Position numbers and translations under genes: made by a program. From the NCBI RefSeq assembly GCF_001975725.1, contig NZ_CP019434.1:496001-560000 (forward strand): 64,000 nt of DNA, given 5' to 3'. The stretch comes from Acidihalobacter ferrooxydans (GTDB taxonomy: Bacteria; Pseudomonadota; Gammaproteobacteria; DSM-5130; Acidihalobacteraceae). Below the pieces are notes generated by a model, which saw only the letters and a list, made by a program, of their open reading frames with translations, did no database searches and was not told the DNA's origin. Shown in pieces: positions 1-64,000 of this stretch (the first letter of the stretch is position 1; each line of letters starts with the position of its first letter).

Positions 1-186
1 TGGGTGAGCTGCGCGGACGAGCGCAAGCTGCGCGAATTCCGTGAAAAGGCCTCGACCCATCTTGCTCTGGATCATGGTGGCGATCTGGTTTACATCGCGC
101 CAACACGGGTGAACCTGCAGATGACCCAGGAGCGCTGGCCGGATATCGAATTTCACGCCACGCGCGAACATGGTACGAGTCTGTAG
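1..186 (+). CDS. C-terminal fragment of an unidentified protein (cut by window edge)
   Basis: The reading frame is open from the first base and ends at a TAG at 184-186, so only about the last 61 residues are visible. They are rich in charged residues and contain a short hydrophobic strand ([14 protein letters not shown]) but no motif that I recognise. The gene is co-directional with ispF, whose start lies about 65 bases downstream, so it may head the same transcript. An internal ATG at position 4 is unlikely to be the real start because the frame is open upstream of it. Function unknown. Confidence 0.55.
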
Positions 187-251
187 GCGCATCGACGGGG
201 CAGGCGGTACGATAGCGAACAGCATTGGATACTCGGCGGAGCGAACGGGAA

Positions 252-734
252 ATGAGCGATATTCGTATGGGGCACGGCTACGACGTGCACGCCTTCGAGG
301 CCGGGGACCATCTGATGCTCGGCGGTGTGCGTATTGCGCACACACAGGCGTTCAAGGCGCATTCGGACGGCGACGTGCTGATTCACGCGCTGTGCGATGC
401 ACTGCTCGGCGCGGCAGCGCTGGGTGATATCGGCCGGCATTTCCCCGACACCGATCCGCGCTATGCCGGAGCCGATAGCCGGGCATTGCTGCGCGAGGTA
501 TTGCAATTGCTCAGTGCCGGGGGCTGGCGAGTGGCCAACGTGGATTGCACGGTGGTGGCGCAGGTGCCGAAGCTGGCGCCGCATGTCGAGTCGATGCGCG
601 AGAACCTGGCGTCCGATCTGGGGCTGGATGTGGGCCGGGTCAACGTCAAGGCTACGACGACAGAACGGCTCGGCTTTGCCGGGCGCGAAGAGGGCATTGC
701 CGCCCATGCGGTGGCGTTGATCGAGCGCGACTGA
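252..734 (+). CDS. ispF: 2-C-methyl-D-erythritol 2,4-cyclodiphosphate synthase
   Basis: IspF cyclises the CDP-activated methylerythritol phosphate with loss of CMP, the fifth step of the non-mevalonate isoprenoid pathway, in the cytosol. The 160-residue product has the family's usual length. It shows the N-terminal GHGYDVHAF metal-binding motif, the [19 protein letters not shown] motif, the [10 protein letters not shown] motif, and the C-terminal [18 protein letters not shown] segment. I chose the ATG at 252 ([11 protein letters not shown]) over the in-frame ATG at 225 because family members begin a few residues before GHGYDVH. The ATG at 264 is also possible. ispD, the usual partner, is not visible in the window. 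Confidence 0.96.
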
Positions 735-828
735 GCCGCGGGCGCGGGTGTCGCGCCGTGCATGTCCCGAAGCGGTCTGAACGCGTATACTTACGGGCTT
801 TTCCAGGCTGGCTTGCGAGGCGCTGTCG

Positions 829-2085
829 ATGTTTTCCATTCATATGAGCATTTCCGATTACGATCCCGAACTGTGGTCCGCCATCGAGAACGAGGCGCGC
901 CGGCAGGAGGAATACATCGAGTTGATCGCGTCCGAAAACTACGCCAGCCCGCGGGTGCTTGAAGCCCAGGGCTCGGTGCTCACCAACAAGTATGCCGAGG
1001 GCTACCCCGGCAAGCGGTATTACGGCGGTTGCGAGTTCGTCGATATTGCCGAGAAACTGGCCATCGCGCGCGTCAAGGAACTGTTCGGCGCGGACTACGC
1101 CAACGTGCAGCCGCACTCCGGCTCGCAGGCCAACGCCGCAGTCTACATGGCGCTGCTCAACCCGGGCGACACCGTGCTCGGCATGAGTCTGGCGCACGGC
1201 GGCCACCTGACCCACGGCGCCAAGGTCAATTTCTCCGGCCGCATCTACAACGCGGTGCAGTACGGTATCGACACCGAGACTGGCGAGATCGATTACGAGG
1301 ACGTGCGTCGCCTCGCGCTGGAGCATCGGCCGAAGATGATCGTGGCCGGTTTCTCCGCCTATTCGCGGATCGTCAACTGGCAGCGCTTCCGCGACATCGC
1401 GGACGAAGTCGGCGCCTATCTGATGGTGGATATGGCGCACGTGGCCGGGTTGGTCGCTGCGGGTGTGTACCCGAGTCCGGTCGCCATTGCCGACGTGACC
1501 ACATCCACCACGCACAAGACGCTGCGCGGCCCGCGCGGCGGCATTATCCTCGCCAAGGCCAATCCCGAAATCGAAAAGGCGCTCAACTCGCGGGTGTTTC
1601 CCGGCAGTCAGGGCGGCCCGCTGATGCATGTGATCGCCGGCAAGGCGGTGGCCTTCAAGGAGGCGCTGGAACCCGGTTTCAAGAGCTACCAGCAGCAGGT
1701 CGTGACCAACGCGCGCGCTATGGCCGAAGTGTTCATCGAGCGCGGTTACGATGTCGTTTCCGGCGGCACCGACAACCACCTCGTGCTGGTCAGCCTGATT
1801 GCCAGGGGCCTGACCGGCAAGGATGCGGAGGAAGCGCTGGAGCGGGCGCACATCACCACCAACAAGAACGCCGTACCCAACGATCCGCAGAAGCCGTTCA
1901 TCACCAGCGGTCTGCGCATCGGCACGCCGGCCTCGACCACGCGCGGCTTTGGCGAAACCGAGAGCACCGATCTGGCCGGCTGGATGTGCGATGTGCTCGA
2001 CAATCTGGGCGACGAATCGGTGGTCGAACAGGTCAAGCTCAAGGCGCTGGCGCTCTGCCGTCGTTTCCCGGTCTACGGCGAATAA
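829..2085 (+). CDS. glyA: Serine hydroxymethyltransferase
   Basis: This PLP enzyme interconverts serine plus tetrahydrofolate and glycine plus 5,10-methylene-THF, the main cytosolic source of one-carbon units. At 418 residues it matches bacterial GlyA. Visible are the [19 protein letters not shown] segment, the [15 protein letters not shown] substrate loop, [13 protein letters not shown], and the PLP-lysine motif [13 protein letters not shown] near residue 230. GAGG sits about nine bases before the ATG at 829; a second ATG at 844 is possible. It is followed 17 bases later by nrdR, an arrangement common in gammaproteobacteria and probably one operon. Confidence 0.97.
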
Positions 2086-2102
2086 GCCGCGACTGAAGGC
2101 CG

Positions 2103-2627
2103 ATGTATTGCCCGTTCTGCCAGCACCCGGACACGCGGGTCATCGATTCGCGGCTGGCCGGTGAAGGCACGCAAGTGCGTCGCCGGCGTGAATGCCCCGT
2201 GTGCAGCGAACGTTTTACGACGTACGAAACGGCCGAACTGACGCTGCCGCGCGTGATCAAGCGCGATGGCGGGCGCGAACCGTTCGACGAAGCCAAACTG
2301 CGGCGCGGCATGCAGCATGCGCTGGAAAAGCGGCCGGTGCCGACCGAGCAGGTCGAGGAAGCGCTGAGTCGTATCAAGCGCCGCATGCTCGCGCTGGGCG
2401 AACGCGAAGTCGACGCCGGGCGCCTCGGCGACTGGGTGATGGAAGAACTGCGCGCGCTCGACGAAGTGGCCTATATCCGCTTCGCATCCGTGTACATGAG
2501 CTTTGAAGACGTGACGGCCTTCCGCGAGGTGATCGACCGGCTTGAGCGTGAACCCTCGCCCGCGGCGCGCAAATCCCAACTCGGCTTGCTCGACAGTGGT
2601 GAGGACGCCGGCGCCGGTGGCGACTGA
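2103..2627 (+). CDS. nrdR: Transcriptional repressor of ribonucleotide reductase genes
   Basis: NrdR is a nucleotide-sensing repressor that binds tandem boxes upstream of nrd genes. The product has 174 residues (typical is about 150-175). It has an N-terminal zinc ribbon with CPFC near residues 3-6 and CPVC near 31-34, followed by an ATP-cone domain ([20 protein letters not shown]). The ATG at 2103 gives the canonical MYCPFC start. It lies between glyA and ribD, the common proteobacterial order nrdR-ribD, and its 3' end overlaps the start of ribD. Confidence 0.96.
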
Positions 2628-3762
2628 GCCGGACAACGCGGCGTTTTCCGCGGCTGACGCTGCGCACATGGCGCGCGCGTTGCAACTTGCCCGTCACGGT
2701 CTGTACACCACCCATCCCAACCCTCGCGTCGGCTGCGTCATCGTGCGCGACGGCGCGCGCGTCGGTGAAGGCTGGCACGCGCGGGCTGGCGAACCGCACG
2801 CCGAAATCCATGCGCTGCGCGCAGCCGGAGCACGCGCTCGCGGCGCAGTTGCCTATGTGACGCTGGAGCCTTGCAGCCATCACGGGCGCACGCCGCCATG
2901 CAGCGATGCGCTGATCGAGGCCGGCGTGGCGCGCGTGGTGGCCGCGATGCAGGACCCGAATCCGCAGGTGGCCGGCCAGGGTCTGGCGCGGCTCGCCGCC
3001 GCCGGCGTCGAAACCGCGTGCGGGCTCATGGCACGCGAAGCGCGCGCGCTCAATCCGGGCTTCATCAGCCGCATGGAACGCGCCCGCCCGTGGGTGCGCG
3101 TCAAGAGTGCGATGAGTCTGGACGGGCGTACCGCAATGGCCTCCGGCGAGAGTCAGTGGATCACCGGCGAGGCGGCGCGGGCCGATGTGCAGCGCTGGCG
3201 CGCGCAGGCCGATGCGGTGATGACCGGCCGCGGCACGGTGCTGGCTGACGACCCGTCGCTCAACGTGCGTTTGAGTGCAGCAACGCTCGCTTTCGAGGGC
3301 GAGGTGCGACAGCCTCTGCGCGTCGTGCTGGATACGCATCTGCGGACCTCGCCGGACGCGCGCCTGTTTGCTGCGCCAGGCAAGGTGCTGGTGTTGTGCG
3401 CGGATACGAGCGCTGACGCACGCCGCGCCGCGCTACAGACGCGTGGTGCCGAGGTGTGCGCAGTGACGGCGCACGCGCAGGGGCTCGATCTGCGCGCCGT
3501 GCTGCACGCGCTGGCTGCGCGCGAAATCAATGAGGTCCATGTCGAGGCCGGCGCGACACTGTCCGGCGCGCTGATCGCGGCGGGCCTGGCCGACGAACTG
3601 GTTCTGTACATCGCGCCGAGCTTGCTCGGCGACACCGGACGCGGCCTGTTCACACTGCCGGGGTTGGAACACCTCCAGGATCGCGTCGAGTTGGAACTGC
3701 GCGATGTCCGCCGGGTGGGTCGTGACTGGCGGATCGTGGCGGGTCCGCCGCCGCGCGCCTAG
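2617..3762 (+). CDS. ribD: Bifunctional diaminohydroxyphosphoribosylaminopyrimidine deaminase / 5-amino-6-(5-phosphoribosylamino)uracil reductase
   Basis: RibD carries out the deamination and side-chain reduction steps of riboflavin synthesis. The N-terminal deaminase domain has the zinc motif HAEIHAL and [11 protein letters not shown]. The C-terminal reductase domain begins near [22 protein letters not shown] and continues to LPGLEHL. The frame is open upstream to 2542, but family members begin shortly before [12 protein letters not shown] chose the GTG at 2617, preceded by GAGGA and overlapping the nrdR stop; the ATG at 2668 is an alternative. The predicted length of about 381 residues fits the family. 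Confidence 0.94.
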
Positions 3763-3955
3763 TCTGGCTAAGCGCAGCGCATCCACCACAGTGGATCGGC
3801 ACGGCGTCGATGTCTGAGGTGGGGGCTGCGAAGAGATCATCCGCCGCGCTGCTATCATGAGGGCCGGTCGGGGTTTTGAACCGGGCCGGGGTTCCACCAG
3901 CCCGAATGTTGCACGAGTATGCGCAGCAACCAGGCCAGCAACGGAGTCAATGTTC
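3763..3955 (+). other. ribD-ribE intergenic region with a short repeat-end match
   Basis: About 190 bases separate ribD from ribE. I looked for the FMN riboswitch (RFN element) that often precedes rib genes and did not find its conserved blocks. At 3899-3917 there is a match to the repeat-end sequence AGCCCGAATGTT. It continues CACGAG, as in the copy at 48386, rather than CATAAA as in the full copies. The rest shows no recognisable element. Confidence 0.4.
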
Positions 3956-4624
3956 ATGTTTACAGGCATCATCCAGGCGGTCGGCAGGGTCGGCCACATC
4001 GAGCCGCGCGGCGGCGACAGTCGGTTGACCGTCGAGGCTGGCGCGCTGGACTTGCGCGATGCGGCGCTGGGCGACAGCATCGCGGTGAACGGTGTGTGTC
4101 TTACCGCTGTCGGTTACGACGGCGCGCGGTTTGCCGCGGACGTGTCGGGCGAGTCGCTGTCGCGCACCACCCTCGGTGCGCTGGGTGCCGGCTCGCCGGT
4201 CAATCTGGAGCTGGCTCTGCAACCGACCACGCGCCTCGGCGGGCATCTGGTCAGTGGCCACGTCGACGGTGTTGGCGAGATCGTCGAACGTTGTGCGGAT
4301 GCACGGTCGGTGCGCTTCGTGATTCGCGCGCCGGACCGGCTGGCGCGTTACATTGCCGAGAAGGGGTCGATCTGCGTCGATGGCATCAGCCTCACGGTCA
4401 ACGGTGTGGACGGCGCACAATTCGACATCAACATCGTGCCCCACACGCTGGAGGCGACCACGCTGCACACCGCCCGGGTCGGCCAGAAGGTCAATCTGGA
4501 AGTCGACGTGATCGCGCGCTATCTGGAACGCCTGTTGCTTGGCGACGCGGCGGCTCAGGCGGCGGGTGGCGCGATCACGCGCGAGCTGCTGGAACGGCAC
4601 GGGTTTGGCCCGAATGCCTCATAA
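3956..4624 (+). CDS. ribE: Riboflavin synthase alpha subunit
   Basis: Riboflavin synthase dismutates two 6,7-dimethyl-8-ribityllumazine molecules into riboflavin and the pyrimidinedione. The product starts with the canonical MFTGIIQ (ATG at 3956; another ATG lies at 3950) and shows the two homologous lumazine-binding barrels. These are visible as the repeated pair NGVCLT/SLSRTTLG in the first half and DGISLTVNGV/HTLEATTL in the second. Length is 222 residues, normal for the family. Its TAA stop coincides with the left end of a terminal-inverted-repeat element that begins at 4623, so the last residues may have been altered by that insertion. Confidence 0.95.
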   Translation: MFTGIIQAVGRVGHIEPRGGDSRLTVEAGALDLRDAALGDSIAVNGVCLTAVGYDGARFAADVSGESLSRTTLGALGAGSPVNLELALQPTTRLGGHLVSGHVDGVGEIVERCADARSVRFVIRAPDRLARYIAEKGSICVDGISLTVNGVDGAQFDINIVPHTLEATTLHTARVGQKVNLEVDVIARYLERLLLGDAAAQAAGGAITRELLERHGFGPNAS

Positions 4625-4801
4625 CCCGGATGTTTCATAAATTCCCGCCGATCCCGTGAGTCTCTTGATTCAACAAGGGATATTTCCTCGGTCGATGTCA
4701 TGCACCGATGCGCCGCTCCTTCGGGAATTCCCTTGTGAACCTCGCCTTGTGAAAACACTATCCGGCGCGATAGCGGCACTGATTGATGAAGCATTCGGGT
4801 T
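4623..4801. repeat. Short terminal-inverted-repeat element, family A, copy 1
   Basis: A non-coding element of about 179 bp with inverted ends: CCCGGATGTTTCATAAAT on the left and the partly degenerate complement ATTGATGAAGCATTCGGG on the right. Its interior matches copy 2 (16571-16731) over long stretches, for example TGATTCAAC, ATATTTCCTCGGT, GCTCCTTCGG and GTGAAAACACTATCCGGCG. This is what a MITE-like, transposase-dependent element looks like. The left end touches the ribE stop codon. Confidence 0.85.
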
Positions 4802-4935
4802 TGCTGACCGGCAGGAACGTTCTGCCGGACCGGACGCGGGCCTGGCCGCGCCCGGCCCGGCTTAGAGTGGCCCGGCCCGGCCTGCTGATGCGGTAAACTC
4901 CGCCTCTTGCCGCACGCCCCATCACCGAGAATATT
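4802..4935. other. Spacer before ribBA with a palindrome
   Basis: A near-perfect hairpin (CCGGCAG...CTGCCGG) lies at 4808-4828, followed by two GGCCCGGCCCGG-like direct repeats around 4853-4882. There is no run of T after the hairpin, so a terminator is not supported. No riboswitch was recognised. Confidence 0.35.
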
Positions 4936-6051
4936 ATGGCTCTGAATTCCATCGAGGAAATCCTGGACGATCTGCGCCAGGGCAAAATGGTCATCATCAT
5001 GGACGATGAGGATCGCGAAAACGAAGGCGATCTGCTGATGATCGCCTCACTGGTCCGCCCGGAGGACATCAACTTCATGGCGCGCTATGGCCGCGGCCTG
5101 ATCTGCCTGCCGATGACCCGCGAACGTTGCCGCCAACTCAAACTGCCGCTGATGGTGGAGACGACCGGCGACCAGCACGGCACCAACTTCACGATTTCCA
5201 TCGAGGCCGCCGAGGGCGTGACCACCGGCATTTCGGCATACGATCGTGCGCACACCGTGCGCACCGCCGTGGCGCCCAACGCCGGGTCGGCCGACATCGT
5301 GCAGCCGGGGCATATTTTCCCGCTGATGGCGCAGCCGGGCGGCGTGCTGACGCGCGCCGGGCATACCGAGGCGGGCGTCGATCTGGCACGGCTGGCCGGC
5401 TTCGAGCCGGCAGCGGTAATCGTCGAGGTGCTCAACGAGGACGGCAGCATGGCGCGCCGGCCCGATCTGGAAATCATCGCCGCCGAACACGGCCTCAAGA
5501 TCGGTACCATCGAAGACCTCATCCGCTACCGTCTGCTCAACGAGCGCACGGTCGAGCGCGTGGCCGATACGCCAGTGTCGACCGAGTTCGGCACATTTCA
5601 TCTGTATGCCTATCGCCAGCTCGGCGACACGCGAATTCACTATGCGCTCGCGCGCGGCGAAATCGATGCAGAGTGCCCCACGCTGGTGCGTGTTCACGTC
5701 ACCGACGATCTGGCCGATCGCGTGCCGTTCGTCGATGCGCCGTTCGGCTGGCCGTTGCGCGACGCGCTACGGCGCGTCGGCGCGGAGGGCGGCGTGGTGG
5801 TCGTGCTCTCGGCGGATGAAGACCCGCAGGCGCTGGTGCGACGCATCCGTGGCCTGACGCTCAACGCCGGCCGGGGACCTGACGAACCGGATGGCGAGGC
5901 GGATTTGCCGGCCGACCTGCGCACACATGGCATCGGCGCGCAGATTCTGCGCGAGCTTGGAGTACGGCGCATGCGCCTGCTGAGCGCACCCAAACGCATG
6001 CACGGGCTCGGCGGGTTCGGCCTTGAAGTGGTGGAGTACGTGCAGGGTTGA
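4936..6051 (+). CDS. ribBA: 3,4-dihydroxy-2-butanone-4-phosphate synthase with a degenerate GTP-cyclohydrolase-II-like C-terminal domain
   Basis: Residues 1 to about 205 form a RibB domain that converts ribulose 5-phosphate to the four-carbon riboflavin precursor. The acidic motif DDEDRENEGD (near 23-32), GLICLPM, DQHGTNFTISIEA and the RAGHTEAGVDLARLAG motif are all intact. Residues from about 206 to 371 resemble GTP cyclohydrolase II (RIHYALARGEIDAECPTLVRVH). However, the zinc-binding cysteine cluster of active RibA is missing: where three cysteines are expected there is a run such as PFGWPLRDALRRVG. GTP cyclohydrolase activity is therefore unlikely, and a separate ribA is expected elsewhere. 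This architecture is known in many proteobacteria. The usual next gene, ribH, is absent. Confidence 0.93.
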   Translation: MALNSIEEILDDLRQGKMVIIMDDEDRENEGDLLMIASLVRPEDINFMARYGRGLICLPMTRERCRQLKLPLMVETTGDQHGTNFTISIEAAEGVTTGISAYDRAHTVRTAVAPNAGSADIVQPGHIFPLMAQPGGVLTRAGHTEAGVDLARLAGFEPAAVIVEVLNEDGSMARRPDLEIIAAEHGLKIGTIEDLIRYRLLNERTVERVADTPVSTEFGTFHLYAYRQLGDTRIHYALARGEIDAECPTLVRVHVTDDLADRVPFVDAPFGWPLRDALRRVGAEGGVVVVLSADEDPQALVRRIRGLTLNAGRGPDEPDGEADLPADLRTHGIGAQILRELGVRRMRLLSAPKRMHGLGGFGLEVVEYVQG

Positions 6052-6085
6052 GCTGCCAACTTCGCGAAAATGTAGGGAACGGGCC

Positions 6086-6409
6086 ATGACCTGGCCAGCA
6101 TCCACGCCACCGCCGCCGTACTACGCGGTGATTTTCACGTCCCTTCGCAGCGGGATTGACGACGGCTATGCGCAGACCGCGCAGCGCATGGAGGAACTCG
6201 CCGCCGGGCGGCAGGGGTTCCTCGGCATTGAGTCCGTGCGCGATGGCACGCAGGGCATCACGCTGTCGTACTGGACCGACCTGGAGGCAATCCGGGCGTG
6301 GCGGGCGGATCTGGAGCATGCCGAAGCGCAACGCCTCGGCCGCGCGCGCTGGTACGCGCGCTACAGCGTTCGCATCGCCCGGGTGGAACGGGCTTATACT
6401 TACGGGTGA
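6086..6409 (+). CDS. Antibiotic-biosynthesis-monooxygenase-fold small protein
   Basis: A 107-residue protein resembling the dimeric alpha/beta-barrel (ABM) superfamily. It has a Y/FxVIFTS strand (YYAVIFTSLRS), a helix with an ARRMEELAA-like pattern (QRMEELAAGRQGFLGIES), then the strand ITLSYW and a helix starting DLEAIRAWR. The last part (GRARWYARYSVRIARVER) is typical of YqjZ/Dabb-like members that act as heme or small-aromatic oxygenases, or have no known role. The ATG at 6086 follows a GGGAAC stretch. It lies 34 bases after ribBA on the same strand and may be cotranscribed; a functional link to flavin is speculative. Confidence 0.75.
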   Translation: MTWPASTPPPPYYAVIFTSLRSGIDDGYAQTAQRMEELAAGRQGFLGIESVRDGTQGITLSYWTDLEAIRAWRADLEHAEAQRLGRARWYARYSVRIARVERAYTYG

Positions 6410-6464
6410 TGCGGCATGGGCTGTGCATGTCGCAAGCAAAATCCATAACCGAAGGGACCGGGGC

Positions 6465-8210
6465 ATGACCTTGGATGGTGAAGGGGCCGCACGCATCGAG
6501 CGTGATCTGGCCTTGTTGTACGGCCCGGAGCAGGCCGCCGTGGTGCGTGGCCGTTTCGATCATCTGTTGACCGAATACGCGCAACAGCGCGCTGCGGACA
6601 AACCGCCCATCGAACCGCTCAGCGAACGCGACGCGGTATTGATCACTTACGGCAACACGCTCCTCGGTGCGGGCGAGCCGCCGCTCGACACGCTGGGGCA
6701 CTTTCTCTCCGAGCATGTGGGCGGTGCGATCAGCATCGTGCATCTGCTGCCGATATTCCCCTACAGCTCCGACGATGGTTTTTCCGTGGTCGACTACCGC
6801 GCGGTCAATCCCGAACTGGGCGATTGGCCGAATGTGCGCGCGCTGGCCGAGCAGTACGGTCTGGCGCTCGATCTGGTGCTCAATCACTGTTCGCGCAGTC
6901 ACCGCTGGTTCCATGACTTCGTTGCCGGGCGCGTGACCGCGAAGGAATGGTTCATCGAGGCCGATCCGAACGAACCGAAGCTCGCGCTGGTCACGCGCCC
7001 GCGTAGTACGCCGCTGCTGACGCCGGTGGATGTCGGCGTCGAAGGTCGGCGCTGGGTGTGGACCACCTTCAGCCCCGATCAGGTCGACCTGAACTTCAAG
7101 AATCCCGAAGTGCTGGTCGCCTTCGTCGGCATTCTGCTGCTGTATCTGCGCATGGGCGCGCGGATGCTGCGCCTCGACGCGGTGGCCTACGTGTGGAAAA
7201 CGCTGGGTACGACGTGTACGAGCCTGCCGGAGGTGCACGCCATCGTGCGTATCCTGCGCGCGCTGGTCGACGTGGCCGAGCCGGGTACGCTGTTGCTGAC
7301 CGAGACCAATGTGCCGACGCCCGAGAATCTGAGTTATCTGGGGCAGGGCGACGAGGCGCATCTGGTTTACCAGTTCAGCTTGCCGCCGCTGCTGCTGCAC
7401 GCGCTATGGCGTGGCGATACCACCGTGCTGCGCAATTGGCTGCTGGCGCTTCCCGAACCGCCGCCCGGCACAGCCTACCTTAATTTTACCGCCTCGCATG
7501 ACGGCGGCGGCCTGCGCCCGCTCGAAGGGCTCATCGAGACGCACGAGCGCGACGCCATGCTCGCCGACATGCGCGCGCGCGGCGGCTTTGTCTCGCCGCG
7601 GCGCCTGGCCGACGGCAGCGAAGCCCCGTACGAACTGAACATCAGCTACTTCAGCGCGTTGCACGATCATGACGGCGAAGAGATGCGCTTTGCGCGCTTC
7701 CTGTTGACGCAAACACTGGCCATGAGTCTGCGCGGCCTGCCGGCGCTGTACATTCATTCCTTGCTGGCCACGGCGAACGATTTTCATGGTGTCGAACAAA
7801 CCGGGAACCTGCGTGCGATCAACCGGCGGCGCTGGGACTGGGGCGAGCTGAGCTACCTGTTGCAACAACCGCATGCCATACACACGCGCTGTCTGCGCAC
7901 GCTGACGCAGCGCTTGCGCGTGCGCGCGCAGCACCCGGCGTTCCATCCGCAGGCGGCCCAGCAGGTGCTGGATCTGGGGGATAAAGTGTTTGGCCTGGTG
8001 CGCGCGGCGCAAGATGGCGAAGCGGTACTGTGCGTATTCAACTTCACCGGCGAGCCCCAGCGCGTTGCACTGACTGCTTTGCCGTTTATCCCGCATCCGG
8101 CCGGCGACCTGCTGGAGACGCGCGCCGTGCTGCGTACCGGCGAGTCGCTGGAGTTGGCGCCCTATGCGACGGCGTGGTTGGTGCCGGGGCCTGTTGGCGA
8201 GGCGGCATGA
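6465..8210 (+). CDS. GH13 subfamily 18 sugar phosphorylase (sucrose / glucosylglycerate phosphorylase-like)
   Basis: A 581-residue alpha-amylase-superfamily enzyme. The motif VHLLPIFPYSSDDGFSVVDY (residues about 92-111) is the signature of GH13_18 phosphorylases. The catalytic nucleophile is in RLDAV (D238), the acid/base in LLTETN (E280), and the transition-state aspartate in SHDGGG near residue 345. These enzymes reversibly phosphorolyse sucrose, glucosylglycerate or glucosylglycerol to glucose 1-phosphate. The exact substrate cannot be read from the motifs. Glucosylglycerate, a compatible solute, is plausible because the gene stands alone without sucrose-metabolism genes. The start is the ATG at 6465, although the frame is open upstream. 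Confidence 0.85.
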   Translation: MTLDGEGAARIERDLALLYGPEQAAVVRGRFDHLLTEYAQQRAADKPPIEPLSERDAVLITYGNTLLGAGEPPLDTLGHFLSEHVGGAISIVHLLPIFPYSSDDGFSVVDYRAVNPELGDWPNVRALAEQYGLALDLVLNHCSRSHRWFHDFVAGRVTAKEWFIEADPNEPKLALVTRPRSTPLLTPVDVGVEGRRWVWTTFSPDQVDLNFKNPEVLVAFVGILLLYLRMGARMLRLDAVAYVWKTLGTTCTSLPEVHAIVRILRALVDVAEPGTLLLTETNVPTPENLSYLGQGDEAHLVYQFSLPPLLLHALWRGDTTVLRNWLLALPEPPPGTAYLNFTASHDGGGLRPLEGLIETHERDAMLADMRARGGFVSPRRLADGSEAPYELNISYFSALHDHDGEEMRFARFLLTQTLAMSLRGLPALYIHSLLATANDFHGVEQTGNLRAINRRRWDWGELSYLLQQPHAIHTRCLRTLTQRLRVRAQHPAFHPQAAQQVLDLGDKVFGLVRAAQDGEAVLCVFNFTGEPQRVALTALPFIPHPAGDLLETRAVLRTGESLELAPYATAWLVPGPVGEAA

Positions 8211-8236
8211 CACCCGGTTGCAGCCGCAGCAGGCTC

Positions 8237-11200
8237 CTAACGTTTGCCGAAGTTGATCTGATACAGCAGGCTCAATCCCTGCGCTGCCCCGGATTTCGCT
8301 TCGGCGCTCAGATGCTTTGACAACTGGTAGGTCAGCGACAGTGTGTTCGAGCGTTGGAACAGTCCTGTCGCGTAGCTCACGTAGAGTTTCGGCGTCAGGT
8401 ATTTTCCCAGCACCAGCGAACTTTGCTGCAGTGTGTCGCCGCCCTGCACGCTGATGCTGTTGAGGCCGGTGGATTTTTCGATCTTGCCCACCAGCCCGCC
8501 GCCGTTGCTGTTGTTGTCGACGTTCATGCTGTAGACCGCCTTGAGCAGCAGGGCCGCGTCGCTGGCCGAGGCGCTGCCGAGGCCGTGTCCGGTGATCAGC
8601 CAGGACAGGGCGTCGGCCTGGGACATCGGGGGCGTGGCGCTGACCTGCGACTGTGGTGATTTGAGCGTGCCGGTAACGGCGAGCTGGGCGGTGACGGTGC
8701 CGGTTTTGCGCTCGGCGACGATGTCGAGGCCGGGGTTGCCAACCGGCCCGGCGAAGTTGAGTACGCCGCGGCTGAGCGTGAGGTCCAGTCCGTAGGCGCT
8801 GTAGGTGCCGTCGGTGATGTTGAGGCTACCGTCGGCGGTGGCTCCCGCATTGCCTTGCTCAGAGACCAGCAGATTGCCGTTGAGCATGGCGCTCAGGCCC
8901 ATCGCATTGATGCTGACCTGATTACCAATGATGAGTTCGACCTCGGCGTTGATCTGCGGGCCGGTTGCCCGGGCCTGTTTCCGGCCGACGACCCTGGCGT
9001 CGGGCGATACGCTGACCGCCTGCGGCGGTAGGCGCTGCACGCTGATTTTAGCCTTGGGAATGGCCACTTTGCCGCGCACCTTGATCTGCGCTGCGTCGGC
9101 GGTGATGTTGAGCTGCGGACTGATGGCGGCTGTGACTTGCGGCAGATCCACCGCCTGAAAATGGTTGCCGGTGACTTTCAGCGTGAGCTGCGGTCCGTGC
9201 AGCAGGTGGGTCACCTGACCCTGGGCCTGCAGTGTGCCCTGGCCGGCCCTGGCGCTCGCCTTGAGGGTGAGCAGGTCCTGATTTTTGGGCAGTACGGCTT
9301 GCAGCTGCATGTGCTGCAGATGCGTGCCGCTGGCGATGAGGGTGCCTGCGCCATTGCTGAGCGTGGCGGAACCGGCGAGCTGCGGTTGGGCCGAGGTGCC
9401 GCCGAGCGTGAATTGCGCGCTGGCCTTGCCGGCCAGTCCGTTGACCTGCGGCACGAACGGCTGCAGTGCGGCGAGGTCCGGCAGGTCGAATTGCAAGCGG
9501 CCGCCGAGCACACGCACGCCCTGTGCGTTGGGTGCGCCGAGCGTGGTCCGGGCGCTGAACGTGCCGTGCTGGTCGGGGAGGGTCGCCTGGGCATTGGCGG
9601 TGAGCGCACCGTGGTGCAGCGTGGCGGCGAGCCGGGGAACGTCGAAGTGCACGACGTGGTGGCCACCTGCACCATCCATTGTGACCGCGCCGTGGGTGAG
9701 CTGCGCCTGTAACTGTCCGTCGAGCGTGGCAAAGGGGCCGTGGAGCGCGGCCTTGCCATCGATTCGGCCGGTGATGACAGTGCCGGCCGGCAACCACGGG
9801 TTGAGCAGAGCCAGTGGCAGGGCCCGGATGGTGGCGGCGGCATCGAGGCGGCCTTGTGCGGCATCCATGTCGAGGCATACGCCAGCGTTGGCGTTGGCGG
9901 AGGTCGCGGGGCGCAGGCAGGTCTGGCCGATACGCTGGACGGTGGGGCCGAGTTCAAGCGTGGCGGGCTGCGCGAGCTGCCAGCGCGGACCCTTGTCGGG
10001 CGTCAGTGCGAGCTGTGTCAGTTGCCCGCGCCAGGTGCGGGTTGCGCGGTCGAGAGCGCCTGCGAGTTGCAGAGCGAGACCGCCTTGTTTGGCGTGGGCA
10101 TCGAGCTTGATGCGCTGATGGTGCAGGTCGCCGGCGACGACGGCCTGTACGCTGCTCAGCGTGGTGGTGCCGCGTTGCACGCCGCGCAGGGCCAGGGTGG
10201 CGCGCAGCGTATCGCCGGGGGTGGGTATGACGTTGAGGTCGGCCTGGGCGATGGCGATGGTATCCCAGCGCAGCTGTCGGCCTTGTAGCGTGGCGGTTAT
10301 ACGTGGCCATTGCCAGGGCCCGGACAGCTTGGCCGAGCCGCGCAGGCTGCCCTGCGCGGTGGGTAGCAGGTTCGCGAGTTGCGGCAGGTTGAGGGACACG
10401 GCGAGCTTGCCGCGCGCGCGGGTGGCGGTGCCGCTGGCCTTGAGCTGACCGCCGGCGACTTCGATGTTGGCCTCGTTGAGGTGAAGCGTATCGTTCTGCC
10501 AGCGCGCGGCGAGGGTTGCGCGCAGCGGTTTACCGCGCAGGGTGCCCGCGAGTTTGCTCAGCTTGAGCCGGGCGCTGTTGCGTGTGCCGCTGCCCGCGAC
10601 TGCAAAGGCGATCCGGCCGGGCCACTCCGACCAGTGTTTGGCCGGGTCGATGCCGCGGCCGGTGAGCGTGGCCTGCCAGCTCAGCGTTGGCGTCAGGGTG
10701 GCGTTGAGGTGGCCGTCGATCTGCCCGCCAAGGGTATCGAGATGCAGTGTGTCGATGCTGATGTGCCGCCGGTCGCCGGCGCCTTTCAGGGCCAGCGTGG
10801 CGGTCGGTATTCGCGAACCCGAGAGGTCGGCGTTCAAGGCGGCGCGATAGGCGTCGAGGCCACCGGAGACGTGCAGCGTGCCGTGGGCGCTCCGGATCGG
10901 GTCGGCGCTTTGTTGCAACGGCCAGCGGGCCTGCTGCCAGGTGAGGGTCAGATCGACCTGCCGGGTACGCGGAGCGACCCAGCCGTCGAGGTGTGCGGTG
11001 AAGGGCGCGGTGAGCGTTTGCTCCAGTTTGATGCGGTGGAGGTTGCCGCTGAGACGGCCCTTGCCGGCAAGCGCGGCGCCGTCGGCCTGGCGCCAGTGCC
11101 AGGTGAGGCGCACGGTACTCGCATACGGCGGCGCGAGCGTCAGGCTGCCCTGCAGCTGTGCGCTGCCCTGCGGGGCGGTGATGTCGAGGGCGCCGACGTT

Positions 11201-11728
11201 CAGCCGGCTGGACTCGACGGTGGCGTTGGCTTTGATTTCACTGATGCGCACGCGCTGTGCGCCGCGCACGACAGTGATGTCGCGCAGCCGCAATTCGGCC
11301 AGATCGACGCCGAATGGCAGGGCGATGGACGGCAGCGGGGCAGCGGCTTTGGTGGTGGTCGGCGCAGGCGTCTGCGGGAGGACGAGCAGTATGTGTTTGG
11401 CGGACAGTTCGTCGAGATGCAGGGTGCCGGTGAACAGGTCGAGCGGTCGCCAGCGCAGGCTGAGGCGGGCGATGCGCAGGTCGCCGGCGGCGTCGCGCCA
11501 GTCGACGCCGTAGAGGGTGAGTCCGTTGAGCAGCGTGCCGCTGCTGCGCTCGATGTGGACCGGCATGTGCCCGACGCGCACGGCGACATCGAGCAGCCAG
11601 CGGGTGCCGGGTACGGTGCCGATGAGCGCGAAGAGCAGCGCGCTCAGCACGACGAAGGTGCCGAGCAGGCTGTAGAGCAGGCGGGTAAATACGCGGATAA
11701 ACAGGCGGGTAAACAGACGCCGGTTCAT
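8237..11728 (-). CDS. tamB: Translocation and assembly module inner-membrane component TamB
   Basis: TamB is a long periplasm-spanning beta-taco protein, anchored in the inner membrane, that works with TamA in autotransporter assembly and inter-membrane lipid movement. The product has 1163 residues with an N-terminal membrane anchor (LLYSLLGTFVVLSALLFALI), thousands of angstroms' worth of repetitive beta-rich sequence, and a C-terminal DUF490 domain (SQADALSWLITGHGLG ... YLTPKLYVSYATGLF ... LLYQINFGKR). The start codon overlaps the tamA stop (ATGA), so the two are translationally coupled. The large open frames on the opposite strand are G+C-driven shadows. Confidence 0.94.
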   Translation of the reverse strand: MNRRLFTRLFIRVFTRLLYSLLGTFVVLSALLFALIGTVPGTRWLLDVAVRVGHMPVHIERSSGTLLNGLTLYGVDWRDAAGDLRIARLSLRWRPLDLFTGTLHLDELSAKHILLVLPQTPAPTTTKAAAPLPSIALPFGVDLAELRLRDITVVRGAQRVRISEIKANATVESSRLNVGALDITAPQGSAQLQGSLTLAPPYASTVRLTWHWRQADGAALAGKGRLSGNLHRIKLEQTLTAPFTAHLDGWVAPRTRQVDLTLTWQQARWPLQQSADPIRSAHGTLHVSGGLDAYRAALNADLSGSRIPTATLALKGAGDRRHISIDTLHLDTLGGQIDGHLNATLTPTLSWQATLTGRGIDPAKHWSEWPGRIAFAVAGSGTRNSARLKLSKLAGTLRGKPLRATLAARWQNDTLHLNEANIEVAGGQLKASGTATRARGKLAVSLNLPQLANLLPTAQGSLRGSAKLSGPWQWPRITATLQGRQLRWDTIAIAQADLNVIPTPGDTLRATLALRGVQRGTTTLSSVQAVVAGDLHHQRIKLDAHAKQGGLALQLAGALDRATRTWRGQLTQLALTPDKGPRWQLAQPATLELGPTVQRIGQTCLRPATSANANAGVCLDMDAAQGRLDAAATIRALPLALLNPWLPAGTVITGRIDGKAALHGPFATLDGQLQAQLTHGAVTMDGAGGHHVVHFDVPRLAATLHHGALTANAQATLPDQHGTFSARTTLGAPNAQGVRVLGGRLQFDLPDLAALQPFVPQVNGLAGKASAQFTLGGTSAQPQLAGSATLSNGAGTLIASGTHLQHMQLQAVLPKNQDLLTLKASARAGQGTLQAQGQVTHLLHGPQLTLKVTGNHFQAVDLPQVTAAISPQLNITADAAQIKVRGKVAIPKAKISVQRLPPQAVSVSPDARVVGRKQARATGPQINAEVELIIGNQVSINAMGLSAMLNGNLLVSEQGNAGATADGSLNITDGTYSAYGLDLTLSRGVLNFAGPVGNPGLDIVAERKTGTVTAQLAVTGTLKSPQSQVSATPPMSQADALSWLITGHGLGSASASDAALLLKAVYSMNVDNNSNGGGLVGKIEKSTGLNSISVQGGDTLQQSSLVLGKYLTPKLYVSYATGLFQRSNTLSLTYQLSKHLSAEAKSGAAQGLSLLYQINFGKR

Positions 11729-13504
11729 AGGCGCGCCCCGATGCTGATGTAGACATGAATGGAACGATTCGTGCCGTTCAGCGGTTGTGCGAAATCGATG
11801 CGGATCGGGCCGATCGGCGAGTGCCAGTTGAGGCCGACGCCGGTGCCGCGGTAGGGCACCACCGGCCAGTTGTTGAAGGCGTTACCGGCGTCGTAGAAGA
11901 CGGAGCCGTAGAAGTCGCCGTAGAGGCGATGGTCGTATTCGAGGCTGGCGGTGAGGAGGTTTCTGCCACCGATGACCGCGCCGGTGCTGTCGGTGGGGCC
12001 GAGGCTCTGGTAGCCGTAGCCGCGTACGGAATTTTCGCCGCCGGCGAAAAAGCGCAGGCTGACCGGCAGATCGGTGATGTTCTGAACCACGGTGGCGCCG
12101 AGATTGAGGCGGGCGAACACATGGCCGCCGAGGGTGGGGTAGAGACCTTTCAGGTCGAGCGTCATCTGGGCAAATTTGACGTTGCTGATGAGGTCGGGCA
12201 GCGAGCCGCTGAGATTGGCGGCGATCGACCAGCCACGGGTCGGATAGAGCGGCGCATTGGTGTGGGTGCGCGAGAAGCCGATGCCGGGATACAGGAGTTG
12301 CGTGGTGCTGCTTTGGCCCGCGATAGATGCGTTTTCACGCAGGTACTGAAGCGACAGGGTGCGCAGCCAGAGATTGCCGAGTTGGTGGGTGCGGGTGATG
12401 CCGGCCGTCCAGCTATGAGTGATGGCGGTGGCGGTTTTTTCGTACTGGTACCCGGCGGAGAGCGTAAGCCAGTCGGTGCGCGGGTTGCTCAGTGGTATCT
12501 GATATTTGAACTCGGTGTTCGATTGCAACGGCGCGAGCTGGCTGCTGAAGGTATAACGGTCGCCGGCGCGGTTGACGCGGCGGTTGCGCAGTTTGAACTG
12601 CAGGCTCGGGCCGGTGTCGGTGGCATAGCCGATGCCGGTTTGCAACTGATAGCGCCGGGCGCCGGTCAGGGTGAGCTGCATGGGGACTTCGTCGTGCGCG
12701 CGTCGGGCGGCTTCGGTGCGTAGCCGGACGACATCGAAATAGCCGGTACCGACCAGGGTGTTCTGGCTGGCGATGACGGCATCACTGGAGTAGGGCTGGC
12801 CCTGACTGTAGTCGAGCAGACCCCGTATGAGGCCGGGGTCGAGGACGTTCTGATGCAGCACGGTCGGGCCGAATTTGTAGCGCTTGCCGGTATCGAGGAT
12901 CAGGTGAATCGCGGCGGTGTGGCGCGCCGGGTCGATCAGGATACTGTGGGCGGTGAAGTGGGCGTCGAGATAGCCGATGCTATGCGCCTGGCTCTCAAGG
13001 CGACCCTTGAGCGAGTCGTAGGTGCCCTGGTTGAGTGGGCCACCGAGGCGCAGCCCCGGATTGGCCAGCAGCGCACGCAGGCTGGGTGCATCGCGCCCGA
13101 GGCCGGTGATGGCGAGGTCGAGTTTGATGATGTGCAGCGGTGGGCCGGGCTGTACGTCGAAGCGCACGTTCCAGCAGCCTTTTTGCTGTTCGAGCGTGGC
13201 TTTGATGCTTGCGTTGTAGTGGCCGAGGGCTTCCAGCGCCCGGCGGATCGCGCGCGTGGCGCTGGGCAGCAGGGCTTCAGCCTGCCAGCGCGGGGCGGAG
13301 CAGGATAGTTCGAGCGTGGACAGATGGGCACTGGCGTTGTCGCGCAGGGCACCGGTGAGGCCGTTGAGACGGTAGTGCAGGGCCGCTGCCAGTGCGGTGT
13401 GTGCGCTGGCAGCGGCGAGCAGCAGGAGCGCGAGTATGCCGCGCGCCAGGGTATGGCGCGGCGCGCGGCGTGAGGGCGGCGGTTGCTGCGGCCCGGCGTG
13501 GCTG

Positions 13505-16321
<2,817 letters not shown>

Positions 16322-16384
16322 GCACATGCCTCGTCGTCGTGGATCGGGCCGCCAGGTATCGGGCGGCTGCGCGTCGTGCCTGGG

Positions 16385-16477
16385 AACATGTCGGACTGGG
16401 GAAGAATCGGCTGCGGCGATGGGATAATGGATTCATTCCCCACTCGCCTCGCTACGATCCTCCAGGTCCGACAGGCT
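16385..16477. repeat. Palindromic repeat, family B, copy 1
   Basis: A 93-bp non-coding repeat with inverted ends: TGTCGGACTGGGGAAGAATC on the left and GATCCTCCAGGTCCGACAGG on the right. The interior reads GGCTGCGGCGATGGGATAATGGAT...CCCACTCGCCTCGCTACGATCC. The same sequence recurs at 37096-37188 and, reversed and enlarged, at 48586-48741. It lies just upstream of ppc, in the region expected to hold its promoter. Confidence 0.85.
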
Positions 16478-16570
16478 CCAGGGGGAGAAACATAGGGCCA
16501 GCGAGCGCCAAGTATAACCTGAACCGTGCGGGGATCGTCCAAGCGGGCAGGTCGCGGGTGATTGCCTTAG

Positions 16571-16731
16571 CCCGAATGTTTCATAAATTTACACAGATCT
16601 CGCTAGTCTCATGATTCAACGAGGAATATTTCCTCGGTTGACCGTAATCACCGATACGCTGCTCCTTCGGAAATTTCCTTGTGAAAACACTATCCGGCGC
16701 TAGATCAGCACAGATTTATGAAACATTCGGG
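16571..16731. repeat. Short terminal-inverted-repeat element, family A, copy 2
   Basis: The best-preserved copy in the window, about 161 bp, bounded by CCCGAATGTTTCATAAAT and its exact complement ATTTATGAAACATTCGGG (18 bp). It holds no reading frame. The interior is shared with copy 1 at 4623-4801. The IS110-type element begins five bases beyond its right end. Confidence 0.9.
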
Positions 16732-16749
16732 TTGATATGTTTTGACCTG

Positions 16750-17096
16750 TCAAGCGGTGGGCATCACTACTGACGTTGCCTCATGGTGTTTGCCTGTTCA
16801 TTTCGTCTGCTCCCACTGTCATGTCAAGCGCCTTGGCTCAGGGCCTGTACGGCAGATTGCGACGGTGGATCATGCTGATATACGTGGATTGGTGACCACC
16901 TGACTTCACTGCGTCGCGGAGCTGGCCTTTCTCTAGCGTCAGGGATCATCGGCCGGGAGGCTCGTGTGAGATCGTCCCGTCATGGCCGATGCCGGTATAA
17001 CCCAAACAAGGATTCTCCACACCGGCCGGGCAGACCCTGAGTCAAGGCGCCTGTCGTGCCTCCTCTACGGTAATGCGTGTGGCGTGCGCCACATGC
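16750..17096 (-). ncRNA. Candidate guide (seek/bridge) RNA region of the IS110/IS1111 element
   Basis: About 350 bases lie between the transposase stop codon and the element's end with no reading frame of interest. In the IS1111 subgroup a structured guide RNA that selects target and donor is encoded downstream of the transposase gene, on the same strand. The segment next to the stop has a clear small hairpin (GTGGCG TGC GCCAC, near 17079-17092) and further G+C-rich complementary stretches. The assignment rests on location and family knowledge; no RNA fold or family model was run. Confidence 0.45.
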
Positions 17097-18281
17097 TCAT
17101 CGTGCCACCATGCCGTTCCCGGCCCCGAGGCGGGGCATCTCCTGGCGCACGATGTCCCAGATGAAGCCGGCCAGCTCACGGGCGATCGCCACGCACACCC
17201 GTTTGACGTTCTTGCCCGCCTGGGTCAGGGTGCGGTAGCGGCCACAGAGTCTTTTCTGTGCCCGCCAGGCGATCGCCTTGGCCTGTTCCGGGGCCGCTTT
17301 GGCCTTGCGTTTGAGGTGCATCGTCTGACGCGCCGGGAACCGATAGCTCCAGGCACACTCCACCAGCATGCGGCGCGCATGGGCATGGCCGGTCGGGGGG
17401 ATCGCGCCGTGGCGGCGTCGGCGGCCGCGGCGGTGTTCACTCGGCACGCGCCCCGGGGAGGCCATGAGCTGTGTGGGTGACTCGAAGCGGCTGAGATCGC
17501 CAAGCTCCGCCAACAGCACGATGGCGGCCAGTGTGTCGATGCCGCGCAAGGCCACCAGCGCATCCACCACCGGGGCCAATGACCAGTTCGGCAGGGCCTG
17601 CATCAATTGGGCGGTAAGATCGGCCACGCGTCGAGAGGCGGCCTTGACCGCGTCGATGTACTCCTGCAGCACCACCTGCAGCCAGGGTTGTTCGAAGCGG
17701 ATCGATGCCATCCAGTTGAAGTGGGTCGCCGTCCAGCGTGTCTTGCCCGTGGGCCAGTGATGCCCGTGGCGCAACAAAAATCCGTTGAGCTGCTGGCGTG
17801 CCTTGCGCTCCTGACCCTTCATGTCGTCCCGCGCCCGCGTCAGATCCCGCATCGCTTCCTGCTCGGCGTCCGGCACCCACACCGGCGTCAGTTCGCCAGC
17901 CCGTAACAGCCGCGCCAGCTTCAGCGCATCACGCCGGTCGGTCTTGACCCGCTCGCCCGCCTTCTTCGGAATCAGCGAAGGCGCCACCACCTGACAGTCA
18001 TGCCCCGCCGCGACCAGCCGCCGATACAATCCGTAACCACACGGGCCGGCCTCATAGCAAAACTGCAACAAGGCGCCCTCGAACTCGGCGCTCAGGCGAT
18101 CCAGCCATCGGCTCACCTTCTTCGGCTCATGGGCGATCTCTCCCCGGTACAGGGGTTCATCGCGCCCTGGCAGGGCGACCGCCACCGCAATCGTGTCCTT
18201 GTGAACGTCCAGTCCGACGTAGGCGGCATATCGCTCCGTCACGATCGGTGCCGAAGTCTGGTTTGCGCTATCCTCTTTCAT
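17097..18281 (-). CDS. IS110-family transposase (DEDD RuvC-like plus Tnp_20 domains)
   Basis: A 394-residue recombinase. The N-terminal RuvC-like domain contains YVGLDVHKDTIAVAV (first Asp), FCYEAGPCGYGLYRRL (Glu) and VKTDRRDALKLARLLRAGEL (the paired Asp of the DEDD tetrad). The C-terminal IS116/IS110/IS902 domain contains ALRGIDTLAAIVLLAELGDL and FESPTQLMASPGRVPSEH, including a serine in the position used for strand cleavage in this family. GAGGAGG stands just upstream of the ATG. No frameshift or stop is seen, so the enzyme may be active. Confidence 0.95.
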   Translation of the reverse strand: MKEDSANQTSAPIVTERYAAYVGLDVHKDTIAVAVALPGRDEPLYRGEIAHEPKKVSRWLDRLSAEFEGALLQFCYEAGPCGYGLYRRLVAAGHDCQVVAPSLIPKKAGERVKTDRRDALKLARLLRAGELTPVWVPDAEQEAMRDLTRARDDMKGQERKARQQLNGFLLRHGHHWPTGKTRWTATHFNWMASIRFEQPWLQVVLQEYIDAVKAASRRVADLTAQLMQALPNWSLAPVVDALVALRGIDTLAAIVLLAELGDLSRFESPTQLMASPGRVPSEHRRGRRRRHGAIPPTGHAHARRMLVECAWSYRFPARQTMHLKRKAKAAPEQAKAIAWRAQKRLCGRYRTLTQAGKNVKRVCVAIARELAGFIWDIVRQEMPRLGAGNGMVAR

Positions 18282-18438
18282 GACCTGTCCTCCTCAATGT
18301 GGCTCTGTGGCGGGAGTGATTTCCCAACCCACCCCAACATAACCCACGTGCGTTGAGGTTGGGCAGGTCAAAACATCATGTCTAGGATCTGCTGTTGTAT
18401 GACAGATGCTCGGCTCCGACCCGTTGCTGCGGTACGCG

Positions 18439-18879
18439 TCAGGCATGCAATGCATGCCCGTGAACCTGAGTCTTGATGCGCCGCTTTGCCAAAGTCTCCC
18501 GCTTGCGTCGTGGGTTGGTTGCCGGAGCGATCAACCCGTGTTTTGGTGGATCGTCTGTTTCCGTGTGAGCTGATCCAGCCACTCGTTCAGGTGAGCGAGT
18601 GCGCGTCTGTCCTTCGTCGGGCAGGTTTTTGCGCATGGACTGGAGGGTTGCGAGATTGTTCATGGCGAGCATCCGAAGGCGGGTCTCAGCCTGGGGCGTG
18701 CGCCCTGCGTGTAGTTCAGATAATACGCGTACTTGTCAGTTGGCCGTGTTCAGCATCCGCGTCTGGAATGCGTGAGTTTGTAATTTCATGGAAAAGTAAA
18801 GCGCCACGCCCGAGCCAATGAACAGGCCGATGATCAGGGATGTGGCGGCCAATGTTGCGCTGTGCCAGTATTTTTTCAT
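18439..18879 (-). pseudogene. Small membrane-anchored protein gene interrupted by an in-frame TGA
   Basis: From an ATG at 18879 (GGAG upstream) the frame reads a 47-residue peptide, MKKYWHSATLAATSLIIGLF then IGSGVALYFSMKL..., with one transmembrane helix near residues 8-29. It then meets TGA at 18736-18738. The same frame continues open for 98 more codons, beginning QVRVLSELHAGRTPQAETRL and then RMLAMNNLATLQSMRKNLPD, to a TGA at 18439-18441. The downstream part looks like genuine helical coding sequence in phase with the upstream part, so the intact gene probably encoded about 146 residues. Either the gene is broken, or only the 47-residue peptide is made. It sits downstream of glgA on the same strand and next to the IS element. 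Confidence 0.6.
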
Positions 18880-18927
18880 GGTTTTCGAGACTCCGGGGCA
18901 GGTTCCGACCGCGCATGGCCTGCGCGG

Positions 18928-20379
18928 CTATCCGGGAGAATGAAGTTCGCGGTAGAGCGTTTCGTATTCCGCGGCGCTGCGTTGCCAGCTGGAGTCGCGC
19001 GCCGCGCCCGTCGCCATCAGGGTCGCCCACAGTTCGGGTTGCTTCCAGGCTTCGATGGCCCGCTCCAGCGCGGCTGCCAGGCCGGCCGTGCTGCTGGTGT
19101 CGAAGACGAAGCCGTTGGCGGTACCGGCGGCGAGCGTCTCCGGCGTGGCGTCGCTTACGGTGTCGGCCAGGCCGCCGGTGCGGTGCACGATGGGCAGGGT
19201 GCCATAGCACAGGCTGTAGAGCTGGTTCAGGCCGCAGGGTTCGAAGCGCGAGGGCATGAGAAAGGCGTCAGCGCCGGCTTCGATGTAATGCGCGATGCGT
19301 TCGTCGTAACCGATCTGTACGCCGAGCTGGCGCGGATAGCGGGCGGCGAGGCGTTGCAGGGCCTGTTCGAAGCGCTGCTCGCCGCTGCCGAGAATTACAG
19401 CCTGGGCGCGGCCGGAGGCGAGCAGCGGTTCCAGCGCGGCCAGGATCAGGTCGATGCCCTTTTGTTCGACCATGCGACCGATGTGGCCGAACAGCGGTCC
19501 CGGGTGGCTGTCGTCGAGGCCGAATTCGGCGCGCAGCGCGGCGCGATTGTGGCCTTTCGCGACGCGGTCCGTCGGCTCGTAGGGCTGGCTGATGTAGCGG
19601 TCGGTGCGCGGGTTCCAGGTGTGGGTGTCGATGCCGTTGAGAATGCCGCTGATGACCTCTGCACGTTGGTTGAGCAGACCTTCCAGGCCGCAGCCGTACT
19701 GTGGCGTGCGGATTTCCCTGGCATAGGTCGGGCTGACGGTGGTGAGGCGGTCGGCAAACACCAGGCCGCCTTTGATAAAGGAGATCTGACCGTAAAATTC
19801 CAGGCCGTCGGTGGCCCACAGTGCGCCCGGGAGTTCGAGTTCGATGAAGGCCGACTTCGGGAAGAGTCCCTGGTAGGCGAGGTTGTGGATGGTGAATACG
19901 CTGGCGGGGCGGTCGGGAATATCCGCCAGCAGCGCGGGAGCGAGACCGGTCTGCCAGTCATTGCAATGCAGAATGTCGGGTTGCCAGTCGGTTGGGCCGA
20001 TGCCCTGGGCGAGCGCGGCGATGACGCGCGAGAACAGGCCGAAGCGCAGATGGTTGTCCTGCCAGTCGCGCCCGTCCGGCGCGCGGTAAGGGTCGCCCGC
20101 CCGATCAAAGTACAGTGGCGCATCGACCAGCCAGACGGTGACGTCCGTGCCGGGGAGCGTGCCTTCGAGCAGCGCGAGCCGGCCGCGTACGCCCGGCAGC
20201 GTCAAGGTGCCGAGTTCGCGCCAGCGGTGGTTGCGCGTGACGGCGGCGTAAGCAGGCAGGATCAGGCGGACGTCGTGACCCTGCTCGACGAGCGCGGCCG
20301 CCAGGCTGCCGCTGACGTCGGCCAGACCGCCGGTCTTGATCAAGGGGTGCGCTTCGCTGCTGGCGAAAAGAATGCGCAT
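18928..20379 (-). CDS. glgA: Glycogen (starch) synthase, ADP-glucose type
   Basis: A GT5-family enzyme that adds glucose from ADP-glucose to alpha-1,4-glucan. The 483-residue product starts MRILFASSEAHPLIKTGGLADVSG-like with the KTGGL ADP-glucose-binding motif near residues 16-20. It has the HCNDWQTGL motif, a GHIGRMVEQKGID segment that begins the second Rossmann domain, and the C-terminal MPSRFEPCGLNQLYSLCYGT motif with the catalytic Glu. GAGGAAG precedes the ATG. It is divergent from zwf-pgi. No glgB or glgC is visible here. Confidence 0.96.
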   Translation of the reverse strand: MRILFASSEAHPLIKTGGLADVSGSLAAALVEQGHDVRLILPAYAAVTRNHRWRELGTLTLPGVRGRLALLEGTLPGTDVTVWLVDAPLYFDRAGDPYRAPDGRDWQDNHLRFGLFSRVIAALAQGIGPTDWQPDILHCNDWQTGLAPALLADIPDRPASVFTIHNLAYQGLFPKSAFIELELPGALWATDGLEFYGQISFIKGGLVFADRLTTVSPTYAREIRTPQYGCGLEGLLNQRAEVISGILNGIDTHTWNPRTDRYISQPYEPTDRVAKGHNRAALRAEFGLDDSHPGPLFGHIGRMVEQKGIDLILAALEPLLASGRAQAVILGSGEQRFEQALQRLAARYPRQLGVQIGYDERIAHYIEAGADAFLMPSRFEPCGLNQLYSLCYGTLPIVHRTGGLADTVSDATPETLAAGTANGFVFDTSSTAGLAAALERAIEAWKQPELWATLMATGAARDSSWQRSAAEYETLYRELHSPG

Positions 20380-20498
20380 GTTATGGCTTCCTCGGTGGAA
20401 CTTGGTGAACCGTCGCGTGGTCTTCCAGTAGACTGTGTTGCGACGACACGTTAACGCGTGGAGACGATTCCCGCCATCTCCAATTTAAGGAGACGCTA
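20380..20498. promoter_or_regulatory. Divergent promoter region glgA / zwf
   Basis: 119 bases separate the divergent glgA and zwf starts and must carry both promoters. A strong ribosome-binding site, TTTAAGGAGA, lies eight bases before the zwf ATG. I saw no convincing HexR-type or other named operator; the sequence CACGTTAACGCGTG near 20449-20462 is an imperfect palindrome. Confidence 0.4.
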
Positions 20499-22009
20499 AT
20501 GCTCGATCAATGCAGTTTCGTGATTTTCGGCGCGACCGGCAATCTATCCGTGAATAAATTGCTGCCCGCGCTGTATCGCCTGGAGGGCGCCGGCGCCCTG
20601 GCGGACGGCATTGCGGTCGTCGGCATCGGTCGCCGTGACTGGGACGACGAGCTCTGGCGTGGCGAGGTGGAGGCGGCGCTGCGTGTCAGCCTGCCGGAGG
20701 CCGATTTCGATGCCGAGCTGTTCGCGCGCTTTGCCACGCGGCTGCATTTCGTCGAAGGCGACATGCGTCAGCGCGCCTGCTACGACGCGCTTTCGGAGCG
20801 TCTGGCCAGCGATCCTGCGCTGCCGGCAGACAAGCTGGTGTTTTATCTGGCGATTCCACCGTCCGATTTCGGCACGGTCAGCCAGCAACTGGCCGAGGTC
20901 GGGCTGAACCGCGAGGAGCGCGGCGGCTGGCGCCGGCTGGTGGTGGAGAAGCCCTTCGGCTACGACCTCGACAGTGCGCAGATGCTCGATCGCAGCCTGC
21001 ACAAACATTTCTCCGAAGATCAGGTTTTTCGCATCGACCATTATCTCGGCAAAGGCACGATTCAGAACATCCTGGTGTTCCGCTTCGCCAATCTGCTGCT
21101 TGAGCCGCTGTGGAACCGTAATTACATCGACCACGTGCAGATTATCCACGCCGAGCGTCAGGGCACTGCCGGGCGCGCGGAGTACTACGACGGCTCCGGC
21201 GCGCTGCGCGACATGATTCAGAGCCATCTGATGCAGATGCTGACCTTGGTCGCGATGGAGCCGCCGGCCTGCATGGAGGCCGAGGCGCTGCGCGACGAGA
21301 AGGTCAAGGTGCTGCGCTCGATCCGGTCGATTCCGCAGTCGGCGGTTCACGCGCACGCGTTCCGGGCGCAATATGCGCGCGGTATCGTGGACGGCGAGCA
21401 AGTGCCGGGCTACAGCGAAGAGGAAGGCGTACCGCCGGGCAGCGTCACGGAAACCTTCGCCGCGCTGAAGCTCTACATCGACAACTGGCGCTGGCGCAAC
21501 GTGCCGTTCTACCTGCGCACCGGCAAGCGCATGGCGGCCAACACTTCGATGATCAGCATTCGGTTCAAGCACCCGCCTCAGCAGCTGTTTCGCGAAACAG
21601 CGATCGAGGCGCTGCGGCCGAATTGGGTGCTGCTTGGCATCCAGCCCGACGAATGCATGCGGGTGGAGATGCAGGTCAAGGAATCCGGGCTGGAGATGCG
21701 CACGCGCACGCTGCAGCTCGATGCCAGCTATGCGCAGCCGCAAGCCGGGCATCTGGATGCCTACGAAGCGCTGCTGCTCGACGTGATCGAGGGCGATCAT
21801 TCGCTGTTCCTGCGCTACGACGAGGTCGCCTGGGCCTGGAAAGTGGTCGACCCGGTACTGCGCGTGTGGGCCACCGAGCGCGACTACATCCAGTCTTATC
21901 CGGCCGGCAGCTGGGGGCCGCGCGAGGCGTACCGCCTGTTCGACCGCGACGACCAGCGCTGGCGCAACCAGATCGATCTCGCCGCACACGAACAGGAGGA
22001 TTCACTGCT

Positions 22010-22013
<4 letters not shown>
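20499..22013 (+). CDS. zwf: Glucose-6-phosphate 1-dehydrogenase
   Basis: Oxidises glucose 6-phosphate to 6-phosphogluconolactone with reduction of NAD(P)+, entering the pentose phosphate or Entner-Doudoroff route. The 504 residues show the nucleotide-binding [19 protein letters not shown], the VVEKPFG motif, and the active-site [16 protein letters not shown], with the catalytic His in DHYLGK. The C-terminal fold includes [14 protein letters not shown]. Its stop overlaps the pgi start, so the two are coupled. Confidence 0.97.
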
Positions 22014-23659
<1,646 letters not shown>

Positions 23660-23668
23660 GCGGCGCGT

Positions 23669-24367
23669 ATGGCGGGTTATCAGGATGCAGCCGCGCGCAT
23701 TGCCGCGCGTATCGCCTCCGGCATGCTGATGCCCGGGATGCAGCTCGGTTCCGAACGCCAGCTCAGCGAAGAACTGGCGGTTTCCCGCCTCACGCTACGC
23801 GCAGCACTGACCAAGCTGGAGGCGGACGGACTGATCTACGGTATGAGCCGGCGCGGCTGGTTTGTCAGCCCGCCGCGCTTCGTGTACGAACTCGACCGCC
23901 GTGCCAATTACATGTTGATGGCCGCGGCGCAGGGGCGCGCTGCGCGCATCGAACTGCTCGACGCGGGCCGCGCGCCCGAGAAGCATGTCCCCGCCTGCAT
24001 GCGCGAACAGGCGACGACCCGCGCTTTTCATCTGCGGCGCGTGCGCCAACTCGATGGCCGTCCTGTGATGTTCGAGACGATCCATCTGTCGGCCGCCGCC
24101 GTGCCGGATTTGCTGGCGCATAATCTGTCGGATTCGATCACCGCCTTGCTGGCCGACGAGTACCGTATCGAGATCGACCGCGAAGAAACCAGCGTACGCT
24201 CGTCCTTGCTCGACCCGGAACAGTCCGTGGCCCTGGCCGTTGCGCCGGCCACCCACAGCGTACTGATCGAGCGAAAGCGTTTTGCCTGCGGCCAGTTGGT
24301 CGAATTCGACAGTGAACATTGGCTGCCCGGTGCGATCGAAATCCGATTGAACGCCAAACTCCGATAA
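23669..24367 (+). CDS. GntR-family transcriptional regulator with UTRA effector domain (HutC/FarR subfamily)
   Basis: A 232-residue regulator. The N-terminal winged helix-turn-helix includes GMLMPGMQLGSERQLSEELA and VSRLTLRAALTKLEADGLIY. The C-terminal UTRA domain includes RAFHLRRVRQLDGRPVMFET near the middle and the closing segment RFACGQLVEFDSEHWLPGAI. UTRA domains bind small effectors such as sugar phosphates, phosphonates or histidine derivatives. It stands only 9 bases after pgi but about 380 bases before the catabolic genes, and a TGGTATAGACCA palindrome of the type bound by this subfamily lies in front of the dehydrogenase gene. I infer that it controls the locus downstream. Confidence 0.9.
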   Translation: MAGYQDAAARIAARIASGMLMPGMQLGSERQLSEELAVSRLTLRAALTKLEADGLIYGMSRRGWFVSPPRFVYELDRRANYMLMAAAQGRAARIELLDAGRAPEKHVPACMREQATTRAFHLRRVRQLDGRPVMFETIHLSAAAVPDLLAHNLSDSITALLADEYRIEIDREETSVRSSLLDPEQSVALAVAPATHSVLIERKRFACGQLVEFDSEHWLPGAIEIRLNAKLR

Positions 24368-24749
24368 ACCCGGAGAATCCATCAGGCGGGTCTCCCTTGC
24401 CTGATTCTTGAATCCAGATCCCTGCTCCATCATCACCCCGTCTCACGGATCATCTGGGATAACCGCCATGCTCATTTGAGTGCGGCGCGTCTTTTCATCG
24501 CACCATGAATGTGCCGCGTACCCGCGTTGTCTGTTGCGGAGGGGCGGTAAAATACTTATAACTTGTTATTTTTAAAAGAAATACATGCTTTGGCATGAAT
24601 CTTCCTAAGTGTTTTGGTATAGACCAGATACAAGCCGGACGATTCGAGATGCGAAACCAGGGTTTACCGATGATTTTTTCACCGATTGCGAGTTCGTGTT
24701 TCTCGTCTCCTTCGGCTTCAGGCAACCGTTTACCGCAAGGAGACGCTTC
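24368..24749 (+). promoter_or_regulatory. Regulatory region of the amino-alcohol locus
   Basis: A 382-base gap without a credible gene, with an A+T-rich stretch (TTATTTTTAAAAGAAATACAT around 24565-24585) unlike its surroundings. It contains the operator-like palindrome at 24615-24626 and the strong ribosome-binding site CAAGGAGA in front of the dehydrogenase start. Promoter elements probably lie between 24540 and 24630. I did not identify a riboswitch. Confidence 0.55.
24615..24626. promoter_or_regulatory. Candidate GntR/UTRA operator TGGTATAGACCA
   Basis: TGGT-ATAG-ACCA is a dyad of the form known for HutC-subfamily GntR regulators (for example NagR/DasR-type TGGTNTAGACCA sites). It overlaps TATAGA, which could be a -10 box. 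It is the only such site noticed in the window and lies about 125 bases before the dehydrogenase ATG. Confidence 0.55.
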
Positions 24750-25523
24750 ATGATCAATTCCCGCACCGTCCTGGTGACGGGCGCGACGCTTGGCATCGGC
24801 AAAGGCATTGCCAACGTGTTCGCCAAGAACGGCTACAACGTGGTCCTCTCAGCGCGCAATGCGGCGCACGGCGCTCAGGCCGAGCAGGACATCAAGGCCG
24901 CCTCTGGCAACGAAAAGGTATTGTTCGTCGCCGGTGACGTGACCCGTTTTGAATCGATGCGGCAGGTCGTCGCTACGGCGGTGGCGACCTTCGGCGGTCT
25001 GGACGTGTTGTGCGCCAATGCGGGTATGTTTCCCTCGGCCAAGCTGGATGCGATGACCGAGCAGGAGTGGGACGACATCTTCGCGGTCAATGTGAAGGGC
25101 ATGCTGTTCAGCGTGCAGGCCGCGCTCGACGCGCTGCGCCAGAGCCCGGCCGGGCGCGTGGTCATCACCTCGTCGATCACCGGGCCGGTGACGGGTTTTC
25201 CCGGCTGGGCGCACTACGGCAGCACCAAAGCCGCTCAGCTTGGTTTCATGCGCACTGCGGCGATCGAACTGGCGCGCGATGGCATCACGGTCAACGCCGT
25301 ACTCCCGGGCAACATCTACACCGAAGGCCTGCAGGGAATGGGCGATGCCTATCTCGACAGCATGAAGGCCTCGATCCCGATGAAACGCTTGGGCGATGTC
25401 GAGGACATTGGCTATGCCGCCCTGTTCTTCGCCCAAGAGACGTCCGGTTACGTCACCGGGCAGTCGCTGATCGTGGACGGTGGCCAAATTTTGCCGGAAA
25501 CCCTGGAGGCAGTGGACGCCTGA
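24750..25523 (+). CDS. Short-chain dehydrogenase/reductase (SDR)
   Basis: A 257-residue classical SDR. It has the cofactor motif VTGATLGIGKGIA (TGxxxGxG) near residues 9-21, LCANAGMFPS, and the catalytic Ser in SSITGP. The YGSTK segment gives the catalytic Tyr and Lys, and the PG motif AVLPGNIYTEGL follows. The C-terminal YVTGQSLIVDGGQILPE is typical. SDRs oxidise or reduce alcohols and ketones with NAD(P). In this locus it may act on an amino alcohol or on the derived hydroxy compound. The start is the ATG at 24750 with AAGGAGA eight bases before it; it is followed 33 bases later by the PLP enzyme gene. Confidence 0.93.
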   Translation: MINSRTVLVTGATLGIGKGIANVFAKNGYNVVLSARNAAHGAQAEQDIKAASGNEKVLFVAGDVTRFESMRQVVATAVATFGGLDVLCANAGMFPSAKLDAMTEQEWDDIFAVNVKGMLFSVQAALDALRQSPAGRVVITSSITGPVTGFPGWAHYGSTKAAQLGFMRTAAIELARDGITVNAVLPGNIYTEGLQGMGDAYLDSMKASIPMKRLGDVEDIGYAALFFAQETSGYVTGQSLIVDGGQILPETLEAVDA

Positions 25524-25556
25524 GGCGTACCAGGCACGCATTCCGATGGAGAACGC

Positions 25557-26864
25557 ATGATGCTAGAAACTTCGATGGCGAACAGTGTCGCCGCACCAGG
25601 CAGCGCAATAGAACGCAGCGCCCGCAAGCAGGACATTCTCGACAAATCGATCCAGTACTGGAACCCGGGCAAAACCCGCTTCTGGCAGTCGGTGGGCATT
25701 GATCTGGTGATAGGCAAGCGCGAGGGCTACTGCCTATACGACATGGATGGAAAGCGGTTGATCGATGTGCATCTCAACGGCGGCACCTACAACCTCGGCC
25801 ATCGCAATCCCGAGCTTGTGCAGACGCTGGCTGATGCGCTGCGGGAGTTCGATATTGGCAACCATCATTTCCCGTCGATCGCCAGAGCCGAATTGGCCGA
25901 GAAGCTGGTGCGATATTCGCCGGACGGGCTGGACCATGTGATCTATGCCAGTGGCGGCGGCGAGGCGATCGACATTGCACTCAAATCGGCGCGTTACGCA
26001 ACCGGCAAACGCAAGATCGTTTCGTTGGAGAAGTGTTACCACGGCCATACGGGGCTGGCGGTAGCCACCGGCGACCCGCGATTTTCGCAGATGTTCCTTT
26101 CCGAAGGGCGGGCGGACGATTTCGTCAAGGTGCCATTCAACGATCTTACGGCAATGGAGGCCGCTCTCGCGAGCGGCGACGTGGCAGCGGTGATTATCGA
26201 GAGCATTCCGGCGACCTACGGTTTCCCGCTGCCGCAGCCTGGCTATCTGCAAGGCGTGCGCGAACTGTGTACCCGCCACGGCGCGTTGTACGTTGCTGAC
26301 GAAGTGCAGACCGGGCTGGGGCGCACGGGTAGCCTGTGGTGCGTCGACACCTATGGTGTTACGCCCGACTTGCTGGTGACCTCCAAGGGCCTGAGCGGCG
26401 GGCTGTATCCGATCGGTGCGGTGCTGGTGAACGCGCGCGCCGGGGGCTGGATGGACGAGGACGGTTTCGGTCATATGTCCACCTTTGGCGGCGCGGAACT
26501 GGGCTGCCGTGTGGCCTCGGCAGTGCTGGACATTTCGATGCGGCCCGAAGTGGTCGAGAACGTGCGTCGAATGAGTACCTATTTCAACGAGCAATTGCAG
26601 GGTATCCAGGCCGAAAGCGGCGGTTTTCTCACTGAAATCCGCCAGGCCGGGCTGGTCATGGGCCTGGGCTTCGACCATCCGCAGGGCGCCGTGTTCGTCA
26701 GCAGCGCGCTGTACCGCAACGGTGTGTGGGCAATTTTTTCCAGCCTCGATCCGCGCGTACTGCAGTTCAAACCGGGCATGCTGATCGACCAGCCGCTGGC
26801 CGACGAAGTGCTCGACATTCTGCGTCGCAGCGTACACGAAGCCAAGGCGGCGATTCCGGTATGA
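25557..26864 (+). CDS. Class-III PLP-dependent aminotransferase-fold enzyme, candidate amino-alcohol-phosphate phospho-lyase
   Basis: A 435-residue class-III fold-type-I PLP enzyme. It shows LIDVHLNGGTYNLGHRNPEL, the cofactor-phosphate loop ASGGGEAIDIALKSAR, the KCYHGHTGLAVATGDP aromatic stack region, YVADEVQTGLGRTG with the PLP-binding Asp, and the Schiff-base lysine in LVTSKGLSGGLYP. This class contains omega-aminotransferases and also the ethanolamine-phosphate phospho-lyases. The next gene, overlapping its stop by four bases, is an APH-fold kinase. That coupling is the reason to suspect a phospho-lyase rather than a transaminase; the residues visible do not decide it. Confidence 0.85.
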   Translation: MMLETSMANSVAAPGSAIERSARKQDILDKSIQYWNPGKTRFWQSVGIDLVIGKREGYCLYDMDGKRLIDVHLNGGTYNLGHRNPELVQTLADALREFDIGNHHFPSIARAELAEKLVRYSPDGLDHVIYASGGGEAIDIALKSARYATGKRKIVSLEKCYHGHTGLAVATGDPRFSQMFLSEGRADDFVKVPFNDLTAMEAALASGDVAAVIIESIPATYGFPLPQPGYLQGVRELCTRHGALYVADEVQTGLGRTGSLWCVDTYGVTPDLLVTSKGLSGGLYPIGAVLVNARAGGWMDEDGFGHMSTFGGAELGCRVASAVLDISMRPEVVENVRRMSTYFNEQLQGIQAESGGFLTEIRQAGLVMGLGFDHPQGAVFVSSALYRNGVWAIFSSLDPRVLQFKPGMLIDQPLADEVLDILRRSVHEAKAAIPV

Positions 26865-27883
26865 CCACCATGCTACACCGGGCGTCACCCGTCTCGGACG
26901 ACGATCTGGCGTCGATCGACGCCGCCGTGCCGGGCAATTTATGGCGCTGGGGATTTTCCGAAGCCGCGCGAGCGCGGCTACTCAATCACTCGGAAAATAC
27001 CACCTATCGGATCGACGAGGGTGACCGGCGCTGCATCCTGCGCGTACACCGCGTCGGCTACCATACGCCGCAGGCGATAGCCACCGAGCTCGAATGGCTG
27101 GCGGCGATCGACCGCGATACCGATATTCCGATTGCGATGCCGATTCCGGGGGCGAACGGTGGGTTTATCCAGCCGTTCGATACTCGGCAGGGGGTGCAAC
27201 GCTACGCCGTGCTGTTCGAATTTCTCGATGGCGAGGAGCCGAACGAGTCGCACGATCTGCCGGTTTCGTTCCAACAGCTTGGCGCGATCACTGCGCAGTT
27301 GCATGCGCACAGCCGCGAGTGGCCGCATGACGGCCGTCGTTTGCTGCGGCCAGTCTGGGACTTCGAGCATACCCTGGGCGCCAATCCAATCTGGGGTGAT
27401 TACCGGCACGGTACCGGCGTGACACCGGCTATCGCCGATCATATCGGGCAGGGCGCTGCCCGCCTGCGCCGTCGACTAGAGCGTTACGGCGCCGGTCCCG
27501 AGCGCTTCGGGTTGATCCATGCCGATCTGCGATTGGCTAACCTGCTGCTGACGCAGGATGGTCGGGTTGGTGTCATCGATTTCGACGACTGCGGATACGG
27601 CTGGTTCATGTACGACCTCGGTAGCGCGCTGAGTTTTATCGAGCACAAGCTCTACGTGCCGGAACTGATCGAAGCCTGGGTGCGCGGTTACGAAAGCGTG
27701 CGAGCGCTTGCGGATGCGGATCTAGACATGCTGTCGAGCTTCGTTCTACTGCGCCGCATCGTGCTGCTCGGTTGGCTGGGTTCACACCGCGAAACCGAAC
27801 TTGCCAGACAGATCGGGCAAGACTACGCGCCACAGACTTGCGAGCTGGTGAGCCGTTACCTGTTCGCGGAAAGCGTTTTTTGA
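26861..27883 (+). CDS. APH-fold small-molecule kinase (choline/ethanolamine/homoserine-kinase-like)
   Basis: A 340-residue aminoglycoside-phosphotransferase-superfamily protein. It shows SENTTYRIDEGDRRCILRVHR (nucleotide-loop and lysine-like region), the catalytic LIHADLRLANLLL (Brenner-type HxDxxxxN) near residue 222, and the metal-binding VGVIDFDDCGYGWFMYDLGS. Such kinases phosphorylate hydroxyl groups of small amines or amino acids. The ATG overlaps the stop of the PLP enzyme gene, so stoichiometric production with it is likely. I propose phosphorylation of an amino alcohol, followed by elimination by the neighbour. Homoserine-kinase-like or RdoA-like protein-kinase roles are alternatives. 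Confidence 0.85.
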   Translation: MTTMLHRASPVSDDDLASIDAAVPGNLWRWGFSEAARARLLNHSENTTYRIDEGDRRCILRVHRVGYHTPQAIATELEWLAAIDRDTDIPIAMPIPGANGGFIQPFDTRQGVQRYAVLFEFLDGEEPNESHDLPVSFQQLGAITAQLHAHSREWPHDGRRLLRPVWDFEHTLGANPIWGDYRHGTGVTPAIADHIGQGAARLRRRLERYGAGPERFGLIHADLRLANLLLTQDGRVGVIDFDDCGYGWFMYDLGSALSFIEHKLYVPELIEAWVRGYESVRALADADLDMLSSFVLLRRIVLLGWLGSHRETELARQIGQDYAPQTCELVSRYLFAESVF

Positions 27884-27897
27884 CCGGAGCCCCCTGC

Positions 27898-29406
27898 ATG
27901 AGCGCACGTCAGAAAAAATCGTCCGACGCTGTCTTCAGGGACCGCCTGTTCATCGGGGGTCGCTGGGTCGATGCGGTCGGCGGCGGGCGCCTGCCGGTCA
28001 TTGATCCGGCGACGGAAGAGACGATTCACGAGGTGCCGGCCGCGGATGCGGCGGATGTCGACCGTGCGGTGACCGCCGCGCGTGGGGCGTTCGATGGCGG
28101 ATGGGGCGGGAGTAGCGGCGCCTGCCGCGCCGAATATCTGCGCAACATCGCCGCCGCGATCCGCGCGCGGCGCGACGAACTGGCGCGGGTCGAGGTGCGG
28201 GACAACGGCAAGCCGCTGCCAGAAGCGCGGTGGGACATCGATGACACCGCGGACTGTTTCGAATACTACGCCGAGCTGGCCGAGGAACTGGACGGGCGCC
28301 AGGGTGAGGCAGTGGATGTAGGTACAGCGGATTTTCGTTCGACGGTGCGCTACGAACCGGTCGGCGTGGTCGGGCAGATTATTCCCTGGAACTACCCGAT
28401 GCTGATGGCGGCGTGGAAGCTCGCGCCGGCGCTGGCTGCGGGCGCCACCTGTGTGCTCAAGCCGTCCGAGCTGACGCCGCTGACCGCGCTGGAATACGGT
28501 GCTATTGCCGAAGAGATCGGGCTGCCGCCCGGCGTGCTGAACGTGCTGACCGGCACGGGCGCCGATGCCGGCGCGCCGCTATCGCGGCATTCTGATGTGG
28601 ATAAGCTGGCGTTTACCGGCAGTGTGCCGACCGGGATGCGGGTCATGACTGCCGCAGCGCAGGATATCAAGAACGTCAGCCTGGAGCTGGGCGGCAAGTC
28701 GCCATTTATCGTGTTCGAGGACGCCGACGTCGAACAGGCTGTCGAATGGATCATGTTCGGCATTTTCTGGAATCAGGGCGAGGTGTGCAGCGCCACCTCG
28801 CGTCTGCTGGTGCATGAGGACATCGCCCCGGCCTTGTTGGCGCGTCTGAAGGAAGAGGCCGAGCGGCTGCCGATCGGCAATGGCTTCGATCCTGGTGTGT
28901 TGCTCGGGCCGCTGGTCAGTGAGGGCCAATATCGCAAAGTGCGGGGCTTCATCGAGGACGGTCTGATCGCGGGCGCGACTGTGCTCACTGGCGGCGACCG
29001 GCCCGTCGGGCTGGAGCGCGGCTACTTCCTGCAGCCGACGGTTTTCACCGACGTGCGCGAGGACATGCGCATCTGGCGCGAGGAGATTTTCGGCCCGGTG
29101 CTGTGCGTGAAAACCTTCGGCAACGAAAGCGAGGCGCTGCGCCTGGCGCACGCCACCGACTACGGTCTGGCGGCAGCAGTGATGTCCGCTGGTCTCGAAC
29201 GGTGCGAACGCGTCGCCGCTGCACTGCGCGCTGGCATCGTATGGATCAACTGCTCACAGCCCACCTTCACCCAGGCGCCCTGGGGCGGCATGAAACAAAG
29301 CGGTATTGGCCGCGAGCTGGGCCGCTGGGGATTGCACAACTATCTGGAAGTAAAGCAGATCACGCGCTATCAAAGCGCCCGGCCGTGGGGTTGGTATCTC
29401 AAATGA
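27898..29406 (+). CDS. NAD(P)-dependent aldehyde dehydrogenase, aminoaldehyde/betaine-aldehyde type
   Basis: A 502-residue ALDH. It has the NAD-binding PWNYPMLMAAWKLAPALAAG, the general-base region SLELGGKSPFIVFEDAD (catalytic Glu), and the catalytic cysteine in WNQGEVCSATSRLLVHE. The C-terminal end is APWGGMKQSGIGRELGRWGL. The CSATSR context with preceding WNQGE resembles the ALDH9/ALDH10 aminoaldehyde and betaine-aldehyde dehydrogenases. It would oxidise the aldehyde produced by the preceding enzymes to the acid. Start ATG at 27898, 14 bases after the kinase stop. Confidence 0.92.
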   Translation: MSARQKKSSDAVFRDRLFIGGRWVDAVGGGRLPVIDPATEETIHEVPAADAADVDRAVTAARGAFDGGWGGSSGACRAEYLRNIAAAIRARRDELARVEVRDNGKPLPEARWDIDDTADCFEYYAELAEELDGRQGEAVDVGTADFRSTVRYEPVGVVGQIIPWNYPMLMAAWKLAPALAAGATCVLKPSELTPLTALEYGAIAEEIGLPPGVLNVLTGTGADAGAPLSRHSDVDKLAFTGSVPTGMRVMTAAAQDIKNVSLELGGKSPFIVFEDADVEQAVEWIMFGIFWNQGEVCSATSRLLVHEDIAPALLARLKEEAERLPIGNGFDPGVLLGPLVSEGQYRKVRGFIEDGLIAGATVLTGGDRPVGLERGYFLQPTVFTDVREDMRIWREEIFGPVLCVKTFGNESEALRLAHATDYGLAAAVMSAGLERCERVAAALRAGIVWINCSQPTFTQAPWGGMKQSGIGRELGRWGLHNYLEVKQITRYQSARPWGWYLK

Positions 29407-29586
29407 AGCATTGCAGCAAGTGTTTGGAGGAGTCGTTGCGCGGCCTGTGTCGCGCGGTCTGGAAAAGACCATCGAAAGCGATTGGTTATGCCCTGTGCAG
29501 AATGCGGTACGTCGTCCAGGAAGGGTGTGTGCCGCGCTGCGTTGTTCAAGTTTGTTACGTCCATGCATCGCAATTAGGAGACTGAC

Positions 29587-30984
29587 ATGAGTGAAAGTAA
29601 ATCCACCACACCGGGCCTGAGCGCCACGCTGGGGCCGGTCGAAGCCTTCGGGCAGTCCATCGCCAACGTATCGCCCACCTTCACGCCGACACTAAACATT
29701 ACGGTCGTCGTCGCTTTCGCCGGGTTTCTGGCGTGGCCGTCGTACCTGATCGCCACGCTGGGCCTGTTTCTGGTCGCCTGGAGTATGGGCACGCTGGCCC
29801 GGCGCCATCCGACGTCAGGTTCGTTTTTCCTGTACATCGGCCGTAACTTCGGTCCGCTGTCCGGCATGCTGGCCGGCGCGGCGATGATCTCTGCGTATCT
29901 GTTCACCGGTATTGCCGTCATCATCGGTGCGGGCATTTTCCTCAACAACATGCTTGAGGCCATGGGGCTGGCCGTGCACGTGCCGCATTACCTTTTCTAC
30001 GCGGTGTTCACCGCCATTCTCGGCTACTTCGCCTACCGCGATGTCAAGCTGTCCTCGCGCCTGGCGCTGATCCTAGAAGCCCTGTCGGTAGTCATCATCA
30101 CCGCCGTGGTCATCGCCGCCGTGGTGCATCACGGCACACTGATCGATCCGCAGCAGTTCTCCTTCAACCTCGCCGACATGAGCAAGGTCGGTCCGGCGAT
30201 GGCCTTTGCAATCTTCTCCTTCGTCGGTTTCGAGAGTGCGGCCACCTTGTCCAAGGAAATCAAGGATCCCTCGCGCAGCGTGCCGTTTATCATCCGTGCC
30301 ACGCCGGTGGTGGCCGGGCTGTTCTTCGCGGTCATTGCGTATCTGATGATTCTGGCTTCGGGCGACAACGTGAAACTGCTCGGTTCCAGCGCGGCGCCGC
30401 TGGTCGACATCACCCGTTCGCTGGGCGTCACCTGGCTGGCCGCGGTGATCTACGCCGCAGCCTTTCTGGCGGCCTTCTCCTGTGCGCTGGCCTCGCTCAA
30501 TGCCGCCTCACGTCTGATCTACTCAATGGGCCGCTACCGCTTCGTGCACAGCTCGATGGGCGCGGTGCACGCCAATCACGGTACGCCGCACTTCGCACTC
30601 GGTGTCGGCGCGGCGGTCATGCTGGTGGTCTGCGAAGCACTGGTGCCGGCCGCCCCGCTGAACGCCTTCGGCTGGACCGGCACCTATGCCGCCTTCGGTT
30701 TCGTGCTGGTGTATCTGGGCGTGGCTCTGGCCGGCGTACGCGAGGCGTTCCAGTTCGGCACGACAGGCACGCGCAAGGCGGTGGACAGTGTGCTCGGCAT
30801 CGGTGGCGCGCTGATCATGGCCTACGTGCTTTACGGCAGCCTCTACCCGGCGCCGGCCTATCCCTTCAACCTGCTGCCCTATCTGTTCGCCGCTTCATTG
30901 CTGGTCGTGGCGGGCTGGTACGTGGTGCTCAAGACCCGCGTGCCGCAGGTGTTGGCCGGCATCTCCACGATGGACCTCGACTGA
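29587..30984 (+). CDS. APC-superfamily amino acid/amine permease (first of two)
   Basis: A 465-residue polytopic membrane protein with about 12 hydrophobic segments. The first begins LGPVEAFGQSIANVSPTFTPT, a typical TM1 of the amino-acid-polyamine-organocation superfamily. A conserved FSFVGFESAATLSKEIKDPSR lies in the TM6-TM7 region. Substrates of the family include ethanolamine (Eat-type), polyamines and amino acids. It is preceded by a 180-base gap and a good ribosome-binding site (TTAGGAGAC), and followed after a strong stem-loop by the phosphatase-kinase fusion. Uptake of the substrate catabolised by the locus is the likely role. Confidence 0.92.
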   Translation: MSESKSTTPGLSATLGPVEAFGQSIANVSPTFTPTLNITVVVAFAGFLAWPSYLIATLGLFLVAWSMGTLARRHPTSGSFFLYIGRNFGPLSGMLAGAAMISAYLFTGIAVIIGAGIFLNNMLEAMGLAVHVPHYLFYAVFTAILGYFAYRDVKLSSRLALILEALSVVIITAVVIAAVVHHGTLIDPQQFSFNLADMSKVGPAMAFAIFSFVGFESAATLSKEIKDPSRSVPFIIRATPVVAGLFFAVIAYLMILASGDNVKLLGSSAAPLVDITRSLGVTWLAAVIYAAAFLAAFSCALASLNAASRLIYSMGRYRFVHSSMGAVHANHGTPHFALGVGAAVMLVVCEALVPAAPLNAFGWTGTYAAFGFVLVYLGVALAGVREAFQFGTTGTRKAVDSVLGIGGALIMAYVLYGSLYPAPAYPFNLLPYLFAASLLVVAGWYVVLKTRVPQVLAGISTMDLD

Positions 30985-30991
30985 TGCGGCT

Positions 30992-31025
30992 GCCCGGCCG
31001 GCCGTCCTCGGTCGGTCGGCCGGGC
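30992..31025 (+). other. Strong G+C stem-loop after the first permease gene
   Basis: GCCCGGCCG at 30992-31000 pairs perfectly with CGGCCGGGC at 31017-31025 around a 16-base loop, just after the permease stop codon. No T-run follows, so it is not a standard intrinsic terminator. It could protect the upstream mRNA or reduce expression of the next gene. Confidence 0.55.
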
Positions 31026-31038
31026 GCTGCACTGCACA

Positions 31039-32775
31039 ATGATGGCGGAAGCGGAAATTTCGATTGACGCATGGGCGAGCGAGGAATCCACTGCTTCCGC
31101 GCTCGACCCGACTCGGCACGGCGGCCTGGCCGTTGCCGCCGGGTTTGCCTCGCGCCAGGCGACGCAGCACGCCCTGAACGAGGACTTTTTCGGCGCGGTG
31201 GCCGGCCGTGGCGCCGCAGCCGGCACGCGCGGCAGCGTCTGGGCGCTGGCCGACGGCATGGGTGGCACACGTGGCGGGCGCGTCGCTGCCGAACTGGCGG
31301 TGCGCGGTTTCCTCGAAGGCTATTACCAGACGCCGGCAACCCTGAGCCCGCCGCGTGCGGCCGCGCGCGCGCTGGAATCCGTCAATCGTTGGCTGTATGC
31401 CCAGGGTCGGACGGATCCCGAACTGCGTGATATGGGCGCCGCCTTTGCGGCATTGGTTCTGCGCGGCCGGCAGGCCTACCTGATCGCAGCCGGCGACGTG
31501 CGGCTATACCGGCTGCGCGGCGGGCACGTGCAGCAGATCGGCGAGGACCATGTGGTGCCGACACCGCAAGGCTGGCTACTGGCGCGCGCGGTGGGTTTGG
31601 AGCGCAGCCTGATCGTGGAGGCGATCGAAGTGGACGTGGAAGTGCATGATCGTTTTCTGCTGTGCAGCGACGGTGCCTACCGCGATCTGTCGGTATCGCG
31701 TCTGCGCAGCCTGCTGGCCGAAGCTGACCCGCAAGATGCCGCACGCAGCGTGGTAGCCAGCGCGGTTCTGGCCGGCAGCCGTGACGACGCGAGCGCGGCG
31801 GTGATCGACGTACTTGGTTTGCCGGAACTCGATGTTCGCTATCTCGAACGTCTGATCGGCAGTCTGCCGATCGAATCCGCGCCAGCCGCCGGCGCAACCG
31901 TCGACGGCTATAGCCTGCACAGCATACTGCACGAGGGGCCGTACAGCCGCGTGTTTCTCGCCACGGACGCGGCGGGTACGCGTTGCGTGGTGAAATTCCC
32001 GCTGCCGAATGCGGAGCGCGACGAAAACATCCGGCGCGCTTTTGTGCGCGAGGGCTGGATTGCCGCGCATTTGCGCACGCCGTGGAGCGTCGCGCCGTTG
32101 TGGGACGAAGCGGAGCGTCGCAGTCGGCTGTATCTGGTGTTGCCCTATCTGGAGGGGGAAAGCCTGGAGCAGCGCCTGCACCGGTCGGTGGGGCTGGCCG
32201 AGGGGTTGCGCATCGCCGGGCAGCTAGCGCGTGCAGTGGATGCGCTCAACCGGCATCAGGTCTATCACCGCGACATCAAGCCCGACAACGTGTACCTGAC
32301 CGCAGGCGGTGAATTGCGCCTGCTCGATCTTGGCCTGGCACGACTGGCCGGCGTGCTCGATCCGGCGCCGGTCGACGTGCCCGGCACGCCGAGCTATATG
32401 GCGCCGGAGCTGGTGCGCGGCGCGCCGGGCGACGCGCGTTCGGAAGTTTTCGCCTACGCCGTCACGCTATATCGAATGTTTGCCGGCGGCGCGTTCCCCT
32501 ATGCGCTGCGCGGCCGCGCCAATCTGCGCCGGCACCGGCCTGACCTGCCGCCAGCCTTCGACCGTATTTTCGCCAAAGCTCTGGCCGACGATCCCGAGCA
32601 GCGCTATCAGGATGTGCTGGAAATGGATTACGAGCTCGAATATGCCGCGGCACATGCACCTCGGACATCGTCTCGCGACGACCGCAGCCTGTACGCGCGC
32701 AATCCCGTGCTGGTGTGGCAGTTGCTCAGCGCCGCGCTCGCGGCAGCATTGCTGGGGATGCTGCTATGGCATTGA
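31039..32775 (+). CDS. PP2C phosphatase - Ser/Thr protein kinase fusion with C-terminal membrane anchor
   Basis: A 578-residue three-part protein. Residues about 30-265 form a PP2C-type phosphatase (NEDFFGAV, WALADGMGGTRGG, AAGDVRLYRLRGG, LLCSDGAYRDLS, GSRDDASAAVI, with the metal Asp residues). Residues about 290-540 form an Hanks-type kinase (CVVKFPL lysine, YHRDIKPDNVYL catalytic loop, LLDLGLARL with DLG in place of DFG, GTPSYMAPELV). A single transmembrane helix ends the chain (VWQLLSAALAAALLGMLLWH). Such phosphatase-kinase fusions often sit beside transporter genes. Here the gene lies between two APC permease genes, suggesting reversible phosphorylation of the transporters or a co-encoded enzyme. 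That role is inference. Confidence 0.92.
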   Translation: MMAEAEISIDAWASEESTASALDPTRHGGLAVAAGFASRQATQHALNEDFFGAVAGRGAAAGTRGSVWALADGMGGTRGGRVAAELAVRGFLEGYYQTPATLSPPRAAARALESVNRWLYAQGRTDPELRDMGAAFAALVLRGRQAYLIAAGDVRLYRLRGGHVQQIGEDHVVPTPQGWLLARAVGLERSLIVEAIEVDVEVHDRFLLCSDGAYRDLSVSRLRSLLAEADPQDAARSVVASAVLAGSRDDASAAVIDVLGLPELDVRYLERLIGSLPIESAPAAGATVDGYSLHSILHEGPYSRVFLATDAAGTRCVVKFPLPNAERDENIRRAFVREGWIAAHLRTPWSVAPLWDEAERRSRLYLVLPYLEGESLEQRLHRSVGLAEGLRIAGQLARAVDALNRHQVYHRDIKPDNVYLTAGGELRLLDLGLARLAGVLDPAPVDVPGTPSYMAPELVRGAPGDARSEVFAYAVTLYRMFAGGAFPYALRGRANLRRHRPDLPPAFDRIFAKALADDPEQRYQDVLEMDYELEYAAAHAPRTSSRDDRSLYARNPVLVWQLLSAALAAALLGMLLWH

Positions 32776-32843
32776 AAGAAGGAAGGCAAGGTCTACCAAC
32801 GGACAGCATGGAATGGGCACATCAATCGCAAGAGGGTATCAAG

Positions 32844-34208
32844 ATGACGCAGTTACGACGTAATCTGGGTTTGATCGAAGCGGTCGGGCTGTCGCTGTCG
32901 ATCGTGGCGCCGACCATGGCGATGGCTTTCAATGTAACGCTGGCGGCTGGCGCCGCAGGTACAGCGGCCCCGCTGGCCTTCGCCGTCGGCACGTTGGCGA
33001 TGGCCGTTGTCGGGCTGTCTTTCGTGGCCTTTGCACGCCGCGTATCGCATGTCGGTTCGGCCTATGCCTACATCACCAAGGCGTTTGGCCCGCGCGCCGG
33101 GTTCGTGACCGGCTGGGCATTGATGCTCACCTATCTGGCCTATGGCACGGGTACTGCGGCGCTGGTGGGTAATTTTTTCGGTGCCGCGCTGGAGAACTAT
33201 CATGTGTTAATTCCTCATCTGTGGCTGACAGCGGGCGTGGCGACTGTCATGCTGGCGATGTGGCTGGCCTATCGCGACATGCAGCTTGCAGCACGCCTGA
33301 TGCTGGGGCTGGAAATCGTGTCTGTATGTGCGATTCTCGTGCTTGGCGTCCTGGTGCTACACGGGGTGAGCGCCAGCGGCGGACTGTCGATGGCGCCCTT
33401 CAAGCCGGATGCGCATTTCGGCTGGTCGGGCATTGGCCACGCCATGGTGTTCGCGGTGCTGTCTTTCGCCGGATTCGAAGGCGCCGCAACCCTGGGCGAG
33501 GAGACCGGCAATCCGAACCGGGCGATTCCGCTGGCCGTGCTCGGCACAGTGGTGCTGGCGGGTTTGTTCTACGTATTCGCTTCGTACGTGCAGGTGGTGG
33601 GCTACGGTCTGGGCGACATGCAGGCCCTGGCCAATGCGAGCGCACCACTGAACACGCTGGCTTTAAAGTTTGCTTCGCGTGATTTCGCCACGATCCTGGA
33701 CCTCGCGGCAGGCATCTCCGCGTTCGCCTGCGCGCTGGGTAGTTTGAGCGCGGCATCCCGCATGCTCTTCGCGCTGGGCCGCATCGGACTGGCGCCAGCC
33801 GTCTGCAAAGCTCACCCGCGCTACGGCACACCCGGTGCCGCCGTGCTGACGATGGGTGCGCTGATGATCGCAGGTCTGGTGTTGTGGGCGCCTGCTGTCG
33901 GCGCCGGTGACTACTATGGCGATGTCGGTACCATCGGTACTTTGGCGTTGATTCTGGTCTATATGGGCGTGGCGTCTGCCGAAGCGGTCGAGGCCGTGCG
34001 GACAAGCCGGTTTATGTGGGCGCTGTTCGGCGCGCTTGGCGCCGCGATCCTGCTGTGGCCGCTGTACGGTTCCGTCTACCCGGTGCCGGTGTTTCCGGGC
34101 AATTTGTGGCCCTATGTTGTCGTCGCCTATCTGGTGTTGGGCGTCGCGTTGATTCTGGTGCGTCCGGCGATCGGCCGGGCGGCGCTCGCCGAACTTCAAC
34201 CCAGATAA
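32844..34208 (+). CDS. APC-superfamily amino acid/amine permease (second)
   Basis: A 454-residue polytopic membrane protein beginning LGLIEAVGLSLSIVAPTMAMAF with the APC TM1 pattern and carrying VLSFAGFEGAATLGEETGNP in the equivalent TM6-7 position. It is a clear paralogue of the first permease of this locus. I chose the ATG at 32844 (preceded by AGAGGG) because the homologous start is close to TM1; the frame is open upstream to 32715. The two permeases flank the kinase-phosphatase fusion, so they may serve related substrates or form an import/exchange pair. Confidence 0.92.
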   Translation: MTQLRRNLGLIEAVGLSLSIVAPTMAMAFNVTLAAGAAGTAAPLAFAVGTLAMAVVGLSFVAFARRVSHVGSAYAYITKAFGPRAGFVTGWALMLTYLAYGTGTAALVGNFFGAALENYHVLIPHLWLTAGVATVMLAMWLAYRDMQLAARLMLGLEIVSVCAILVLGVLVLHGVSASGGLSMAPFKPDAHFGWSGIGHAMVFAVLSFAGFEGAATLGEETGNPNRAIPLAVLGTVVLAGLFYVFASYVQVVGYGLGDMQALANASAPLNTLALKFASRDFATILDLAAGISAFACALGSLSAASRMLFALGRIGLAPAVCKAHPRYGTPGAAVLTMGALMIAGLVLWAPAVGAGDYYGDVGTIGTLALILVYMGVASAEAVEAVRTSRFMWALFGALGAAILLWPLYGSVYPVPVFPGNLWPYVVVAYLVLGVALILVRPAIGRAALAELQPR

Positions 34209-34394
34209 TCCATCAGAAGAGCCACCGTTGCTTGATTGTGAATTCACTTGAAAATTTTCTGCGCTCAGGCTTAGCGCCACTACGCCGCTCGCTCAGAGTC
34301 TTCCCTGTGAATTCAAATCTCCGCGCAATCATCACCTCGCCTAATGGAATATCTGGGTTCAATCGACCATTGTCATGAACAAGGATATTGACAC
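34209..34394 (+). promoter_or_regulatory. Likely promoter region of the glutamine-synthetase-like gene
   Basis: 186 bases, more A+T-rich than the genes around it, with GTGAATTCACTTGAAAATTTTCTGC and a second TGTGAATTCAAAT about 70 bases on. The pair of GTGAATTCA motifs (34239-34247 and 34309-34317) is notable. AAGGATA precedes the next ATG. Confidence 0.4.
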
Positions 34395-35657
34395 ATGAAA
34401 ACCGAACCACTCGTGTTCGCCGGTGTTTGCGACTGGGCCGGCCTGGTGCGCGGCAAGGCATTCCCCGCCGCCGATCTCGCCAGTCGGCTCAAAAAAGGCG
34501 TGGGGCTGACGCACTCCAATATCATGATGTCTCCTTTCGGACCGATCTACACCACGCCGTTCGGCACGGCGGGTGATCTGATTATTCGCCCCGATCCCGA
34601 TGTGCGCGTGGAAGTGCCTTTTGACGACGGCACGGCGGAGCGTTTCTACCTCGGCGATATCGTCAACACCGACGGTTCGCCGTGGGACTTCTGCCCGCGC
34701 ACCTTTGTTCGCCGTGCGCTGGACGGACTCGCCGAGCACGATCTGCGTCTGGTCGCCAGCTTCGAGCAGGAATTCGTACTCACTGGTGTAGATGACCGCC
34801 CAGGCGCAACCTATGCACTCGACGCCTTCCGTCGCCAGGGCGATTTCGGCGAAAAGCTGATGGGGGCGATGCGAGAGGCGGGTTTCGCGCCCGACAGTTT
34901 TCTGCCTGAGTACGGCCCGCGCCAGTACGAGGCGACGCTGCATCCTGAAGAGGGCGTGCGTGCGGCGGACGCCGCCGTGGTGCTGCGTGAGATGGCACGC
35001 GCCGTTGCCTGGCGCAGCGACATGCGCGCGATTTTCGCGCCGATGCTGGAGCCGGAGGGTATCGGCAACGGCACGCACGTCCATCTGAGCCTGTGGCGCG
35101 GCGATACGCCAGTCACCCACGATCCAGGCGCACCGCATGGCATCGCGGCTGATGCGGCGGCGTTTTTTGCCGGTGTGCTTGCGCATCTGCCGGCGATCGC
35201 CGCCTTCAGTGCACCGTCGGTCGCGTCCTACTACCGTCTGACGCCGAACCGTTGGGCGCCGGTACACGCCAACCTCGGCGTGCAGGATCGCGGTGCCGCG
35301 CTACGCGTCGCGCCGCTGTTCGCCGCCGCGCAGGAGGAGCCGGCACGCCAGTTCAACGTGGAGTTCCGCGTAGCGGATGCGTCGGCGTCTCCGTACCTGG
35401 CACTTGGGGCGCTCGTATGGGCCGGTCTCGACGGACTCGAACGCGGCTTGGCGCTGCCGAGCGTAGGCGAGGAAACGCCGTTGTTGCCGCGTTCCCTGGA
35501 AGAGGCGCTCGCCGCGCTGGAAACCGATGCCGTGGCTCGAGGCTGGTGGTCGCAGGAAGCGATGGCGGCGTATCTGTCCTTCAAGCGTGCGGAGATCGCC
35601 GCCCTCAGTGGTTTGAATGCCGACGAAATCTGTTCACGTTACGCCCAAGTCTATTGA
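34395..35657 (+). CDS. Glutamine-synthetase-family gamma-glutamyl-amine ligase (PuuA / gamma-glutamylethanolamide-synthetase-like)
   Basis: A 420-residue GS-superfamily protein. Visible are SFEQEFVL (metal-binding glutamates), the PEYGPRQYEATLHP glutamate-binding region, GNGTHVHLSLW (ATP/metal His), SYYRLTPNRWAPVHANLGVQ, and the late NVEFRVADASASPYLALGAL. It lacks the adenylylation-loop region and the length of true GlnA (about 470). Relatives ligate glutamate to putrescine, ethanolamine, isopropylamine or anilines. Given EutBC in the same locus, gamma-glutamyl-ethanolamide formation is a reasonable guess. It heads a tight group with the next two genes. Confidence 0.88.
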   Translation: MKTEPLVFAGVCDWAGLVRGKAFPAADLASRLKKGVGLTHSNIMMSPFGPIYTTPFGTAGDLIIRPDPDVRVEVPFDDGTAERFYLGDIVNTDGSPWDFCPRTFVRRALDGLAEHDLRLVASFEQEFVLTGVDDRPGATYALDAFRRQGDFGEKLMGAMREAGFAPDSFLPEYGPRQYEATLHPEEGVRAADAAVVLREMARAVAWRSDMRAIFAPMLEPEGIGNGTHVHLSLWRGDTPVTHDPGAPHGIAADAAAFFAGVLAHLPAIAAFSAPSVASYYRLTPNRWAPVHANLGVQDRGAALRVAPLFAAAQEEPARQFNVEFRVADASASPYLALGALVWAGLDGLERGLALPSVGEETPLLPRSLEEALAALETDAVARGWWSQEAMAAYLSFKRAEIAALSGLNADEICSRYAQVY

Positions 35658-35669
35658 TTGAGGGAACCC

Positions 35670-36437
35670 ATGGCACTTCTGGAAGACGACGAACCCGGCC
35701 CGGTGCGGATACAGCGCGAAGCTGCCACCAGCCCTTTTCTGTTGACCGCCGACCATGCGGGCAACCGCATTCCGCGCGCGCTCGGCGATCTCGGACTGGA
35801 TGCCACGGAGCGCGTGCGCCATATCGCCTGGGACATTGGCATCGCCGGCGTGACCGAGCGACTGTCGGCACTGCTCGGTGCGACGGCGGTGCTGCAGACC
35901 TATTCGCGCCTGGTCATCGACTGCAACCGCCAGCCGTCTTCGCCGAGCGCATTTCCCGAGGTTTCCGAAACCACGCCGGTGCCCGGCAACCGGGGTCTGA
36001 CTGAGGCACAGCGCAGGGTACGGCGAGAGGCGATCTTCGATCCTTACCATGGCGCGATCGCGGCGCAGCTCGACCAGCGCAAGGTGGCGGGGCAGCGCAC
36101 GCTGTTCGTCGCGCTGCACAGCTTCACGCCGGTTTTCAAGGCAGTGGCGCGGCCGATGCAGGTGGCGCTGTTGTACGATCGGGCGCCGCGGTGCGCCAAA
36201 CGAATGGCCGAGCTGCTGCGCGCGGAGGATAACCTGACGGTGGCCGAGAATGAACCCTACCGCGTGAGCGACGCCTCGGATTACACCGTGCCCGTGCACG
36301 CCGAGGGCCGTGGTCTCGACTACGTGCTGATCGAGATTCGCCAGGATCAACTGGCTGATGCGGCCGGGCAAAGCGTCTGGGCCGAACGCTTGGCCCGGCT
36401 GCTGCCGGTCGTGGCCACCGAACTGGAGGATGCATGA
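35670..36437 (+). CDS. N-formylglutamate amidohydrolase-family protein
   Basis: A 255-residue member of the FGase family. Conserved features are SPFLLTADHAGNRIPRALGD, WDIGIAGVTERLS, TYSRLVIDCNRQPSSPSAFP, ALHSFTPVF, and DYVLIEIRQDQL near the end. The family hydrolyses N-formyl-glutamate, but many members are uncharacterised amidases. Here it lies 12 bases after a gamma-glutamyl ligase gene and overlaps the next hydrolase gene, so it may cleave a gamma-glutamyl or N-acyl intermediate. ATG at 35670 follows GAGGGAA. Confidence 0.88.
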   Translation: MALLEDDEPGPVRIQREAATSPFLLTADHAGNRIPRALGDLGLDATERVRHIAWDIGIAGVTERLSALLGATAVLQTYSRLVIDCNRQPSSPSAFPEVSETTPVPGNRGLTEAQRRVRREAIFDPYHGAIAAQLDQRKVAGQRTLFVALHSFTPVFKAVARPMQVALLYDRAPRCAKRMAELLRAEDNLTVAENEPYRVSDASDYTVPVHAEGRGLDYVLIEIRQDQLADAAGQSVWAERLARLLPVVATELEDA

Positions 36438-37084
36438 AGGACTTCGGGCTTTCGCGCGACGTGCCGGTGCGCAAGGGCATGACCGCGCTGCTGTTCGTGG
36501 ACGTGCAGAACTACTCCGCCGAGGACGGCGGCGAATACGCGGGGCTCGACGCGGCGACGCGCGAAGAACGCTATGGGTATTTCTTCCGCGAAATGCGCAC
36601 GCGCGCCCTGCCCAATATGCAGCGGTTGCAGCAGGCCTGCCGGACGGCGGGCGTCGAAGTGATGTACACGGTGATCGAAAGTCTGACGCTGGACGGCCGC
36701 GACATGGGGCTGGACTACAAGATTTCCGGCCTGTTCTGTCCGAAAGGCTCGCGCGACGCGCAGGTGCTGGAGGCTATCATGCCGGTCGAGGACGAAATAA
36801 TCATTCCGAAGACTTCGTCCTCGCCGTTCATTTCGACCAACCTTCACTACGTCCTCGGCAATCTGGGCGTGAAGCATCTGATCGTGTGCGGCGTGCTGAC
36901 CGATCAGTGTGTCGATTCGACAGTGCGCGATGCCTGCGATCATGGCTACCTGGTGACGTTGGTCACCGATGCCTGCGCAACGCACAGCGAGGAGCGCCAG
37001 CACCATTCACTGGCGAACAATCACGGCTACTGCCGTCAGCTCGCCACCGATGCGCTGATCGCCGAACTGGCGGCGCTGTCCTGA
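36434..37084 (+). CDS. Isochorismatase-family cysteine hydrolase
   Basis: A 216-residue cysteine hydrolase. The catalytic triad is visible: Asp in LLFVDVQNYSAEDGG, Lys in IIPKTSSSPF, and Cys in GVLTDQCVDSTVRDACD, with the preceding non-proline turn CGVLTD. The C-terminal THSEERQHHSLANNHGY is typical of ureidoacrylate/biuret/nicotinamidase-like amidohydrolases. It starts inside the stop of the N-formylglutamate-amidohydrolase-like gene (ATGA). In this operon it is probably an amide hydrolase acting on a product of the ligase; the substrate is unknown. Confidence 0.9.
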   Translation: MKDFGLSRDVPVRKGMTALLFVDVQNYSAEDGGEYAGLDAATREERYGYFFREMRTRALPNMQRLQQACRTAGVEVMYTVIESLTLDGRDMGLDYKISGLFCPKGSRDAQVLEAIMPVEDEIIIPKTSSSPFISTNLHYVLGNLGVKHLIVCGVLTDQCVDSTVRDACDHGYLVTLVTDACATHSEERQHHSLANNHGYCRQLATDALIAELAALS

Positions 37085-37095
37085 TGAAGCAGGCA

Positions 37096-37188
37096 AGCCT
37101 GTCGAATTTGGAAAGAATCGGCTGCGGCGATGGGGTAATGGATCCATTTCCCACTTGCCTCGCTACGGTCCTCCAAGTCCGACAGGCT
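37096..37188. repeat. Palindromic repeat, family B, copy 2
   Basis: A 93-bp repeat with ends AGCCTGTCGAATTTGGAAAGAATC and GGTCCTCCAAGTCCGACAGGCT, nearly identical to copy 1 at 16385-16477 through the interior (GGCTGCGGCGATGGGGTAATGGATCC, CCCACTTGCCTCGCTACGGTCC). It separates the hydrolase operon from eutBC and may have split an older transcription unit. Confidence 0.85.
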
Positions 37189-37256
37189 AGTGCCGCGCAG
37201 AAGGTAGGTATTCAGGTTGCGTTGCGAATATTTTGGTTTGAGATGGGAGAGGCGCG

Positions 37257-38648
37257 ATGAGCGTATACACGCATACCGTCGGTAGCGTGAACTACCGTTT
37301 TGGCGGACTGCGCGAACTGCTCGCCAAGGCTTCCCCGCTGCACTCAGGCGATCAACTCGCCGGGCTGGCAGCGGGGTCTGCGGTGGAGCGGGTGGCGGCA
37401 CAACGGGCCTTGGCGGACGTTCCGCTCAGCGCATTCCTCGAGGATGTGCTGATTCCCTACGAGAGCGATGAAGTCACTCGCCTGATCCTGGATACGCACG
37501 ACGAGGCGGCCTTCGCGCCGGTTGCGCATCTCACCGTCGGCGGTTTCCGTGATTGGCTGCTGTCCTACGATGTCGATGCCGCAGTGCTGACGCGGCTGGC
37601 CCCGGGGCTGACGCCGGAAATGGTGGCGGCGGTATCCAAGCTCATGAGCCTGCAGGATCTGGTGTTGGTGGCGAGCAAGTGCGAGGTCATCACGCGTTTT
37701 CGCAATACCATCGGTCTCAAGGGCCGGCTGGCAACGCGCCTGCAGCCTAATCACCCGACCGACGATCCGCGCGGCGTGGCCGCCGTCATGCTCGACGGGC
37801 TGCTCTACGGCAGCGGCGATGCGGTTATCGGCATCAATCCGGCCAGCGATCATCTGCGCACGCTGACCACACTGCTGAAACTGATCGACGAGGTGCGCGA
37901 AACCTACCGCATTCCGACGCAGTCCTGCGTGCTTACGCACGTCACCAGCCAGATTGAGGCGATCGCGCGCGGCGCGCCGGTGGATCTGGTGTTCCAGTCC
38001 ATTGCCGGCACCGAGGCCGCCAACACCGGCTTTGGCATCAGCCTCCCGCTGCTCGCCGAGGCGCGCGAAGCGGCGCTGTCGCTCAAGCGTGGCACGTTGG
38101 GCGACAACGTCATGTACTTCGAGACCGGGCAGGGCAGCGCGCTGTCGGCCAATGCGCATCACGGCGTCGACCAGCAGACCTGCGAGGCGCGCGCCTACGC
38201 CGTAGCGCGAGAGTTTTCACCGCTGCTGGTCAACACCGTGGTCGGCTTCATCGGCCCGGAATATCTCTACGACGGCAAGCAGATCATCCGTGCCGGCCTG
38301 GAAGACCACTTTTGTGGCAAGCTGCTCGGCCTGCCGATGGGCTGTGACGTGTGCTACACCAATCACGCCGAGGCCGATCAGGACGACATGGATGCGCTGC
38401 TCACGCTGCTCGGCGCGGCCGGCTGTACTTATATCATGGGTATCCCCGGCGCCGACGACATCATGCTCAACTACCAGAGCACGTCCTTTCATGACGCGCT
38501 GTATCTACGCCAGACCTTCGGCTTGCGCCCGACGCCCGAGTTCGAGGCGTGGCTGGAGGAAATGCGTATCTTCGATGGCGCCACGCACTTGCTGCCGGTC
38601 GGCAACCAGCATCCCTTGCTCAGTCACCATTTGGCGGAGTGCGGATGA
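37257..38648 (+). CDS. eutB: Ethanolamine ammonia-lyase heavy (large) chain
   Basis: The catalytic subunit of the adenosylcobalamin-dependent radical enzyme that converts ethanolamine to acetaldehyde and ammonia. The 463 residues follow EutB closely: VAAVSKLMSLQDLVLVASKC, ITRFRNTIGLKGRLATRLQP, NHPTDDPRGVAAVMLDGLLY, GDAVIGINPASD, DVCYTNHAEADQDDMDALLT and IMGIPGADDIMLNYQSTSFH. GGGAGAGG stands before the ATG. Ammonia and acetaldehyde formed this way could be processed by the aldehyde dehydrogenase and ligase of the locus. No shell proteins, EutA or cobalamin adenosyltransferase genes are present in the window. Confidence 0.97.
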   Translation: MSVYTHTVGSVNYRFGGLRELLAKASPLHSGDQLAGLAAGSAVERVAAQRALADVPLSAFLEDVLIPYESDEVTRLILDTHDEAAFAPVAHLTVGGFRDWLLSYDVDAAVLTRLAPGLTPEMVAAVSKLMSLQDLVLVASKCEVITRFRNTIGLKGRLATRLQPNHPTDDPRGVAAVMLDGLLYGSGDAVIGINPASDHLRTLTTLLKLIDEVRETYRIPTQSCVLTHVTSQIEAIARGAPVDLVFQSIAGTEAANTGFGISLPLLAEAREAALSLKRGTLGDNVMYFETGQGSALSANAHHGVDQQTCEARAYAVAREFSPLLVNTVVGFIGPEYLYDGKQIIRAGLEDHFCGKLLGLPMGCDVCYTNHAEADQDDMDALLTLLGAAGCTYIMGIPGADDIMLNYQSTSFHDALYLRQTFGLRPTPEFEAWLEEMRIFDGATHLLPVGNQHPLLSHHLAECG

Positions 38649-39433
38649 GCGACGAACTCAAAACCTGGCAGCCAGACCCTTGGGTGACGCTGCGCCGTTT
38701 TACCGGTGCGCGCATCGCGCTGGGCCGCGTCGGCGGCAGCCAGCCGACCCAGGCGGTACTCGATTTTCGGCTGGCGCACGCGCAGGCGCGCGACGCAGTG
38801 CACCTTGCGCTGGATATGGACGCCTTGCGTGAGCGTCTGGCCACTTTCGAACTACCGGTGGAGCAGGTTTCCAGCCAGGCGGCGGACCGTGCGATCTATC
38901 TGCAGCGTCCGGATCTCGGGCGCACGCTGAGCGAAACGTCACACGCGCATCTGACTGGATTGGATGTGGCCGGTTGTGACATCGCGTTTGTCCTGGCCGA
39001 CGGGCTTTCGGCGCTGGCGGTCGAGCGGCATGCCGTGCCCTTGCTGGCAGCAGTACTGCCGCGGCTGCAGGCGCAGGGCTGGAAGATCGGGCCGCTGGTG
39101 CTTGCCGAGCAGGCGCGGGTCGCTCTCGGTGACGAGGTCGGGCATGCACTGACGGCCGAACTGGTCGTGATGCTGATCGGCGAACGCCCCGGCCTCAGCT
39201 CGCCGGACAGCCTCGGTATCTACCTGACCTATCGCCCGCGTCCGGGCCGCATGGACTCGGAGCGCAACTGCATCAGCAACGTCCGTCCGGAGGGGCTCAG
39301 TTATCCGGCCGCCGCGCACACGCTGCTATATCTTCTCACCGAAGCGCGCAACCGGAAATTGACGGGCGTGGGTCTCAAGGACGACGCCCCCGCGCTGGAA
39401 AGCGGTACTGCGGCAGCGCTGCAAGAGACTTGA
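38645..39433 (+). CDS. eutC: Ethanolamine ammonia-lyase light (small) chain
   Basis: EutC completes the cobalamin-binding interface of the lyase. The 262-residue product shows TGARIALGRVGGSQPTQAVL, FRLAHAQARDAVH, IAFVLADGLSALAVERHAVP, the VVMLIGERPGLSSPDSLGIY motif, and the signature RPGRMDSERNCISNVRPEGL. The ATG overlaps the eutB stop (ATGA). The N-terminal extension that targets EutC to microcompartments in enteric bacteria seems short here, which fits the lack of shell genes. Confidence 0.96.
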   Translation: MSDELKTWQPDPWVTLRRFTGARIALGRVGGSQPTQAVLDFRLAHAQARDAVHLALDMDALRERLATFELPVEQVSSQAADRAIYLQRPDLGRTLSETSHAHLTGLDVAGCDIAFVLADGLSALAVERHAVPLLAAVLPRLQAQGWKIGPLVLAEQARVALGDEVGHALTAELVVMLIGERPGLSSPDSLGIYLTYRPRPGRMDSERNCISNVRPEGLSYPAAAHTLLYLLTEARNRKLTGVGLKDDAPALESGTAAALQET

Positions 39434-39932
39434 AGCCCGTGGCGGCCCCGCTCGAAACGAATGTGTTCTCCGCACGCATCTTGCGGTCATGCTGTTCTTC
39501 GGCGCGCCGTCCTGCGGCGTCTGCCATGCGCTTGAACCCAAGCTGTCAGGGTCAAATCCGACAGACTTGCCCGAAAAAAGGAGACGACAGAAGTATTGGT
39601 ATGCCAGAGCATGAGTCCATTGTTGGGCAAGGTGTATGCGACCGCATCCTATTAGTGCGCATGAGCGTGTCTGCACCGCCGTTCAGGCGTAATGATTCTG
39701 CTAAATATGCAACTAAATTCATGCTTGTGACGCTGTGAAACCGATTGTGCATGGAGGGTCTTGTTCGTTGGTATACGGTTTGCATTCGAGTGTGTCCGAC
39801 GCCAAATGCTGAGCAATGCATTTCTACGATTGTGGATCTCAATCGATTTGGAAATCGCAAGTGCGATGTTGCTGGGCTGGCACTAGTATTTGTTGAACAT
39901 ATGTTTCCGTTGGGATTACTTGAGGGGGTTTC
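39434..39932 (+). promoter_or_regulatory. Long A+T-richer upstream region of the ABC importer
   Basis: About 500 bases with no credible gene; short open frames here have no recognisable content. The second half (39650-39932) is visibly richer in A and T than the surrounding genes, suggesting promoter DNA or acquired sequence. TGAGGGGG precedes the GTG start of the next gene. A TGGCAC...TTTGTT sequence at 39880-39896 resembles a sigma-54 promoter but the spacing is one base too long. Confidence 0.4.
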
Positions 39933-41636
39933 GTGAAAAACGGCACTGAATCGAACAAACGTTTCTTAACCGGGTTGGTGTGTGGTTCGGCAATGGTTTT
40001 ATCGCTTGCCGCGCCAGTTACATATGCGTCGCAATATTGGACGCCCGCGTTGATGAAGGAACACCAGGGCGGAACGTTGCAACTGGTAGCCCGCTCAGCG
40101 GCGGGAACCATCGATCCGCAGATTAATTACACTTCTGAGTTCTGGCAGGTTTATCAGTTCGTCTATGACGGCCTTGTAGCCTTCCGAAAAGGGCCCGGGA
40201 AAGCCGGTAGCGAACTCGTGCCGGATTTGGCGGTTGCGCTGCCAAAGCCGGAGGACGGTGGTAAGACCTATGTCTTCAAGTTACGAAAGGGCATAAAGTT
40301 TTCCAATGGGCAGCCGGTTACAGTCCAGGATGTCGTGGCTTCATTCCAGCGTATTTTCAAGGTACATAGTCCGACCTCCGGTGCCTTCTACAACGTCATC
40401 GTTGGCGCGGATAAATGCTTGAAAGACGCATCGACCTGTACTCTTGCCGGCGGTGTTGTGGGTAACGCGGCGAAGGGTACTATCACGTTCCATTTGACTC
40501 ATCCGGATTCGGAGTTCTTCGATAAACTGGCCTTGCCGCATGCTGCGGTTCTGCCAGCCAGCACGCCGGATCATGATGTCGGTACGAAGCCGATTCCGGG
40601 TACCGGGCCGTACATGATCGCCAGTTATAACCCGAACAAAGAAATGATAATCGTGCGCAATCCCTACTTCAAACAATGGAGTGTGGAAGCGCAACCGAAC
40701 GGATATGTTAACAAGATGGTCTACCGTTTCGGCCTGACCGACGAGGCTGAGGTCACTGCGGTGGAGAATGGGCAGGCCGATTGGATGTTCGATCAGCCGC
40801 CATCTGATCGCCTTAACGAAATCGGTACGCGTTACGCAAAACAGGTTCACGTGAATCCGATGGAAGCGATCTACTATGTGCCGATGAACACGAACCTGGC
40901 GCCATTTAATAACCTTAAAGCCAGGCAGGCCGTGAGCTATGCCATCGATCGAAAAGCGGTGGTGAACTTGTTCGGGGGGCCGCGTCTGGGCGTGCCATCG
41001 TGCCAGATTCTGCCGCCTGGTTTCCCTGGCTATGAACCTTATTGCCCGTATACCAAGGATCCAGGCACGAAGTGGAGCGCACCGAATATGGCCAAGGCGA
41101 AACAACTGGTGCAGGAGTCCGGTACGGCGGGTGAGAAGGTTACTCTGATCGTCGAGGACAACGCCGTATCGCGAGCCATCGGTACTTACCTGCAGAGCGT
41201 ACTCAATGAAATTGGATACGATGCCAGTCTGAAGGCGATCTCGCCGAATGTTCAGTTCACCTATATTCAAAACACGAAGAATAAGGTGCAGATCAGCCTA
41301 ACGCAGTGGTACCAGGATTATCCGGCGGCGTCGGACTTCCTCAATGTGCTGTTTTCTTGTGAATCTTTCCACCCCGGTTCCGATTCCTCGATCAATATCG
41401 CTGGATTTTGCAATCCGAAAATCGATGCACAGATGAAACACGCCATGACATTGGCACTGACCGATACGGCATCGGCCAACAAGCTATGGGCAAAGGTTGA
41501 CCGGGAAGTAACGGACCAGGCGCCGGCTGCGGTGCTGTTCAATCCGAAGCACATTGATTTCGTCTCCTCACGCGTCGGAAATTATATGTACAGCAGTCAG
41601 CGCCACTGGGTTATTTCGCAAGCCTGGGTGAAGTAA
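39933..41636 (+). CDS. ABC transporter substrate-binding protein, oligopeptide/dipeptide type (SBP_bac_5)
   Basis: A 567-residue periplasmic binding protein. The signal peptide spans about residues 10-33 (RFLTGLVCGSAMVLSLAAPV then TYAS). The mature part has the family's core KTYVFKLRKGIKFSNGQPVTVQDVV, GTGPYMIASYNPNKEMIIVRNPYF, and ARQAVSYAIDRKAVVNLFGG. Cluster-C proteins of this family bind peptides, nickel, glycosides or opines, so the ligand cannot be named. A pair of cysteines (CQILPPGFPGYEPYC) may form a disulphide. Start is GTG at 39933 behind GAGGGGG. It heads a five-gene operon. Confidence 0.93.
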   Translation: MKNGTESNKRFLTGLVCGSAMVLSLAAPVTYASQYWTPALMKEHQGGTLQLVARSAAGTIDPQINYTSEFWQVYQFVYDGLVAFRKGPGKAGSELVPDLAVALPKPEDGGKTYVFKLRKGIKFSNGQPVTVQDVVASFQRIFKVHSPTSGAFYNVIVGADKCLKDASTCTLAGGVVGNAAKGTITFHLTHPDSEFFDKLALPHAAVLPASTPDHDVGTKPIPGTGPYMIASYNPNKEMIIVRNPYFKQWSVEAQPNGYVNKMVYRFGLTDEAEVTAVENGQADWMFDQPPSDRLNEIGTRYAKQVHVNPMEAIYYVPMNTNLAPFNNLKARQAVSYAIDRKAVVNLFGGPRLGVPSCQILPPGFPGYEPYCPYTKDPGTKWSAPNMAKAKQLVQESGTAGEKVTLIVEDNAVSRAIGTYLQSVLNEIGYDASLKAISPNVQFTYIQNTKNKVQISLTQWYQDYPAASDFLNVLFSCESFHPGSDSSINIAGFCNPKIDAQMKHAMTLALTDTASANKLWAKVDREVTDQAPAAVLFNPKHIDFVSSRVGNYMYSSQRHWVISQAWVK

Positions 41637-41642
41637 TCCGCG

Positions 41643-42707
41643 ATGAGCGAGGACATGTCCGGAAACGGGGGTAGCACCGAGTTTGGCGGTGCTGCTCCCG
41701 CAGCTTCCGTGCGTTACGTAAGTCGGGGGCCGTGGGTGACGGCATGGCGCAAACTGCGGCGCGACCGCGCGGCAATGGCGGCGACCGTGCTGCTGGCGAT
41801 CATCGTTGGCCTGTGTCTGTCGGCACCGCTGTATGCCAAGTACATTGCCAAGAGCGATCCCTTTCAGTCGAATCTGAACGGTACTTTCGTACTTGATGGC
41901 AAGACGGTTTCGGTAATGCAGCCTTCGACGACTGGCTTAGGTCTGGGGGTGACGCCGATTGGCCCGACGTGGCGCCTGGGGCCCTATATGCTGGGCGCCG
42001 ACTCTCAGGGGCGTGATGTCGCGGCTAGGTTGTTATACGGCGGTCTCAACTCGCTGCTGATCGGCACCATGTCGACCATTCTATGCCTGTTTCTGGCGAC
42101 GCTATTGGGAACTTTCTCAGGTTTTTTCGGCGGAGTGGTCGACATGGTCGTTTCACGTCTGCTTGACGTGTTGTGGGCGTTCCCGATTTTCTTTTTGGCG
42201 ATTTCCCTATCCATCGTTTTGATCAACAAGAGCATCACTCTCGGTCCGATTACGATCAATTCCGGCAGTTTATGGCTCCCGATCTTTATCGTTGGCATCG
42301 TTTATGTGCCCTATGTCGCGCGACCGATCCGTGGGCAGGTGTTATCGCTTAAACAGAGCGAGTTTGTCTTGGCCGCGGTTGGTTTAGGGGTTCCCGCGCA
42401 TCGTATTTTATTACGCGACATTTTGCCTAACGTGAGCACGACGATCATCGTTTTCGTACCTTTGATGATGGCGCTATGTATCCTGACCGAGTCGGCGTTG
42501 TCCTATCTTTCTATCGGCGTACAACCGCCGGCGGCGAGTTGGGGCACCATCATCCAGGACGGGCAGGGCTTGTTGTATACGCGCCCATTGGTGGCCGTGG
42601 CGCCAGGAGTGGCCATCGCTTTGACGGTGCTGGCGCTCAATGTGCTCGGCGACGGTGTGCGCGACGCGCTCGACCCACGATCAAAAGTTCGTATTCGAGC
42701 GAGTTGA
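41643..42707 (+). CDS. ABC transporter permease, DppC/OppC type
   Basis: A 354-residue inner-membrane permease with an N-terminal helix (AAMAATVLLAIIVGLCLSAP), a large periplasmic insertion (residues about 65-110), and five further helices. The EAA coupling motif is EFVLAAVGLGVPAHRILLRD. It begins six bases after the binding-protein stop. The DppC-type gene precedes the DppB-type gene, the reverse of the common dppBC order. Confidence 0.93.
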   Translation: MSEDMSGNGGSTEFGGAAPAASVRYVSRGPWVTAWRKLRRDRAAMAATVLLAIIVGLCLSAPLYAKYIAKSDPFQSNLNGTFVLDGKTVSVMQPSTTGLGLGVTPIGPTWRLGPYMLGADSQGRDVAARLLYGGLNSLLIGTMSTILCLFLATLLGTFSGFFGGVVDMVVSRLLDVLWAFPIFFLAISLSIVLINKSITLGPITINSGSLWLPIFIVGIVYVPYVARPIRGQVLSLKQSEFVLAAVGLGVPAHRILLRDILPNVSTTIIVFVPLMMALCILTESALSYLSIGVQPPAASWGTIIQDGQGLLYTRPLVAVAPGVAIALTVLALNVLGDGVRDALDPRSKVRIRAS

Positions 42708-42708
42708 T

Positions 42709-43683
42709 ATGGTTAGTCTCGTGCTCCGTCGCTTGGCTCATATGGCGTTCGTCATGTTTGGTATTAGCGTCATCGTATTCCTCATTTTTTTCGCGACACC
42801 GGGTTCCGATCCGGCTGCGCGGATTGCGGGGCGCAATGCCTCCCCCGCCACGCTGGCAGCGGTCAGGGCCAGTTTTGGTTTAGATAAACCGCTGCCGGTG
42901 CAGTATGCGATTTTAATGAAGAAGTTGTTCATCACCCGCGACCTGACCTCATTCGTCAATCGTGGGCAGGAGGTAATTCCAGAGGTCATGCAGGCGGCAC
43001 CGGTAACGCTTTCATTGGTGACCGGTGCGGCGATCATCTGGTTGGCGTTCGGTGTGCTGATTGGCGTTCTGTCGGCGGCCGTTCGTGGCAGTATCGTCGA
43101 TCGGGTGTTGATGGCCCTAGGACTCATCGGTATTTCAATGCCGGTATATTGGCTCGGCGAGATTATGAATTTGCTCACGCAGAGCCGTTTGCATGACACC
43201 GTGATGTTTTCTTGGGTTCCGGCGCTCGGCTATCACTCCTTCAGCCGGGATCCGTTGACCTGGTTTCAGGGGCTGGTTATTCCATGGTGCACTCTGGCGG
43301 TGATGTACATCGGTCTATATGGGCGAGTGTTGCGCGCGAATTTGGTAGAGACGATGCAAGAGGATTACATCCGCACCGCGCGCGCCAAAGGGCTGAGCGA
43401 AACGCGCGTCCTGTTACGGCACGCTTTACGCACATCGCTGATTACGCTGGTTACTTTGTTCGGGCTTGATTTCGGCGCATTGGTCGGTGGCGCAGCCGTA
43501 TTGACCGAGGTCGTGTTCGATCTGCCCGGATTGGGCAAACTGACTTATGACGCGCTGCAGAACCTGGATCTGCCAGTCATCATGGCAACGGTGTTGTATG
43601 GCTCGTTCTTTGTGGTGGCGGCCAATGCTGTCGTTGACCTGCTCTACGCGCTGCTTGACCCGAGGGTGCGAAGTGACGACTGA
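42709..43683 (+). CDS. ABC transporter permease, DppB/OppB type
   Basis: A 324-residue permease with the DppB-type start (RRLAHMAFVMFGISVIVFLI) and the substrate-channel region ATPGSDPAA. The EAA coupling motif is DYIRTARAKGLSETRVLLRH, and the C-terminal DPRVRSDD is typical of DppB. The ATG at 42709 immediately follows the upstream stop. The end overlaps the GTG start of the first ATPase gene by 11 bases. Confidence 0.93.
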   Translation: MVSLVLRRLAHMAFVMFGISVIVFLIFFATPGSDPAARIAGRNASPATLAAVRASFGLDKPLPVQYAILMKKLFITRDLTSFVNRGQEVIPEVMQAAPVTLSLVTGAAIIWLAFGVLIGVLSAAVRGSIVDRVLMALGLIGISMPVYWLGEIMNLLTQSRLHDTVMFSWVPALGYHSFSRDPLTWFQGLVIPWCTLAVMYIGLYGRVLRANLVETMQEDYIRTARAKGLSETRVLLRHALRTSLITLVTLFGLDFGALVGGAAVLTEVVFDLPGLGKLTYDALQNLDLPVIMATVLYGSFFVVAANAVVDLLYALLDPRVRSDD

Positions 43684-44695
43684 TTCGGCCGAAGTGTTGT
43701 TGAGCGTACGCGATCTGTGCGTTTCTTTTTATACCGAGGATGGATTGGTTCGAGCAGTGGACCGGGTGTCCTTCGAAGTCCACAGCGATGAAATTCTCGG
43801 CGTCGTTGGTGAATCGGGTTCCGGAAAATCGTTATCCGTGATGAGTATCGTGGGACTCATCAGCGATCCGAACGTGGTCATCGAAGGATCAGTGAATTAC
43901 AAGGGACGGGAGTTGATCGGCATGTCGCAAGCCGATCTGCGCCCGCTGCGCGGGCGCGAAATCGCAGTCATTTTCCAGGATCCGATGACGGCGCTGACTC
44001 CCGTATACACCGTCGGTTGGCAGATCGCCGAGCAGATCCGTGCCCATGAAAGAATATCGCGTCGTGGCGCACGCAAGCGTGCGGCGGAAATGCTCGACGC
44101 AGTCGGTATTCCCCAGCCCGACGTGATGGTGGATCGCTACCCACACCAGCTCTCCGGCGGTATGCGCCAGCGTGCGATGATCGCCATGGCATTATCTTGT
44201 CAACCCTCGCTCTTGATCGCTGATGAACCGACTACTGCGTTAGACGTTACAGTTCAAGCACAAATTCTGGAGCTTGTACATAGACTCAAGAGCGAGTTCG
44301 GTTCGTCCGTGATCTTGATTACTCACGACATGGGCGTGGTTGCCGAGACGGCCGATCGCGTGTTGGTGATGTATGCCGGCCGTGTTGCGGAATATGGCAC
44401 TACGCGTGAATTATTCACCGCGCCGCGTCATCCCTACACCTGGGGACTGTACGACTCGATTCCTCCGCTCGAAGGGGCTCGTCCCAACCGTTTGGCGTCG
44501 ATTCCCGGAAGTCCGCCGGCATTGACCAACCGGCCTGAGGGTTGCGCTTTTGCGCCGCGTTGCACCTATCGTTTCGAGGCTTGCGAACGTCTGCCGACAC
44601 TTACTGGCAACGCCGCACATGTGGCGGCGTGTTTTCTGCCGCCTGGGCGGCGGCGCGCGGGTGCCACTCAACCCGACCGGAAAGCTTCTGTATGA
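43673..44695 (+). CDS. ABC transporter ATP-binding protein, DppD/OppD type
   Basis: A 340-residue ATPase. Walker A is GESGSGKSLS, the signature is QLSGGMRQRAMIAMAL, Walker B is LLIADEPTTALDVT, followed by the switch His in ILITHDMGVV. The C-terminal oligopeptide extension carries the cysteine pattern CAFAPRCTYRFEAC, which in relatives holds an iron-sulphur cluster. Start is GTG at 43673 inside the permease gene; the stop overlaps the next ATPase start. Confidence 0.94.
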   Translation: MTTDSAEVLLSVRDLCVSFYTEDGLVRAVDRVSFEVHSDEILGVVGESGSGKSLSVMSIVGLISDPNVVIEGSVNYKGRELIGMSQADLRPLRGREIAVIFQDPMTALTPVYTVGWQIAEQIRAHERISRRGARKRAAEMLDAVGIPQPDVMVDRYPHQLSGGMRQRAMIAMALSCQPSLLIADEPTTALDVTVQAQILELVHRLKSEFGSSVILITHDMGVVAETADRVLVMYAGRVAEYGTTRELFTAPRHPYTWGLYDSIPPLEGARPNRLASIPGSPPALTNRPEGCAFAPRCTYRFEACERLPTLTGNAAHVAACFLPPGRRRAGATQPDRKASV

Positions 44696-45687
44696 GCGCT
44701 GCGATGAACGAAACGCCGCTGCTTGAGGCGCGTGGCCTGAGCAAACACTTCAGCGTGGGGCGCGGCAATCTGTTTGGAAAACCCCAACGTCGGGTGACCG
44801 CAGTCGATAGCGTTTGGCTGCATGTCTATCCGGGCGAAACGTTGGGGCTGGTTGGGGAGTCGGGTTGCGGCAAATCCACTCTGGGTAGATGTCTGGTGCG
44901 GCTCTATCAGCCCAGCGAAGGTGAACTGTGGTTCGAAGGCAAAGAAATTTCCGGTTCAAGCATGCGCGCGTTGAAACCCCTGCGACCGCGCTTGCAGATG
45001 GTGTTTCAGGACCCGTCCGCCTCTCTCAACCCGCGCCGCCGCATCGGCGATCTGGTGGCAGAGCCTTTGCGTGTGCATACGACGCAGAGCCGTGCCGAGA
45101 TTGTGGAGCGAGTCAGGGAGTTACTGCACATTGTCGGCCTGCAGCCGGATCACTACTACCGTTTCCCGCACGAATTTTCAGGGGGCCAACGTCAGCGCAT
45201 TGGTATCGCGCGTGCTCTGGCACTGAACCCTCGCCTGGTGGTCGCTGACGAGCCGGTGTCGGCCCTCGATGTTTCGATCCAGGCCCAGATCGTCAACCTG
45301 TTTGCGGATCTGCAGGAAGAATTAGGTCTGACTTATGTTTTTATCGCCCACGATCTCAGTGTTGTGCGGCAGGTGTCGACGCGAACTGCCGTGATGTATC
45401 TTGGTTCCATCGCTGAGATTGGGCCGACCGATGAACTATATGCAAAACCCGCACATCCATATACCCAGGCATTGATCTCGGCTGTACCTGTACCGGAACT
45501 CGATAGCGCACGGCGCGCGCAACGTATTCTGCTCAAGGGCGATCTTCCCAGTCCGATGAACCCGCCCTCCGGCTGCCTATTCCAGACGCGGTGCCCTCAG
45601 GTGCAAGCGCGTTGCCGTGAGGAGCGCCCTAAGTTGCAGGCACTGGGTGGTGACCGCTCGGTGGCATGTCATTTCCCTCTCGCGTAG
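44692..45687 (+). CDS. ABC transporter ATP-binding protein, DppF/OppF type
   Basis: A 331-residue ATPase. Walker A is GESGCGKSTLGRCL, the signature is EFSGGQRQRIGIARAL, Walker B is LVVADEPVSALDVS, with switch His in FIAHDLSVV. The C-terminal extension has CLFQTRCPQVQARC. With the four preceding genes it forms a complete importer of the nickel/peptide (cluster C) class. ATG at 44692 overlaps the previous stop. Confidence 0.94.
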   Translation: MSAAMNETPLLEARGLSKHFSVGRGNLFGKPQRRVTAVDSVWLHVYPGETLGLVGESGCGKSTLGRCLVRLYQPSEGELWFEGKEISGSSMRALKPLRPRLQMVFQDPSASLNPRRRIGDLVAEPLRVHTTQSRAEIVERVRELLHIVGLQPDHYYRFPHEFSGGQRQRIGIARALALNPRLVVADEPVSALDVSIQAQIVNLFADLQEELGLTYVFIAHDLSVVRQVSTRTAVMYLGSIAEIGPTDELYAKPAHPYTQALISAVPVPELDSARRAQRILLKGDLPSPMNPPSGCLFQTRCPQVQARCREERPKLQALGGDRSVACHFPLA

Positions 45688-45721
45688 TGCTTGACGTAGG
45701 TGCGTCCTGCCTTAGCTGGTA

Positions 45722-46600
45722 CTACTCGGGAATGAACGAAAGCGTCGTCTGATCGAGTTTGGCCTTGGAGCCGTAGACCCACGGCTGGTTGCGTGCGCCG
45801 TGGCCGAACTGCAAGCCGTGTACGACCGGGATGTCTAGGGGGGCGAGCAGATCCGATAGAATGTTTTGCAGCGTGTAGTTCGCCTCGTCCGGAACCGGGC
45901 AACGAGTGAACTCGCCGAAGCCGACGGCACGGACGTTTTCGAATGCGCCGGATAGAATCAGTTGGGTGATGCTGCGGTCGATGCGGTACGCGGGCTCGTC
46001 GATATCTTCCAGCAGCAGGATGGCGTCTTTGGGGCGAATTCCCCACGGTGTTCCGAGCAAGCTGGCCAGGACGGTAAGGTTTCCGCCAACGACCGTGCCG
46101 TAGATCGGTGCGGATGGCGCGCGGTCAACCGATGTGCCTTGTAGAGCGTCCGCATGGCGGCCGGCAAGTTGGCCACGAATCCAATCCCGCGTTTGCTCAT
46201 CGACATCGGTCGCGAGCTTTTCGACCATTGGCCCATGTATCAGTTTAGAGTTGTTCGGACTCTGATGCAGAGCCGCCAGTAAGGCCGTGGCATCGGAATA
46301 TCCGATGACGAGTTTGTCTAAAAAACGCTCGAACGGTAGATGTGGGAGGCCATGGGCTTGCCCGTAGCCACCGCGTGCCATCCATACGACGTCGACTTCA
46401 GGCGCCGTCATCGCCCATATCAGGTCTTCTACGCGTTCGGCGGGTGTGCCCGCGTTGTAATGATTGCGTGCGAAGACATGACGTCCGAATACAATTTGAT
46501 GGTTCCAGCTTTTCACCAGTTCGGCACCGGCGTGCAAGGACTCGGTATCCGGAATTCCGGAAGGGGCGACGATGGCAATCGTCAAAGTTCTTTCATCCAT
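45722..46600 (-). CDS. S66-family peptidase (LD-carboxypeptidase / MccF-like)
   Basis: A 292-residue serine peptidase. The family triad is visible: Ser in IGYSDATALLAAL, Glu in ILLLEDIDEPAYR, and His in GLQFGHGARNQPW, with ARGGYGQAHGL before them. LdcA removes the terminal D-alanine from murein tetrapeptides; the MccF branch cleaves microcin-C-type peptide-nucleotides. It is convergent with the peptide-type importer, 34 bases away, which suggests that it processes an imported peptide. I chose the ATG at 46600; a GTG lies two codons upstream. Confidence 0.9.
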   Translation of the reverse strand: MDERTLTIAIVAPSGIPDTESLHAGAELVKSWNHQIVFGRHVFARNHYNAGTPAERVEDLIWAMTAPEVDVVWMARGGYGQAHGLPHLPFERFLDKLVIGYSDATALLAALHQSPNNSKLIHGPMVEKLATDVDEQTRDWIRGQLAGRHADALQGTSVDRAPSAPIYGTVVGGNLTVLASLLGTPWGIRPKDAILLLEDIDEPAYRIDRSITQLILSGAFENVRAVGFGEFTRCPVPDEANYTLQNILSDLLAPLDIPVVHGLQFGHGARNQPWVYGSKAKLDQTTLSFIPE

Positions 46601-46672
46601 GATCACTACTGTCCGGACATTTTCAAAGCGTGAACCGCTCAGCTGCTGATTAGGCCAAGGCTAAAGAGATTC

Positions 46673-47077
46673 ATGGATGTCGCCGGCTTGAATATGCGCG
46701 AAGCTTTCGACTTTGACCAGAGAATTTGCGATGCATTCTGGGAAACTGGTGTCCGCCCAATTGATGGGGCACAGGCCGTTGCACACCTGTCGGCGCTGCG
46801 TGGCTCGGTATTCTGCGCTCAAGTACTCGCATCTAGTTCAATTCCTGTGTATGGCTTTCGCCCAGCCCCATTCAGGGAATGCTGGCGCGACATCAATCCC
46901 ATCGAGCAGGTCTGGAACCATGCCAAGCAGCACCAGGTCGCAAAGCAGGTTATCGTTGGACCTGATCACCTCAAGCGCCTTGTCCTGTCGGCACTCCATT
47001 GCATTCAAAAGTCCACCGCAATCATCAAGGGCTTCTTCCGACATCCTGACTACGCCTATGCCATGCCATCAACATAA
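46673..47077 (+). pseudogene. Remnant of an IS630-family transposase
   Basis: Only the last 60 or so residues are recognisable: WRDINPIEQVWNHAKQHQ carries the D-x-N-P-x-E catalytic Glu region of IS630 DDE transposases, and the tail continues to HPDYAYAMPST. The upstream part of this frame does not look like a transposase, and the two other catalytic aspartates are missing, so the gene is truncated and dead. Real remnant probably about 46850-47077. It lies directly upstream of the orphan trpB-like gene and marks the area as an insertion hot spot. Confidence 0.7.
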
Positions 47078-47102
47078 CGCAGACTATTCTGCACTCCTTA
47101 GT

Positions 47103-47127
47103 AACATAGAATTTAGTATTGTGTCCT
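47103..47127 (+). repeat. 25-bp direct repeat, upstream copy
   Basis: AACATAGAATTTAGTATTGTGTCCT (given in pieces: AACATAGAATT, TAGTATTGTGTCCT) recurs with four mismatches at 48466-48490. The pair brackets the trpB-like gene. Confidence 0.6.
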
Positions 47128-47151
47128 TAATTGACCTCATAGGAGAAATTG

Positions 47152-48387
47152 ATGAAACACCAGTATCTCAAAAGCCAGCCCAATGAAGAGGGGTATTTTG
47201 GGGAATATGGCGGAGCCTTTTTGCCGCCGCAGCTTGTCGAGGAGTTTAAGCGCATCACAGAAGCCTACATGAAGCTGCGAAAGTCCCACGATTTTCTCAA
47301 CGAACTGCGCCGCATCCGCAAGCATTACCAGGGGCGTCCCACCCCGGTCTATCACGCCAAGCGCCTCAGTGATGCCGTGGGCGGTGCGCAGCTTTACTTC
47401 AAACGCGAAGATCTCAACCATACCGGCGCCCATAAGCTCAACCACTGTATGGCCGAGGCCCTGCTAGCCAAATATATGGGCAAGACTAAGCTCATCGCCG
47501 AGACTGGCGCTGGGCAGCATGGCGTGGCCCTGGCGACGGCGGCAGCCTATTTCGGTCTGGAGTGCGAAATTCACATGGGAGAGGTGGATATTGCAAAGGA
47601 GCACCCCAACGTGGTGCGAATGAAGATTCTGGGGGCTGAGGTGGTACCTGCCAGCCACGGACTACGCACCCTCAAGGAGGCGGTAGACTCCGCCTTCGAA
47701 TCCTACGTCAATCAGCTGGATACCGCCCTCTACGCCATCGGTTCTGTGGTGGAACCCCACCCTTTTCCCCTGATGGTGCGGGATTTTCAGAGCGTGGTAG
47801 GGATTGAAGCGAGGGATCAGTATCAGGAGATGACCGACGGAGAGTTGCCTGATTATGTCGTGGCATGTGTAGGAGGAGGCTCCAACTCCATGGGGCTTTT
47901 CAGTGGTTTTATCGATGATCCGATAGATCTCTATGCCGTGGAGCCTCTAGGCAAGAGCACTCGCTTGGGAGATCATGCCGCCACGCTGGGATATGGCAAA
48001 ACCGGAGTGCTGCACGGCTTCAAATCGCTTCTGCTTCAAGATGAAAAAGGGGAACCAGCTCCTGTCCACTCCGTCGCTAGCGGACTTGACTATCCAGGCG
48101 TGGGGCCGGAGCAGGCCTATCTCCACGGTATCGGCCGGATCCATGTGGCCGGAGCCACCGACGAGGAGACCATCGACGCTTTTTACGCCATCAGCCAGTA
48201 CGAGGGGATTATCCCCGCCCTTGAGAGTGCTCATGCAATTGCCTACGCCATGAAGCTGGCCCGCAAGCACCCTAATGACGCCATTCTGGTCAACCTTTCG
48301 GGCCGGGGGGACAAGGATATCGATTATGTAGTGGAGAGCTTCGGTGTGAGAGAGTGGACACCTGAGAAACTGGAGATGGGTGACTAG
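47152..48387 (+). CDS. trpB: Tryptophan synthase beta chain-like protein (orphan)
   Basis: A 411-residue TrpB. The start is [20 protein letters not shown], and the PLP lysine lies in [20 protein letters not shown]. The protein continues [20 protein letters not shown], the substrate-gating AVEPLGKS segment, the phosphate-binding GGGSNSMG loop, and the C-terminal [12 protein letters not shown] with the pyridine-nitrogen Ser. It uses indole plus serine. There is no trpA next to it. Codon choice (more A/T at third positions, for example AAA, GAA, AGA and TAT) differs from its neighbours, and an IS630 remnant and repeats flank it, so it looks horizontally acquired. ATG at 47152 follows AGGAGA. The TAG stop lies at the edge of a repeat end. 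Confidence 0.92.
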
Positions 48388-48405
48388 CCCGAATATTTCA
48401 CGAGA
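48386..48405. repeat. Solo end of a family-A-like repeat
   Basis: AGCCCGAATATTTCACGAGA matches the family-A end for 12-13 bases and resembles the short match at 3899-3917 in its CACGAG continuation. No inverted partner was found downstream, so this is an isolated or degraded end. It overlaps the trpB-like stop codon. Confidence 0.5.
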
Positions 48406-48465
48406 AAGGTATCGGTACGGAGTGAATTTCCTTTGAATTAATTGGGATTCTGATGCGCTCTACTC

Positions 48466-48490
48466 AACATAGAATTCAGTCCTGTGTACT
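48466..48490 (+). repeat. 25-bp direct repeat, downstream copy
   Basis: AACATAGAATTCAGTCCTGTGTACT (in pieces: AACATAGAATT, CAGTCCTGTGTACT), matching 47103-47127 at 21 of 25 positions in the same orientation. Confidence 0.6.
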
Positions 48491-48585
48491 CTTATTGCCA
48501 TTGGCAACCGAAGCCTTTCATCTGGCCGGCAAGTGCTAAAGACATTTTCCAGAAAGTTCAAAGCAGAATGACGCACTACGCCAGG

Positions 48586-48741
48586 AGTCTGTCGGACTTG
48601 GAGGATCGAAGCGAGGCGAGAGGGGAATGGAGGCCAGTTTCCCGCTCTTTTGAGGACGAGTGGTTCTATTCGACGAAAAAGAGTGGGGTGTGGGCCCATT
48701 ATCCCATCGCCGTAGCCGATTCTTTCCAAGTCCGACAGGCT
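48586..48741. repeat. Palindromic repeat, family B, copy 3 with enlarged centre
   Basis: Ends AGTCTGTCGGACTTGGAGGATCGAAGC and GCCGATTCTTTCCAAGTCCGACAGGCT are those of family B, in the opposite orientation to copies 1 and 2. The element is 156 bp because about 63 bases (CCAGTTTCCCGCTCTTTTGA... ending ...GTGTGGGC) replace the short centre seen in the 93-bp copies. The right end touches the stop of the next gene on the minus strand. Confidence 0.8.
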
Positions 48742-48742
48742 C

Positions 48743-49516
48743 CTAGGGCGGCGTACCTTTCGTTTGCTGGCGGTGCATCTGGATTAGCTTGACGTATTTT
48801 ACGAAGCTGTTGAAGCAACCGATCAGGATGTGGACCAGACCGGGCAGGCCATCGAGGAAGCCCAGTCGGATTACATAAAATTTGATGAAGCGCACGAGCG
48901 GGCTGAGTAGCAGTTTCGCCACGCCGGCGCGCTTGCCTTGCGCGAACAACGCCGCAGCCTGCAGATCGGTGTAACGGTTCTGTTTGTCGAGATATGCGCC
49001 TACGCTCGTTTCGGATTCGTGCAGGAGGTCGCCGTGCAGGGTGATCAGTGGCGTTTCGTCGGTGAGCACGGTCTCGTGTACGTCGTCGTCGCTCCACTGC
49101 GCATGGGCGCGGTGGAAGAGGCGCACCACGTAATCCGGATAGCCTTCACCGTGGCGCAGCCAGCGGCCGAGGAAGCGGTTGCGACGGGTCAGCCGGCAGG
49201 CCTTGGCGCGGTCATGGGTGAGAGCTTCTTCGATGCTCGCGCGCAACTCGGGGGTGAGCCGTTCGTCGGCGTCGATGCACAGCACCCAGTCGTGCGCCGC
49301 CTGCTCGACGGCATAGTGTTTTTGCGGGCCGTAGCCCAGCCAGGGCTGATGAATCACGCGTGCGCCGTAGCGTTCGGCAATGGCCACGGTGTCATCGGTG
49401 CTGCCGGAGTCGACGACCAGAATTTCGTCGGCAAAGCGCAGGGTGTCGAGGCAGGCGGGCAGACGTGCTGCTTCGTTGAGCGTCACCAGGACGGCGGAGC
49501 AGGCTTCACGCGCCAT
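48743..49516 (-). CDS. Family-2 glycosyltransferase (WaaE/KdtX-like, LPS core)
   Basis: A 257-residue GT2 enzyme with the nucleotide-sugar fold: SAVLVTLNEAARLPACLDTL, EILVVDSGSTDDTVAIAERY, and the DxD-type CIDADERLTPELR. The middle GRWLRHGEGYPDYVVRLFHR and the C-terminal hydrophobic segment resemble the beta-1,4-glucosyltransferases of the LPS inner core. The ATG at 49516 overlaps waaC by 11 bases. Position after waaC and waaF supports an LPS-core role. Confidence 0.88.
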   Translation of the reverse strand: MAREACSAVLVTLNEAARLPACLDTLRFADEILVVDSGSTDDTVAIAERYGARVIHQPWLGYGPQKHYAVEQAAHDWVLCIDADERLTPELRASIEEALTHDRAKACRLTRRNRFLGRWLRHGEGYPDYVVRLFHRAHAQWSDDDVHETVLTDETPLITLHGDLLHESETSVGAYLDKQNRYTDLQAAALFAQGKRAGVAKLLLSPLVRFIKFYVIRLGFLDGLPGLVHILIGCFNSFVKYVKLIQMHRQQTKGTPP

Positions 49517-50549
49517 GCGCGGCCTCCTGACGTGTGCGCAGCAGCCGCTCAAGGGCTTCCCAGACGCGGTCGGGCGGGAGCGTGCCGAAACAGGCCGGCC
49601 AGACGTGCGCGGGGCCGCGGTAACGGCAGGTTCGGCGCATGCAGGGCGCGCAGGCGAACTGCGCGGTCAGATGCACTTGCCCGGGGCCGAATGTGCCGGT
49701 GCGGTCGGGGCGGGTCGGGCCGTAGAGGGTCACTGCGGGCACGTGCAGTGCGGCGGCCAGATGGGCCAGACCGGTATCCACGCCGACGACGGCGCGTGCG
49801 GTGTCGAGCACGCCGGCCAGTTGGCCGAGGCTCAGTCGCGGCAGTACGGTGCACAGGTTCGCGTCGCCCGCGGCCGCAATGCGTTCGGCGCGTGCGCGTT
49901 CTGTCGCATCGCCCCAGGGCAGCAGGACGCGCAGACCCGCGTGCGTGGCCTGTTTCGCCAGGATCTGCCAATGGGTTTCCGGCCAGTGTTTGGTCGCCCA
50001 GGTGGTGCCATGCAGGAACAGCAGGTCGCCGCGCTGTTGCGCCGGTGGCAGGCGATCATGCGCGATGCCGTAATCGGCGGGCGTGTCGGGCGGCGCGTAG
50101 CCGAGCGCGGCGGCGAATAGCTGGCGCAGGCGCGGCACGGCATGCTGGGCCTTGTCGACCGTCACACGATGGTCGTAGGCGAGGGCGGCCAGCGGCTCGC
50201 GCGCGGACTGCCGGTCGAGCCCCCAGCGCGGGCCCCGCGCCAAACGCGCGACGGCGGCGCTTTTGAGCAGGCCCTGTGCGTCGAGCACCCGATCATAGGG
50301 TTGTTCGCGCAGGCGCTGGCGGAAGGTCTGCCGCTCCGCGCGAGACGCGCGCCAGCCACGGCGCCAGCGGCGCAGGGCAATGGGCAGGACGGTGCCGACG
50401 GCGGGGTGCCATGCCGGAATTTCGGCCAGGCTTTCCTCGACCACCCAGTCGATGCTCAGCGCTGGCAGCGCGTGGTAGGCATCGGTCACCGCTGGCAGGG
50501 TGTGGACGACATCGCCGAGCGAGGACATTTTCACCAGCAGCACACGCAT
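49506..50549 (-). CDS. waaC: LPS heptosyltransferase I
   Basis: A 347-residue GT9 enzyme that adds the first L-glycero-D-manno-heptose to Kdo of the LPS core. It starts MRVLLVKMSSLGDVVHTLPA, the WaaC-type beginning, and has AIHRGDLL-like LFLHGTTWATKHWPETHW, then VVGVDTGLAHLAAALHVPAV and TLYGPTRPDRTGTFGP. I chose the ATG at 50549 although the frame is open upstream into waaF. It lies about 37 bases after waaF on the minus strand. Confidence 0.92.
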   Translation of the reverse strand: MRVLLVKMSSLGDVVHTLPAVTDAYHALPALSIDWVVEESLAEIPAWHPAVGTVLPIALRRWRRGWRASRAERQTFRQRLREQPYDRVLDAQGLLKSAAVARLARGPRWGLDRQSAREPLAALAYDHRVTVDKAQHAVPRLRQLFAAALGYAPPDTPADYGIAHDRLPPAQQRGDLLFLHGTTWATKHWPETHWQILAKQATHAGLRVLLPWGDATERARAERIAAAGDANLCTVLPRLSLGQLAGVLDTARAVVGVDTGLAHLAAALHVPAVTLYGPTRPDRTGTFGPGQVHLTAQFACAPCMRRTCRYRGPAHVWPACFGTLPPDRVWEALERLLRTRQEAAHGA

Positions 50550-50586
50550 CAGGCGGCTTGTCCATGCCGCATGGCGGCGGCCCGAG

Positions 50587-51642
50587 TCATGCGGTCGCGT
50601 CCAGCAAACTGTCGAGCGCACGCACGATCCGGTCCGGGTGCAGCCCGTGCAGGCAGTCGAGGTGTTTGAGCGGACATTCGCGCTGAAAGCAGGGGCTGCA
50701 GGCCAGACCGAGCCGTTCGATGCGCGCGGTGGGTGACAGTGGCGGCGTGAAGCCTGGATCGGACGAGCCATAAACGGCCACCAGCGGGCGATCGAGCGCG
50801 GCGGCCACATGCATGAGTCCGGAGTCGTTGCTGACCACGGCCGCGGTCTGCGCCATCAGGTCGATAGCTTCGCCGAGCGTGGTGCGCCCGGCCAGGTTGG
50901 TACAGTCCGGTCCGGCATCGCGGCAGACCGCCTCGGCCACCTCGAAATCGTTCTGTGAGCCGAACACCCATATCTGCCAGCCCCGGCTGCGGTAGTAACG
51001 CGCCACGGCAGCGTAATGCGCCGATGGCCAGCGTTTGGCCGGGCCGAACTCTGCGCCGGGGCATAGCCCGAGCGCCGGGCGCGGGTCTTCCAGGCCGAGG
51101 CGTGCGCGTGCGACGCGTCCGGCCTGCGGATCGGTGCGCAGTTGCGGGCGTGGGCAGTCTTCCAACGCGGGCAGGTGGTTTTTGGGCATCGCCAGGGCGA
51201 CGAAGCGCTGCACGGTGCGTGGCAGGCGGGCCTTGTCGAGGCGGCGCAGGTCGTTGAGCAGGCCGTAGCGCTGTTCGCCGCGAAACCCGGTGCGGCGGGG
51301 GATGCGCGCGAACCAGGGGATCAGTGCGGATTTGAGTGAATTGGGCAGGACGATGGCCTGCGCATAGTGGTGCGCGCGCAGTTCGCGCGCGATCCGGCGG
51401 CGGGCTTTCAGATCCAGTTCGCCGTGTCCGATCGGCAGATCGAGTGCGGCATGTACTTCGGGCATGCGGGCGAGCAGCGGCGCGGTCCAGGCCGGTGCCA
51501 GCACATCGATTTCCAGCCCGGGGTTACGCTCGCGCAAGGCCATGAACAGGCTTTGCGCCATGATCATGTCGCCGACCCAGGACGGGCCGACGATCAGGCA
51601 CCTGGTGTGCGCCACGCTCAACGCCGGTCGGCCATGCCGCAT
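50587..51642 (-). CDS. waaF: LPS heptosyltransferase II
   Basis: A 351-residue GT9 enzyme adding the second heptose. Signatures are CLIVGPSWVGDMIMAQSLFM (the WaaF start is typically M-x-ILIVGPSWVGDMVMAQ), the LCPGAEFGPAKRWP motif, and VSNDSGLMHVAAALDRPLVA with YGSSDPGFTPPLS. C-terminal FQRECPLKHLDCLH is also characteristic. The ATG at 51642 leaves a short N-terminal extension before the conserved strand. Confidence 0.94.
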   Translation of the reverse strand: MRHGRPALSVAHTRCLIVGPSWVGDMIMAQSLFMALRERNPGLEIDVLAPAWTAPLLARMPEVHAALDLPIGHGELDLKARRRIARELRAHHYAQAIVLPNSLKSALIPWFARIPRRTGFRGEQRYGLLNDLRRLDKARLPRTVQRFVALAMPKNHLPALEDCPRPQLRTDPQAGRVARARLGLEDPRPALGLCPGAEFGPAKRWPSAHYAAVARYYRSRGWQIWVFGSQNDFEVAEAVCRDAGPDCTNLAGRTTLGEAIDLMAQTAAVVSNDSGLMHVAAALDRPLVAVYGSSDPGFTPPLSPTARIERLGLACSPCFQRECPLKHLDCLHGLHPDRIVRALDSLLDATA

Positions 51643-51658
51643 TGCGTGGCGGTGGCGT

Positions 51659-51877
51659 TCATGCGTCGTGCAGCACGTACTCGGTGCCGCAATAGGGGCA
51701 GCGCATGCGCCGCGTGCCGTCCGCTTGCACGGGGGCTTCGTTGATCGGCAGATAGACCCTGGGGTGTGAGTTCCACAGGGCACTGCCCGGCATCGGGCAA
51801 TGCAAGGGCAGGTCAGCGGCCTTGAGTTCGACGCGCGTGGCAGCGTTCGATTGGACCTCGCTTTGCGGATTGGACAT
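51659..51877 (-). CDS. Zinc-finger domain protein (zf-CHCC, NDUFS6-like)
   Basis: A 72-residue protein. The pattern LPLHCPMPGSALWNSHPRVYLP followed by MRCPYCGTEY is the CHCC zinc-binding domain (one Cys and one His, then CxxC). Such small proteins are common in proteobacteria, often next to ilvE, as here. Their function is unclear apart from similarity to the complex-I assembly subunit NDUFS6. ATG at 51877 follows AGAGG. Confidence 0.88.
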   Translation of the reverse strand: MSNPQSEVQSNAATRVELKAADLPLHCPMPGSALWNSHPRVYLPINEAPVQADGTRRMRCPYCGTEYVLHDA

Positions 51878-51955
51878 GTGCAAACCTCTGTGGGCGGGCG
51901 TTTGTATGTAGGCGTGTTGCCCGGTGGCGCAGTCTATCGCCGCAGGCGCGCCAAA

Positions 51956-51993
51956 GCCAAAACCCGCTCGCGAATGACGCGCGAGCGGGTAAC
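51956..51993 (-). terminator. Intrinsic terminator of ilvE
   Basis: On the minus strand ACCCGCTCGCG and CGCGAGCGGGT pair around a short loop and are followed by TTTT. The hairpin lies directly after the ilvE stop codon. Confidence 0.85.
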
Positions 51994-51995
51994 GA

Positions 51996-52916
51996 TCACA
52001 CGTAGGCCAGCCACTGCGGGTGGCCGTCCAGGCGCCCGTGCACCAGGTCGAAATAGCGCGTCTGAAGCTGTTCGGTGATCGGGCCGCGTGCGCCGCTGCC
52101 GATTGTCCGGCCGTCGACTTCGCGGATCGGCGTCACCTCGGCGGCCGTGCCGGTGAAGAAGGCTTCGTCGGCGAGGTAGACTTCGTCGCGGGTGATGCGC
52201 TTTTCCCGCACCGGGATGCCCAGTTCGTCGGCCAGACTGAACACGGTGCGGCGGGTGATGCCGTCCAGCGCGGAGGTCAGATCCGGGGTGTAGAGCGTGC
52301 CATCGTGGACGATGAACACGTTCTCGCCGCTACCTTCGGCGACGTAGCCCTCGGTGTCGAGCAGCAGGGCTTCGTCGAAGCCGCAGGCAGTGGCATCCTG
52401 CACCGCCAGCATGGAGTTCATGTAGCTGCCATTGGACTTGGCGCGGCACATGGTGACGTTGACGTGGTGGCGTGCGAAGGAGGATACCTTCACGCGGATG
52501 CCGCGCTCCATGTTCTCTTTGCCGAGGTAGGAACCCCATTCCCAGGCGGCGACGATGCAATGTACCTTCAGGCTGTCGGCATGCAGCCCCATGCTTTCCG
52601 AGCCATAGAAGCACATCGGGCGGATGTAGGCGCTGGACAGTGCGTTTTCGCGCACGACGTCGAGCTGCGCCTGGCGCATCGTATCGTGGGAAAACGGAAT
52701 GTTCATGCCGAGGATTTTCGCCGAGTTGAACAGGCGACGGGTGTGCTCGTCGAGGCGGAAAATCGCCGCGCCACGGTCCGTCGCATAGGCGCGCACGCCT
52801 TCGAATACGCCCATGCCGTAATGCAGGGTGTGGGTCAGCACATGCACCTTGGCTTCGCGCCAGGGCACCAGTTCTCCGTCCAGCCAGATCAGGCCATCGC
52901 GGTCATCCATCGACAT
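51996..52916 (-). CDS. ilvE: Branched-chain amino acid aminotransferase
   Basis: A 306-residue class-IV PLP aminotransferase for valine, leucine and isoleucine. Signatures are THTLHYGMGVFEGVRAY (N-terminal substrate side), the PLP lysine in RAKSNGSYMNSMLAVQDA, GYVAEGSGENVFIVHDG, and the TPDLTSALDGITRRTV and FFTGTAAEVTPIREVDGR stretches. I chose the ATG at 52916: the longer frame begins with a TTG that is part of the TTTGGAGA ribosome-binding site. The gene is 33 bases after glnE and ends in an intrinsic terminator. Confidence 0.96.
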   Translation of the reverse strand: MSMDDRDGLIWLDGELVPWREAKVHVLTHTLHYGMGVFEGVRAYATDRGAAIFRLDEHTRRLFNSAKILGMNIPFSHDTMRQAQLDVVRENALSSAYIRPMCFYGSESMGLHADSLKVHCIVAAWEWGSYLGKENMERGIRVKVSSFARHHVNVTMCRAKSNGSYMNSMLAVQDATACGFDEALLLDTEGYVAEGSGENVFIVHDGTLYTPDLTSALDGITRRTVFSLADELGIPVREKRITRDEVYLADEAFFTGTAAEVTPIREVDGRTIGSGARGPITEQLQTRYFDLVHGRLDGHPQWLAYV

Positions 52917-52948
52917 TTTCAAAGTCTCCAAAGCTAAATTAATGTCAG

Positions 52949-55837
52949 TCAGTCGTTATCATCGAGGTGCTGCCGCCACAGGCGGCCGATCTCGTTGCGT
53001 AGCGTCGCATAGTCGGCGGCGTCGACCACGGCCGGCTCGGCCTGCAAGGTCAGCGCGTGGATATGATCGCGAAGCGTGCGAAACGCATCCGCCAGAAACG
53101 CCGCTTCGCCGGCGCCCAGCAGACCGGCGGATGACAGCGTGTCGAGAATACGGATGTTGTCCGTGTACCGCAGCAGTTCAGGATGTGCGTGCGCGTGCGC
53201 AAGAACGCTATATTGCACCAGAAATTCGATATCCGCGATACCGCCGGGATCCTTCTTCAGGTCGAAGCGTTGTGGATCGGCACTGCCCAGCTCGCGCCAC
53301 ATGCGCTCGCGCATCTCGCGCACTTCGCGGCGCAGCGCGGGCAGATCGCGCGCGCGCGCCAGGGTGGCGGCGCGTACCGCGCCAAACGCATCGCCCACGC
53401 CGGGCGTGCCGGCGATGAAGCGTGCGCGCACCAGCGCCTGATGTTCCCAGGTCCAGGCCTGGGTCTGCTGATAGGTTGCGTAGGCCTGTAGCGAGCTGAC
53501 CAGCAGCCCGGCCGCGCCGCTCGGACGCAGGCGCATGTCCACTTCGTAGAGCAGGCCGGCCGGCGTGTAGGCCGTCAGCATGTGTACGATGCGCTGCGCA
53601 AGTCGGGCGAAGAAGACCGCCGCGTCCAGCGGGCGCTCGCCGTCCGTGCTCATGCTGCCCGCGTCGCTGTGGTAGAGAAACACCACGTCGAGGTCGGAGC
53701 CGTAGCCCAGTTCGATGCCGCCGAGCTTGCCGTAGCCGACGATGCCGAATCCGGCGGCATCTCCATTGTGCAAACGCGGTTCGCCGTGGCGGGCCGCGAG
53801 AGAGTCGCGCGCCACGCACACGACGCGTTCCAGAATCACTTCGGCGATCCAGGTCAACTGATCACTGACGCGCATCAGGGGTAGCACACCCGTCACGTCG
53901 GCCGCTGCCACGCGCAGCACCTGGGTTTCCTTGAATTGCCGCAGGCGATCCATCACGCCTTCGAGATCGTCCGGCTCGATATCGCGCAATGCGTCCGCCA
54001 GTTCGTCCGCCAATGCGGCACGATCCGGCGGTGTGTATAGACTGCGTGGATCGAGCAGTTCGTCCAGCAGCAGCGGCAGTCGGCCCAGTTGCCGCGCGAT
54101 CCAGGGACTGGCTGCACAGAGTTTGACGAGTTGCGACAGCGCCAGCGGGCTTTCCACCAGCAAGGCCAGGTAGACCGACCGTCTGGCGATCGTCTGAATC
54201 ACGCCGAGGACGCGTTCGAGGACGGCCTCGGGCCGCGCTTGCGCGGCCACAGCTCGCACCAGAAGCGGAATCAGATGGTCGAGACGCGCCCGACCGGTTT
54301 CGCTCAAGGACCGGCAGGCGTTGCTGGTGCGCAAGGTCTGCAAGTGCGCGGCCGCCTCCTGTGGCTGCGCATAGCCGGCATCGGCCAGCGCGCCGAGCAG
54401 TTCGTCTGGCGCGCCGCGCCGCCACGCGTGCAGTAGTCTGCGGCCACTCGCATCGCTTTCGTCGACGGCCTGCGGCGTGGCAAAAACCTGCTCGAAATGC
54501 TCGTGCACGCGGCGCATGTGCCCGGACAGTTCGGTCCGGAACGCAGGCCAATCGGTATAGCCCATCGACCAGGCCAGGCGGGCGCGGCCTGGTTCGTCGT
54601 CAGGCAGCGCATGGGTTTGCTGGTCGGCGGTCATCTGTAAACGATTCTCGACGCGGCGCAGAAACGCATAGGCGGCCTGCAACTGCGCCTCGGCCCATGC
54701 GGGAAGCAAGTCCCGCTCGACCAACCGGGCGAGTACGTCCCGGATGCCGCGCAGTTGCAGGCCGGCATCGCGTCCGCCACGGATCAGCTGGAAGGCCTGC
54801 CCGATGAACTCGACCTCGCGGATACCGCCCGGGGATAATTTAACGTCGTGGCCTTTGCCTCTGCGCGCAGCCTCCTGATTGATCAGGTCTTTCATCTCGC
54901 GCAGGGCCTGAAATACTCCGTAGTCGAGATAACGGCGATAGACGAATGGACGCAGATTCCGGAGCAGTGCTTTTCCGGCGGCGGCATCGCCCGCCACGAC
55001 CCGCGCCTTGATCAAGGCGTAGCGTTCCCATTCACGGCCATGTGTCTGGTAGTAATCCTCGGTCGCCGCGCAACTCATCGCCAACGGCCCGGAATCCCCG
55101 AAAGCGCGCAGACGCAGGTCGACGCGATAGACGAAGCCGTCTGCGGTTTGTGCGGTGAGCAGTTTGATCAGGCGCTGGCCGAGCCGGATGAAGTACTGCT
55201 GCCGGTCCAGCGGCTTCGCGCCCTGCGTATCGCCGCCTGTGGCATAGGCGAAAATGAGGTCGATATCGGAGGAAAAGTTAAGTTCGCCGCCGCCGAGTTT
55301 CCCGAGTCCGAGCACGCACAAACGCACTCGCCTGCCATCCTCGTCGCAGGGGTGTCCATAGCGTTCATCCAGGGCCGTTTCGGCAAAGCGCAGCGCGGCT
55401 TCGATGCACGCTTCGGCCAACCAGGAAAGCTCTGCCAGAACTTCGCTGAGCCACGCATCGCCTGCGAGATCGCGCCAGGCAATGCGGACCAGTTCGAGAT
55501 GCCGCACCCGCCGGAGCTGGCTCATGAAAGCCGCCTCATCCGGGCCGGCGTCGGCCACCGCGGCGTCAACTGCGGCGGCTAAGTCCTCGCGCGTTGCCGG
55601 GTGCGACAGCCGGCCACTGTCGAGCAGGGCCAGAAACGCCGCGGGATAGCGGCGGCAGGATTCGGCGACGAAATCGCTGGCGGCCCACACCGCAGGCAGA
55701 CTCGGGGGCGCCTCGAACGAGGCCGGGAGTCCGGCGCCGAGCAGTGCCTGGACGAAGGCGGCCCGGCGTTGCTCGAACAGGGTCTGCAGGTGCTCCGGCA
55801 GGCACGCGGGGCGCTGGGCAGGGTTTGCGTTTGACAT
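52949..55837 (-). CDS. glnE: Bifunctional glutamine synthetase adenylyltransferase / adenylyl-removing enzyme
   Basis: Adds AMP to, and removes it from, glutamine synthetase in response to PII. The 962-residue protein has two nucleotidyltransferase domains. The first is at GLGKLGGGELNFSSDIDLIF and the second at GYGKLGGIELGYGSDLDVVF, each with the paired Asp of the GSDxD motif. The second domain is followed by YEVDMRLRPSGAAGLLVSSL and the helical C-terminus. The start is the ATG at 55837; the frame is open beyond it, but the family begins a few residues before LPEHLQTLFEQRR. It is read towards ilvE. Confidence 0.95.
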   Translation of the reverse strand: MSNANPAQRPACLPEHLQTLFEQRRAAFVQALLGAGLPASFEAPPSLPAVWAASDFVAESCRRYPAAFLALLDSGRLSHPATREDLAAAVDAAVADAGPDEAAFMSQLRRVRHLELVRIAWRDLAGDAWLSEVLAELSWLAEACIEAALRFAETALDERYGHPCDEDGRRVRLCVLGLGKLGGGELNFSSDIDLIFAYATGGDTQGAKPLDRQQYFIRLGQRLIKLLTAQTADGFVYRVDLRLRAFGDSGPLAMSCAATEDYYQTHGREWERYALIKARVVAGDAAAGKALLRNLRPFVYRRYLDYGVFQALREMKDLINQEAARRGKGHDVKLSPGGIREVEFIGQAFQLIRGGRDAGLQLRGIRDVLARLVERDLLPAWAEAQLQAAYAFLRRVENRLQMTADQQTHALPDDEPGRARLAWSMGYTDWPAFRTELSGHMRRVHEHFEQVFATPQAVDESDASGRRLLHAWRRGAPDELLGALADAGYAQPQEAAAHLQTLRTSNACRSLSETGRARLDHLIPLLVRAVAAQARPEAVLERVLGVIQTIARRSVYLALLVESPLALSQLVKLCAASPWIARQLGRLPLLLDELLDPRSLYTPPDRAALADELADALRDIEPDDLEGVMDRLRQFKETQVLRVAAADVTGVLPLMRVSDQLTWIAEVILERVVCVARDSLAARHGEPRLHNGDAAGFGIVGYGKLGGIELGYGSDLDVVFLYHSDAGSMSTDGERPLDAAVFFARLAQRIVHMLTAYTPAGLLYEVDMRLRPSGAAGLLVSSLQAYATYQQTQAWTWEHQALVRARFIAGTPGVGDAFGAVRAATLARARDLPALRREVREMRERMWRELGSADPQRFDLKKDPGGIADIEFLVQYSVLAHAHAHPELLRYTDNIRILDTLSSAGLLGAGEAAFLADAFRTLRDHIHALTLQAEPAVVDAADYATLRNEIGRLWRQHLDDND

Positions 55838-55919
55838 GGCCGTCGAGCGGGTTCTCCACTGTGCACCGCGCAAATCATTCTCGCGCGAGTGAGTGTGATG
55901 CGCCTGTTCTGCGCTGCGT

Positions 55920-56978
55920 TCAGGAGTCCGCGAACCCCCGGAAGTAGTCTTTGTTGATCGCCCGCAGGTACGCTTCCTGGCCGGTAATCTCACCGGCTTC
56001 CATGAGGCGCCTGAGTTCGTTGTCCATCGTTTGCATCCCGACCAGGGCGCCACTTTGCATGGCGGTTTCGATCTGTTCGGTCTTGCCGTCGCGGATCAGG
56101 TTGGCGATGGCCGGCGTGTTCAACATGATCTCGGTGACCGCCAGACGCCCGCGACCGTCGGCGCGCCGCGCGAGCTGCTGTGAAATCACGCCGCGCAGCG
56201 AGGTCGAAAGCATGATGCGCACCTGGGCCTGCTTGGTCGCCGGGAATGCATTGATGATCCGGTCCACTGTCGCATCGGCGCGGCTGGTATGCAGGGTTGC
56301 CAGAACCAGGATGCCCATCTCGGCGGCGGTGACCGCGAGGCCGATGGTTTCGATATCCCGCATCTCGCCGACCAGAATGACATCCGGGTCTTCGCGCAAG
56401 GCTGAGTGCAGCGCCGAGGAGAAGCTTGCCGCGTCATGTCCGACCTCGCGCTGGCTGATCAGGCAGCGTTTGCGGCGGTGGACGAATTCGATCGGGTCTT
56501 CGATGGTCAGAATATGGCCGCGTTTGTTTTCGTTGATCGCATCGACCATCGCCGCCAGCGTAGTCGATTTGCCCGAGCCGGTCTTGCCGGTCACAAGCAC
56601 GAGGCCGTGTTTGTGCTGACAGAGGCTTTGGACCACGGGTGGCATGTGCAGGGCGGTGAGGCTCAGTGCCTCACTTGGGATTGCGCGCATGACCATTCCG
56701 AGACCGCCGATATGACGGAACAGATTGACCCGGAAGCGCGCGCCATCGAGTAGCGCGTACGCGAAGTCCGTGCCATCGTGCTGTTCAAGTTGTTGGCGGC
56801 TGCGTTCGCTGAGAATTTCGCCGGCCATATCGCCAAGGGTGTCGGCGCTCAGCGCTGCATCGCCGACGGCCATCAGTTCGCCGTCTATGCGCATGCGCGG
56901 CGGCTGCCCGGCAATCAGATGAAGATCCGACCCGCGCCGGGCGAGGAGGTCGGCAAGCAGGGCGTCGACGCGTGCCAT
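55920..56978 (-). CDS. PilT/PilU-family twitching-motility ATPase (PilU-like)
   Basis: A 352-residue hexameric retraction ATPase of type IV pili. It shows Walker A VTGKTGSGKSTTL, the Asp box IEFVHRRKRCLISQREVGHD, Walker B DPDVILVGEMRDIET, and the His box LATLHTSRADATVDRI. The extended C-terminus ending KDYFRGFADS, with IETAMQSGALVGMQTMDNEL, is like PilU. The ATG overlaps the stop of the upstream PilT-type gene (ATGA). Confidence 0.92.
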   Translation of the reverse strand: MARVDALLADLLARRGSDLHLIAGQPPRMRIDGELMAVGDAALSADTLGDMAGEILSERSRQQLEQHDGTDFAYALLDGARFRVNLFRHIGGLGMVMRAIPSEALSLTALHMPPVVQSLCQHKHGLVLVTGKTGSGKSTTLAAMVDAINENKRGHILTIEDPIEFVHRRKRCLISQREVGHDAASFSSALHSALREDPDVILVGEMRDIETIGLAVTAAEMGILVLATLHTSRADATVDRIINAFPATKQAQVRIMLSTSLRGVISQQLARRADGRGRLAVTEIMLNTPAIANLIRDGKTEQIETAMQSGALVGMQTMDNELRRLMEAGEITGQEAYLRAINKDYFRGFADS

Positions 56979-58075
56979 CAGCCACCCCTCGCCAGATTGA
57001 CCGGCGGCAGAATGGACGCGTCGGTGACGAAACGCTGGAACTGCTTCTTGTCCTGCGCATAGAGGTAGGCGTCGTTGGGATCGATTTCCTTGCGGTTCAG
57101 GCAATCCAGCAGAGCCTGATCGAGCAGTTGCATGCCCTGCTCGCGCCCGGTCTGGAGCATGGAGGGGATTTGATGGGTCTTGTCGCTCATCAGCAGCTTG
57201 CCGATGGCGTGATTCATGACCAGTATTTCGGTTACGGCGCGGCGGCTGCGTCCATCCGCTGTTTTGACCAGTACCTGAGTGATTACGCCGCGCAGGTTCT
57301 GTGCGAGAAAGCTTTTGCCCTGCGCACGTTGTTCGATAGGCAGCGCGTCGATGATGCGGTCGATGGTCTTGACCGCGGAGGTGGTGTGGAGCGTGCCGAG
57401 GACAAGATGGCCGGTTTCCGCCGCGATCATCGCCATCATGAGCGAGTCCGGGTCGCGCAGCTCGCCGACCATGATGATGTCCGGGTCCTCGCGCATGGCC
57501 GCGCGCAGCCCGGCCGCAAAGCTTTCCACATGGGTGCCGACTTCGCGTTGCACAACCTGCGCGCGCCGACTCTCGAACATGAACTCGATCGGGTCCTCCA
57601 GCGTGATGATGTTCAGCGCGCGGGCACGGTTGATATGGTCGAGGATGGCAGCCAGCGTGGTGGATTTGCCGGTACCCGTCGAGCCGGTCACCAGCAGCAG
57701 GCCCTGATGATGATCGGCCAGCGCGTTGATCACCGCAGGCAGGGCCAGTTCGGACAGTGAGGGGATGTGTTCGGGAACGTGTCTGAAGGCCGCTCCGACG
57801 CCGGTCGATTTGCGGTAGAGGTTGACGCGGAAGCGCCCGGCGATAGGCGACATGTAGGAAAAATCGAGATCGTTACCGTGACGGAATGCGGCTTTTTGCG
57901 TATCTGTCAGTATTTCGAACACATAGCCTTGCAGTTCGCGATTTTCGAGGTCGCGAAACCTGATGGGTATCAGTTCGCCGTTGATCCGCAGTAACGGCGG
58001 CATTCCCACCGCGAAGTGGATGTCCGAAGAGCCTTGCTCGCGCCCCAGTTTCAGAAAAGCATCGATACGCGGCAA
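56978..58075 (-). CDS. PilT/PilU-family twitching-motility ATPase (second copy)
   Basis: A 365-residue paralogue: Walker A VTGSTGTGKSTTLAAIL, the Asp box IEFMFESRRAQVVQREVGTH, Walker B DPDIIMVGELRDPDS, and the His box LGTLHTTSAVKTIDRIID. The start is TTG at 58075, supported by the very strong GAGGAGGGA seven bases before it; no ATG is in range. Pairs of PilT-type ATPases drive retraction together. It lies 14 bases after the HEAT-kinase gene, implying co-expression. Confidence 0.91.
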   Translation of the reverse strand: MPRIDAFLKLGREQGSSDIHFAVGMPPLLRINGELIPIRFRDLENRELQGYVFEILTDTQKAAFRHGNDLDFSYMSPIAGRFRVNLYRKSTGVGAAFRHVPEHIPSLSELALPAVINALADHHQGLLLVTGSTGTGKSTTLAAILDHINRARALNIITLEDPIEFMFESRRAQVVQREVGTHVESFAAGLRAAMREDPDIIMVGELRDPDSLMMAMIAAETGHLVLGTLHTTSAVKTIDRIIDALPIEQRAQGKSFLAQNLRGVITQVLVKTADGRSRRAVTEILVMNHAIGKLLMSDKTHQIPSMLQTGREQGMQLLDQALLDCLNRKEIDPNDAYLYAQDKKQFQRFVTDASILPPVNLARGG

Positions 58076-58089
58076 AACAGCGTCCCTCC

Positions 58090-60528
58090 TCAGTGACGGC
58101 GGTGAGTCGACATGAACGGCGCGAGTGTATGGCGCAGATCCGCCATGCTCTTGAACCGCCGCTCGGGTTCGGTGGCCATCATGCGCATCACCAGCGCACT
58201 CAGTGTCCGCGAAATATCCGGGTTGCGCTCGTGCGGCGGTTGGGCTCCGCCTTTGACATGCTGATACATGGCTGCAAGATTATCATCCCCCGTGAAGGGC
58301 GGGCTGCCGGTCAGCATTTCGTAAAAAATCACGCCCAGGCTGTAGATGTCCGAACGCGCGTCGATCGGCTTGCCCAGCACCTGTTCCGGCGACATGTAGC
58401 GTGGTGTGCCGACCATCAGGCCGGTTCGCGTCAAGCGGGTGTTTTGATCGTCCACTGCCGCGGCGACGCCGAAATCGACCACTTTCACCACGTTGTGCTC
58501 GTTGATCAGGATGTTCCCGGGCTTGAGGTCGCGGTGCACGATACCCAACGCGTGAGCCGCGACCATCCCCGATGCGACTTCGTACACGATATGCAGGCTG
58601 CGCGTCAGACTCAGCGGCACTTTGGCCTTGATCTCCGCCGATAAAGGCGTCGAGGCGAAATACTCCATGCTGATCACATAGTGTTCGCCCAGGATAAAAA
58701 AATCATAGATGCGAATAATGTTGCGATGCTCGATGCGCCGGGCAAAGAGGTGCTCGCGCTGAAACCGCCGCACCATGTTTTCGTCGGAAGACAGTCGTGA
58801 GTGTAGAAACTTCAGTGTCACATCGTCGCCGCGCGTCAGATCGTCGACCAGCACCACAACCCCGAATGCGCCGCTGCCGACGCGGCGGATGTAACGATAC
58901 CGCTGGCCCAGGATCTCGCCGGCACGCAGACGGGTGAGGACGATCGGCGTGGGATCGATGACGGGCACATCCGGCAGTTGATCCAGTTGGGTGCTTGAGG
59001 TGATTTCCGCCGCTGACGCCGGCGCCGATGCCGCTGACGCTGATGTCAGGGAATCGGCGTTGGTCGCGGGAGCCGTCCCTGATGCGTCCCGGGGGCGTTC
59101 GAAACGCTCGAGCAAGCGCGAAGCGCAGTCTCTGGCGACATCGCGCAGTTCCTCTTCGGGGGCGTCATGCGCGACGGCCTCGATGCGTTGGAGCACCCAG
59201 TCGGCATGTGCTGCGTCAGCCAATTCGACCAGGGCCAGCAATGCTTCCACACGCACATTGGGTTCGGCGCGTTGCAGCGCCTCGGCAACAGTCTCCAGGA
59301 GGCGCGCGTCACCGAGGCGGGCCAGCGCGCGCAGGGCAACGATGGCCATCGATGCATCGTCTTTGAGCAAGGGCAGCAACGCCGGTACGGCGGCCTTGTT
59401 GCCCAGTTTGGCCAACGCATCTACCGCCCGCTCGCGGACCCACCAATCGGAATCGCGAACCGCTTCGAGCAAATAGCCGAACGCGCGCTCGCTTTTGATC
59501 GAATTCAGGATTTCGATCACCGAACGGCGAATGAACTCATCGTCGTCGCGCAGGAGGTCGACGACGGCCTGAATCACGCGCGGTCCGCCGATTTTGGCCA
59601 GGGCATCGGCCGCTCTGGCGCGCACCCACCAGTCGTCGTCCTTGATCGCATTGAGCAGGCTCTTGATGGCGCGCGCGTCGCCGACTTCGTTCAACACTTC
59701 GACACCGGCGCGGCGCACGTATTCGGTCTCGTCGCGCAGCACCTCGACGACGTAGCGCAGCGTGTCCGGATCGTTCAGCCGGATGATTTCGTCGATGGCG
59801 TGATTCTGCACCTCGATATCCGCATCCCGCAGGAGTTGAAACAGGGTTTCGACATCGAGGACGCCCGTTTTCCCGGACAAGGCCTCCAGCGCGACCTGAC
59901 GCACCGCCTTGCTCGAATCTTCGAGCATGTGCTTGAGCGCCTGGTGCGCGGCGGGCGTGGAAAACCGCCCTAATACACGCGCCACGCCCTGCCTAAACTG
60001 GGCGTCTTTGGCGGTCGCCCGGCTCAGCAGTTCCGGCAGCAAGGTCTCGTCCGCGATATCGTCGAGCAGGCGGAACGCGGCATTACGTTCGCTGGGGTCG
60101 AGAGCGGCAATCTGCTTGAGCAGTTCTGCCGCATTCAGCGCATCCGTATGTGCGCAAAGCACCTCAAGGAGCGCCGCTTTCGGCATGGTCGGATCCGCGA
60201 GATACTGAAACAGGCGGTTAGGATCGTAGCTCAGTCGGCCGCGTAAGATGGCGACGACGGCCTGCGTGGTTCGCGTGTCGGTTCCGCGCAGGGCCTGACA
60301 GAAATAATCCAGAGTCGTGTTGTCCAGAATGCGCGTCAACAACTGGATCAGATGGTTTTTGTCTGTCGGATTCGCGAGAATCAGCATGCGCAATAAACGC
60401 GGCACCGCGTCGGCGGCGGAGTCCTTGAGTTTTTGCAGCACGTGCTGCGCGTCCTTGTCGGAAAAATTGCGCAGTGCCAGCGCGTTGGTTATCCGGCGCC
60501 CGGCACGCAATTCGCCGAATAGAGCCAT
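58090..60528 (-). CDS. HEAT-repeat protein fused to a Ser/Thr protein kinase
   Basis: An 812-residue cytosolic protein. Roughly the first 490 residues are helical HEAT/Armadillo repeats, seen as recurring units such as DDDWWVRARAADALAKIGGPRV and DSDWWVRERAVDALAKLGNK (shown in part). A low-complexity linker rich in Ala and Ser follows. The last 275 residues form a kinase: G-loop VGSGAFGVVV, the lysine in DVTLKFLHS, catalytic HRDLKPGNILIN, VVDFGVAAAV, and GTPRYMSPEQV. No membrane segment is seen. ATG at 60528; the frame's more upstream start is TTG. Adjacent PilT/PilU genes suggest regulation of pilus motors. Confidence 0.9.
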   Translation of the reverse strand: MALFGELRAGRRITNALALRNFSDKDAQHVLQKLKDSAADAVPRLLRMLILANPTDKNHLIQLLTRILDNTTLDYFCQALRGTDTRTTQAVVAILRGRLSYDPNRLFQYLADPTMPKAALLEVLCAHTDALNAAELLKQIAALDPSERNAAFRLLDDIADETLLPELLSRATAKDAQFRQGVARVLGRFSTPAAHQALKHMLEDSSKAVRQVALEALSGKTGVLDVETLFQLLRDADIEVQNHAIDEIIRLNDPDTLRYVVEVLRDETEYVRRAGVEVLNEVGDARAIKSLLNAIKDDDWWVRARAADALAKIGGPRVIQAVVDLLRDDDEFIRRSVIEILNSIKSERAFGYLLEAVRDSDWWVRERAVDALAKLGNKAAVPALLPLLKDDASMAIVALRALARLGDARLLETVAEALQRAEPNVRVEALLALVELADAAHADWVLQRIEAVAHDAPEEELRDVARDCASRLLERFERPRDASGTAPATNADSLTSASAASAPASAAEITSSTQLDQLPDVPVIDPTPIVLTRLRAGEILGQRYRYIRRVGSGAFGVVVLVDDLTRGDDVTLKFLHSRLSSDENMVRRFQREHLFARRIEHRNIIRIYDFFILGEHYVISMEYFASTPLSAEIKAKVPLSLTRSLHIVYEVASGMVAAHALGIVHRDLKPGNILINEHNVVKVVDFGVAAAVDDQNTRLTRTGLMVGTPRYMSPEQVLGKPIDARSDIYSLGVIFYEMLTGSPPFTGDDNLAAMYQHVKGGAQPPHERNPDISRTLSALVMRMMATEPERRFKSMADLRHTLAPFMSTHRRH

Positions 60529-60633
60529 GCTCAGCGTACCTGTGCGCAATGGTGAAGCACACGCAGCGGCTCGCTGGAATACGCCGCTGACGCTTGCTGA
60601 AGTCGGTTCGCCGCCGTGGACTGTCGTTGCATC

Positions 60634-61113
60634 TCAATCGCCCAGAGGGACTACGCGCATAATGTAAGCCTTGTTGATCAAGGTCACATTGTCCTGTTCG
60701 AGGAACAGGCGCACGAACCGATCGGTGTGGACATTCATGTAATCCAGCAGGCGCTGCCGGTCAGGTGGCAGGTCCTCGCGTATTTCACCGTGAAAAAGCG
60801 CGCCGTCCATCAATTGAAATTCAGCCCTGATGCGAACGCCCGGCGTCAGCGTTTGCTGAGGGGATTCACTATAATCGACACGCACGATTGCGTTTTTACT
60901 GTAAAAGCGCGTCTGACGATCCCCCTGTTGACCGCAACGGCAGACCAGAAACGGCTCTGGCTTGTTGAGCAAGTCGATCGGGTGTTCTCCGGCGACTGCC
61001 TCATCCGCTGTTGTGGGTTGGAGGAAAATGCCACACGGCACACGGCCTTCCGGGTGCACCCACAGATGCACTGATTTCAGCGTTTTGGGCACAATCAGAG
61101 AATCGTCGCTCAT
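60634..61113 (-). CDS. Uncharacterised 159-residue protein of the pilus-kinase group
   Basis: Starts MSDDSLIVPKTLKSVHLWVH. There is no signal peptide and no transmembrane segment. The last third (FVRLFLEQDNVTLINKAYIM then RVVPLGD) resembles the small beta domain found in several bacterial regulators with a LINKxxI motif. The middle part contains CRCGQQ but no complete metal site. No domain was identified with confidence. It is the first gene of the minus-strand group that continues to the HEAT-kinase and the two ATPases, with a 105-base gap. Confidence 0.7.
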   Translation of the reverse strand: MSDDSLIVPKTLKSVHLWVHPEGRVPCGIFLQPTTADEAVAGEHPIDLLNKPEPFLVCRCGQQGDRQTRFYSKNAIVRVDYSESPQQTLTPGVRIRAEFQLMDGALFHGEIREDLPPDRQRLLDYMNVHTDRFVRLFLEQDNVTLINKAYIMRVVPLGD

Positions 61114-61403
61114 AGTGTATCTTCGCCTTCCGTCTGCATTGTTGTGTAGGCTTGTCGGGCTGGGTGTTGTAATGCCCTCGCACGCGTTCCGCCAGATATA
61201 ACGCTACCACATCCAGGCGAATGCTCAACGGATAGCTCACAATGTGCCTGAATCGATACTCTGTATCGAACCAGAATACTCAAGTAGGCGATGTGCTCTT
61301 GCGTGATCAAACATCCGGGTTGAACCGATGTGTACGCACCGAGGGCCATCAATCAACTAATCGCTGCAGCCACTGTCTGCTGCGCAGTGTGTGGGAGGTT
61401 GGA
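61114..61403. other. Divergent gap between the uncharacterised gene and the Lrp-type sensor
   Basis: About 290 bases without a credible gene, presumably holding the two divergent promoters. GGGAGG precedes the start at 61404. No named regulatory element was recognised. Confidence 0.35.
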
Positions 61404-61646
61404 ATGCAAACTTTTTTTGTCTTGATTAAATGCGCGCTGGGCGCGACGTATTCCACGGCTGAGGCCATCATGAGTGAAATCGAGGAAACCTCGGAAGTTC
61501 ATTCCATTTCCGGGGAATACGATCTTCTGGCCAAGTTCTATTTGTCGCACGAACGCGATACTGGACGCTTCGTCACCGATACCTTGCAGCAGATACAAGG
61601 GGTCGAATCGACCTATACCCTGGTCGCCTTCAATGCGTTTACCTGA
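61404..61646 (+). CDS. Stand-alone Lrp/AsnC ligand-binding (RAM) domain protein
   Basis: An 80-residue protein consisting of a single RAM domain: MQTFFVLIKCALGATYSTAE, then EVHSISGEYDLLAKFYLS and TDTLQQIQGVESTYTLVAFN. In full Lrp regulators the domain binds amino acids and oligomerises; here no helix-turn-helix is present. Such stand-alone forms can be small effector sensors or co-regulators. ATG at 61404 with GGGAGG upstream. It is convergent with groEL across a shared hairpin. Confidence 0.85.
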   Translation: MQTFFVLIKCALGATYSTAEAIMSEIEETSEVHSISGEYDLLAKFYLSHERDTGRFVTDTLQQIQGVESTYTLVAFNAFT

Positions 61647-61710
61647 AGAGACTGTCGTGGCGTGCAGTCTGTCGCCCCGGGTGCCACGAAATTTGGGTTA
61701 TATGTAATAA

Positions 61711-61740
61711 AAAAAAGAGCCCCGCTGTGCGGGGCTCTCT
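61711..61740 (-). terminator. Intrinsic terminator of groEL
   Basis: GAGCCCCGC and GCGGGGCTC form a stem around TGT at about 61717-61738. Read on the minus strand the stem is followed by a run of T's (the A-run at 61709-61716 on the plus strand). The T-richer CTCTTC on the plus side may also help end the Lrp-domain gene. Confidence 0.9.
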
Positions 61741-61784
61741 TCGCTTGCAATGGCACAAGTCAGGCTTGCGCGTAAGCTGACAGC

Positions 61785-63491
<1,707 letters not shown>

Positions 63492-63782
63492 TCAGCCTTC
63501 GATCACCGCGACGATGTCTTCCTCGCGCATGACCAGCACTTCTTCGCCGTCGATCTTGATCTCGGTGCCGGCGTATTTGCCGAACAACACTTTGTCGCCA
63601 ACCTTGACGTCGAGCGCGCGCGTGTCGCCATTGTCCAGAATTTTGCCATTGCCGACGGCCAGCACTTCACCGCGCACAGGTTTCTCGGTGGCCGAATCGG
63701 GGATCACGATGCCACCAGCGCTCATGCGCTCTTCTTCCATGCGCTTGATCACAACGCGATCGTGCAGCGGACGAATGTTCAT
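63492..63782 (-). CDS. groES: 10-kDa co-chaperonin GroES
   Basis: The 96-residue lid protein. It begins [20 protein letters not shown], contains the mobile-loop region [15 protein letters not shown], and ends [22 protein letters not shown] lies in front of the ATG. A perfect CIRCE operator is found 56 bases upstream. Confidence 0.98.
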
Positions 63783-63837
63783 GCTTTGAACTCCTCAAAA
63801 TGTTGTTGGATAGGATCAGCTTCTAAGGCCGGTGTAT

Positions 63838-63864
63838 TTAGCACTCCCGGCCAGCGAGTGCTAA
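63838..63864. promoter_or_regulatory. CIRCE operator of groESL
   Basis: TTAGCACTC-N9-GAGTGCTAA, with both 9-base arms identical to the consensus and a 9-base spacer (CCGGCCAGC). CIRCE is bound by the heat-labile repressor HrcA. It lies 56 bases upstream of the groES start. Confidence 0.97.
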
Positions 63865-63930
63865 TAATAGGAATCAAAATCGCAAAATCAAGGCCTGTCA
63901 GCCGCGAAAATCCGACTTTCATGAAATTAG

Positions 63931-64000
63931 CCCGAATGTTTCACAAATTCCCGCCGCTCTCGCGGGTCTCTTGATTCCACAAGGGGTATTTCCTCAGTCG
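63931..64000. repeat. Short terminal-inverted-repeat element, family A, copy 3 (cut by window edge)
   Basis: Starts CCCGAATGTTTCACAAATTC and follows copy 1 through CGGGTCTCTTGATTCCACAA and GGTATTTCCTCAGTCG to the end of the window. Its far end is not visible. It lies about 65 bases upstream of the CIRCE operator. Confidence 0.85.

Follow-up and report, generated by a model that had tools for sequence, protein, structure and literature searches.

Aminopropanol kinase and phospho-lyase activities were described in Pseudomonas and Erwinia by the biochemistry of the 1970s. At the level of genes, the RMM, or aminoacetone utilization microcompartment, of Mycobacterium and Rhodococcus is among the closest described systems. 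The function of the RMM locus was at first unknown; in Rhodococcus, an SDR homologous to the one described below turns amino-2-propanol into aminoacetone, and amino-2-propanol induces this SDR via a GntR protein (PMC4207490). For the RMM, transamination together with phosphorylation of lactyl-CoA was suggested by Ravcheev et al. (2019) (PMC6620236), and a passage of a later paper presents it, after Mallette and Kimber (2018), as a route from aminoacetone to propionyl-CoA (PMC8156839). The pairing of a kinase with a phospho-lyase is thus already known from the earlier RMM literature. The authors of the aminopropanol kinase paper reportedly also saw this pairing to be widespread outside shells. 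Here, we analyse a locus in which the two genes lie side by side within a 64-kb stretch of DNA, hereafter the window.

Organization of the operon

In agreement with the original prediction, a class-III PLP enzyme gene and an APH-fold kinase gene stand in tandem on the + strand. The first, at 25557-26864, encodes a class-III enzyme of PLP fold type I (PF00202, E 4e-77), placed in a clade termed W by tree, residues and gene context; the second, at 26861-27883, encodes an APH-fold kinase, predicted to act on an amino alcohol (PF01636, E 2e-29; 6ef6 by sequence and model). As called, the genes share the bases ATGA, the PLP stop TGA lying at 26862-26864 and the kinase start ATG at 26861-26863. However, the two genes are separated by gaps of 3-10 bp in relatives, and the true start of the kinase may therefore be a second ATG at 26870, in which case the genes do not overlap but stand 5 bp apart. 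The four-base overlap holds for the genes as called, and it was dropped as evidence: the conserved signal is the adjacency of the PLP and kinase genes, not their overlap. The PLP protein itself likely starts at window position 25560, the start MLET... being that of its relatives.

Upstream of the pair, a GntR/UTRA regulator of the HutC/PhnF/PhnR type is encoded at 23669-24367 (+ strand; PF00392 and PF07702), with a score against the PhnR model TIGR03337 of 172 bits, below the cut-off of 297. It is followed by a probable operator, TGGTATAGACCA, at 24615-24626 (no strand assigned), and by an SDR gene at 24750-25523 (+ strand). The operator is a perfect palindrome-type site and the sole match of TGGTNTANACCA in the 64-kb window, with 0 expected in shuffles; regulators of the HutC/PhnF group bind sites of this type. 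Downstream of the pair lie an aldehyde dehydrogenase gene at 27898-29406 (+ strand; PF00171) and a gene at 29587-30984 (+ strand; PF00324/PF13520) for an APC-family permease, probably for uptake of amino alcohols or amines. The aldehyde dehydrogenase is BADH-like (TIGR01804, 551 bits, under the cut-off of 669) and carries the Cys (GEVCS) and Glu (LELGG) of the hydrolytic, non-CoA type, whereas the organelle loci described below have an acylating enzyme. Two other members of the same family (L065 and L066) keep the order GntR-SDR-PLP-KIN-ALDH-APC unchanged in their genomes, at 45-80% identity: the regulator (63% identical), the aldehyde dehydrogenase (74%) and the permease (45%) have their counterparts at the same positions, and TGGTATAGACCA is found there at the same place.

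Kinase and SDR point to aminopropanol

The best solved relative of the kinase is 6ef6, entitled "microcompartment-associated aminopropanol kinase", with an E-value of 4e-81 by sequence, the next match being at 1e-20. The predicted structure (pLDDT 87) superimposes on 6ef6 with a Z-score of 38.0 and an rmsd of 2.2 over 313 aligned residues at 44% identity, and the next entry in the fold search reaches a Z-score of 27.2. The protein therefore stands well apart from other APH kinases in sequence and in fold. It is clearly related to the aminopropanol kinase of known structure, and its predicted activity is of the same kind.

Similarly, the closest solved relatives of the SDR are 6ci8 and 6ci9 (E 2e-83, best of 330 matches), far above the FabGs. 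These structures are, we presume, the (S)-1-amino-2-propanol dehydrogenase encoded in the same M. smegmatis locus as the 6ef6 kinase, and the window protein is probably an (S)-1-amino-2-propanol dehydrogenase/aminoacetone reductase. SDR orthologues of 50-79% identity occur in clusters of kinase and phospho-lyase genes and are kept in most W clusters; their absence from some W loci counts against our main reading. Since the kinase is nearest 6ef6 and the SDR nearest 6ci8/6ci9, the likeliest substrate would be (S)-1-amino-2-propanol fed from aminoacetone, and not ethanolamine. No threonine dehydrogenase scored above its model cut-off in the whole genome, in which no obvious internal source of aminoacetone was found. 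An internal supply from threonine was therefore rejected, a result that counts against our main reading and suggests import of the substrate.

The PLP enzyme belongs to a clade apart from ETNPPL

The nearest solved relatives of the PLP enzyme are PigE, AstC, ArgD and YgjG. We compared the window-type clade W, of which 20 sequences were found, with the ETNPPL type, E, which holds the phospholyase 5g4i. In a tree of 37 sequences, W (13 rows) and E (12 rows, including 5g4i) each form one group with 100/100 support, apart from each other. Membership of ETNPPL/AGXT2L1, the descent originally predicted for this enzyme, is thus not borne out. Because a constraint joining W and E as sisters was not rejected (p 0.167), W is a distinct lineage that may yet have a distant common origin with E. 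A fold search with the PLP model (low confidence, pLDDT 66) returned dozens of class-III enzymes tied at Z-scores of 33-36 and so does not discriminate among them. The score against the PbfA model NF049939 is 200.5 bits, under the cut-off of 525.

Active-site residues were compared in 20 enzymes of W, 11 of E and 8 others of class III, with the sites named by the OAT numbering used for the family. The OAT-Arg413 site is Gln in 20/20 W and Lys or Arg in E; two residues further, the position is Lys in 20/20 W and Arg in 11/11 E, and never basic in the 8 other enzymes. W has an invariant Gln-x-Lys motif at the place where ETNPPL-type enzymes have Lys/Arg-x-Arg/Lys (VLKMRPP in 5g4i and VLKIKPP in 6tor). 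The OAT-Glu235 site is Thr or Ser in 20/20 W (T in the window enzyme) and Ser, Asn or Thr in E, and 18 of the 20 W sequences have His at the site of OAT Arg180. The omega-transaminase arginine is absent from its loop in W enzymes, which retain the PLP residues Lys277 and Asp248. With Q and T at the two sites, the window enzyme does not have the keto-acid-binding Arg and Glu required of the ArgD/OAT type. These residues argue against an ornithine-type keto-acid transaminase and fit a putative phosphate-binding pocket like that of ETNPPL. There are points against the phospho-lyase reading: some omega-transaminases likewise have no OAT-type Glu and Arg, and the enzyme is nearest to transaminases by sequence and by predicted fold (pLDDT 66).

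W genes with kinases and in shell loci

A kinase gene is next to or fused with 14 of the 20 W genes (13 next, 1 fused) and in the same cluster in one further case. Two of the others are cut by contig ends and three have no kinase in view, namely two on rhizobial plasmids with a PF01663 phosphodiesterase and one divergent Burkholderia gene. On the two plasmids (L074:6700-9257 and L075:6718-9254), the phosphodiesterase and W genes are accompanied by a dipeptide-type ABC transporter, an arrangement that would suit delivery of the phosphorylated amine from a phosphodiester; since the phosphorylated substrate may differ, these two loci also count against the main reading. The fused case, in Marinobacter sp. 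F4216 (L018:6681-9011), joins the W PLP enzyme and the APH kinase in a protein of 776 aa (PF00202 and PF01636).

In nine genomes, the W gene lies directly before genes for a CoA-acylating-type aldehyde dehydrogenase and a complete set of BMC shell proteins (proteobacterial loci L090:6208-14613; L087, L088, L102-L105, L107 and L108). Where complete, these loci have the order SDR-kinase-PLP-ALDH-BMC-T-hypothetical-BMC-P-BMC-H-BMC-T. They also carry a PotD-type ABC transporter, and three are near a diol dehydratase. Identities with the R. jostii RMM locus are 83% for BMC-H, 72 and 67% for BMC-T, 49% for BMC-P and 46% for the aldehyde dehydrogenase; the PLP enzyme of R. jostii is of the E type (5g4i clade) and only 25% identical to that of the window. 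In A. fabrum, the same kinase and SDR are paired with an enzyme nearest 5g4i (E 1e-105) and human ETNPPL 6tor (1e-96). Moreover, the kinases of W and E interleave in a quick kinase tree, which forces at least two changes of partner. The strongest evidence for W as the probable catalyst of the same phospho-lyase step is this interchange of two PLP lineages, both within a single organelle and beside a single family of kinases. We give about even chances to the further proposal that W displaced the ETNPPL-type enzyme in proteobacterial organelles and shell-free operons, as a second, independently evolved class-III phospho-lyase lineage. If this is true, two distinct lineages of enzyme carry out one and the same chemistry in the organelle.

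The more general idea that every neighbour of such a kinase is a phospho-lyase was rejected, the one in Tsukamurella being close to dialkylglycine decarboxylase.

Linkage to EutBC

The original prediction had placed a downstream aldehyde dehydrogenase and EutBC in the same locus, and both are found there, at 27898-29406 and 37257-39433. EutB, the large subunit of ethanolamine ammonia-lyase, is encoded at 37257-38648 (+ strand; NF011649, 726 bits, over cut-off) and EutC, the small subunit, at 38549-39433 (+ strand; NF003971, 333 bits, over cut-off), with a true start further in than the called 38549. Between the two modules, a gene at 31039-32775 (+ strand; PF13672 and PF00069) encodes a fusion of a PP2C phosphatase and a Ser/Thr kinase. 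A 55% identical orthologue lies between the permease and EutB in two same-family genomes (L112 and L113), where the linkage is kept and EutBC directly follows the fusion (L112:338-1987; L113:1265-2914). The aminopropanol-type operon is thus linked to EutBC in three genomes, and in all three the phosphatase-protein kinase fusion separates them; a control of amine catabolism by protein phosphorylation is possible. A second side-by-side case of both routes is a single cluster encoding EutB, EutC, a permease, a kinase and an ETNPPL-type enzyme (L069:3271-9313).

In the window, four extra genes at 32844-37084, between the fusion and EutB, are absent from the two other genomes (G002 and G003). They encode a permease and glutamine-synthetase-like, N-formylglutamate amidohydrolase-like and isochorismatase-like proteins, possibly a gamma-glutamyl-amine module that was gained or lost. 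Elsewhere in the window, a transposase-like ORF at 17097-18281, presumably of the IS110 type as judged by its sequence, lies near a glycogen synthase-like gene.

A proposed route without a shell, and its alternatives

Taken together, these data make it very probable that the genes degrade a small amino alcohol through phosphorylation and subsequent loss of the phosphate, a pathway that other bacteria house in a protein shell. It is fairly probable, more specifically, that the operon serves to catabolise (S)-1-amino-2-propanol and aminoacetone without a shell, with W as the phospho-lyase. We observe the homologies, the clades, the active-site residues, the order of the genes and the operator shared with relatives, and from them we infer the reactions, their substrate and their direction. 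The permease would take up the amine, and the SDR would use NAD(P)H to convert aminoacetone and aminopropanol into each other. The kinase would then phosphorylate the hydroxyl at the expense of ATP. The PLP enzyme would form an aldimine with the amine, abstract the alpha proton and eliminate phosphate; the resulting enamine would hydrolyse, releasing propionaldehyde and ammonia, and no keto acid would take part. The BADH-like dehydrogenase would oxidise propionaldehyde to propionate without CoA, and probably also the acetaldehyde from the neighbouring EutBC, while the GntR regulator would act at TGGTATAGACCA. The earlier idea of an amino-alcohol kinase followed by a phospho-eliminating PLP enzyme and an aldehyde dehydrogenase is supported.

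The shell families PF00936 and PF03319, which the RMM has, are absent from the locus. A search of the whole genome with PF00936 found matches only near 2.28 Mb, beside RuBisCO, CsoS2 and CsoSCA. As these sole shell genes are those of an alpha-carboxysome, a microcompartment for the operon in this genome was rejected, and the aminopropanol route would run without a shell. The alpha-carboxysome locus itself (G000:C1, about 2.28-2.29 Mb; L073 and L114) comprises the RuBisCO large subunit, CsoS2, CsoSCA and three BMC-H genes, and the host is probably able to fix CO2.

Were ethanolamine the main substrate, phosphoethanolamine would be converted to acetaldehyde in a B12-free bypass of the adjacent EutBC. 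The conserved linkage to EutBC in the family, the L069 cluster of both routes and an eat-type ethanolamine permease near another kinase/PLP pair all speak for this scheme, in which one aldehyde dehydrogenase could serve both routes. We nevertheless judge it unlikely, as it leaves without a role an aminopropanol dehydrogenase orthologue that most W clusters have kept, and the kinase has an aminopropanol kinase as its nearest relative. Of the earlier claim of a bypass, the B12-dependent EutBC alongside stands (linkage in L112/L113; L069) and ethanolamine as the main substrate probably does not; as kinase and SDR point to aminopropanol, what was called a "bypass of EutBC" probably runs in parallel to it and serves a related amino alcohol.

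A rival to the phospho-lyase role is that the PLP enzyme is a class-III transaminase of the ordinary kind, with the amino alcohol or its ketone as substrate, the kinase acting elsewhere. Ravcheev et al. (2019) (PMC6620236) proposed such a role in the RMM/Aut, and Axen et al. (2014) (PMC4207490) considered it. Although the nearest solved relatives and the NCBIfam matches of the enzyme are transaminases, this role appears improbable given the loss of the OAT-type Arg413 and Glu235 sites in 20/20 W, the lack of an omega-type loop arginine, the fusion with the kinase in Marinobacter F4216 and the interchange with a phospholyase clade in the same organelle. In our estimate, it is very improbable that the enzyme acts as a lyase on an aminophosphonate or on some other phosphorylated amine (in the manner of PbfA or of a hydroxylysine-phosphate lyase), with the kinase preparing this substrate. 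The PhnR-like regulator suggests it, as do the phosphodiesterases beside two rhizobial W genes and the presence of PhnF and DUF1045 near one rhizobial W; but the PbfA score is far below cut-off (200 bits against 525), the kinase, SDR and aldehyde dehydrogenase match no known phosphonate route, and the operon is conserved together with the aminopropanol dehydrogenase orthologue.

Comparison with known systems

Under the aminopropanol reading, the locus puts definite genes to an aminopropanol pathway that Gram-negative bacteria would run without a shell, and W becomes a coherent, misannotated clade (called acetylornithine or generic aminotransferase) of probable phospho-lyases. It also allows two lineages of eliminating enzyme to be compared in the setting of the same kinase, dehydrogenase and organelle family, and one pathway to be compared inside a shell and outside it. 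No description of the W lineage, of its proteobacterial RMM-like loci or of the shell-free operon was found in a literature search whose scope excluded the kinase paper (PMC6314145) and the locus lists of the BMC catalog (PMC8217296); priority for the W lineage and the shell-free operon is not certain.

The RMM of Mycobacterium and Rhodococcus shares with the window an orthologous kinase and SDR, clustered in both with a GntR regulator, a permease, a class-III PLP enzyme and an aldehyde dehydrogenase. The window differs in having no shell, a hydrolytic rather than CoA-acylating aldehyde dehydrogenase and a PLP enzyme from another clade. The (S)-1-amino-2-propanol kinase of M. smegmatis (6ef6) has the same fold as the window kinase and 44% identity over 313 residues; the latter is not linked to a shell and is known here from its sequence and model. 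For the aminopropanol activities of Pseudomonas and Erwinia, the same sequence of reactions is proposed, a likeness in chemistry. A kinase and a class-III domain are also joined in the rhizobial fused kinase-phospholyases PRK06148 and PRK06149, but there the kinase comes first, whereas the PLP domain leads in the W fusion of Marinobacter F4216. Finally, the ETNPPL family (human 6tor and Arthrobacter A1RDF1, 5g4i) and W have in common the class-III fold, the absence of the OAT-type Glu and Arg, a basic residue two positions after the Arg413 site and the adjacency of the same kinase family, whereas W forms a separate, well-supported clade of about 25-30% identity to that family, with Gln-x-Lys in place of Lys-x-Arg/Lys.
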